From Candidatus Zixiibacteriota bacterium (GTDB taxonomy: Bacteria > Zixibacteria > MSB-5A5 > GN15 > PGXB01), in assembly GCA_026397505.1 (NCBI GenBank), contig JAPLUR010000032.1, forward strand, positions 1 to 32,751: a stretch of DNA of 32,751 bases, in the 5' to 3' direction. Both the position numbers and the translations under genes were made by a program. Within the stretch, counting starts at the first letter, position 1. Each line of letters starts with the position of its first letter. The notes beneath the pieces were generated by a model. That model was not told where the DNA came from. It did not search any database and saw only the letters and a program-made list of their open reading frames with translations. Positions 1 through 32,751 of the stretch are shown here, one piece after another.

Positions 1-265
1 ACTTCCCTCTAACACTCTTTCTTTGCAACTTCTCATCTGAGCCTCCTGCTCTTTAAGGTTTAAGCGTTTGTTTGCATTCACTAAATTTAAACCCATAAGA
101 ACAGAGGCTCAATTACTTAATAACATAGTTACTTAGGCCGCATTCCCATGCGGGCGTGACCCTGCGGCCTTTCCCGCTCCGTCACCGCCATTTCAAGCGG
201 TAGTGCGGCCCCCCCCCCGAAGTCGTGCGGTTCCGCCATCTTCCTGCGTCACCAGACACAAAAAT

Positions 266-377
266 CTGGATGCTTGATCAAGTCCAGCATGACAATGACA
301 CGGCAATGATTCCAGAAAAGCATGTCAGCCGGAAAATGCCTCTGCAAATGTCATTCTGTCGAAAGCCAGAATCCAGT
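266..377. repeat. Degenerate inverted-repeat element (MITE/REP-like)
   Basis: The element begins CTGGAT (267-272) and ends ATCCAG (371-376). Inner ATGACA and TGTCAT boxes are also in inverted orientation, and each arm keeps a partial hairpin. This matches the general layout of dispersed palindromic elements common in bacterial intergenic regions, here decayed. Seen: the inverted ends. Inferred: that it is a member of a genome-wide family. Confidence 0.45.
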
Positions 378-667
378 CTGGTAGAGTGACGGGTCCAATC
401 CCTTGCGGTTTCGACACTTATTGTTAACCATCTCCCATTTCCTCATCAAAATCCACATCGAACCGATGGTGATTTCCACCTCACCCCCCTTATGTAGAAG
501 GAGTGTTTATCTATATGTCAGGTAGCGTTAAGCAGCTTATCGCCAATTGTGCCAATGCCTTAAAAACAACCGGCCCCAAAACCGGCCAGGGCATAGCCGC
601 CTCCTCCAACTGGGCCACTTTGCCAATTCGCCGCCTGACTAAAAATGACATCTTTAAAAACGGGGAA

Positions 668-684
668 ACGAACCCATTTTGCCG
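668..684. repeat. 17-bp direct repeat, copy 1
   Basis: Sequence ACGAACCCATTTTGCCG, repeated exactly at 770-786, 102 bp downstream. A third, weaker echo (CCCATTCTCCGGC) lies between them. Likely a dispersed intergenic repeat rather than coding sequence. Confidence 0.6.
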
Positions 685-769
685 ACCCTCTCCCGCCTGC
701 CCAACCCATTCTCCGGCAACAAATAAAAAGAAAGTGATTATGATTTTAAGAGCGACAAATTTTTGAAAT

Positions 770-786
770 ACGAACCCATTTTGCCG
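770..786. repeat. 17-bp direct repeat, copy 2
   Basis: Exact second copy of the 17-mer at 668-684. It is followed by a perfect 10-bp hairpin (794-803 with 810-819) that sits just past the stop of the recA remnant. Confidence 0.6.
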
Positions 787-793
787 GGGTGCC

Positions 794-819
794 GGGTGCC
801 CCATAGACCTGGGGCACCC
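794..819. repeat. Perfect 10-bp hairpin after recA remnant
   Basis: Arms GGGTGCCCCA and TGGGGCACCC enclose a 6-nt loop. It lies 13 nt beyond the stop of the minus-strand recA remnant, where an old recA terminator would be expected. No U-tract follows on either strand, so terminator function is doubtful. Confidence 0.5.
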
Positions 820-832
820 AAATATGAGGCTT

Positions 833-1095
833 TTATGCTTCTTTGGCTTCTTTCGGCGCAAACCCCAGATTCTCACGCACGGCCACCGTTATCCGCTGGG
901 CGATATCGGGGTTTTCCTCGATAAAATGCTCGACCGCTTCACGACCCTGTCCCAAACGGTCACTGCCGTAACTGTACCAAGCCCCCGATTTCTCAACAAT
1001 ATCATGATTGGTGGCCAAATCCAAAAGCTCGCCCGATTGCGAAATCCTCTTGCCGTAGGCAATATCAAATTCGGTCTCGCGGAATGGCGGGGCTG
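833..1095 (-). pseudogene. recA: RecA C-terminal remnant
   Basis: About 87 residues match the RecA C-terminus: [14 protein letters not shown], then GELLDLA, then [12 protein letters not shown], then GQGREA, ending in a charged tail and a TAA stop at 833-835. The ATPase core, with the Walker motifs and DNA-binding loops, is absent. RecA homology stops abruptly near 1093, where unrelated sequence begins; the few in-frame residues upstream (from 1132) do not look like RecA. A full RecA is about 340-350 residues, so this is under a third. Presumably an intact recA exists elsewhere. The remnant abuts a dockerin fragment in the opposite orientation, which suggests a recombination scar. Identity is confident; loss of function is inferred from the missing core. 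Confidence 0.82.
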
Positions 1096-1137
1096 GACGA
1101 ATTTCGCGTCGTGGTCTATGAATGCCCGGCATTCATC

Positions 1138-1287
1138 TGTGGCGAAATCAGCGGTGATGCGATGCTAAATATTTTGGATGTCCCTTCTTTAATCGTTTAT
1201 CTTTACAAGCAAGGTTCCCCTCCCTATTCAATGGAGGCGGCTGACGTTAATCACGATACAAAACGTGTTGATTATAATAGCTTGTGA
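1138..1287 (+). pseudogene. Dockerin-type repeat remnant
   Basis: The frame reads CGEISGDAMLNILDVPSLIV, then a LYKQGSPP linker, then EAADVNHD before degenerating to a stop. This is the first repeat and the start of a second repeat of a type I dockerin-like calcium-binding module, comparable to the intact one at the right edge of the window. The first calcium loop is damaged (GDAML in place of GD.N.DG). No protein body precedes it: upstream in this frame is recA-remnant territory read backwards. I interpret it as debris from the 3' end of a dockerin gene. Confidence 0.65.
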
Positions 1288-1357
1288 ATTCTTTCGCAAG
1301 TGCCGGACATGGCAATAATGATCTCTAAGAGGACTGGTCGGTTCGCAGAAATAAGAA

Positions 1358-1380
1358 AGGCCGGCGTCAGACGCCGGCCT
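1358..1380 (-). terminator. Intrinsic terminator after the heme-domain lipoprotein
   Basis: A perfect 10-bp stem (AGGCCGGCGT / ACGCCGGCCT) with a 3-nt loop, followed in minus-strand sense by a U-rich stretch (TTCTTATTTCT). It lies 17 nt past the stop at 1398. Confidence 0.8.
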
Positions 1381-1397
1381 CATAATATTCGCCAATC

Positions 1398-2453
1398 TTA
1401 TGGTTTCAAAATGATATAAAACGGCTTTGAACCTGAATGCTGCTGATTAGAGTAATCAAGTGTATAATTATTGGCCCCCGCAATCGTAACCTGAACCGAA
1501 TCCAGACCCGCCAGATTGACATCATCATTATGAGTAGTATTCAGCGCCCGGGAGAAAACGACGACCCATTGATACGGCGCAGTGGTACTATCGTGCTTGC
1601 CGATCGCCCGGACATCCCACCAGCTTTTATCGGTACGATCCGGGGACTTGTAAATGGTCGAATCAATCACATAACCGGGCATTTTATATCCTGTCGGCCA
1701 GGGGATATAAGGTTGCGTTCTGCGCAAAGGAACAGCATCTTCAAGAAAAAGGAATGGACCTTCAAAGTCAGTTGTGTCAGGGTGCATCTTCAAAGGGGCA
1801 AGGGGGTCGTTAGGATCCCAATTCCTATTGTAAACGTACAAATGCGTACCGGTAAGATAAGTATCGGTATCACTGGAGGAGAAAGTCCACCATTCATCTT
1901 CGGCCATTTTGCCGGGGAACGTTCTGGTGGAACTCCATTTCCAGGCATCGGCATTTCCACCACCGGTAGTTTTCATGACCGGAGTATGGCACATGGTGGC
2001 ACAATCGGCCTTCTCGGTGCCGTTATTGCCGGCATCAAAGAGGATAAAGAACCGATCCTCACCCTCGTAAATGTTATGCTCCCAGTCTATAACGACGGCA
2101 GTATCTGATTTTCTCATATGGTTGCCCCAGAGATTGGGACTGCCGTCTTTCCATCTGGCCTTGATAAAGAGATTACCATCCTTCCTGATGGCTTTCATAT
2201 TCACATTAATTATGCCCAGTTTGGCATCATAACCGTACAGAGTCGGTGAGCCGCCGATTTCAATGTTGACCGAATCGACGGAATTCCAGACGGGATCATC
2301 GGCATTGTTCATATCCGGTGCGGCAACGGTCGAATCTGCCACCAGCCGGGGCGGTTTGACCGGCGGGGGTACAGGACCATTACCGTTATCGCCGCCGCAG
2401 CCGGCCAGATAAGCTGTCATGATCAAAATTATGGGGATTAGAAGTTTTCTCAT
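1398..2453 (-). CDS. Lipoprotein with ethylbenzene-dehydrogenase-type heme-binding domain
   Basis: A 351-residue exported protein. It has a lipoprotein signal (AYLAGC, lipid Cys19) and a Pro-rich linker. The remainder resembles the heme-binding domain related to the gamma subunit of ethylbenzene dehydrogenase and DMSO-reductase-type enzymes: DDPVW near 52-56, a W-rich beta pattern, and ADAWKWSSTRT at about 168-178. Cys151, Cys155 and His156 form CATMCH, a CX3CH arrangement that may hold covalent c-type heme in place of the usual CX2CH. Such proteins act in periplasmic electron transfer, but no partner oxidoreductase is in the window. It appears monocistronic: its own promoter (2486-2514), a GGAGG ribosome site before the ATG, and a strong terminator. 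Family assignment is fairly confident; heme attachment is inferred. Confidence 0.75.
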   Translation of the reverse strand: MRKLLIPIILIMTAYLAGCGGDNGNGPVPPPVKPPRLVADSTVAAPDMNNADDPVWNSVDSVNIEIGGSPTLYGYDAKLGIINVNMKAIRKDGNLFIKARWKDGSPNLWGNHMRKSDTAVVIDWEHNIYEGEDRFFILFDAGNNGTEKADCATMCHTPVMKTTGGGNADAWKWSSTRTFPGKMAEDEWWTFSSSDTDTYLTGTHLYVYNRNWDPNDPLAPLKMHPDTTDFEGPFLFLEDAVPLRRTQPYIPWPTGYKMPGYVIDSTIYKSPDRTDKSWWDVRAIGKHDSTTAPYQWVVVFSRALNTTHNDDVNLAGLDSVQVTIAGANNYTLDYSNQQHSGSKPFYIILKP

Positions 2454-2485
2454 TTTTCCTCCAGGTTTACGGAAGTCTTTGTTTA

Positions 2486-2514
2486 AATTTAATCTATTGG
2501 AGAGATAATGTCAA
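2486..2514 (-). promoter_or_regulatory. Promoter of the heme-domain lipoprotein
   Basis: Minus-strand TTGACA (2509-2514), 17 bp, TAAATT (2486-2491). The start codon follows at 2453 with GGAGG just ahead of it. The same pair of boxes and spacing recurs before the cassette operon. Confidence 0.65.
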
Positions 2515-2550
2515 TGGATTATTTGGGTACTGGCGGTGACATAGCAATTA

Positions 2551-4287
2551 TCAGAGTTTCTTAAGAACCACCATCGTCAGGTCATCAAAAATATGCGATC
2601 CGGAGGCAAAGTCCTTCACTTCCTGATGAATACTCTGCAGGATTCGATTGGCAGATAGGTTGCGATACTTCTTTAAAGTCCCGATAACCCTTTCCGTTCC
2701 GAACTGCTCTCCCCTTTCATTGTAAGCTTCGGTGACACCATCGGTATAAAATAGTATCATATCGCCGGATTGGAGGAAAATCGGGCGTTCTTCATAAGTC
2801 GTATCGGGAACTATCCCGAGAGCCATCCCCCCCTCTTTGAGGAATTCAATCCGACCGTCACGACGCAGCATAATCGGTTGGTTGTGTCCACAATTGGCAA
2901 AAGTGAAGATGTCATTTTTGGAATCAAGGACACCATAAACGGCGGTGACATAATTCTCGCGTTCCACCGATTCATAAATAAGCGAATTGACTTTCTTGCA
3001 GATCATTCGGATAGCATAGTTGTTTCTTATTTCCGCAATCAGCGAGGCGCGGAAAGCGGCCATTATAAGGGAGGCCGGAATTCCTTTGCCGGCCACATCG
3101 GCAATGGAGATGCCGGTCTGATAATCGATGATCTTAATGAAATCGAAATAATCGCCGCCCACCTCACCGGATGGGACATTGACTCCCGAAATATCATAAC
3201 CCGGAAGCGAGGGGTCCTCTTTGGGCAGGAAAGTCAACTGAATTTCGCGGGCAATAGCCAGCTGCTCTTCAAGGCGTTTGTTCTCCAGCATTTTTTTGTG
3301 CAGGATGGCCCTTTCGATGGAGATGGCGGCATGGCTGGCATAAGCCCTAATCAATTCCAGACTTTTCCGGTCAAAGGCGGAAAGAGTGTTCGCCTCGAGA
3401 TTCAGCACGCCGATCACGCGATGGTCGATTTTTATCGGAACAACGATCTCGGACATGGTCTGCGGGCGGGCCTTAACATAGCGATTATCTTTGGTGATAT
3501 CCGGAACAATCACCGCCTCGCCTGTGCGCGCCACCCAGCCGACCAAACCCTGCCCTATTTTCAGCCGGATATATTCCTGATTGGCCTCCTCATACCCCTC
3601 GGAATAGACCGTACTTACCTCACCTTTCTCTTCTTCTATGAGAAAAGCGGCGCCGCCGTCAAATCCGACCACAACTTGCAGGGATCCCAAGATCATCTTG
3701 AGGACTTCATCTATATTCAGGGTGCTGGAAAGTTTTTTGCCGACTTCATAGAGCAATTGCCGTTCGGTAGCCTCCTGTTTCGCCTCACGATACAGGCGGG
3801 CATTGTCGATAGCGACCGCTATCTGATTGGCCAGCCCGACCAGAGTATCAAGATCGGCTTCATCAAAATCCCCTTTCAGTTTATTTATGGCTTCGATCAC
3901 GCCGATCATCTGTCCGCGGCCGATCAACGGGATGGCCAGAACCGATCGAAACTTAATTTCTCCAATTTCTTCGGCGGGGCGATAGAACCGAGAATCAGAG
4001 ACGACATCATTGGCGATGACCGGCTCCTGATGCTCGGCCACCCAGCCGATAATTCCCTGTCCCCGCGGCATGGCCAGATATTTCACCGAATAATCGCGGC
4101 CGTCAAAAAAGCGGGCCTTAAGCAATTCATCATTCTGAGCCAGCCGATAAACCAGTGCCGCCTCGGCGTTGGTCGCCTCAACGGTCAGCTGCAACACCAG
4201 TTTCATCAATTCCTCATATTCGAGGGTGGAATTGAGCATCCGGGCGGCATGCAAAAAGAGCTTCTCTATTCGGGTCTGAGTCGGCAT
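2551..4287 (-). CDS. GAF-GAF-SpoIIE (RsbU-type) PP2C serine phosphatase
   Basis: A 578-residue cytoplasmic signalling protein. Two GAF sensor domains (about 20-165 and 180-330) are followed by a short coiled coil (about 330-350) and a SpoIIE/PP2C phosphatase domain (about 350-577). Metal-binding motifs are present: GGDYFD at 377-382, ADVAGKG at 396-402, and later FYTDGVTEA. Proteins of this type dephosphorylate anti-sigma-factor antagonists in partner-switching stress circuits; no anti-sigma or antagonist gene is nearby, so the target is unknown. The GAF domains may sense a small ligand or redox state. An in-frame ATG at 4311 lacks a ribosome site and overlaps the likely -10 box; the ATG at 4287 has AAGGA 7 nt upstream, so I chose it. 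Confidence 0.9.
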   Translation of the reverse strand: MPTQTRIEKLFLHAARMLNSTLEYEELMKLVLQLTVEATNAEAALVYRLAQNDELLKARFFDGRDYSVKYLAMPRGQGIIGWVAEHQEPVIANDVVSDSRFYRPAEEIGEIKFRSVLAIPLIGRGQMIGVIEAINKLKGDFDEADLDTLVGLANQIAVAIDNARLYREAKQEATERQLLYEVGKKLSSTLNIDEVLKMILGSLQVVVGFDGGAAFLIEEEKGEVSTVYSEGYEEANQEYIRLKIGQGLVGWVARTGEAVIVPDITKDNRYVKARPQTMSEIVVPIKIDHRVIGVLNLEANTLSAFDRKSLELIRAYASHAAISIERAILHKKMLENKRLEEQLAIAREIQLTFLPKEDPSLPGYDISGVNVPSGEVGGDYFDFIKIIDYQTGISIADVAGKGIPASLIMAAFRASLIAEIRNNYAIRMICKKVNSLIYESVERENYVTAVYGVLDSKNDIFTFANCGHNQPIMLRRDGRIEFLKEGGMALGIVPDTTYEERPIFLQSGDMILFYTDGVTEAYNERGEQFGTERVIGTLKKYRNLSANRILQSIHQEVKDFASGSHIFDDLTMVVLKKL

Positions 4288-4311
4288 AAGAGATTCCTTG
4301 TCAAATGGCAT

Positions 4312-4339
4312 AAATTATCGAATGGAAGGCAAAAGTCAA
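4312..4339 (-). promoter_or_regulatory. Candidate promoter of the GAF-SpoIIE gene
   Basis: Minus-strand TTGACT (4334-4339), 16 bp, TAATTT (4312-4317). A start near 4305 gives a leader of about 18 nt containing the AAGGA site. Another TTGACA (4383-4388) lies upstream but has only a poor -10. Confidence 0.4.
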
Positions 4340-4548
4340 GGGCGGCTTTCTCTAAAAGGAATCAACAGATTCCCCGGCCAAATGTCAATATATAGTAGTT
4401 TTGTAAGAATGATAACTTCCTCCGGAATATTACAAAATGAGGAATCCCTGATCATATTGATGCTAAGCATCATGGCTGCCGGGTCTGCTGCACAGGATCT
4501 CCGGGACAAGGAAAAACCACCGGAGGCAAAGCACTTTATCCGGGGCGA

Positions 4549-6087
4549 CTACAGCCAGAGATTGCGATCAAGAGAGCGATAATGAATCGCCTCGGCGATG
4601 TGGGTCGGGTCGATATGGTCGGCATTTTCCAGATCGGCTATGGTGCGGGCAACTTTCAATATTCTATCGTAGGCACGCGCGGATAGCCCCTGTTTGGTAA
4701 TAGCCAGATTCAACAGCGATTTCGATTTTTCATCGATGGGGCAATAGTTGCGAATGTCTTTCGACTGCATGTGGGCGTTGCAGAAAATTATCTTTTCCCC
4801 TTTGAACCGCTCCAATTGGCTCCGGCGGGCGCGATTGACGCGGGCCCGGATAACCTCTGATTTTTCGCCGCAAGCCTCTGAAGAGAGTTCTTTGAATTTG
4901 ACGGATGGGACGGTGATATGAATATCAATGCGGTCCAGAAGCGGGCCGGAAATCCGCGACATATATTTCTGGATACTGCCGGTAGTGCAGTTACATTCAT
5001 GATTATTATCGCCGAAATAGCCGCAGGGACACGGATTCATAGCGGCGGCCAGCATGAAACTGGCCGGATAGGTGAGTGAAGTAGCGGCGCGAGACAGAGT
5101 GACCTGCCCATCCTCCATGGGCTGACGCAGGACTTCCAGGGCATCCTTATGAAACTCGGCAATCTCATCGAGAAAGAGCACACCATGATGAGCCAGCGAG
5201 ACCTCGCCCGGTTTGGGAATTCGGCCGCCGCCGATCAGCCCCGCATCCGAGACCGTATGGTGCGGCGAACGGAACGGACGCGTGGCGACAAGAGCCATAT
5301 TGCCCGGCAGAAGCCCGGCTACGGAATGAATCTTGGTCGTCTCCAGCGCTTCCTCTATGGTCATATCAGGCATAATAGTCGGCAGGCGCCGGGCGAGCAT
5401 GGTTTTTCCGGAACCGGGCGGGCCGATCATAATGATATTATGCCCGCCGGCCGCGGCCACCTCGAGCGCCCGCTTGGCCGATTCCTGCCCTTTGACGTCA
5501 CAAAAATCGACATCATATTTCCGCGCCAGGGAGAATACTGAGCTGATATCTATCTCGAACTGCTTGATGGTACTGTTGTCCTCCAGAAACTGCACTGCAT
5601 CGCGGAGCGATCCGACCGGATAGACCGGCAGTCCCTGTGCCATGGCTGCTTCCGAGGCATTCTCCGGGGGGACCAGAATCCCTTTAACACCATTGTTGTT
5701 TCGAATATGCATAGCCATCGGCAGGACACCGGGGACAGGCCGGACCGCGCCATCCAATGACAATTCCCCCAGGAGGACAAAATCATCAAAACTATCCCGC
5801 ATAATCTGCCCGGTGGCGGCCAGAATGCCGATGGCGATGGGAAGGTCAAAAGCAGAACCCTCTTTGCGAATATCGGCCGGGGCCAGATTGATAGTGACTT
5901 TCTTGGCTGGAAAAATGAAATCGGAATTTTTGATGGCGGCGGTGACCCGCTCTTTCGATTCCCGCACAGCCCCGTCGGGAAGACCGACCGTTACAAATAA
6001 AGGAAGCTGTTGCTGGATATCCGCCTCCACTTCCACCGTGTAGGCATTAACGCCCAACGTGGCCGAAGAATATACTTTTGCAAGCAT
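4549..6087 (-). CDS. comM: ComM/YifB-family Mg-chelatase-like AAA+ ATPase
   Basis: A 512-residue protein, close to the usual 500-510 of ComM. An N-terminal Lon-substrate-like domain (1-170) starts with the family-typical MLAKVYSSATLG and contains FDLPIAIGIL. Then come Walker A GPPGSGKT (222-229), the VATRPFRSPHH segment, Walker B VLFLDE (303-308) and a four-Cys cluster (CPCG..C.C, 353-367), and a C-terminal chelatase-type lid. ComM is a hexameric helicase promoting branch migration during natural transformation, so this hints at DNA uptake or recombination, although no other competence gene is present. The frame is open back to 6270, but homology and a GGGGAAG site support the ATG at 6087; the longer version would also overlap the upstream lipoprotein. 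Confidence 0.93.
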   Translation of the reverse strand: MLAKVYSSATLGVNAYTVEVEADIQQQLPLFVTVGLPDGAVRESKERVTAAIKNSDFIFPAKKVTINLAPADIRKEGSAFDLPIAIGILAATGQIMRDSFDDFVLLGELSLDGAVRPVPGVLPMAMHIRNNNGVKGILVPPENASEAAMAQGLPVYPVGSLRDAVQFLEDNSTIKQFEIDISSVFSLARKYDVDFCDVKGQESAKRALEVAAAGGHNIIMIGPPGSGKTMLARRLPTIMPDMTIEEALETTKIHSVAGLLPGNMALVATRPFRSPHHTVSDAGLIGGGRIPKPGEVSLAHHGVLFLDEIAEFHKDALEVLRQPMEDGQVTLSRAATSLTYPASFMLAAAMNPCPCGYFGDNNHECNCTTGSIQKYMSRISGPLLDRIDIHITVPSVKFKELSSEACGEKSEVIRARVNRARRSQLERFKGEKIIFCNAHMQSKDIRNYCPIDEKSKSLLNLAITKQGLSARAYDRILKVARTIADLENADHIDPTHIAEAIHYRSLDRNLWL

Positions 6088-6182
6088 AGCTTCCCCATTC
6101 AAAAGGCAATCGACAGGCTGGTCACCGCCGCCAAATTCTGCAGTGACTCTCGCCGTTCCGGTAATATTATAGGAAATGTCTA

Positions 6183-6197
6183 TGACAGAATCTGTCA
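6183..6197. promoter_or_regulatory. Perfect palindrome upstream of comM (possible operator)
   Basis: TGACAGA, one base, TCTGTCA: a perfect 7-bp dyad. It overlaps the stop codon of the upstream lipoprotein and precedes a minus-strand TATAAT (6166-6171) that could serve comM. A good -35 is not visible. An operator role is inferred from symmetry and position only. Confidence 0.3.
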
Positions 6198-6536
6198 GTA
6201 GGAAGTAAAATAATAATCGAAGATTATCAGGGAATCCCGGCCGTAGAAGAATTTTCCGCTGGCATCGCAAAACCTTCGCGCCTGATCCAGCAGCGTGTCG
6301 AGGCGCATACGAAATGTATCCGGTGCAATAAAATAAAACATCATCGTATCAACTTTAAGCACTTCATCCGGGCTCTGCCAATGCTGAATAACCTTATAGG
6401 TGCCCTTATATGTCCCCGGATGGAAAGAGACCTGGCTGTCGGTGCCATTCTTATTGCAATTGGGAAGAATAAGAAAAACCGCAATTAAAAGGGATAGCGG
6501 AATCCCAAGAATGAAGGTATATCTACGGGGTATCAT
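6195..6536 (-). CDS. Small lipoprotein, paralog of the upstream gene, possibly truncated
   Basis: A 113-residue predicted lipoprotein with a signal sequence ending in LILPNC (Cys27). The mature part (GTYKGTY, then FRMRLDTL, then CDASGKF) parallels the neighbouring lipoprotein at 6598-7044 (GVYDGKC, then FWMKATRT, then CDANGNY), so the two are likely tandem paralogs of an unrecognised family. This copy stops shortly after the shared CDA.G motif, whereas the neighbour continues about 55 residues. The other frame stays open from here into comM, so a frameshift is possible. The ATG at 6536 has GGAGG 8 nt upstream; the ATG at 6542 is too close to it. Function unknown. Confidence 0.65.
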   Translation of the reverse strand: MIPRRYTFILGIPLSLLIAVFLILPNCNKNGTDSQVSFHPGTYKGTYKVIQHWQSPDEVLKVDTMMFYFIAPDTFRMRLDTLLDQARRFCDASGKFFYGRDSLIIFDYYFTSY

Positions 6537-6597
6537 GTTCATAACCTCCCGATAAAAAAGCGCCCCTGCTATCGTTCAGAGGCACTGAATTTCCTTC

Positions 6598-7044
6598 TTA
6601 TTGACCCTTCTTCCACAATACAATGGTCAAATATCGCTGATTGGGAGATACACCCATAGCGCCCTTAATCTCCAGTGTATCCCCCGGCCTATGCAGCAGC
6701 GAAAAAGTTCCGAGAGGAACATCGCTACGATCACAGGTTGTCGGGATTACAACGGTATCTTTCAGAGTTATCTGGCTTTCCAAGACGTAATTTCCATTGG
6801 CATCACAGAATACCTGCGGTTTTTCATCTGTTCGAGTCGCCTTCATCCAGAATCGGTAATCACTGAAAGTCCATTCGACCCATTGCTCAAGAGTCGGTCC
6901 GGGATTGCTACTCCCGTAATTTCTCAAAACCGTGCATTTTCCATCATATACCCCAACCAGCGTTGTCGGCGGTTTGACCAGGATATCTTTAGCGCAGCCC
7001 AACACTAAAATGGCGATGATCGTAAGCCAGAATGTTCTTGCCAT
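6598..7044 (-). CDS. Small lipoprotein of unknown function
   Basis: A 148-residue predicted lipoprotein (signal with ILVLGC, Cys17). The mature domain has alternating beta-type residues and motifs GVYDGK near the start, CDANGNY midway and PNQRYLTIVLWKK at the end, consistent with a small lipocalin-like or beta-sandwich fold, though I recognise no family. It is the full-length member of a tandem pair with the gene at 6195-6536, 61 nt downstream. It has a near-ideal promoter at 7084-7112 and GGAGG 10 nt before the ATG, so the pair is probably one transcript. Probably anchored in the outer membrane, by general lipoprotein rules. Confidence 0.75.
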   Translation of the reverse strand: MARTFWLTIIAILVLGCAKDILVKPPTTLVGVYDGKCTVLRNYGSSNPGPTLEQWVEWTFSDYRFWMKATRTDEKPQVFCDANGNYVLESQITLKDTVVIPTTCDRSDVPLGTFSLLHRPGDTLEIKGAMGVSPNQRYLTIVLWKKGQ

Positions 7045-7083
7045 TTCTATTTTTCCTCCATTTTTTTCTCATATCGAATTTCA

Positions 7084-7112
7084 ATTATATATAATGCCCG
7101 GCTGAATATCAA
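7084..7112 (-). promoter_or_regulatory. Promoter of the paired lipoproteins
   Basis: Minus-strand TTGATA (7107-7112), 17 bp, perfect TATAAT (7084-7089), giving a leader of about 33 nt before the ATG at 7044. One of the best consensus matches in the window. Confidence 0.7.
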
Positions 7113-7302
7113 CTACATTTTTTATTTTCTCTATATAAATGACTGGTAAATGGAGCTATCTGTTTAGAAAATTAATCAGGCATAGTTGGAGAATGGCTGA
7201 CTCCCCAACCAATTCTGCAGTGTGCCTGTCTCCGGCCCTGATGACATATTCTGGATAGGATTATGCTCAAAAGGAAATATATATGCTCCGATGGTCCAAA
7301 TT

Positions 7303-7995
7303 TCATCTGCGCAAGCCATTGGAAATTAAGGGGATACTTAATGTGGAGGAAATGTCTGGCACCTCATAATCGGCTTCTTCCCTGGGGTAGCGGACAGCCT
7401 GTTCTCGATGAGGCCCGACCAGAACGCGGACCGCGGTCATTCCCAAAAGCCTGGCAGGCACAATATCATTATCCTGGCGATCCCCTATCATCATGGCCTC
7501 CTGGGGCTCTGAACCCAATCTCTCCAACACTCCCCAAAAATGCCGCAGATCAGGTTTGGTGAAATTGAGATCTTCGGAAACCAGAGTGGAGTCGAAAAAT
7601 TGAAGGGTATTTTCCTTTTCGAGATATTCACGGATGCTTTTCCTCTGGTTGGCCGCCAGACCCAATTTAAAATGACCGTGGAGCTGTTGAAGGACCTCTT
7701 GTGCGCCAGGGCGCATGCGAAAATAGCTGCTGAAAGGGAATCGGTCACATTCGGCTCGAAGCTCAAAAAAGAGATTCTTATCGGGTTTGGACAATTGCCA
7801 GATAATGTATGATATAAATGACGGGGCATAGCATTCGACGGCCCGGGAAAGAGCCGTCTCTATCTCGGAATCGGTTACAGTCTTCCCCCGGCGCTCCAAA
7901 AGCAGCTGCCGGAGATGCTCGTGCCAGGCTTCAATTCCGGCGTCATCATCAATGAGGGGGCCGCCCAGGTCAAAGAGGATAGTGGTAATTCCCAT
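7303..7995 (-). CDS. HAD-superfamily hydrolase
   Basis: A 230-residue soluble protein of the haloacid dehalogenase superfamily. Motif I is FDLGGPL, with nucleophile Asp9; the usual second Asp is Gly11, as in several dehalogenase or epoxide-hydrolase-like HADs. A helical cap follows (about 20-95), then motif II near LAANQ, motif III Lys in FTKPD and motif IV GDRQDND. The substrate cannot be predicted; loss of the second motif I Asp argues against a classic phosphomonoesterase. No clear promoter or strong ribosome site precedes the ATG. It follows ppdK on the same strand but is separated from it by a terminator, so it is probably transcribed alone. Confidence 0.85.
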   Translation of the reverse strand: MGITTILFDLGGPLIDDDAGIEAWHEHLRQLLLERRGKTVTDSEIETALSRAVECYAPSFISYIIWQLSKPDKNLFFELRAECDRFPFSSYFRMRPGAQEVLQQLHGHFKLGLAANQRKSIREYLEKENTLQFFDSTLVSEDLNFTKPDLRHFWGVLERLGSEPQEAMMIGDRQDNDIVPARLLGMTAVRVLVGPHREQAVRYPREEADYEVPDISSTLSIPLISNGLRR

Positions 7996-8033
7996 CGTGC
8001 TATTACCGACAATTCGCCTGCCAAGCAGGAACC

Positions 8034-8059
8034 AAAAAGCCCGCCGCAGGCGGGCTTTT
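8034..8059 (-). terminator. Intrinsic terminator after ppdK (bidirectional)
   Basis: Stem AGCCCGCC / GGCGGGCT with a 3-nt loop, extended by A-T pairs. A T-run lies on each side, so it can act on both strands. It lies just past the ppdK stop at 8082. Confidence 0.85.
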
Positions 8060-8081
8060 CTTTCTTGAATTACTGTGTGAC

Positions 8082-10952
8082 CTACTTGTCGCGCTCGGCA
8101 GTTTTCTTTTTTTCCCTTATAGTGGCCTGCGCCGCGGCCAGCCGAGCGATCGGAACCCGGAAAGGGGAGCAGGAGACATAGTCAAGGCCTGTTTGATGGC
8201 AGAATTCGATCGAATCGGGATCGCCGCCATGTTCGCCACAGATCCCGATCTTGAGATCCGGTTTCACCGATCGCCCTTTGCTTGTTCCCATCTCCACCAG
8301 CTTTCCCACCCCACCCCGATCAATCGAGACAAACGGGTCTTTCGGGAGGATCCCTTTGTCGACATAATAACGCAGGAATTTGCCGGCGTCATCACGTGAA
8401 AAACCCATCACCATCTGGGTCAGATCGTTGGTTCCGAAGCTGAAAAATTCCGCTTCAGCGGCAATTTCATCGGCAGTCAAAGCCGCCCGCGGGATCTCTA
8501 TCATCGTCCCCACATGATACTCGAGGCTCTTTACCTTATACTTCTTAATTGCCTCTTCTGCAATTCGCAGGACAATCTCTTTCTGGTTCTTGAATTCATT
8601 GATATGGCCGACCAGGGGAATCATGATTTCGGGAATAACGGTTTTCTTTTCCCGGATCACCTCGCAAGCAGCCTCGATAATAGCCCTTACTTGCATTTCG
8701 GTGATTTCGGGAAAGACAATTCCCAGCCGGCATCCGCGATGACCCAGCATCGGATTGATTTCTTTCAACTCTTCAATTCTCATCAGGACTTTTTTCCTGC
8801 GGGCCAGAAGCTCATCATAATGTTCATCAGCCTTGTTGAGTTGTGCGATTTCCGCTTCGATCACGGCTTTGTCCGGCAAAAACTCATGCAGCGGCGGGTC
8901 GAGGGTCCGGATTGTCACCGGCAGACCGTCCATAACTTCGAACAATCCCTTGAAATCAGCCTTCTGAAACGGAAGCAGTTTATCGAGCGCCTGTTGGCGC
9001 TCCTCGGTGGAATCGGCCAGAATCATATCCTGAACGATGGGCAGACGGTCCTCGGCGAAGAACATATGTTCGGTGCGGCAAAGGCCTATCCCCTGAGCGC
9101 CGTACTTGCGCGCCTGAATGGCATCGCGGGGAGTATCGGCATTGGCTCTTACCTTCAGTTTCCGAATCTCATCAGCCCAGCTCATAAACTCGGCGAATTC
9201 TCCCGACAGTTCCGGTTCGATAGTCGCGACCGGCCCAACGATAACTTCACCCAGGGAGCCATTGAGAGTAATGATTTCCTTTTCCTTAATTATCAGCTTG
9301 CCGATCTGAAGCTGCTTTTTGGCTTCGCTTACCCGGGCCGCTTCGCATCCGGCCACACAGCATTTCCCCATGCCGCGGGCGACGACCGCCGCATGCGAGG
9401 TCATCCCTCCGCGGGAAGTCAGAATTCCGGAGGCGGCGTTCATCCCCTCGATATCATCGGGATTGGTTTCCTGGCGAACCAGGATAACCGAATTACCGCC
9501 TTTGGCCGCTTTGACGGCGCTCGCGGCCGTGAAATAAACCTCTCCCGAAGCGGCACCCGGCGAGGCCGGCAATCCCCTGGCGATCACTTCATATTCGGCA
9601 CTGGGGTCAAGACGCGGATGCAACAACTGGTCCAATTGGACGGGATCCAGACGCATGATGGCCTCTTCCTTGGTGATAAGCTTTTCCCTGACCATATCGA
9701 CGGATATCTTCAATGCCGCCTGCACCGTCCGTTTACCGGTGCGGGTCTGCAGCATATAGAGCTTCTTCTCCTGAATGGTAAACTCAAAATCCTGCACATC
9801 ACGATAGTGTCTTTCCAGCCGGCTGGTGATTTCTTTAAGTTGTTTATAGACATCCGGCATTTCCTCCCCCAGCTGCGAAATCGGCTGCGGTGTTCTGATA
9901 CCGGCGACAACATCCTCACCCTGAGCGTGGAGAAGGTATTCGCCGTAAAATTCCTTTTCGCCGGTGGATGGATTACGGGTAAAACCAACCCCGGTGCCGG
10001 AATTGTTCCCCATATTGCCGAAAACCATCGCCTGAATGTTGACGGCTGTCCCCAGGTCTCCCGGGATATTGTTGAATTGCCGATAACTGATTGCCCGGGG
10101 ATTATTCCAGGAGCGAAGCACGGCATCGCGGGCCATCCGTAACTGAACATAAGGGTCATCCGGGAAAGACTCCCCTGTTTTCTTCTTGATGATGGCCTTG
10201 AATTTTTTGACAATGTCATTGAGGTCTTCGGCTTGCAGGGAGGAATCCTGTTTGATTTTTCTTTCTTTTTTCCTCATATCAATAACTTCTTCGAATTTTT
10301 CCTTATCGATACCGAGAACGACATTGCCGAACATCTGTACAAAACGGCGATAGTTATCATAAGCAAAGCGTTCATCGCCGGTTTTCTTGATCAATCCTTC
10401 CAGGGTCTCTTTATTCAGGCCGAGGTTAAGAATCGTGTCCATCATACCCGGCATAGAGAATTTGGCTCCGGAACGAACAGAAACCAGAAGCGGATCATTG
10501 GAGTCTCCGAATTTGGCCCCGACCAGAGCCTCTATTTTGGCCATCTGGTTCTCCAGTTCCCGGTCTATTTCGGGAGGCACTTCCAGATTGTTCTGATAAT
10601 ACAGCCGACAGACTTCGGTCGTGATGGTAAAACCGGGGGGAACGGGAACTCCGGCCCGGCACATTTCGGCCAGCCCGGCTCCCTTGCCGCCGAGGATATC
10701 GCGTATAGAACCATCGCCGTCGGCTTTGCCGCCGCCGAAGAAGAAATAGGGGGGATATTCCAATTGAAAACCAGGGATAGATTTGGGCCGAGCTCCTTTG
10801 GATTTGGAGGAAGTCCTTGCATCCTTTTCCTTGTTCTTTGAACTCTTCATTTTGTTCTGTACCATTTTAGTCAAGCCTTTGTTCTTGGGGATTGCCGTTT
10901 TCGCCATCGCCTTCTTCGGTTTGTTCGTCTTTTCCTGTTTCATTGCGACCAT
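8082..10952 (-). CDS. ppdK: Pyruvate, phosphate dikinase with Lys-rich N-terminal tail
   Basis: A 956-residue enzyme interconverting pyruvate, ATP and phosphate with phosphoenolpyruvate, AMP and diphosphate. The ATP-grasp domain starts near FFFGGGKADG and LGGKGAGLAEM (about 70-97). The swivelling domain has the catalytic His in GGMTSHAAVVAR (His about 520). The C-terminal PEP/pyruvate barrel contains GTNDLTQM and ICGEHGGDP. Usual length is about 870-900; the surplus is a roughly 60-residue basic, low-complexity N-terminus. The ribosome site GGGAGG lies directly before the first ATGs (10955 and 10952, the latter better spaced), so the tail is probably translated. Own promoter at 10985-11013 and a terminator at 8034-8059: monocistronic. 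Role is gluconeogenesis or reversible glycolysis. The tail's function is unknown. Confidence 0.96.
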   Translation of the reverse strand: MVAMKQEKTNKPKKAMAKTAIPKNKGLTKMVQNKMKSSKNKEKDARTSSKSKGARPKSIPGFQLEYPPYFFFGGGKADGDGSIRDILGGKGAGLAEMCRAGVPVPPGFTITTEVCRLYYQNNLEVPPEIDRELENQMAKIEALVGAKFGDSNDPLLVSVRSGAKFSMPGMMDTILNLGLNKETLEGLIKKTGDERFAYDNYRRFVQMFGNVVLGIDKEKFEEVIDMRKKERKIKQDSSLQAEDLNDIVKKFKAIIKKKTGESFPDDPYVQLRMARDAVLRSWNNPRAISYRQFNNIPGDLGTAVNIQAMVFGNMGNNSGTGVGFTRNPSTGEKEFYGEYLLHAQGEDVVAGIRTPQPISQLGEEMPDVYKQLKEITSRLERHYRDVQDFEFTIQEKKLYMLQTRTGKRTVQAALKISVDMVREKLITKEEAIMRLDPVQLDQLLHPRLDPSAEYEVIARGLPASPGAASGEVYFTAASAVKAAKGGNSVILVRQETNPDDIEGMNAASGILTSRGGMTSHAAVVARGMGKCCVAGCEAARVSEAKKQLQIGKLIIKEKEIITLNGSLGEVIVGPVATIEPELSGEFAEFMSWADEIRKLKVRANADTPRDAIQARKYGAQGIGLCRTEHMFFAEDRLPIVQDMILADSTEERQQALDKLLPFQKADFKGLFEVMDGLPVTIRTLDPPLHEFLPDKAVIEAEIAQLNKADEHYDELLARRKKVLMRIEELKEINPMLGHRGCRLGIVFPEITEMQVRAIIEAACEVIREKKTVIPEIMIPLVGHINEFKNQKEIVLRIAEEAIKKYKVKSLEYHVGTMIEIPRAALTADEIAAEAEFFSFGTNDLTQMVMGFSRDDAGKFLRYYVDKGILPKDPFVSIDRGGVGKLVEMGTSKGRSVKPDLKIGICGEHGGDPDSIEFCHQTGLDYVSCSPFRVPIARLAAAQATIREKKKTAERDK

Positions 10953-10984
10953 CATGGCCTCCCAACGATACGAATTTTGCGGGG

Positions 10985-11013
10985 ATTATATAAGAGTTTT
11001 TATGAATATGCAA
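10985..11013 (-). promoter_or_regulatory. Promoter of ppdK
   Basis: Minus-strand TTGCAT (11008-11013), 17 bp, perfect TATAAT (10985-10990). It lies immediately after the terminator of the preceding gene and starts a leader of about 26 nt. Confidence 0.65.
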
Positions 11014-11015
11014 CA

Positions 11016-11055
11016 CAAAAAAGGCGGCTTCAGTCGCTTCCGACCGTTGCCGCCT
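11016..11055 (-). terminator. Intrinsic terminator after the small basic protein
   Basis: Minus-strand hairpin with AGGCGGC / GCCGCCT outer arms and an inner GGTCG / CGACT helix, followed by a run of six Ts. It separates the 11075-11398 gene from ppdK. Confidence 0.8.
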
Positions 11056-11074
11056 CTTACATTTGAGAGAGGAA

Positions 11075-11398
11075 CTACATGGTGAAGAGTCGCTCGCCGT
11101 TGATAATCTTCTCCAGGATTTTGAGTGTCTTTTCGACCGGGGAGTGCATAATATCGGACGTATTAAAGGTGCTGCGGAAAACCTCCCGGGGGCAAACAAA
11201 ATTGGCCTTACCGCGGCCGCCCCGTGCCTTCTTCTTGTGGGTCAGATTGTACTGACGCTGGTATTCCTTGGCCTTTTCCTTGTGGAGTTGATAGTACCGC
11301 CGTTGGTACTCTCGACGAGCTTCCGGAGTAGAGAGCTTGCCTTTCCCTTTTTTCCTAGTCCTGGGCTTGGCGCCAGCGGAACTTTCCGTTCTCGCCAT
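11075..11398 (-). CDS. Small basic protein, possibly nucleic-acid binding
   Basis: A 107-residue protein, strongly basic. The N-terminal 25 residues are Lys/Arg/Gly-rich. The middle (about 24-60) holds two similar helical units, REYQRRYYQLHKEK and KEYQRQYNLTHKKK, that recall the Tyr/Lys/Glu repeats next to HNH-type nucleases and other DNA-binding modules. The C-terminal 35 residues are mixed, and no nuclease motif is visible. No family recognised; nucleic-acid binding is inferred from charge and repeats. It has a Shine-Dalgarno-like GAGGTGGGG before the ATG, a possible promoter at 11484-11512 and its own terminator, so it looks like a genuine monocistronic gene. Confidence 0.65.
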   Translation of the reverse strand: MARTESSAGAKPRTRKKGKGKLSTPEARREYQRRYYQLHKEKAKEYQRQYNLTHKKKARGGRGKANFVCPREVFRSTFNTSDIMHSPVEKTLKILEKIINGERLFTM

Positions 11399-11483
11399 CC
11401 CCCCACCTCGCTTTCGCTAAACAGTTAAAATTACTCTTAAAAAGAACTATTTACCGCTCAATCCGGTACATAACCCATTAACA

Positions 11484-11512
11484 TGAATAGGGACAATAAC
11501 CTGCTTTGTCAA
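11484..11512 (-). promoter_or_regulatory. Candidate promoter of the small basic protein gene
   Basis: Minus-strand TTGACA (11507-11512), 17 bp, TATTCA (11484-11489). The -35 is perfect and the -10 is weak. The leader would be about 80 nt. Confidence 0.45.
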
Positions 11513-11651
11513 GAGAAATCTGCATTTTCCTTAAAAAAATCTTTTACAATTTAATTTCACATGGGAACTTATATTTTCAATAAAAAACTAAATTTGCAAT
11601 TGCTTTATTCCCTTGGCATTCCACGCCATGTTTTCGCACCCCAAAAAGGCA

Positions 11652-11683
11652 TAATAAAAGGCCCCTGCCTGCGCGGGGGCCCT
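11652..11683 (-). terminator. Terminator of the triplicated-cassette operon
   Basis: GC-rich hairpin (GGCCCC / GGGGCC plus extra inner pairs), followed in minus-strand sense by TTTTATTAT. It lies 24 nt beyond the last stop of the twelve-gene run. No comparable terminator is seen between the twelve genes. Confidence 0.8.
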
Positions 11684-11706
11684 AATTGGACTTGCTAATC
11701 CGGATA

Positions 11707-12507
11707 TCAGGCGGAAGTCTGGGGCTGTCCTTTCTTTCTAAAGAATACGATCAATTCATAAATCCCCAGCAGGATGAATATTCCGCAGGCAACCACCCAG
11801 ACCAAGAGGTTCCCGCCTCCATTTCCCCAGGCCGTTTTAGACCAGTCACCCATAAACTGGATTCTCTGCACAAAGAGAGAAATGCGTCCCATGACAGTAA
11901 AGCCAAATGAGGCGCCGAAGCCGATCATCAGCATCCCGATGCCGAATTTGGCAACTCCATTAAAGACCCCAATGTGCTCCTTGGAAAAGAAGAAATAGAA
12001 CAGGGCCGCAATCATGCCGATGAAAATCAATACCTGTGAATAACCGGAGGTGGGATCGAGGTAACCGGTGCCGAGAAAATTGTCCCAGGAAATGGCCCGC
12101 ATGGTGGAAAACAGCTGCATGTTGACACTGTTTTTCATGGCCAGCGGAATGCTGATACCGGTGGCAATACCGATATAGATGGCAATCGGCCAGCGGCTGA
12201 CCCAGGACCACTTGCGCGAGAATCTGGTCCAGGTCAGGGCGCCGAGAACGGCCGGCACCATATATTCGGCATGGGAGGAGTTGAGCCAAAGGGCATACCA
12301 ACTGCCGTCCTGCAGATAATCAAAGAGGTTCGGCTTAAGGCCGTTATGCCAGAGCAAAATCGTAAAATATCCGGCCGAGACTCCGACCACCAGATGCTCC
12401 GCAAATTTATAGAACGGGTTGTCTCTGTAAAGAAATGAGAAAATACAGAGAGTCAAGATTGCACCCAGCGTCATCCAGAAAAAATTCCCTAATGAAATTG
12501 CTTCCAT
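11707..12507 (-). CDS. Cassette C role 4: polytopic membrane protein
   Basis: A 266-residue integral membrane protein with about seven to eight hydrophobic helices. It shares the role 4 signature: SFLYRDNPFYKFAEHL after the first helix, and later YFFFSKEHIGVF plus MIGFGASFGFTVMGR. Charged residues (Arg, Asp, Glu, His) inside these otherwise hydrophobic blocks are kept in all three cassettes, suggesting structural or transport roles. Unlike A4 and B4, it has an extra C-terminal helix (about 233-255) and a basic tail ending QPQTSA. It is the last gene of the operon, 15 nt after C3 and followed by a strong terminator. Function unknown. Confidence 0.82.
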   Translation of the reverse strand: MEAISLGNFFWMTLGAILTLCIFSFLYRDNPFYKFAEHLVVGVSAGYFTILLWHNGLKPNLFDYLQDGSWYALWLNSSHAEYMVPAVLGALTWTRFSRKWSWVSRWPIAIYIGIATGISIPLAMKNSVNMQLFSTMRAISWDNFLGTGYLDPTSGYSQVLIFIGMIAALFYFFFSKEHIGVFNGVAKFGIGMLMIGFGASFGFTVMGRISLFVQRIQFMGDWSKTAWGNGGGNLLVWVVACGIFILLGIYELIVFFRKKGQPQTSA

Positions 12508-12522
12508 ATTATTCTCACCTCC

Positions 12523-13389
12523 TTACAAATTGCTCTTACGGCGTGAAGTTAAGTAACCGATGTTTCCTATCACAATAAATAGAATGATAAGAAGGTGGGC
12601 ATAAACCTGGATTTTCATTCCCGCGAGGGCCGGTCCGGGATTGTCGGCCAGGGCTTCATACTGGGCCGCGCCCAGAAGCCCCCCCATGATTCCGAACACC
12701 TGCCCGGTGCTGAGATAGGGGTAATAATCGGCTCCCATTACTCCGGTCAATCCCAAAGCTAACCGGAAATTATACCGGGCCTGACCATAAACAATCCACA
12801 TATCGGTGGAACTGCCTGAGGAAATTTCCACCACGCATTTGACATTGTCATAGTTCTTGGCCCCCCTCATCATTGGAAGGCTATCCAGGGGCGTCCCGTA
12901 ATAGTCGGTCGGGAAAGGAATACGAAAATCCTGCCCCATCCCGGTGATGACAAGTGCCGGATATGGTTTGTAACCGAGGAAAGTGTAGTCGATCCCATTC
13001 TTGATTTCGCGGCCTTTGTAAAAAACCCCATTATAGGTCTTATCCTGTTTGATAGAATCGCTGAGATCCCGCAGGGCCAAGTCGACCATTCCGGGGCCGT
13101 TCTGAGACAGCGCGCTGAAAATGATTCGAATCTTCTTGCGGAAAGCCTGCTCCGCAACGGCATACGCCATCGGATGCAGTTCAGCCAATGAACTGGGGTC
13201 GTAGTCGATGGCGATAAAGATGCGGTCATTCTCCTTCAATGAATCAATGTAAGTGAAGATCGATTTGACTTCCTTGTTCTTGTTGATCGGTACCTCGAAA
13301 GGCACAATATAAGTCAGGATACAAACGACGGCCAGAAGAAGGAAAATCCATCGGCGGTCCAGCGACATAAAACGTTTGAATATATCCAT
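12523..13389 (-). CDS. Cassette C role 3: membrane-anchored periplasmic DYDP-domain protein
   Basis: A 288-residue protein with one N-terminal helix (about 13-30), a domain of about 220 residues, and one C-terminal helix (about 260-280) ending TSRRKSNL. Positive charges flanking both helices place the domain outside. The domain starts with IAIDYDPSS (DYDP at 62-65), as in the other two role 3 proteins, and ends with the shared GIMGGLLGAAQYEAL block just before the last helix. It is the shortest of the three: A3 has three N-terminal helices and B3 two. The family is not recognised. DYDP could form a metal or ligand site, but that is only inference. Confidence 0.82.
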   Translation of the reverse strand: MDIFKRFMSLDRRWIFLLLAVVCILTYIVPFEVPINKNKEVKSIFTYIDSLKENDRIFIAIDYDPSSLAELHPMAYAVAEQAFRKKIRIIFSALSQNGPGMVDLALRDLSDSIKQDKTYNGVFYKGREIKNGIDYTFLGYKPYPALVITGMGQDFRIPFPTDYYGTPLDSLPMMRGAKNYDNVKCVVEISSGSSTDMWIVYGQARYNFRLALGLTGVMGADYYPYLSTGQVFGIMGGLLGAAQYEALADNPGPALAGMKIQVYAHLLIILFIVIGNIGYLTSRRKSNL

Positions 13390-13399
13390 GGTTTCCTCC

Positions 13400-14041
13400 T
13401 CAATCCTTTCCCAGATAGGCGCGTTCGATTCCCAGCATCACTTTCATGGCGGTGGCAACGGCCCCCAGACCGACACCGATGATGATGGCTCTCTTGGCGG
13501 CCAGATTGGGAACGTTAAGAAGCCATGAGGCGGTTTTTTCCATATAGGCTCCGACTGGGCCGAGATAAGGATTGAACCGCAACATTACGATAAGCGCTGC
13601 AATCAAAAGCAGGGTGGCCAGCACCGATCGGGCGCGGAAGGCGCGGTACGATGCCGAGGCGATGAAAAAGGCCAACAGCGCAAACATGGTAGCCTGGACC
13701 GGAATCAAAATATTATCAAAAAAATGCACAAACATGTAATTTCTCAGACCTTCGGTAGTGGTAAAGTGCCGCCCGTAATCAAAGCCAAACAAGAGCATGC
13801 TGAACAAGGCCAGAAGCAAGACTATAGAATACTGCCAGCCGAGTCTTTTGTGCCTGATTTTATCCATTGAGACACGCACCAATGACCAGATTCCCAGGGC
13901 CAGGGCAAAGATGCCGATAATATAAATCCATTTCAAAAGGAATTCGTTTACGCTCAGCGACAAATCGTTGGGCACAAACGACTGGATAATCATCACCATA
14001 CCGAAGGCAAACACGAAAATCAAAGGAATTTGTCTTTTCAT
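13400..14041 (-). CDS. Cassette C role 2: six-helix membrane protein
   Basis: A 213-residue integral membrane protein with about six helices. It starts MKRQIPLI, like its paralogs. The signature ATMFALLAFFIASASYRAFR spans helix 4 and a basic loop. The C-terminus keeps AIIIGVGLG and ends ILGIER-like MLGIERAYLGKD. In cassettes A and B the loop after helix 5 contains GR.P.G; here it is RFNPYLG, one of several signs that cassette C diverged most. It follows C1 by 14 nt and precedes C3 by 10 nt. No enzymatic motif is visible; probably a scaffold or channel subunit. Confidence 0.82.
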   Translation of the reverse strand: MKRQIPLIFVFAFGMVMIIQSFVPNDLSLSVNEFLLKWIYIIGIFALALGIWSLVRVSMDKIRHKRLGWQYSIVLLLALFSMLLFGFDYGRHFTTTEGLRNYMFVHFFDNILIPVQATMFALLAFFIASASYRAFRARSVLATLLLIAALIVMLRFNPYLGPVGAYMEKTASWLLNVPNLAAKRAIIIGVGLGAVATAMKVMLGIERAYLGKD

Positions 14042-14055
14042 TTCTTTACCCTCGC

Positions 14056-15285
14056 TTACCTGGTTATGTGGAAGAGTTCAACAAATCTCGTCCACCCAAC
14101 GTTTGCGGCAACAATTCCAATAATGGAGAGGACAATGACCGCCGCTTTGGCATAATCCTGAGCCTTGAGCGAACCAAGCAGAACCGGCTCCCGTCCCAGA
14201 TAGGCTGAAGCAGCATACAATTCCTCCCCGATCAGGGTGTAGTCGCAGGCCACTACAAAGAATGGAATCTGGGCAATTTCATCGGTGCCGGCAATCTGGA
14301 TCGATCCGGCCAGAGCACCGGTTTCCGCCAGAAGAAGCGACTCCGCATAGAACTTGCCCATATAGATATTGGTCGCCGGCAATTCGCGCAGCATCGTCCC
14401 GTTGACCGCCGCCACATAAGGGAACTGCAGGGAAGTAACAAAGTAGACCATATCTTCTTTGTAAGCATCCGGGCGTCCGGCATCCATATAACTGGCCCGA
14501 ACCGTCTCCTGCGCCACCGACATCACGATCGGGTCGTTGCATGGAACAATCAATCTGGTTTGATATTCGGCCACCTTCTTGGCCACCCGCCCCAGAATAG
14601 TAAATGAGGCGATTGTGGCAATATCAGCCGCAGTGCCGAGGCCCAGAACATACAGAATGGGTTTGCCCATTTCCGTGGCGCGACCAATAGCTTCATCAAC
14701 AGCTTCGATTCCCGCCAGTTTGCGGACAAAAAGGTCCGCGCCGGAGCGAGCCTTGTTGATAAAGAAAAGCATCACGGCCATAAAACAGATCACGAAAACC
14801 AACACCGTGGTTCGCGCCTTGTTGAACCACTGGCCGGTCGCCTGAACGGGACCGAATACCGGCGAATCCGCAAAGACCAGACTATCGGCTGTGATCGCCT
14901 GAACTTTGTAATAGAAATCGATATTGTTGGCCATATAATCGTTATCACCCTCGGCCGAGCCGCCGGCATCGTTATACTGATTGATTCCCGATGCAGCGAC
15001 ATTGCGTTCCGCAAACGGCCCCTCTTTGGATGCCGCCCGGAAAATTTTATATCCCAGGACATTTTTCAGGCCGCCGGCGTCATCGGGCGATAATGACCAA
15101 CTGAGCGAAATTGAATGACCATTATCATCCTCCGAATCCCTGGCGGTCAGATCTCCGACCGGTGCCGGGGGCTGAACAGCTATTTGAGCGGGACGGGCTG
15201 TAGTCCCGGTACTGTCCTGGCCGTTGGCCAGAGGGACAAGCCAGGGCAGCAGCAGACTACAGATTATCAAGATTTTTAGCTTCAT
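14056..15285 (-). CDS. Cassette C role 1: Fn3 - membrane helix - conserved cytoplasmic domain
   Basis: A 409-residue protein. Signal peptide (MKLKILIICSLLL, cleavage near NGQ), one fibronectin type III-like domain (about 40-140), a transmembrane helix (about 163-182), then about 200 conserved residues beginning with the basic FVRKLAGIEAVDEAIGRATE and containing ACDYTLIGEELYAASAYL, and a final helix (about 385-402). The conserved part resembles what I recall as the DUF6754-type family; I cannot verify this. Positive charges after helix 1 place it in the cytoplasm. Compared with A1 and B1, the DMD..QT motif is missing (GLGTAADIATIAS) and SRSLVM is replaced by NDPIVM. It starts 25 nt after B4, the widest gap in the operon. 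Confidence 0.85.
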   Translation of the reverse strand: MKLKILIICSLLLPWLVPLANGQDSTGTTARPAQIAVQPPAPVGDLTARDSEDDNGHSISLSWSLSPDDAGGLKNVLGYKIFRAASKEGPFAERNVAASGINQYNDAGGSAEGDNDYMANNIDFYYKVQAITADSLVFADSPVFGPVQATGQWFNKARTTVLVFVICFMAVMLFFINKARSGADLFVRKLAGIEAVDEAIGRATEMGKPILYVLGLGTAADIATIASFTILGRVAKKVAEYQTRLIVPCNDPIVMSVAQETVRASYMDAGRPDAYKEDMVYFVTSLQFPYVAAVNGTMLRELPATNIYMGKFYAESLLLAETGALAGSIQIAGTDEIAQIPFFVVACDYTLIGEELYAASAYLGREPVLLGSLKAQDYAKAAVIVLSIIGIVAANVGWTRFVELFHITR

Positions 15286-15310
15286 AAAAACCTCGCATAT
15301 TTATTTAGAT

Positions 15311-16126
15311 TCAATCAATTATTCCCAACCAATTATGGAAAAGAAAAGTGAGACGTCCCACCAGAATCGAGATACGTCCCATGACCGTATATCCAAACGA
15401 GGCGCCGAAGGTTATCATCAAGATCCATATTCCCATCTTGGAGGCGCCGCCGAAAAATCCCTTATGTTCTTTGGAAAAGAAGAAATATACCAATCCGCAA
15501 AAGACGCCCAGAAAAATTACCCAATTGGAAAGACTCAGGGCGAATTGTCCGGATGCGGATAGAGAAAAATCAGAGAAAAAGGCTCCGCTCCCTCTCCAGT
15601 TAACCAGAAGCGGCACAAAAGTATTGCTCACCTGAGTGATGAAATCGGAGCGAAGATATCTCACCAGGTTCAGCCCGGCGGTGGTACCGACAATGAAAGC
15701 CAGCGACCATCGTGAAAGCCAGCCGGCTTTGGATGAAAGCCGCATGAGAAGCAGAACGCCGAAAACAAGCGGCACGAAATAGTAAATCGTGAAATCTTTG
15801 AATGGAACCCCGAAGTAAGCGCTCAGTCCGGAAGAAATTCTGGGAAAAAGATTTCCAACGATAGTCGACCAGAAACCGACGCTCATCCAGTAAGCGGCGG
15901 AAACCCCCACAAAAAGGTGCTCCGCAAATTTATAATAAGGATTGTCTTTGTATAAAAAAGAGAGAATGGCCAGAGTCAGGAAGGCGGCCAGAGTTACATA
16001 GAAGGCATCAGCCAGGGGTGAAGAAGCGGTCGCCGAGACGGATGAAGAACTTCCCGCCCGGGTCAGCCAGCCGGCCACAAAGGCAATCAGCACGGCAACG
16101 AGAACTATTGAAGATGATCGCTTCAT
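15311..16126 (-). CDS. Cassette B role 4: polytopic membrane protein
   Basis: A 271-residue integral membrane protein. It has the role 4 signature SFLYKDNPYYKFAEHLFVG and the later YFFFSKEHKGFF with MITFGASFGYTVMGR. Compared with A4 it carries an extra N-terminal hydrophobic segment of about 35 residues (MKRSSSIVLVAVLIAF, then a Ser-rich linker), either a signal peptide or an additional helix, and a longer loop around 80-110. It ends HNWLGIID, matching KDWLGLIR in A4. It starts 10 nt after B3. Function unknown; conserved charged residues in membrane blocks suggest more than simple anchoring. Confidence 0.83.
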   Translation of the reverse strand: MKRSSSIVLVAVLIAFVAGWLTRAGSSSSVSATASSPLADAFYVTLAAFLTLAILSFLYKDNPYYKFAEHLFVGVSAAYWMSVGFWSTIVGNLFPRISSGLSAYFGVPFKDFTIYYFVPLVFGVLLLMRLSSKAGWLSRWSLAFIVGTTAGLNLVRYLRSDFITQVSNTFVPLLVNWRGSGAFFSDFSLSASGQFALSLSNWVIFLGVFCGLVYFFFSKEHKGFFGGASKMGIWILMITFGASFGYTVMGRISILVGRLTFLFHNWLGIID

Positions 16127-16136
16127 ATCTCTTTGC

Positions 16137-17045
16137 CTAAGACCGTCTCTTCCTTATGAAATAGGTAATATTACCAATCACGACAAAGGCCATAATGATC
16201 AGGTGGGCCAAAGTCTGCGGCCCCATCATTTTTATCCCCGGTTGAGGGGCATTGATAAGGCGGGGATATTCCTTCTTCAATTCCGACTCGTATTCGGCGG
16301 CCCCTTTGATGCCCCCGAGAAGGCCGAGCAGCTGGTTGGGGTAATAAGGATACAGCAATGGCGCCGTCACGGCTGCACATCCGCCCGCGGTCGGAATATG
16401 ACCGGGATCGCCGGCAAAAAGAATCCACTCTTTAACACCAGGCAAACCGCCGCCGACCGATACCAACAAATTCATATCGCGCAGAGATCTTATTCCGTGC
16501 ATTATTTCCATGGAATCAATATTCACACCGTTCACATCGGTAAGGTACATTTTCCTGATGTCCGTTATAATCACGTTCAGGACACCGGTACCACCCGCCT
16601 TATAACCCAAATTGACATAATCGATGCCGTCTTTCTTCTCCGGGAATTCTTTTTTGATAATCTCATCAACGGCGGTCACGATGAGCGGCTGGCCGGTTGC
16701 CCAGAGTGTCATGAAATATACCCTGAGTCCTTTGGCCATAGCGTGCCGTACAAACGCATCGGTCATCGGCCCTACCTCGGGCGCCATAGCGGGGTCATAA
16801 TCATAGGAAATCAATACTTTCGAATTGGCCGGCAGTTTTTCAATCTGATCATAGACTGCCTTGACAATCGGCGTCGCTTTTTCGGAAAAAGATATTTTGA
16901 AAAGAATGGGAGCAGCCACGGCCAGTCCAATGAAAATGAAGATGATACGTCGCTCGACTTCGCGCCCCTGAATAGAGCGAATCAGAAACCAGACGAGTCC
17001 GACCCCGATAATCAGAAGAGAAGTGACCAATCCCAGGTTATTCAT
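16137..17045 (-). CDS. Cassette B role 3: membrane-anchored periplasmic DYDP-domain protein
   Basis: A 302-residue protein with two N-terminal helices (about 5-23 and 33-50), a periplasmic domain with SYDYDPAMAPE (DYDP at 82-85), the conserved GLLGGIKGAAEYESEL block and a C-terminal helix ending FIRKRRS. A basic loop between the first helices and the basic C-terminus support the topology. The domain has alternating beta/alpha character (KVLISYDYDP, then RVYFMTLW, then IDYVNLGY), suggestive of a Rossmann-like alpha/beta fold, which is inference. Its ATG overlaps the stop of B2 by 8 nt (ATGAATAA), so translation is probably coupled. Confidence 0.83.
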   Translation of the reverse strand: MNNLGLVTSLLIIGVGLVWFLIRSIQGREVERRIIFIFIGLAVAAPILFKISFSEKATPIVKAVYDQIEKLPANSKVLISYDYDPAMAPEVGPMTDAFVRHAMAKGLRVYFMTLWATGQPLIVTAVDEIIKKEFPEKKDGIDYVNLGYKAGGTGVLNVIITDIRKMYLTDVNGVNIDSMEIMHGIRSLRDMNLLVSVGGGLPGVKEWILFAGDPGHIPTAGGCAAVTAPLLYPYYPNQLLGLLGGIKGAAEYESELKKEYPRLINAPQPGIKMMGPQTLAHLIIMAFVVIGNITYFIRKRRS

Positions 17046-17715
17046 TGTCGACCCCCAAGTAGGTTCTCTCCACGCCCAGTATCAGTCGCAGCGACATTGA
17101 AATTACCCCCAGAGCGATACCAATCATAATCGCCCTCTGCCCGGCCAGATTGGGCGAGGACATAATCCATATCGCCAGGTTGGGAATTTGCAGAAGCGAA
17201 AACGATTCGGGAATCCAGCCGGTGGCATATGTCCCTAAAGGGGTGCGCCCGAGCAGAATAATAAAAGCGGAAATCAGGAGAATGGTGGCCTCTCTGTTCT
17301 TGGCGCGGAAAGCGCGATAGGAAGCGGAGGCGACATAGAAAGCCAGGAGGGCGTACATGGTGGAAGAGAGCGGAAAAAATATGCGATAGTACAGGGTCTG
17401 GAAGAGAGAACCGGTGGCAGTGACATCACCGGTAATGCCGCTTGGATTACCTATCTTGAAAAGCCCCGCGGCCAGCATCAGGAAAAATCCCAACAGCGTC
17501 ACCAGGGAAAATCCCCAATCTTTCTGTTGCTTGTAAAGCCGGTTGCCGTGAATTCTCACCAAATTCCCGCCGCCGAGAAAGAAAGCAAAAACGGCGATAA
17601 TATCGAAGAAAAGAGAAAAGTCCTCCCCCATTCTCTCGACAGGGGGGAAAAAGACGGAGACGACCAGAATCGTGCCGACCACAAAGGTGATAATTAATGG
17701 GACCTGTCTTTTCAC
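17038..17715 (-). CDS. Cassette B role 2: six-helix membrane protein (GTG start)
   Basis: A 225-residue integral membrane protein. The frame is open back to an ATG at 17766, but that would overlap B1. The GTG at 17715 gives MKRQVPLIITF, matching the exact starts of A2 and C2, and restores a 13-nt gap, so I chose it; an AGAGAG-type ribosome site precedes it. Conserved blocks are STMYALLAFYVASASYRAFR, then EATILLISAF and GRTPLG, and a C-terminal GQRAIMIGIALG ending ILGVERTYLG. About six helices. It overlaps B3 by 8 nt. Function unknown; probably part of the same complex as B1, B3 and B4. Confidence 0.83.
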   Translation of the reverse strand: MKRQVPLIITFVVGTILVVSVFFPPVERMGEDFSLFFDIIAVFAFFLGGGNLVRIHGNRLYKQQKDWGFSLVTLLGFFLMLAAGLFKIGNPSGITGDVTATGSLFQTLYYRIFFPLSSTMYALLAFYVASASYRAFRAKNREATILLISAFIILLGRTPLGTYATGWIPESFSLLQIPNLAIWIMSSPNLAGQRAIMIGIALGVISMSLRLILGVERTYLGVDNE

Positions 17716-17728
17716 GGTAAATCTCTCT

Positions 17729-18970
17729 TTAATTTTGCACGGTAAAAAGTTTGACCATGTATTCACTCAACTTTACAAAGAACTGGTTGCCCCAGGCGAG
17801 CGAAATGGTCACGGATATCGTCCCGATGATGATAAGCAACATGGCGACCAATTTCCCCATATCCTGTCCCTTCAGTGAACCGAGTTGTTTCGGTTCATTG
17901 GAAAGGTAAGCGGATGCGGCAAAGAGCTCTTCACCGATAAGGGTGTAGTCGCAGGCGGCGACAAAGAAAGGCAACTGGGCCGGCTGGGCGGTTCCGGCGA
18001 TTTGAATGGCGCCGATGGAATTTCCGGTTTCGGCAAGAATCAGCGACTCAGCGTAGAAAGCGCCCAGATAAAAACAGGTGGCGGGTTTCTGGCGCACCAT
18101 GATACCGTCAACCGCCGCAACATAACCAAATTGCTCATCGGTGATATAATTCACCATGTCATCATTATATGCGTCAGGCCGCCCTGCCCCAATATAAGCT
18201 TCCTTGATCGTCTCGCGTGCCGTGGTCATCACGAGCGAGCGCGACACCGGCATGTTAATGCGGATATCATAATCGGCGACCATCTTGGCCACCCTACCCA
18301 GGAGCGTAATACCGGCCAGAGTCTGGACATCATCCATATCCAAAATACCGGGAACAAACAGGATTGGGCGTCCCATTTCGGTGGCCCGGCCGATGGCCTC
18401 ATCAATCGCTTCCAGCCCGGCGATTTTTCTAATGAACAGTTTTCCGCCTCGCTTGGCATGAGAGATAAAGTAAATCACGGCGCCGGCGATAAGGAATCCG
18501 ATGACAAACAGATTGAGCAGATTCCAATTGACAATATCCATTTCCGGGATGACCGGTGCGGTGGCCTCGGAAAAGACAGCCCGACCGTCATAATTAAGGG
18601 CAACTTTATAGCGATAACTCTTTCCCCGGTTGATCCCCTGATCCTTAAAGGAATATTCTCCCGGGGCAGCCACTCCAACAGGCGCAAAATCATTCGATTC
18701 TTCCAGGGCACGGAATATTTCGTAAGGACCAACCGAACCGATTCCGTGATCATCGGCAGAGGCTCGCCAGTAAACGACGATAGCCTCGCCCCGATCGTAC
18801 TTGAAGTCGCGGGCGGAAACCTCGGTCGGCGGAGCCGGTCTCGGGCCTGTTACGGAATCAGGAATGGCCGGCGGCGTCTGCGCGACAGCCATTACCGACG
18901 ACATTATCAAAATCAAGAGCAATTGAGAAATCAGGCAAAGGGGAACAGGCAATTTGCTGTCGCAGATCAT
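17729..18970 (-). CDS. Cassette B role 1: Fn3 - membrane helix - conserved cytoplasmic domain
   Basis: A 413-residue protein with an N-terminal hydrophobic signal, one Fn3-like domain (about 45-145), a helix near 150-172, then the basic KRGGKLFIRKIAGLEAIDE and the conserved domain. Shared with A1: PGILDMDDVQTLAG, PVSRSLVM, GAGRPDAYNDD, DEQFGYVAAVDG, AGTAQPAQLPFFVAACDY and GSLKGQDMGK; a final helix follows. Similarity to A1 is visibly closer than to C1. It starts only 2 nt after the stop of A4, so cassettes A and B are joined as closely as genes within a cassette. The function of the conserved domain (DUF6754-type from memory) is unknown. Confidence 0.86.
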   Translation of the reverse strand: MICDSKLPVPLCLISQLLLILIMSSVMAVAQTPPAIPDSVTGPRPAPPTEVSARDFKYDRGEAIVVYWRASADDHGIGSVGPYEIFRALEESNDFAPVGVAAPGEYSFKDQGINRGKSYRYKVALNYDGRAVFSEATAPVIPEMDIVNWNLLNLFVIGFLIAGAVIYFISHAKRGGKLFIRKIAGLEAIDEAIGRATEMGRPILFVPGILDMDDVQTLAGITLLGRVAKMVADYDIRINMPVSRSLVMTTARETIKEAYIGAGRPDAYNDDMVNYITDEQFGYVAAVDGIMVRQKPATCFYLGAFYAESLILAETGNSIGAIQIAGTAQPAQLPFFVAACDYTLIGEELFAASAYLSNEPKQLGSLKGQDMGKLVAMLLIIIGTISVTISLAWGNQFFVKLSEYMVKLFTVQN

Positions 18971-18972
18971 CG

Positions 18973-19620
18973 CTACCTAATCAGTCCCAGCCAATCCTTG
19001 AAAATGAACTCCATGCGACCGATTAAGAGAGACATACGACTCATGACAGTATAGCCAAAGGAGGCGCCAAAAGTAATCATAATGGTCCAGATGCCGACCT
19101 TGGCCACGCCGCCGAATACTCCCTTATGCTCGCGGGAGAAGAAGAAATAGACCAGCCCGGTGAATGTCCCGGCGGCAATGACGATATTACCGATGGTATC
19201 ATAAGCGGAAGCCGAGAAGACAGGCTGGCTAAATCTGGTGCTGAACAGGGGCATGAGAGTGCTGGACACCTGCAGCATGACGTTGGATGAAAAATAATTG
19301 ATGAGATAGAAGCCGGCGGTGGCTCCCACAACAAAGGCCAGCGGCCAGCGGGAAATCCATCCAATCTTAGGGGCCAGACGCAGAATCATCATAATTCCCA
19401 GCACCCCGCCCACCAGAAGCATATAGTTGGGATTTTCACGGCTAAGGCCGGCCCAGAAAAGACCAAGAATGTTATCAAAGAAAAGGGTTACAAACCAATA
19501 TCCGGCGGAAATGCCCACAAAAATCGATTCGCACAGCTTATACCAGGGATTGTCCCTATACAGGAAGGAGATAATCCCCAGAGTGAAAAAAGCGGCTACC
19601 CAAATGCCGAAAAGTTGCAT
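18973..19620 (-). CDS. Cassette A role 4: polytopic membrane protein
   Basis: A 215-residue integral membrane protein, the smallest of the three role 4 proteins and perhaps closest to the core fold. About six helices. Signature: SFLYRDNPWYKLCESIFVG near the N-terminus, ISRWPLAFVVGATAG midway, YFFFSREHKGVFGGVAKVGI and MITFGASFGYTVMSR near the C-terminus. The ATG shares one base with the stop of A3 (1-nt overlap). Conserved Arg, Asp, Glu and His residues in membrane-proximal blocks recur in B4 and C4. Function unknown. Confidence 0.84.
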   Translation of the reverse strand: MQLFGIWVAAFFTLGIISFLYRDNPWYKLCESIFVGISAGYWFVTLFFDNILGLFWAGLSRENPNYMLLVGGVLGIMMILRLAPKIGWISRWPLAFVVGATAGFYLINYFSSNVMLQVSSTLMPLFSTRFSQPVFSASAYDTIGNIVIAAGTFTGLVYFFFSREHKGVFGGVAKVGIWTIMITFGASFGYTVMSRMSLLIGRMEFIFKDWLGLIR

Positions 19621-20609
19621 TACTCTTTTCCCTTCTTCCTTTTTTCACCCAAGAAGTAGGCGACGTTCCCGATAAAGATAAAGGCAATCACAATCACATG
19701 CGAGAATGACTGGGGAAGCATATAGAAAGTAGCCGTACCAACCTTATTGGTTGCTTTTTCAAATTCGGCTGCGCCGCTCAAACCTCCGAGAAGCCCTTTC
19801 AGCTGCCCGGAACGAAGGTATGGGTACATTCCTGTGGCCTGGACGCCGGTATTGCCGGCGCCCATTTTCAGGCCATAACGGTCAACAGCCACCTGAACCC
19901 ATTCCACGGTGCCGGGATAACCGGCCGACAGGTTAAAAGAATAATCAATATTGGAGAAATTACTCACATCTTTAAGAAGCGGGATGGAATCATAGGGAAT
20001 ACCGGAGACATCGCGCGTGAACATGCTCTTGAAACTGGTTCCCATCCGCTGGATGACGAATTCATTCCCGGTTTGGAAGCCAAGATTAACATAATCGACA
20101 TGGCGCCTTAAATTCTTCGCGACCACGCTCGGATCCTGGAGCGCTATCTGGAGAGCCAGTTCGGCCTGCTGTGGTCCCTGCGGCCAGAGACCCATAATGA
20201 TTATTTTCAAATCACGTTCCAGGCAGAGACGGAAAAATGATTCGGCCATCGGCTGCAGTTCGGGGGCAGAGGCCGGATCATAATCAAAGGAAACCAGAAT
20301 CTTCGAACCCCGTTCAAGCTGAGCCACCCAGTCATAAACCGTCTGTACTTCGGGAGAAACCCTGATCGGCTGCTTAACATTCATGAAGAAAGGCAAAACG
20401 ACGGCAATACCGACAAAAAGGAATACAACCCGCCGCCCTACATATTGGCGCATGATAGTTCTGAACAGAATATACAGCAGGGCAAGCCCAATGAGAGCTA
20501 TGATCAGAGAAGAGACGGTGGGGGAGAAATTAATCGGCTTGGGCACGAGGAAATAGAGGATAAGAATAATCGCCAGCGTTACGGAATAGATAATAAAATC
20601 CCTGTTCAT
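19620..20609 (-). CDS. Cassette A role 3: membrane-anchored periplasmic DYDP-domain protein
   Basis: A 329-residue protein with three N-terminal helices (about 5-22, 32-50, 60-77), a periplasmic domain starting VSFDYDPASAPEL (DYDP at 109-112), a conserved GLLGGLSGAAEFE block and a final helix followed by GEKRKKGKE. Charges (MRQYVGRR between helices 2 and 3; basic C-terminus) place the domain outside. It is the longest of the three role 3 proteins; the paralogs lost or never had the extra helices. The gap to A2 is 3 nt and it overlaps A4 by 1 nt. No catalytic signature is recognised. Confidence 0.84.
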   Translation of the reverse strand: MNRDFIIYSVTLAIILILYFLVPKPINFSPTVSSLIIALIGLALLYILFRTIMRQYVGRRVVFLFVGIAVVLPFFMNVKQPIRVSPEVQTVYDWVAQLERGSKILVSFDYDPASAPELQPMAESFFRLCLERDLKIIIMGLWPQGPQQAELALQIALQDPSVVAKNLRRHVDYVNLGFQTGNEFVIQRMGTSFKSMFTRDVSGIPYDSIPLLKDVSNFSNIDYSFNLSAGYPGTVEWVQVAVDRYGLKMGAGNTGVQATGMYPYLRSGQLKGLLGGLSGAAEFEKATNKVGTATFYMLPQSFSHVIVIAFIFIGNVAYFLGEKRKKGKE

Positions 20610-20612
20610 CCC

Positions 20613-21266
20613 TTAATCCCCTCCCAGGTAGGATCGTTCGATCCCCAGAATAATGCGCAACGAGGTGGAAACGATGCCCAAAGCAATACCAATCATAATC
20701 GCCCGCTGACCGGCCGAATTTATAAAACTCATAATCCAGATGGTTATTTTCGAGGGCATGAAGCTTTCGGGAATGCCCAGCGCGCCGCCGATCGCATCAC
20801 CAACCGGCACACGCCCGATCATGACAAAGAAAGCGGCCAGAAGGAGTAGGGTGGCCTCGAGATTTCTGGCCCGGAAAGCTCGATATGAGGCGGAGGCGAC
20901 AAAGAAAGCCAAGAGTGCAAACATGGTGGCCGAGAGAGGCGAATATACATAAGTGTAAAGCCAGTCAAACCCGGTCCCGGCATCACGAAATTGAGTCCAG
21001 CTTGATGACCCGATAATAACTATCAGCAGAAATGAAAGAATGATAATGACCGAATAACCCCAGTCGGCTCTTTTGCGATAAATTTTATCGGCGGAAATTT
21101 TTATCAGGTTCAAGGCTCCCAGCCAGATGGCACAGGCGCCGATGATGGAGAACCAATCGGAGAACCAGTTGTTGAATTGGTTGAATGGCGCATGAGGAAT
21201 GAAATACTGAAGGACGAAAATGACGCCAACGACACCGGTTATGAGCAGGGGGATTTCTCGTCTCAT
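20613..21266 (-). CDS. Cassette A role 2: six-helix membrane protein
   Basis: A 217-residue integral membrane protein with about six helices. It starts MRREIPLLITG. Conserved blocks: SATMFALLAFFVASASYRAF, then EATLLLLAAFFVMIGRVPVG, and SAGQRAIMIGIALG ending ILGIERSYLGGD. The basic SYRAFRAR loop is probably cytoplasmic and is the best-conserved part across the three cassettes, so it may contact the cytoplasmic domain of role 1 (inference). It lies 14 nt after A1 and 3 nt before A3. Confidence 0.84.
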   Translation of the reverse strand: MRREIPLLITGVVGVIFVLQYFIPHAPFNQFNNWFSDWFSIIGACAIWLGALNLIKISADKIYRKRADWGYSVIIILSFLLIVIIGSSSWTQFRDAGTGFDWLYTYVYSPLSATMFALLAFFVASASYRAFRARNLEATLLLLAAFFVMIGRVPVGDAIGGALGIPESFMPSKITIWIMSFINSAGQRAIMIGIALGIVSTSLRIILGIERSYLGGD

Positions 21267-21280
21267 CGCAGATTAACTCA

Positions 21281-22510
21281 CTATCCCATCACCGTAAAAA
21301 ATTTGGAGAGCTGGAAAATATTAAAAGTTTCCAAGATAATCCCGATCAAAATAGATACCAGAATGATCGCCTTGCCCATGTCCTGACCCTTGAGCGAGCC
21401 CAGGAGCTTCGGTTCGCGCGACAAATAAGCTGAAGCGGCGAATAACTCCTCGCCAATAAGAGTATAATCGCAGGCGGCAACAAAAAATGGCAACTGCGAG
21501 GGCTGGCCTGTGCCGGCAATCTGTATGGCGCCAATAGAATTCCCCGTTTCAGACAATATCAGCGATTCGGCATAAAAATTACCCATAAGGAATATGGTTG
21601 CCGGCTTTTCTCTGACCACCATGCCGTCGATACCGGCTGCATATCCGAACTGGTCATCAGTCAAGTAATGCACCTGTTCATCGCGAAAGGAATCGGGACG
21701 CCCGGCCTTTGCATAAGCTTCTTTGACAATCTCTTTGGCCGTGACCATTACCAGGGAACGGCTGACCGGCACTTCAATCCAGGTTTCATATTCGGCCGCC
21801 AGTTGCGCCACGCGTCCCAGGATAGTAACACCGGCAATGGTCTGGACATTATCCATATCCGAAGTGCCGGGTATGAAGAAGATCTTCTTCCCCATTTCGG
21901 TGGCTCTGCCTACTGCCTCATCGACGGCATCCAGTCCCGCGATTTTGCGGATAAACAGCTTCTTCCCGGCCTTAGCCTGATTTATGAAATAGACAATCAA
22001 TGTGCAGAGAATAATCATTCCGACAAAGACATTGAGCCGGCGGAAATCAAACCATTGAGCAGAGGATCTGACCGGGCCGACAGTATCCGATTCCGAAGTT
22101 ACCTGCCAGCTTGTCCGCCCCTCCAATTTCACCGAGTTCACCGCCAAAATCTTATAAAAATAGTCTTTATTATCATTGGTGCCATTGTCCATATATTGAT
22201 TGGATTGAGCCGGAACCTCGCCGATTTGGTCAAATGGTCCCTCCTGCTTTTCAGCCCTAAGGATTTTATAGGCAACAACTTTGCCATCAACATGATCATC
22301 AACCGAAAGGTCCCAATTAATAACAACCGCCCCGCCGGCATCATCGGGATTGTCTTTGGCCAAAACATTCCTGACCATGACAGGTGTCACATCAGGAGGG
22401 GGTGACTGCAAAGAATCGGTGGCTACGTCAGTCGCCGGGGTTTGACCGAAAAGCAAACCTGCGCCGAGGAAGAGAAATGCGCTTAAGATTATAACGGCCT
22501 TGACTTTCAA
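21281..22510 (-). CDS. Cassette A role 1: Fn3 - membrane helix - conserved cytoplasmic domain (TTG start)
   Basis: A 409-residue protein, first gene of the operon. Signal peptide 1-22 (ending LLFGQ), Fn3-like domain about 38-135, helix about 160-178, conserved cytoplasmic domain about 185-378 with PGTSDMDNVQTIAG and AACDYTLIGEEL (about 345-356), and a final helix about 381-397. No ATG precedes the signal peptide. The frame is open to another TTG at 22615, but the TTG at 22510 yields MKVKAVIIL, like the MKLKILIIC start of C1, gives the same length as C1, and has AGGGA just upstream. The leader terminator at 22528-22566 would lie inside the longer version, another reason to prefer 22510. The conserved domain resembles DUF6754-type proteins from memory; function unknown. 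Confidence 0.83.
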   Translation of the reverse strand: MKVKAVIILSAFLFLGAGLLFGQTPATDVATDSLQSPPPDVTPVMVRNVLAKDNPDDAGGAVVINWDLSVDDHVDGKVVAYKILRAEKQEGPFDQIGEVPAQSNQYMDNGTNDNKDYFYKILAVNSVKLEGRTSWQVTSESDTVGPVRSSAQWFDFRRLNVFVGMIILCTLIVYFINQAKAGKKLFIRKIAGLDAVDEAVGRATEMGKKIFFIPGTSDMDNVQTIAGVTILGRVAQLAAEYETWIEVPVSRSLVMVTAKEIVKEAYAKAGRPDSFRDEQVHYLTDDQFGYAAGIDGMVVREKPATIFLMGNFYAESLILSETGNSIGAIQIAGTGQPSQLPFFVAACDYTLIGEELFAASAYLSREPKLLGSLKGQDMGKAIILVSILIGIILETFNIFQLSKFFTVMG

Positions 22511-22527
22511 TGGTCCCTGATTCCTAC

Positions 22528-22566
22528 AAAAAATCCTCACAGTTGCAAGACGATTCAACCGTGAGG
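22528..22566 (-). terminator. Leader terminator (candidate attenuator) of the cassette operon
   Basis: In minus-strand sense CCTCACGGTTG pairs with CAACTGTGAGG (11 bp with one G-U), 10-nt loop, followed by ATTTTTTG. It lies after the promoter at 22674-22702 and ends 18 nt before the TTG start, the position of a transcription-attenuation switch. Alternatively it ends read-through from the cold-shock gene. Confidence 0.7.
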
Positions 22567-22673
22567 TTAGTTCAACCCTATTAAAAAACGTGACAAACTT
22601 CTTTTCATATCTCAACCGCTAACCCGCAGAAGCCCGGGCAACCAGTCTCCATTCCATAAGCTAAAGGTTTTTT

Positions 22674-22702
22674 AATTTAACCAAAGCCACTTACTCTGTC
22701 AA
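22674..22702 (-). promoter_or_regulatory. Promoter of the twelve-gene cassette operon
   Basis: Minus-strand TTGACA (22697-22702), 17 bp, TAAATT (22674-22679). The start near 22667 gives a leader of about 157 nt to the TTG at 22510, containing the candidate attenuator and a possible 12-codon open frame (22657 to 22619). Confidence 0.65.
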
Positions 22703-22761
22703 GCCAAAAATCGCTTGAACCACCAGGCCGTGACAACTATTAATAACTTTTCATAATCTTC

Positions 22762-22790
22762 TTGACAGAAAGCCCCCCCTTGCGTAGATT
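22762..22790 (+). promoter_or_regulatory. Promoter of a candidate small RNA
   Basis: TTGACA (22762-22767), 17 bp, TAGATT (22785-22790). The predicted start at about 22797 coincides with the first base of a long hairpin ending in eight Ts. No plus-strand protein gene follows. It points away from the cassette promoter. Confidence 0.6.
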
Positions 22791-22796
22791 ATTAAC

Positions 22797-22879
22797 GGAA
22801 GCTTGCCGTTTCAAAGATTCTTCCGGGGATCCCCCCCTCTATCCCCGCGAATCAGTTTGGTGAGCTTCCAATTTTTTTT
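22797..22879 (+). ncRNA. Candidate 83-nt structured small RNA
   Basis: The predicted transcript folds into one long interrupted hairpin. GGAAGCT (22797-22803) pairs with AGCTTCC (22863-22869), extended by GCC/GGT and AAA/TTT; then GATTC (22816-22820) with GAATC (22849-22853); then GGGGAT (22825-22830) with ATCCCC (22841-22846), closing a C-rich 10-nt loop, CCCCCCCTCT. Eight Ts follow (22872-22879), making an intrinsic end. The promoter boxes lie at the right distance. It does not match SRP RNA, 6S RNA or tmRNA motifs I know. The C-rich loop could pair with G-rich ribosome binding sites, as in some known regulatory RNAs; that is inference. It lies antisense to the 3' side of the cold-shock-domain gene (stop at 22883). 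Confidence 0.55.
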
Positions 22880-22882
22880 GGT

Positions 22883-23137
22883 CTAATCTTTGAAGAGTTT
22901 ATCTCCGGGGTGAACCTTAACGGCTTCTTCACAGTCGGAGGCAAGGCTGAGATGAAACGCTCGGGAGCCTCGCGGACCCTGGTTAATATCAAAGACCACC
23001 TCATCCCCTTCTCTCAAATCCTTGAACTGCACTCTGCGCAACCAACGTTGATGAAAGAATATTTTCAATCCCTCTTCCGACTCAATAAAGCCATACCCCT
23101 GGGATCGTTCAATAGATTTAATTTTGCCTCTATTCAT
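22883..23137 (-). CDS. Cold-shock-domain protein
   Basis: An 84-residue single-stranded nucleic-acid-binding protein. The core reads GKIKSIERSQGYGFIE (RNP1-like GYGFI at 14-18), IFFHQ (RNP2-like, 26-30), then FKDLREGDEVVFDI and GPRGSRAFHLSL, the usual order of a cold-shock domain. Deviations from classic CspA: FFHQ replaces FVHF, and about 14 extra C-terminal residues (EEAVKVHPGDKLFKD). It may act as an RNA chaperone. A weak hairpin upstream (23185-23224) could end the preceding gene; no clear promoter was found. The candidate sRNA on the other strand ends 4 bp beyond its stop. Confidence 0.87.
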   Translation of the reverse strand: MNRGKIKSIERSQGYGFIESEEGLKIFFHQRWLRRVQFKDLREGDEVVFDINQGPRGSRAFHLSLASDCEEAVKVHPGDKLFKD

Positions 23138-23184
23138 ACCAGATGCCCTATTCCCAGTGCCGGGGAAATCAGTGCCGAACCAAT

Positions 23185-23224
23185 TTTAATAAATCCTGAG
23201 TTCTTTAGAAACCGCTTAACTCAG
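23185..23224 (-). terminator. Weak terminator-like hairpin after the lipoprotein gene
   Basis: CTGAGTT / AACTCAG, 7 bp, with a 15-nt loop. The following minus-strand sequence GATTTATTAAAATT is only moderately U-rich. It lies between the lipoprotein stop (23234) and the cold-shock gene. Confidence 0.35.
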
Positions 23225-23233
23225 AAAAGCCGA

Positions 23234-23698
23234 TTATTTGCCGGGCTGAACGGTCTTAAAGCTATAGATTTTCCAGCGTCCGTTCGATTTGTGTAATCCA
23301 AATTTATTATAGTATTGAATATCGGCCGCCTTGTCGATGAAAGAAACCTCAACGTAGGCAGTATCGCCCTTGATCTCGGTCTCACCCACAACCCTCTGCA
23401 TTGAAAACCAGCGGGTCTTGGTCAGACCGCTATCGACCATGTCGCTGAGGATATCCTCCGGATTATAGAAAACGCGGGGATTATCCGTCTGCAGGGCATA
23501 GTCCTGATCTCTTATCATCATCAGGGCCGGAAGGTCAACGAGACGCGGGATAGCGGCCCGGTCATTCCGTTCCATGGCACCAAAAAGCTTGATAACCACA
23601 TCCTTGGGATTCTGATTGCTTTCAGTGGAGCAGGAAATGATTCCCAGAAAGATTCCCCCAAGCAACATTCCCATGAAGAATAATTGAATGTACTTCAA
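23234..23698 (-). CDS. Lipoprotein, NTF2-like
   Basis: A 154-residue predicted lipoprotein (LGIISC, Cys23). The mature part has the pattern of an NTF2-like/DUF4878-type domain: an N-terminal helix with VVIKLFGAMERND, a middle segment, then beta strands ETEIKGDTAYVEVSF and a terminal NGRWKIYSFKTV. The NGRWKI ending is typical of this fold. It starts 2 nt after the PorV-like gene, so the two are co-transcribed and may act together at the outer membrane. No ligand can be deduced. Confidence 0.72.
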   Translation of the reverse strand: MKYIQLFFMGMLLGGIFLGIISCSTESNQNPKDVVIKLFGAMERNDRAAIPRLVDLPALMMIRDQDYALQTDNPRVFYNPEDILSDMVDSGLTKTRWFSMQRVVGETEIKGDTAYVEVSFIDKAADIQYYNKFGLHKSNGRWKIYSFKTVQPGK

Positions 23699-23700
23699 GA

Positions 23701-24660
23701 TTATTCAAAGCCTCCCGTTAAAGTAATGCGGTGACTCGTGCCCAACTCCGCCTGAGGCGAAATAGTATATGATATCTGCATCCTTTTGTATTCGATACCA
23801 AATCCGCCCGAAAATCCGGCCAGGTTGTCCTTGTTGGAATCGGTTTTATAATTGTCACCGTAACTGGTCCACCCGAGCCGCAGGAAAAGCGGTTTCAGAT
23901 TCAGATATTCGCCACCAATGGAAAAATAAATATCATTATCAGTCGGCAGAACGACATCGGCGGCAAGCATTAAAGGAAGCCCTTTCGGGCGCGTGGAGAC
24001 TCCGCCTTTGAAGCGAAGCGGCAGGGGGTCCTTTTCGGAACCGGTTGTAAATCCGCCGAGTTGAGCGCCAAGATTCTGAATCATCAAACCACAACTGGTG
24101 CGACGGTTATTGAAAGTCCAGATTCCTCCGAGGTCGACCGCAAAACCGGTGGCGGAGTATTCATCGACTTTTTCATAAATGAATTTTGCCGCGCCGCCCA
24201 GCTTGAGGTTCTTATTGACCGCCGCCGCATAACCGACACCAAAAAGCATATCGCTGCCCGAGAAAGCCCCCCGCTCAACGCCAGCGCTGTCAGTGCGGAT
24301 AAAATCACCATAATTGAGGTAATTGACATAGGCAAGGAGTTTCTTCCCCTCCCCCAGCGGGTGAACATATCCCAAAAACCCGGATTGCATATCGAAAATG
24401 CTATTATGATACCCAAGGATGAAATGCTTTCCCTCCAATTCGGCCACACCGGACGGATTATAATAGAGGGCCGCTTCATCATTGGCCACGCCAGTGAAAG
24501 CCCCGCCCATGGCGGTGGGTCGCGCGGCCACTTCGATTTTCAGAAAATTAAAGACTCTCGTTCCCCCCCGAGAGTTATCGGCTCCGGCCTGCGTAATTGC
24601 GACGAGTAGAACAAACACAAGCACCAACAGCGGCAAATTAAGATTTCTTGAAATTTTCAT
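23701..24660 (-). CDS. PorV/UPF0164-like outer-membrane beta-barrel protein
   Basis: A 319-residue protein with a signal peptide (cleavage near QAGAD) followed by the hallmark FLKIEVAARPTAMGGAFTGV and ALYYNPSGVAEL. The remainder shows alternating strands typical of a 14-strand FadL-fold barrel, ending HRITLTGGFE. Members include PorV and PorQ, which act as outer-membrane shuttles of type IX secretion, but many homologs lie outside that system; I see no other type IX gene here. The ATG at 24660 has GAGGA upstream; an earlier in-frame start (24684) lacks support. A promoter (24683-24710) lies just upstream. Co-transcribed with the NTF2-like lipoprotein. Confidence 0.85.
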   Translation of the reverse strand: MKISRNLNLPLLVLVFVLLVAITQAGADNSRGGTRVFNFLKIEVAARPTAMGGAFTGVANDEAALYYNPSGVAELEGKHFILGYHNSIFDMQSGFLGYVHPLGEGKKLLAYVNYLNYGDFIRTDSAGVERGAFSGSDMLFGVGYAAAVNKNLKLGGAAKFIYEKVDEYSATGFAVDLGGIWTFNNRRTSCGLMIQNLGAQLGGFTTGSEKDPLPLRFKGGVSTRPKGLPLMLAADVVLPTDNDIYFSIGGEYLNLKPLFLRLGWTSYGDNYKTDSNKDNLAGFSGGFGIEYKRMQISYTISPQAELGTSHRITLTGGFE

Positions 24661-24682
24661 CGATTTCCTCTTCGTATAAAGC

Positions 24683-24710
24683 AATATAAATCTTTGTCGG
24701 ACAGTGTCAA
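24683..24710 (-). promoter_or_regulatory. Promoter of the PorV-like gene
   Basis: Minus-strand TTGACA (24705-24710), 16 bp, TATATT (24683-24688). It fits entirely within the 57-nt gap after the LptE-like gene, so the PorV-like gene and its partner can be expressed independently of hutU-hutI. Confidence 0.6.
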
Positions 24711-24717
24711 ATAAAAA

Positions 24718-25224
24718 TTACCAGCTTTTGGTAGTACGATTGATTATATCTACAACCAGCTTGTCCGCCGCCCGAACCTGGCCCTCATCTTCGGTTTCGC
24801 TCCGGGAATCATATATCCCTTCACTGATAAACCGCTCCTTCCAAATTTCCTTTTCCGCCCTGGGGTCGTTCAGAACCACATCAAATACGACGGTGACGGC
24901 ATATTGAGAGACAGTATCAGACTCGGTGTATTCTTTCGCTTTCCTATCATAGCTGGTCAAAGTTCCTGACAGAACAGCATCGGCCTTATCCGGCGAAACC
25001 ACTTTGAGAGTGCCATCGGCAATAAAGGCATCAACAACCAGATCGGTCATTCGACTGGATAGACCGGATTCAACCGTTTTATTCTCAAACTGAGTGATGG
25101 CAATGGTCTTGACGGATGATTTCCCTCCTGCCGAAAAGGAATATATGCCGCATCCGGCACCGACGACGGTTGAGAAAAATGCGATGTATAAAATAATATT
25201 TCTGAACATCTGTATCTTAAACAA
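24718..25224 (-). CDS. lptE: LptE-like LPS-assembly lipoprotein
   Basis: A 168-residue predicted lipoprotein (GAGC, Cys25). The mature start CGIYSFSAGG, then KTIAITQFENKT, SRMTDLVVDAFI, KADAVLSGTLTSYD and a late EKEIWKERFISEGIYD follow the pattern of the LptE family that partners LptD to insert lipopolysaccharide in the outer membrane. No lptD is in the window. The first codon is TTG (25224) with an AGGG site 5-6 nt upstream; an ATG at 25209 lacks a ribosome site but would still give a lipoprotein signal. It lies 33 nt after hutI and may be read from the hut promoter. Confidence 0.75.
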   Translation of the reverse strand: MFKIQMFRNIILYIAFFSTVVGAGCGIYSFSAGGKSSVKTIAITQFENKTVESGLSSRMTDLVVDAFIADGTLKVVSPDKADAVLSGTLTSYDRKAKEYTESDTVSQYAVTVVFDVVLNDPRAEKEIWKERFISEGIYDSRSETEDEGQVRAADKLVVDIINRTTKSW

Positions 25225-25257
25225 TATTACCCTGATGGCGGTTTCATGGAATCGCAG

Positions 25258-26523
25258 TTATCCCGCCACTACTTTTCCCCGTTTGATCACTTTCTGGGCC
25301 AGATTGACCCCGTAATGATAGGGAAGCTCCCGGTAATCATTCATATTCCAAATGACCATATCGGCCTGAAGACCCGGCCGCAGACGACCGAGACGGTCTC
25401 CGCGGCCAATCGCACAGGCCGCATTAACGGTCACCGCCGAGAGAGCCTCGGCCGCGGACATTTTATAATGTATGGCGGCCAGCGTAATTATTATTTGAAG
25501 CGATTCGGTCATACTGGAACCGGGATTACAATCGGTGGAAAGAGCAACGGTAACCCCCGCATCTATCATTTTCCTGGCCGGTGCAAATCGTTCCAGGCCA
25601 AGCGAGAAGCAGGTGCCCGGAAGCAAGACGGCCGCCGTTCCTGATTTGGCCAGGGCATCGATTCCTTTGTCCGATATATAGACAAGATGGTCGGCAGAGA
25701 TTGCGCCCATTTCGGCGGCCAGTTCGGCGCCGCCCGAGGAAGTCAATTCATCGGCATGAAATTTCAGTTTCAGACCGTTATTGAGGGCGGCCTGCATGAT
25801 TCGGCGCGATTCGGCCACACTGAACACCCCCTCCTCGCAGAAAATATCGCAGAATTCCGCCAGCTTTTCTGAGGAAACCCTGGGAATCATTTCCTCTATA
25901 AGAAGCTCAATATATTTTTCGCGCTCGTCCCGGTATTCATCGGGAATCTCATGAGCCCCGAGAAAAGTAGGAATCGCCTCGAGCGGATGCAAATCCCGGA
26001 GATCTCTGATTATTTCGAGCGATTTTATCTCGGATTCGGTGGAAAGACCATATCCGGATTTTGCCTCGATCGTAGTCGTTCCGGAGGCGAGGATGGTATC
26101 AAACCGCCGCGTTGTTTTTTCGGTCAGGATCGGGATCGGCGTCTCGCGCAGGTCGCGCACCGAGGCGCGAATTCCGCCGCCGGCGGCGGCGATTTCCATG
26201 TAGCTTTTCCCCTGAATCCGCATCTCAAACTCGTTTTCCCGCGTCTTCGAGAAGACCGGATGAGTATGCGCATCGACAAAACCGGGAGTGATCACACAAC
26301 CTCGGGCATCGATCACTTTGCAGCCCTCGGCCGGATTGACCCGCCCGAAAATCTCTTCCGATTTCCCGAAAGCCAGGATCTCCTCTCCGGCCGCGGCAAT
26401 ACCGCCATCTTCTATCAGGCCCAAATCCTGCATCTGATTTCCCTTGCGGGGAACCCGGCCATCCATAGTGACAAGTTGGCCGACATTTTTTATTAAGAGG
26501 GTCGCTTTCTTTTCCAGAGCCAT
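25258..26523 (-). CDS. hutI: Imidazolonepropionase
   Basis: A 421-residue amidohydrolase hydrolysing imidazolone-5-propionate to N-formimino-L-glutamate, the third step of histidine degradation. Metal ligands: His86 and His88 in DAHTHPVF, His256 in FHADE, and Asp331 in STDCNPGSS. The substrate-pocket segment KSGYGL is present (155-160). Length is typical (about 400-420). It lies 19 nt after hutU and is surely co-transcribed. hutH, which makes urocanate, and the formiminoglutamate-processing hutF/hutG are not in the window. Confidence 0.96.
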   Translation of the reverse strand: MALEKKATLLIKNVGQLVTMDGRVPRKGNQMQDLGLIEDGGIAAAGEEILAFGKSEEIFGRVNPAEGCKVIDARGCVITPGFVDAHTHPVFSKTRENEFEMRIQGKSYMEIAAAGGGIRASVRDLRETPIPILTEKTTRRFDTILASGTTTIEAKSGYGLSTESEIKSLEIIRDLRDLHPLEAIPTFLGAHEIPDEYRDEREKYIELLIEEMIPRVSSEKLAEFCDIFCEEGVFSVAESRRIMQAALNNGLKLKFHADELTSSGGAELAAEMGAISADHLVYISDKGIDALAKSGTAAVLLPGTCFSLGLERFAPARKMIDAGVTVALSTDCNPGSSMTESLQIIITLAAIHYKMSAAEALSAVTVNAACAIGRGDRLGRLRPGLQADMVIWNMNDYRELPYHYGVNLAQKVIKRGKVVAG

Positions 26524-26542
26524 GGCAATTGATAGAATGAGG

Positions 26543-28195
26543 TTATTTCAGCATGGGGATATTGATTTTATTTTTCTTGGCGAAAGTGAGCGCGTCTTTA
26601 TATCCGGCGTCGGCATGGCGCATCACGCCGGTACCCGGGTCATTGGTCAGGACGCGATTAAGGCGCACCTGCATCTCTTTGGTACCGTCAGCCACAATTA
26701 CCATGCCGGCATGAATCGAGTTACCAATGCCGACCCCGCCGCCATGATGAATGGAAACCCAGCTGGCGCCCGAGACAGCATTGAGAAGGCCGTTGAGGAG
26801 GGGCCAATCGGCGATAGCATCGGAGCCGTCTTTCATCCCCTCGGTTTCGCGATTGGGAGAGGCGACCGAGCCGCAGTCGAGATGGTCACGCCCAATGACA
26901 ATGGGAGCCTTGATTTTTCCCTTTTTGACCAGATCGTTGATAATCTCGCCGAAATGGGCCCGCTCACCATAACCAAGCCAGCAGATTCGGGAAGGTAATC
27001 CCTGGAAAGGCACTTTCTCTCTGGCCAGTCTTATCCACCGACATAGCGACTTATTCTCTTTGAATTCGCTGAGTATCACCTCATCGGTGATATGGATGTC
27101 GGCCGGATCGCCTGATAGGGCGGCCCAGCGAAAGGGGCCCTTGCCGCTGCAGAAAAGGGGACGAATATAGGCCGGTACAAATCCGGGGAATTCGAATGCC
27201 TCCTTGAGACCTCCCTTTTCGGCCTGGCCCCGCAGATTATTTCCGTAATCGAACACTATCGAACCGGCGCGGAGGAACTTCACCATCGCCCCGCAATGCT
27301 TTACCATCGATTCATACGAGCGGGCAATATAGTCGCGCGGACTGGTGCGCCGGAGCCGATCCGCTTCGGTGATTGTCAGCCCCTCGGGGATATAACCATT
27401 CAATTCATCATGAGCTGAGGTCTGATCGGTGACGATATCGGGGATAATGCCGCGGCGGAAGATTTCCGAGTAGATTTCGGCGCAGTTGCCAACCAGTCCG
27501 ATTGATATCGGCTTTTTCTCCTTGATACTATCTTTGATCAGTTTTATCGCCTTATCAAGCATTTTGACTTTGATATCGCAGTATCCGAGTTTCAGCCGGC
27601 GATTAATCCGCTCCTCATCGATTTCGACACAAAGTATGGAAGCGCCGTTCATGGTTCCCGCCAGAGGCTGGGCGCCACCCATCCCGCCCATCCCCCCGGT
27701 AAGTATCCAGCGGCCGGAAAGGTCATTTTTGAAATGGGTCGCCCCAACGGAAGCAAAAGTCTCATATGTTCCCTGGAGGATTCCCTGAGTGCCGATATAA
27801 ATCCAGCTTCCGGCGGTCATCTGGCCATACATAATGAGCCCCAATTTCTCCAACTGGCGGAATTTCTCCCAGTTGGCCCAGTTGGGAACCAGGTGGCTGT
27901 TTGCTATCAGCACCCGCGGGGCATATTCGTGAGTCTGGAAAATCCCGACCGGTTTTCCCGACTGAACCAGAAGCGTCTCATCATTTTCGAGCGATTTGAG
28001 CGATTTGACTATGGCATGATAGCATTCCCAATTGCGGGCAGCTTTTCCCGAGCCGCCGTAAACAATCAACTCTTTTGGTTTTTCGGCAACTTCCTCATCA
28101 AGGTTATTGTTGAGCATTCTTAAGGCAGCCTCCTGTGCCCACCCTTTGCAGGAAATCTTATTGCCATGCGCGGCTTTAACGGGAACATATTTCAT
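26543..28195 (-). CDS. hutU: Urocanate hydratase
   Basis: A 550-residue NAD-dependent enzyme converting urocanate to imidazolonepropionate. Hallmarks are [12 protein letters not shown] near 46-57, QSGKPVGIF, the Gly-rich NAD-contact segment [12 protein letters not shown] (about 167-178) and the catalytic Cys405 in [13 protein letters not shown]. Length matches the family (about 550). The ATG has a GGAGG ribosome site 10 nt upstream and a near-consensus promoter at 28222-28250. First gene of the hutUI pair. The cytoplasmic product acts with HutI. Confidence 0.97.
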
Positions 28196-28221
28196 AACGG
28201 TCTATCCTCCATAAGGAGATA

Positions 28222-28250
28222 AATATATAGGAATGCCCACTATTTGGCAA
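28222..28250 (-). promoter_or_regulatory. Promoter of hutU-hutI
   Basis: Minus-strand TTGCCA (28245-28250), 17 bp, TATATT (28222-28227); leader of about 20 nt containing the GGAGG site. No obvious HutC- or HutP-type operator. Confidence 0.65.
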
Positions 28251-28318
28251 CTTAATTTCGCTTCTCCCTAATTAGGCAATGGAATGGTTGAAAATTGGTA
28301 TAATCAAGAATTATCGAA

Positions 28319-29194
28319 TCACTTAGAAATTATCCCGAAAAAGGGGCTGGATGATTCCAGTGTAGCTTCTGGAGCTATAATTGAGGCACAACGGGGACGA
28401 GTATAGGTTCCTTTTTTAAAATAGTATCGAATTCTATTCTTGACACAGAACTCACGAATTTGACAGCATTGCTCATTATAATATTCTTTATGATTTTCGT
28501 AGCCAGTAGAGCAAGAATTATAATTTAGCCGCCCGAATATGATTTTATTCGTGAAGGAAACCCTATCCAGTATTTCGCTGATGTTCTGCCTAATTATGTT
28601 TGGTGTCGGATATGGTTCCATGCTCACCCATGTTTTTGCTCCCTTCTTGCCCAATAGTTCCAGGCTCCTAATCCTATGGTACCATTTGGCTGAAAACGGC
28701 TCAAAACGTTTTTGATATTCGGACATAATCGAGACAATTGTGATGCCATATTCATTTTCTGGATTTGAAGCACAGTTAATCAACGTGGACGGATAGAGCC
28801 CCTTGGTCAATGTGGTGACTGGTATTCCATTGTCATTTAATAGTTTAATTATTTGTAATGACATTTGAGAGACTTCAGGAAATCCATACATGAAGGGGTC
28901 AGACATAAAACATAGATGAACAAACTTAATTTTCGTTTTAAATCTTGGGATTTCATGCTCAAGCAACTCTATGGCATTACCCACCAACTTGGGTTTGATC
29001 CACTCTTTATATGATTTGACCCTGCCAAATCGCATGGACATCCGCATCGCATAGCAGGGATAATTGCACCCATGAGCACAGCCCTCGATATGATTGACCG
29101 TATAATCACCATATTCAACGGCCGTCCTGTAAAGCAACGATTTTCTAATAACCGTTTGCATATTGTCCGAATACTTAATTTCTGAAGAGATCAT
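28319..29194 (-). CDS. Three-Cys-motif radical-SAM-like protein, partner of TcmP
   Basis: A 291-residue protein. Three cysteines (39, 43, 47) in EGCAHGCNYPCYAM are spaced CX3CX3C, one residue longer than the canonical radical-SAM CX3CX2C. Barrel-like strands follow: VHLCFMSDP, PVTTLTKG, GITIVSIMSE and TWVSMEPYP, as in spore-photoproduct-lyase-like or Gp37/Gp68-like (PF07505-type, from memory) proteins. It probably binds an Fe-S cluster; the substrate is unknown. It overlaps the TcmP gene by 20 nt with the ATG at 29194, preceded by a purine-rich GAGGAAGAG; an ATG at 29233 would overlap 59 nt and has no ribosome site. The region is AT-rich compared with its flanks, suggesting horizontal transfer. 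Confidence 0.75.
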   Translation of the reverse strand: MISSEIKYSDNMQTVIRKSLLYRTAVEYGDYTVNHIEGCAHGCNYPCYAMRMSMRFGRVKSYKEWIKPKLVGNAIELLEHEIPRFKTKIKFVHLCFMSDPFMYGFPEVSQMSLQIIKLLNDNGIPVTTLTKGLYPSTLINCASNPENEYGITIVSIMSEYQKRFEPFSAKWYHRIRSLELLGKKGAKTWVSMEPYPTPNIIRQNISEILDRVSFTNKIIFGRLNYNSCSTGYENHKEYYNEQCCQIREFCVKNRIRYYFKKGTYTRPRCASIIAPEATLESSSPFFGIISK

Positions 29195-30059
29195 TCTGCC
29201 TATCTCTTCCTCTTCTGAAATATTTCCTGGCATCGCGCCAAAATTTCAATCCCAATTCATTCTTACTTGCATAGATTAAGTAGTAAATAATTCCGCCCGT
29301 GCGTGTGGAAATTGGCTCAGCACCTTCAAAATCATCTTCCACATATGTCAAACCAAGTCTATCTCGAAGATTATCCTTATAATATGGCAACATTTTTAGT
29401 TTATCATCCGGCCAGTCCTTGGTTCCAAAGAATAAATCAGCTTTTTGATTTCCCGATCTGTATCTCGCCTTATTTCTTTTTAAATCTAAGACGGCAAAAT
29501 TTAATATTATATCCAAATGGGGGAATGCGGCAAGTTTTTCCAAAGTCGAAAAATGCACGTCAATGCCATTTGGGTCTATAAAGGCCACCGTAATTGATCT
29601 TTCCTTCTGGATTTTATTCAGTACTTCATCAATTCCCTTGTTAGCATCAAGATTAAGTATATCGTATTTGGGTTTAAAATCGAGCCTCTCGGTAATATTT
29701 TCACACCTTTTGCGCAATATTTCAGAAGTAGACACCATTGCATCTACAAAAATATAATGTGTAAAAGGGTATTCCAAATTTAATGCAAGCAAAGTGGAAC
29801 CATATTTGGTTTTATGATTTTCTCTATTGCCGCAGATTCCTGGCCCGGCAAATAAATCGATATAATTCCGACATAGGAATTGATTCCTCATTGCCTTGGA
29901 AAAAGTACTAAGGTAATATTCGAGAATATCTAGCTTTTCAAATGTCCCTTGATGACAACATCTGATTGGTAATCCGTCGAGAGCCTTGATGTTATCGCAA
30001 AGGCACTCATTGTCTCTGCGATCATTGTCAGAACATTTAGTGCATGAATCAAATTTCAT
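29175..30059 (-). CDS. tcmP: Three-Cys-motif partner protein (TcmP)
   Basis: A 294-residue protein. A Cys-rich N-terminus (six Cys within the first 35 residues, CTKC and CLC) may bind metal. Then comes NYIDLFAGPGICGN (DLFAGPG at 68-74), GSTLLAL, FVDAM, VAFIDPNGIDVHF and ILNFAVLDL, the order I recall for the TcmP family, with methyltransferase-like Rossmann features. TcmP genes are typically found beside a three-Cys-motif protein, exactly as here. The biological role is not established; the mobile, patchy distribution suggests defence or phage-linked function (inference). Average length is about 380 from memory, so this is a short member. The ATG at 30059 has GGTGAG upstream; TTG at 30071 is an alternative. 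Confidence 0.82.
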   Translation of the reverse strand: MKFDSCTKCSDNDRRDNECLCDNIKALDGLPIRCCHQGTFEKLDILEYYLSTFSKAMRNQFLCRNYIDLFAGPGICGNRENHKTKYGSTLLALNLEYPFTHYIFVDAMVSTSEILRKRCENITERLDFKPKYDILNLDANKGIDEVLNKIQKERSITVAFIDPNGIDVHFSTLEKLAAFPHLDIILNFAVLDLKRNKARYRSGNQKADLFFGTKDWPDDKLKMLPYYKDNLRDRLGLTYVEDDFEGAEPISTRTGGIIYYLIYASKNELGLKFWRDARKYFRRGRDRQNDLFRN

Positions 30060-30081
30060 TATTCTCACCAACTCTGGACGA

Positions 30082-30111
30082 ATTATACACCGTTTATCGC
30101 TAAGAAGTCAA
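30082..30111 (-). promoter_or_regulatory. Promoter of the tcmP pair with operator-like repeat in its spacer
   Basis: Minus-strand TTGACT (30106-30111), 18 bp, perfect TATAAT (30082-30087). TTATCGCTAA, an imperfect dyad (TTA..CG..TAA), lies within the spacer at 30094-30103 and recurs at 30162-30171. Confidence 0.6.
30094..30103. repeat. Operator-like 10-mer, copy 1
   Basis: TTATCGCTAA, near-palindromic, located between the -35 and -10 of the tcmP promoter. A bound protein here would block transcription. An identical copy is at 30162-30171. Confidence 0.4.
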
Positions 30112-30161
30112 TACTATAAAGAAAATCACATTTTTGCGATTATTTTGATGCAAAGCCGCTA

Positions 30162-30171
30162 TTATCGCTAA
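30162..30171. repeat. Operator-like 10-mer, copy 2
   Basis: Identical TTATCGCTAA, 5 bp upstream of the -35 of the plus-strand promoter at 30177-30204. Spacing between copies is 68 bp (start to start). Confidence 0.4.
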
Positions 30172-30176
30172 TTACT

Positions 30177-30204
30177 TTGATTTCCCAAGTGTGATGATTA
30201 TAAT
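30177..30204 (+). promoter_or_regulatory. Promoter of the QueG-like gene, predicting a leaderless mRNA
   Basis: TTGATT (30177-30182), 16 bp, perfect TATAAT (30199-30204). The ATG at 30211 begins 7 nt after the -10, at the predicted start of transcription, and no ribosome site precedes it. Confidence 0.55.
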
Positions 30205-30210
30205 CCAAAA

Positions 30211-30891
30211 ATGACAGTGTTGACGGAAAAAAGTAGACTTCAGCAGATTGCCCTTTCGGGCGACGCCGCCCTTTTCGGCGCCTGCCGGGTGGATGAACTT
30301 CGGGTGTCTTTTCATGACGAAATCAGGAAAGTCTCGGAGAAATTGAACACGGCCATTTCTATCGGTGTGCCGCTGGCCGGCGCCGTGCTCGAAACTTTGA
30401 TTGACCGTCCCAACCAGATTTATAAAGCTCATTACCGTCAGGTCAATGCCATTCTTGATGATACCGCTTTCGCAATTGCTTCCGAAATCGGCAAATTGGG
30501 GTATCAGGCGCTTCCCATTCCCGCCTCAATGGTGCTCAAGCGGTATCCGATGACGGCGCACCTCTCACACCGGGAAATTGCTTTCAAAGCCGGCCTTGGA
30601 TGGTGGGGACGAAACAACCTCCTGGTTACCCCCCAATTCGGCTCGCAGATCAGACTGGTGACGGTTCTGACCGACATGGAGTTTGAACCTAATACTTTCA
30701 TTGAAGATGACTGCGGGGACTGCTACAATTGCATGGGCGTCTGTCCGGCCGCAGCGATTGCGGATACCAAAGAGGGATTTATTCTTCAGGCCTGTTCGGA
30801 TAAACTTCAGGAGTTTTCCCGTACGAATGACTACGGCACCTATATCTGCGGCCTCTGCTTGAAAGCATGTCCAGGCAAGGGGCGGCTATAA
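30211..30891 (+). CDS. QueG-like double 4Fe-4S protein (short)
   Basis: A 226-residue protein related to epoxyqueuosine reductase. LSHREIAFKAGLGWWGRNNL and TPQFGSQIRLVTVLTD match the core of the QueG family. Eight Cys for two 4Fe-4S clusters: 168, 171, 174, 178 (DCGDCYNCMGVCP), 195, and 213, 216, 220 (CGLCLKACP). QueG, about 350-380 residues, reduces epoxyqueuosine in tRNA using cobalamin; this protein lacks the C-terminal part and ends right after the second cluster, so its substrate may differ. I give no symbol for that reason. The ATG seems leaderless. The DUF4416 gene follows 21 nt later. Confidence 0.83.
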   Translation: MTVLTEKSRLQQIALSGDAALFGACRVDELRVSFHDEIRKVSEKLNTAISIGVPLAGAVLETLIDRPNQIYKAHYRQVNAILDDTAFAIASEIGKLGYQALPIPASMVLKRYPMTAHLSHREIAFKAGLGWWGRNNLLVTPQFGSQIRLVTVLTDMEFEPNTFIEDDCGDCYNCMGVCPAAAIADTKEGFILQACSDKLQEFSRTNDYGTYICGLCLKACPGKGRL

Positions 30892-30912
30892 AAGCAATTT
30901 CAGGAAGTATCT

Positions 30913-31452
30913 ATGGGAAGAATCAAGAAACCTCTGCCGGCCAAACTGATTGTCTCGGCCATTTATTCTCATCCGGAGGCGGTCGCATCGGCCATAATCC
31001 ATCTGGAGAAGAAATTCGGCCGCATTGAGTTGGAAACGGAGGAATTGGATTTCACCCACACCGATTACTATCAGGAAGAAATGGGCGAGAACCTGAAACG
31101 GAAATTCTTTGCCTTTGAGCGACTGGTGCCAAGAGACCGTCTGGCCGAAATCAAAAGCTGGACAAATGAACTGGAGGCCAAATTCGGCGATAAGGTCGGC
31201 GATTTCGTATTCCGGACGGTCAATCTTGACCCCGGCCTGCTCACTCTCGCGGGACTGACTTTAGCCTCGACCAAGGATTTTGCCCATCGCATCTATCTAT
31301 CTGATGGCATATATGCCGAAAAGACGCTTATTTATCAGAATAAGGTCTTCACCACTCTTCCCTGGACATACGCGGACTACCGGGAGACGCGAGTGCTCGA
31401 GTTTCTCAGTCAGATAAGAGAGACAATGAAAAGGATGGAGTTTGAAGATTAG
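30913..31452 (+). CDS. DUF4416-family protein
   Basis: A 179-residue soluble protein matching DUF4416 throughout: KPLPAKLIVSAIYSHPE, then FTHTDYYQEEMG, LKRKFFAFERL, SWTNELE, VNLDPGLLTLAGLTLASTKD and LPWTYADYR. Length is typical. The function is not known to me. An AGGAAG ribosome site lies 7 nt before the ATG. It probably shares a transcript with the QueG-like gene upstream and overlaps the next lipoprotein gene by 11 nt. Confidence 0.92.
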   Translation: MGRIKKPLPAKLIVSAIYSHPEAVASAIIHLEKKFGRIELETEELDFTHTDYYQEEMGENLKRKFFAFERLVPRDRLAEIKSWTNELEAKFGDKVGDFVFRTVNLDPGLLTLAGLTLASTKDFAHRIYLSDGIYAEKTLIYQNKVFTTLPWTYADYRETRVLEFLSQIRETMKRMEFED

Positions 31453-32296
31453 CGTTTTTTTATTGTTCGTGCTTCTGCTTCTTATGGGCGGATGCGACGA
31501 TTACTCTTACCCGACCGATGGTAACAATCCGCCGCTGCCGCAGGGACCGTATCCAATTGAGACGGAGGTTTCATTAACCCCCGACCGAGAATATATCTAC
31601 TATATATCGACCGATACGGTCGTTTCGGGAAAAAACGGCATCTATCGGGCCAGGGTCAGCATTCCGGTGAGGGAACCGGTGTTACTGGGTGACAGCCTTC
31701 ATTCGCCGGTCGTGTCTCCGAACAGCAGGAGCCTGGCCTACATCGATTCGGGAAGAGTTCATTATTATAATCTGGTTGACAAAGTGGTTCAGCCTTCGGC
31801 ATTGATCGATAGTTTTGAGTCGATAATTTTTGTCAATGATACCTTTCTCGTGGCTGCCCGCGATAGATGGCTTTATCTGGTCAACGAGAAACAGCAAACT
31901 TCCACATTCTTTGCCTATGGCTGGGATCCTACCTTTGTTGCCCGGGATACTTTCGTCTATTGGAAAGGATTTGACAGTACCTACATTATCATCAGAACCG
32001 ATATTGACAAATCATATCCACAAACCCTATATAATCTTAAGACCCAGGCCACACCCCGCTGGCCGACCTTTGATAAAGGGTTGAATAGAATAGCGTATGG
32101 TGTGGAATGGCATCTGGAGAAGCATGTTTATGCCGTCCAGGTCAATGACTCCGCTCATTTTATCGCGGACGTCGAATATTCCAAACCATATCTTATAGAT
32201 TACAATCGAGTGATTTATACCGGGCCGGATGGCCGTTTCTACCAGTCTGATTTTTACGGCGAAAAGTCCTTCCCTTTCATTTATATAAAGCGATAA
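31442..32296 (+). CDS. Lipoprotein, probable TolB-like beta-propeller
   Basis: A 284-residue predicted lipoprotein. The start codon is TTG (31442), AGGA 6 nt upstream inside the DUF4416 gene. Lipobox MGGC (Cys18). The mature part has repeating strand units such as SLTPDREYIYYIST, SPVVSPNSRSLAYIDSG and PRWPTFDKGLNRIAYG, resembling TolB/WD40-like propeller repeats (P.W.P....IAY). Probably outer-membrane anchored. The 11-nt overlap suggests translational coupling. The 3' region runs to a perfect hairpin at 32409-32449. Confidence 0.75.
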   Translation: MKISVFLLFVLLLLMGGCDDYSYPTDGNNPPLPQGPYPIETEVSLTPDREYIYYISTDTVVSGKNGIYRARVSIPVREPVLLGDSLHSPVVSPNSRSLAYIDSGRVHYYNLVDKVVQPSALIDSFESIIFVNDTFLVAARDRWLYLVNEKQQTSTFFAYGWDPTFVARDTFVYWKGFDSTYIIIRTDIDKSYPQTLYNLKTQATPRWPTFDKGLNRIAYGVEWHLEKHVYAVQVNDSAHFIADVEYSKPYLIDYNRVIYTGPDGRFYQSDFYGEKSFPFIYIKR

Positions 32297-32408
32297 TTGT
32301 CAAATTTCGAGATAATGTAAGAGGGGAAATCGGAGGAACTGACAGTAGTTTAGAGTTTTCCTTTCTGCCTGGTTTCCCTTTGTTTGGTCTTGATTCCCCC
32401 ATTTAATA

Positions 32409-32449
32409 GAATTCAGGAAGCTATCACGAGGACAGCTTCCTGAATTTTT
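32409..32449 (+). terminator. Strong terminator between convergent genes
   Basis: A perfect 13-bp stem, AATTCAGGAAGCT (32410-32422) with AGCTTCCTGAATT (32434-32446), 11-nt loop, then a T-run to 32449. It ends the plus-strand operon; on the minus strand the flank (CTATTAAAT) is less U-rich, but the hairpin may also serve the dockerin gene. Confidence 0.82.
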
Positions 32450-32469
32450 GGATCTCAAAAACTACCGGA

Positions 32470-32751
32470 TCACATTGGTCCGCAAATCGGAGCGGGACCC
32501 ATCTTGTAGAGGAAGTTTATGAGATAAGTAACGTCCTGAATGTTGGTTACACCATCGCCGTTCGCATCTGCCTCAGGATATCTCCCAGGACCACCCTGAC
32601 AAGGAGGCTTAGGACCATCCTGATACAAGAACCTGATGAGGTAAGTAACATCCTGAATGTTGACGATACCGGTATGGTTGACATTGCCGGCCAAGACACA
32701 GCAGGTGCTACTGATATTAACCTGAATCACCCGCGAACCGGTCGCCTTGCC
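32470..32751 (-). CDS. C-terminal end of a dockerin-bearing secreted protein (partial)
   Basis: A partial gene running off the right edge; the first visible residues (KATGSRVIQVNIS) look like the end of a beta-sandwich domain. Then two calcium-loop repeats of a type I dockerin-like module: GNVNHTGIVNIQDVTYLIRF and ADANGDGVTNIQDVTYLINF, each followed by LYQDGPKP or LYKMGPAP. The second loop is canonical (D.N.DG..N..D); the first has His/Thr replacements. In Zixibacteria-type genomes such modules end many secreted proteins and need not imply a cellulosome. No Met start is needed; a GTG inside (32730) is not the true start. Confidence 0.85.
   Translation of the reverse strand, partial: GKATGSRVIQVNISSTCCVLAGNVNHTGIVNIQDVTYLIRFLYQDGPKPPCQGGPGRYPEADANGDGVTNIQDVTYLINFLYKMGPAPICGPM

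Follow-up and report, generated by a model that had tools for sequence, protein, structure and literature searches.

Secretion and pilus platforms of the PilM/GspL type are built from an ASKHA-fold cytoplasmic protein together with small multi-TM and single-TM subunits, a general layout like that proposed for the system described here. Three described families also resemble individual parts of it, namely the Pfam domain DUF6754 (PF20539), the MutL/GlmL family (PF13941; GlmL, OR-4), and the barrel-sandwich hybrid of RnfC and NqrA. Our literature search found no paper naming DUF6754 or PF20539, nor the gene cassette or the S-M-B module presented below, and the main text of a catalogue of unknown genes of uncultivated taxa (PMC10849945) does not mention DUF6754.

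The window, that is, the whole 32,751-nucleotide stretch analyzed (contig JAPLUR010000032.1 of the Candidatus Zixiibacteriota assembly GCA_026397505.1), contains 12 minus-strand ORFs in the order 1-2-3-4/1-2-3-4/1-2-3-4, spanning positions 22510 (or 22615) to 11707. The first-pass annotation had described three tandem four-gene membrane cassettes with gaps of 25 nt or less, and this arrangement was recovered when all 12 ORFs were located and their order and gaps recomputed (14, 3, -1, 2, -38, -8, 10, 25, 14, 10, and 15 nt in order, the value of -38 assuming the mechanical start of role 2 in cassette B). In cassette A, role 1 (21281..22510; start uncertain among TTG 22510, GTG 22540, and TTG 22615) has a signal peptide, an FN3 domain, a TM segment, a cytoplasmic DUF6754 domain (Pfam, 3.9e-127), and a C-terminal TM segment. 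It is followed by role 2 (20613..21266), with ca. six TM segments, the motif ALLAFFVASASYRAFR, and no Pfam family at cut-off; role 3 (19620..20609), with one or more N-terminal TM segments, a periplasmic domain of six beta/alpha units carrying DYDP, and a C-terminal TM segment; and the polytopic role 4 (18973..19620), with the motifs SFLY.DNP.YK and FGASFG.TVM.R. Cassette B comprises role 1 (17729..18970; FN3 plus DUF6754, 2.2e-125), which forms a separate clade across Zixibacteria, role 2 (17038..17766, the true start probably being GTG 17715), role 3 (16137..17045), and role 4 (15311..16126). In cassette C, role 1 (14056..15285; FN3 plus DUF6754, 7.6e-118) precedes role 2 (13400..14041), role 3 (12523..13389), and role 4 (11707..12507). 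Role profiles identified roles 2 to 4 of cassettes B and C, together with topology for role 3 and motifs for roles 2 and 4. Identity between copies was far above chance (46 to 54% for role 1, 41 to 53% for role 2, 32 to 36% for role 3, and 43 to 52% for role 4). No copy lacked any of the role motifs quoted earlier, and some motifs differed by one or two substitutions, the consensus being ALLAF[FY][VI]ASASYRAFR for role 2 and [LM]GG..GAA[EQ][YF]E for role 3. A possible promoter of the 12-gene run (22674..22702, minus strand; TTGACA-17-TAAATT) is a consensus match only, within the chance expectation of the scan for one site.

The conserved cytoplasmic domain that had been proposed for role 1 is there, but it is not unnamed: all three role 1 proteins matched DUF6754, a Pfam domain of unknown function, over its full length (393 to 423 bits versus a curated cut-off of 27). 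Within this domain, some 15 charged or amide residues are invariant. The FN3 domain, also noted earlier, was recovered by a family profile that matched titin FN3 at 3e-29 and by the AlphaFold model of cassette A role 1 (pLDDT, 92.7), in which ca. 100 residues after the signal peptide resemble FN3 structures and for which FN3 matches dominated the fold search; single role 1 sequences from the window fell below the Pfam FN3 cut-off. Roles 2, 3, and 4 matched no family in Pfam, NCBIfam, PADLOC, or PDB, and no structural relatives were found for them among known folds. For role 3 of cassette A, modeled with a pLDDT of 95.7, Foldseek returned no significant match in PDB (best E value of 3.8e-3, TM-score of <0.3). 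The proposed membrane topology agrees with hydropathy and the positive-inside rule, and conserved polar residues (H304, N315, and E31) lie within or beside the membrane segments of roles 3 and 4. Among homologues, the periplasmic ends vary, with FN3 domains, long inserts, HEAT repeats in role 3, and an FHA domain in a role 2 loop. The DUF6754 and role 3 domains both line up six beta/alpha units, in the same order, ahead of a TM segment, an arrangement that had suggested shared ancestry; since hhalign gave a probability of 1.2 and no profile support, such ancestry is not claimed here.

Profiles built for each role recovered 114 to 131 homologues in loci of other genomes. The order 1-2-3-4 was kept in 118 cassettes (median gap, 7.5 nt; 93% of gaps at ≤50 nt), and order and adjacency hold across phyla. 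DUF6754 was present in all 98 sampled genomes of the phylum Zixibacteria, and cassettes were also found, often as single copies, in around a dozen further phyla, most of them uncultured. Single cassettes do exist: one cassette was detected in 61 loci (some on truncated contigs), and the host genome has two besides the triplet, giving five in total. Duplication of whole cassettes with their gene order retained, as noted earlier, is upheld by the congruence of the role trees (79% versus 45% for the null) and by clades that follow tandem position. The triplication is ancient, since the three tandem positions form separate clades in the tree of every role, and cassettes duplicate as whole units. 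Across 119 planctomycete genomes, DUF6754 and role 3 coincided in 31 of 31 (Fisher p, 9e-28). Scattered homologues, which the first-pass annotation had named as evidence against a unit, occur only locally, in three planctomycetes where role 1 adjoins B (with M adjacent in two) and role 3 lies elsewhere; each part is still present once, and the parts remain 1:1.

Three partners had been overlooked earlier, namely S (ca. 120 aa), M (a MutL/GlmL-like ASKHA protein), and B (a barrel-sandwich adaptor). The order S-M-B-1-2-3-4 was found in loci labeled Zixibacteria, Planctomycetota (including anammox lineages), CSSED10-310, Armatimonadota, and others. The idea that the four products work as a unit is supported, but the unit is larger, with S, M, and B belonging to it too. 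The host genome carries M, B, and S away from its cassettes, one copy serving five, and most Zixibacteria have one B per four to six cassettes (B was present in 93 of the 98 genomes of the phylum). Co-occurrence of the parts in the 119 planctomycete genomes gave Fisher p values of 1e-16 to 1e-27 (DUF6754 and B, 3e-20; B and MutL, 5e-21), while B was missing from four of those with DUF6754 and MutL from four, and some of these genomes may be incomplete. M-B fusion proteins occur in seven loci; the neighbors of these fusions and of one extra M-B pair were housekeeping genes, giving no functional hint. M contains a full-length PF13941 MutL domain above the curated cut-off (1e-125 to 2e-130) and by family membership is a predicted ASKHA ATPase, from a superfamily of the activator/reactivase type. 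B showed sub-threshold similarity to RnfC_N (21.2 versus 25.6 bits) and NQRA_N (14.6 versus 25). A pyruvate phosphate dikinase (PPDK) gene and a small basic protein also adjoin cassettes; they are conserved in zixibacterial loci only and were not counted as parts.

Residue coevolution over 283 cassettes reached maximum z values of 14.4 for roles 2 and 4, 11.6 for roles 3 and 4, and 10.9 for roles 2 and 3, against maxima of 7.0, 6.5, and 7.2, respectively, under a phylogeny-preserving null. In the multi-cassette subset, only the 2-4 pair stayed clearly above the null (11.6 versus 7.9). The highest-scoring 2-3 pair joins helix 255-266 of role 3 to the role 2 loop predicted to lie in the periplasm, as a K-D or Q-Q swap. 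These signals support predicted direct 2-4, 2-3, and 3-4 contacts. Of the four-subunit complex first suggested, the association of roles 2, 3, and 4 is backed by coevolution, but the signal of role 1 with roles 2 to 4 was at background level (z of 7.0 to 7.4), DUF6754 varying little.

The interpretation that we favor, with a probability of roughly 0.45, is that each cassette, with S-M-B, forms an inner-membrane complex that is coupled to ATP and whose periplasmic ends are interchangeable, likeliest for envelope transport or assembly. One 1-2-3-4 cassette would give one complex, whose core would be the polytopic roles 2 and 4, packed on each other and on role 3, with the alpha/beta domain of role 3 in the periplasm. 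Role 1 would cross the membrane, joining an interchangeable periplasmic end (FN3 here) to the nearly invariant cytoplasmic DUF6754. The soluble M, B, and S, common to all cassettes of a genome, would dock at the cytoplasmic face, M and B presumably on DUF6754, and the module would use ATP, through M, to drive or reset the complexes, passing force or conformational change to the periplasmic domains. Several cassettes per cell, each with a different periplasmic specificity, might then transport or assemble envelope components at the expense of ATP. Counting for this reading are the kept gene order and short gaps, the duplication of cassettes as units, the S-M-B-1-2-3-4 loci and M-B fusions, the sharing of one B by several cassettes, the co-occurrence in planctomycetes, the coevolution of roles 2, 3, and 4, the invariant residues of DUF6754, and the variable periplasmic ends. 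Counting against it are the background-level signal of role 1, the location of M, B, and S apart from the host cassettes, the planctomycetes lacking B or MutL, and the failure to find a transporter or secretion domain of known type.

An unlikely, if serious, alternative is a membrane-bound enzyme or receptor, in which DUF6754 would be a catalytic or ligand-binding domain, toggled by binding events that FN3 and role 3 relay from the periplasm, with M and B maintaining its cofactor or redox state instead of driving transport. The invariant residues of DUF6754 are more than a scaffold needs, M comes from an activator/reactivase superfamily, and the periplasmic parts vary as those of receptors do. 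However, neither a kinase or cyclase nor another output domain of known type was seen, no partner regulator recurs beside the cassettes, and a receptor would not usually have two conserved polytopic subunits. A complex that translocates ions or converts energy, with B as a distant barrel-sandwich counterpart of RnfC/NqrA, seems improbable: the similarity of B and the polar residues in or near the membrane segments point that way, but B stays under the curated cut-offs, the genes that recur next to the cassettes include no flavin, iron-sulfur, or quinone subunit, and multiple cassettes with differing periplasmic ends are hard to account for.

Stronger doubts apply to a cobalamin-enzyme maintenance system with M as a true GlmL. 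The MutL match is what suggests it, yet M scored 227 to 236 bits versus the GlmL cut-off of 475 and 160 to 172 versus the family cut-off of 204 (235.6 and 171.6 in the host genome), below the GlmL/OR-4 cut-offs. Moreover, glutamate mutase E (PF06368), the mutase searched for, was not found in the host and exceeded its cut-off in just 5 of the 98 phylum genomes, in contrast to the prevalence of B and DUF6754, and a role of M as glutamate mutase partner was rejected for most genomes. We give hardly any credence to unrelated neighbors co-inherited by chance or operon hitch-hiking. The three planctomycetes with role 1 beside B and role 3 elsewhere are what speaks for it, but the parts co-occur 1:1 also where they are split, cassettes duplicate whole, and coevolution exceeds the phylogeny-preserving null, results that already largely refute it.

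A phylum-universal core membrane system without a described function is rare. The predicted complex occurs in every sampled Zixibacteria genome and in about a dozen other phyla, and therefore a central piece of the biology of these cells seems to have been overlooked. Under the ATP-coupled reading, S-M-B plus 1-2-3-4 would represent a new class of ATP-powered inner-membrane machine, with paralogous complexes sharing one ATPase/adaptor module, a proposal that we hold at somewhat less than even odds. DUF6754 and three uncatalogued protein families become one testable machine, and the MutL/GlmL superfamily gains a setting at the membrane that is independent of glutamate mutase. Several of the 31 DUF6754-bearing planctomycete genomes (of 119) were assembled as single multi-megabase contigs, so single-copy organisms may be tractable.

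Among the known systems, anti-phage defense was set aside, no PADLOC match having been obtained for the seven proteins at an E value of 0.01. No secretion or transporter domain of known type was found in any subunit, and although the general layout is like that of PilM/GspL-type platforms, no subunit matched such families in Pfam. The N-terminal region of B resembles the barrel-sandwich hybrid of RnfC/NqrA, below cut-off, but other RnfC domains in B and other Rnf/Nqr subunits beside it were not seen. M contains the whole MutL/GlmL domain; it differs from that family in being ca. 130 residues longer, operonic with membrane proteins, and encoded in a host without glutamate mutase. Finally, the PF20539 entry covers a single domain, the cytoplasmic part of role 1, to which the cassette adds three further subunits and the S-M-B module.

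The minus strand of the window carries twelve genes from 22510 to 11707, in the order 1-2-3-4 three times and with intergenic gaps of −38 to 25 nt, in agreement with the three tandem copies described in the first-pass annotation, every quoted role motif of which is present in all three. Cassette A runs from 22510 down to 18973 (role 1 at 21281-22510), cassette B occupies 18970-15311, and cassette C occupies 15285-11707. The 118 complete cassettes, from 85 loci, had a median intergenic gap of 7.5 nt, and 93% of gaps were 50 nt or less. A match between loci by one role predicted a match by another in 79% of cases, versus 45% with within-locus shuffling. Across seven zixibacterial loci with three tandem cassettes, each of the four role trees placed positions 1, 2, and 3 in separate, unmixed clades. 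The triplication is therefore older than the spread of those lineages, and the four genes have not been parted since then. Judged from spacing and phylogeny, the cassette is inherited as a unit. Downstream, at 8082-11398, lie a pyruvate phosphate dikinase and a 107-aa basic protein, which recur in this position in 11 and 8 other zixibacterial loci, respectively.

Role 1 of the window matches Pfam DUF6754 (1e-118 to 1e-127), while no Pfam or NCBIfam family reaches its cutoff in roles 2, 3, and 4. From hydropathy and charge, role 1 is predicted to begin with a signal peptide, followed by an FN3 segment in the periplasm, a transmembrane helix (TM), DUF6754 in the cytoplasm, and a second TM at the C terminus. 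In role 3, an N-terminal anchor and a C-terminal TM are predicted to flank a periplasmic domain, and roles 2 and 4 each have a predicted five to six TMs. AlphaFold models of roles 1 and 3 were confident (pLDDT of 92.7 and 95.7); only the FN3 part had structural relatives in the PDB, and role 3 had none in that search. Conservation across cassettes was highest in the predicted cytoplasm-facing part, with ca. 15 charged or amide residues essentially invariant in the DUF6754 domain, and lowest in the periplasm-facing part, where variants include FN3, domains of greater length, a role 3 with HEAT repeats (a long inserted array interrupting the periplasmic domain; locus L104, 4075-6006), and a role 2 with an FHA domain in a loop. 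The latter domain, in a planctomycete (L136, 4594-5853), is FHA-like and lies between TM3 and TM4, in a predicted periplasmic loop, an unusual site for this phosphothreonine-binding fold.

Roles 2, 3, and 4 coevolve. We applied mean-field direct coupling analysis to 283 nonredundant cassettes (modest effective depth, ca. 190 to 230 sequences), with a null in which each cassette was re-paired with another of the same locus or with its nearest relative. The top couplings joined residue 74 of role 2 to residue 29 of role 4 (z, 14.4; null maximum, 7.0), residue 267 of role 3 to residue 120 of role 4 (11.6; 6.5), and residue 187 of role 2 to residue 260 of role 3 (10.9; 7.2). Consistent secondary pairs occupied the helices of the first or neighboring ones (2:111-4:34 and 2:78-4:33) or adjoined the last (2:179-3:259), and the C-terminal TM of role 3 took part in 3:303-4:32 and 3:307-4:196. 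The top 2-3 pair, which alternates between K-D and Q-Q, links a predicted periplasmic loop of role 2 to role 3 helix 255-266. With multicassette loci only, the 2-4 signal was clear (11.6 versus a null of 7.9), 2-3 was marginal (7.6 versus 6.9), and 3-4 was not above the null (7.0 versus 7.8). Role 1 showed no coupling above background with roles 2 to 4 in the same analysis, as expected because its DUF6754 domain hardly varies.

The proposal that the four genes form a unit held for their joint inheritance and proved incomplete in content, since three partner genes precede the cassette in many loci. Outside the close relatives of the window, the order is S-M-B-1-2-3-4, with one or two cassettes, where S has ca. 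120 aa and no family match, M (ca. 605 aa) carries PF13941 MutL without belonging to any of the named GlmL families, and B (ca. 375 aa) is barrel-sandwich-like, with a subthreshold match to RnfC_N. One cytoplasmic M/B/S set is common to several cassettes. The host genome has one copy of each, M and B together on contig C61, upstream of Tol-Pal-like genes, and S on C81. B was found in 93 of 98 genomes of the phylum (75 of 76 high-quality ones), in most as a single copy. Among 119 planctomycete genomes, DUF6754 occurred in 31, role 3 in 32 (including all 31 of these), B in 29, and MutL in 33 (each of the last two sharing 27 with DUF6754), with Fisher P values for role 3, B, and MutL, which ignore kinship between genomes, of 9e-28, 3e-20, and 7e-17, respectively. 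Strict adjacency gave way in three planctomycetes, where role 1 adjoins B and role 3 lies elsewhere, each part still being present once. M-B fusions (ca. 850 to 990 aa, a MutL plus a B-like domain) were found in seven other loci, apart from cassettes (L147, 5806-8724; L148; L150 to L154), in Zixibacteria, Fermentibacteria, WOR-3, and Cloacimonadota.

The 3.43-Mb host genome, whose nearest named relatives are Zixibacteria, holds five cassettes, three in the window and one each on contigs C53 and C119, the latter two without FN3; that on C53 (L007, 4901-6707) has two adjacent role 1 genes, both FN3-free, and adjoins panC- and metK-like genes. DUF6754 was present in all 98 genomes sampled from the phylum, usually in four to six copies, and was absent from all 14 of the well-known genomes used as controls. 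When species genomes were scanned, the same four-gene set turned up in contigs that their depositors had labeled as CSSED10-310, Eisenbacteria, WOR-3/Stahlbacteria, TA06, Fermentibacteria, Edwardsbacteria, Poribacteria, Latescibacterota, Coatesbacteria, Mcinerneyibacteriota, and Armatimonadota; it also occurs in contigs labeled as anammox Planctomycetota (Scalindua and Anammoxibacter), and role 1 was found in a Cloacimonadota contig. Elsewhere in the window, 1398-2453 encodes a protein with an ethylbenzene-dehydrogenase-type heme-binding domain (EB_dh). At 28319-30071 (minus strand), a low-GC pair (ca. 0.39), a DUF5131/radical-SAM-like protein overlapping a second one that matches the PADLOC candidate defense models PDC-M41A/B, looks like an inserted defense candidate.

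Proteins related to MutL are of the ASKHA type and presumably spend ATP on resetting their partner proteins. The simplest reading is a cytoplasmic engine outside the membrane (M/B/S, one set for several cassettes), a common membrane core of roles 2 and 4 with role 3, and periplasmic ends that would be interchangeable among cassettes. We infer that M, through B, would drive conformational cycles of DUF6754 and hence of the membrane core, and that these cycles may transport or assemble envelope material; the system may instead, though less probably, be a receptor or an enzyme. A literature search returned no paper naming DUF6754 or PF20539, three of the four cassette proteins and S are without any family, and no known system matched the cassette with its S-M-B set. 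At the level of sequence, we rate the cassette and its partners as probably new as a system.
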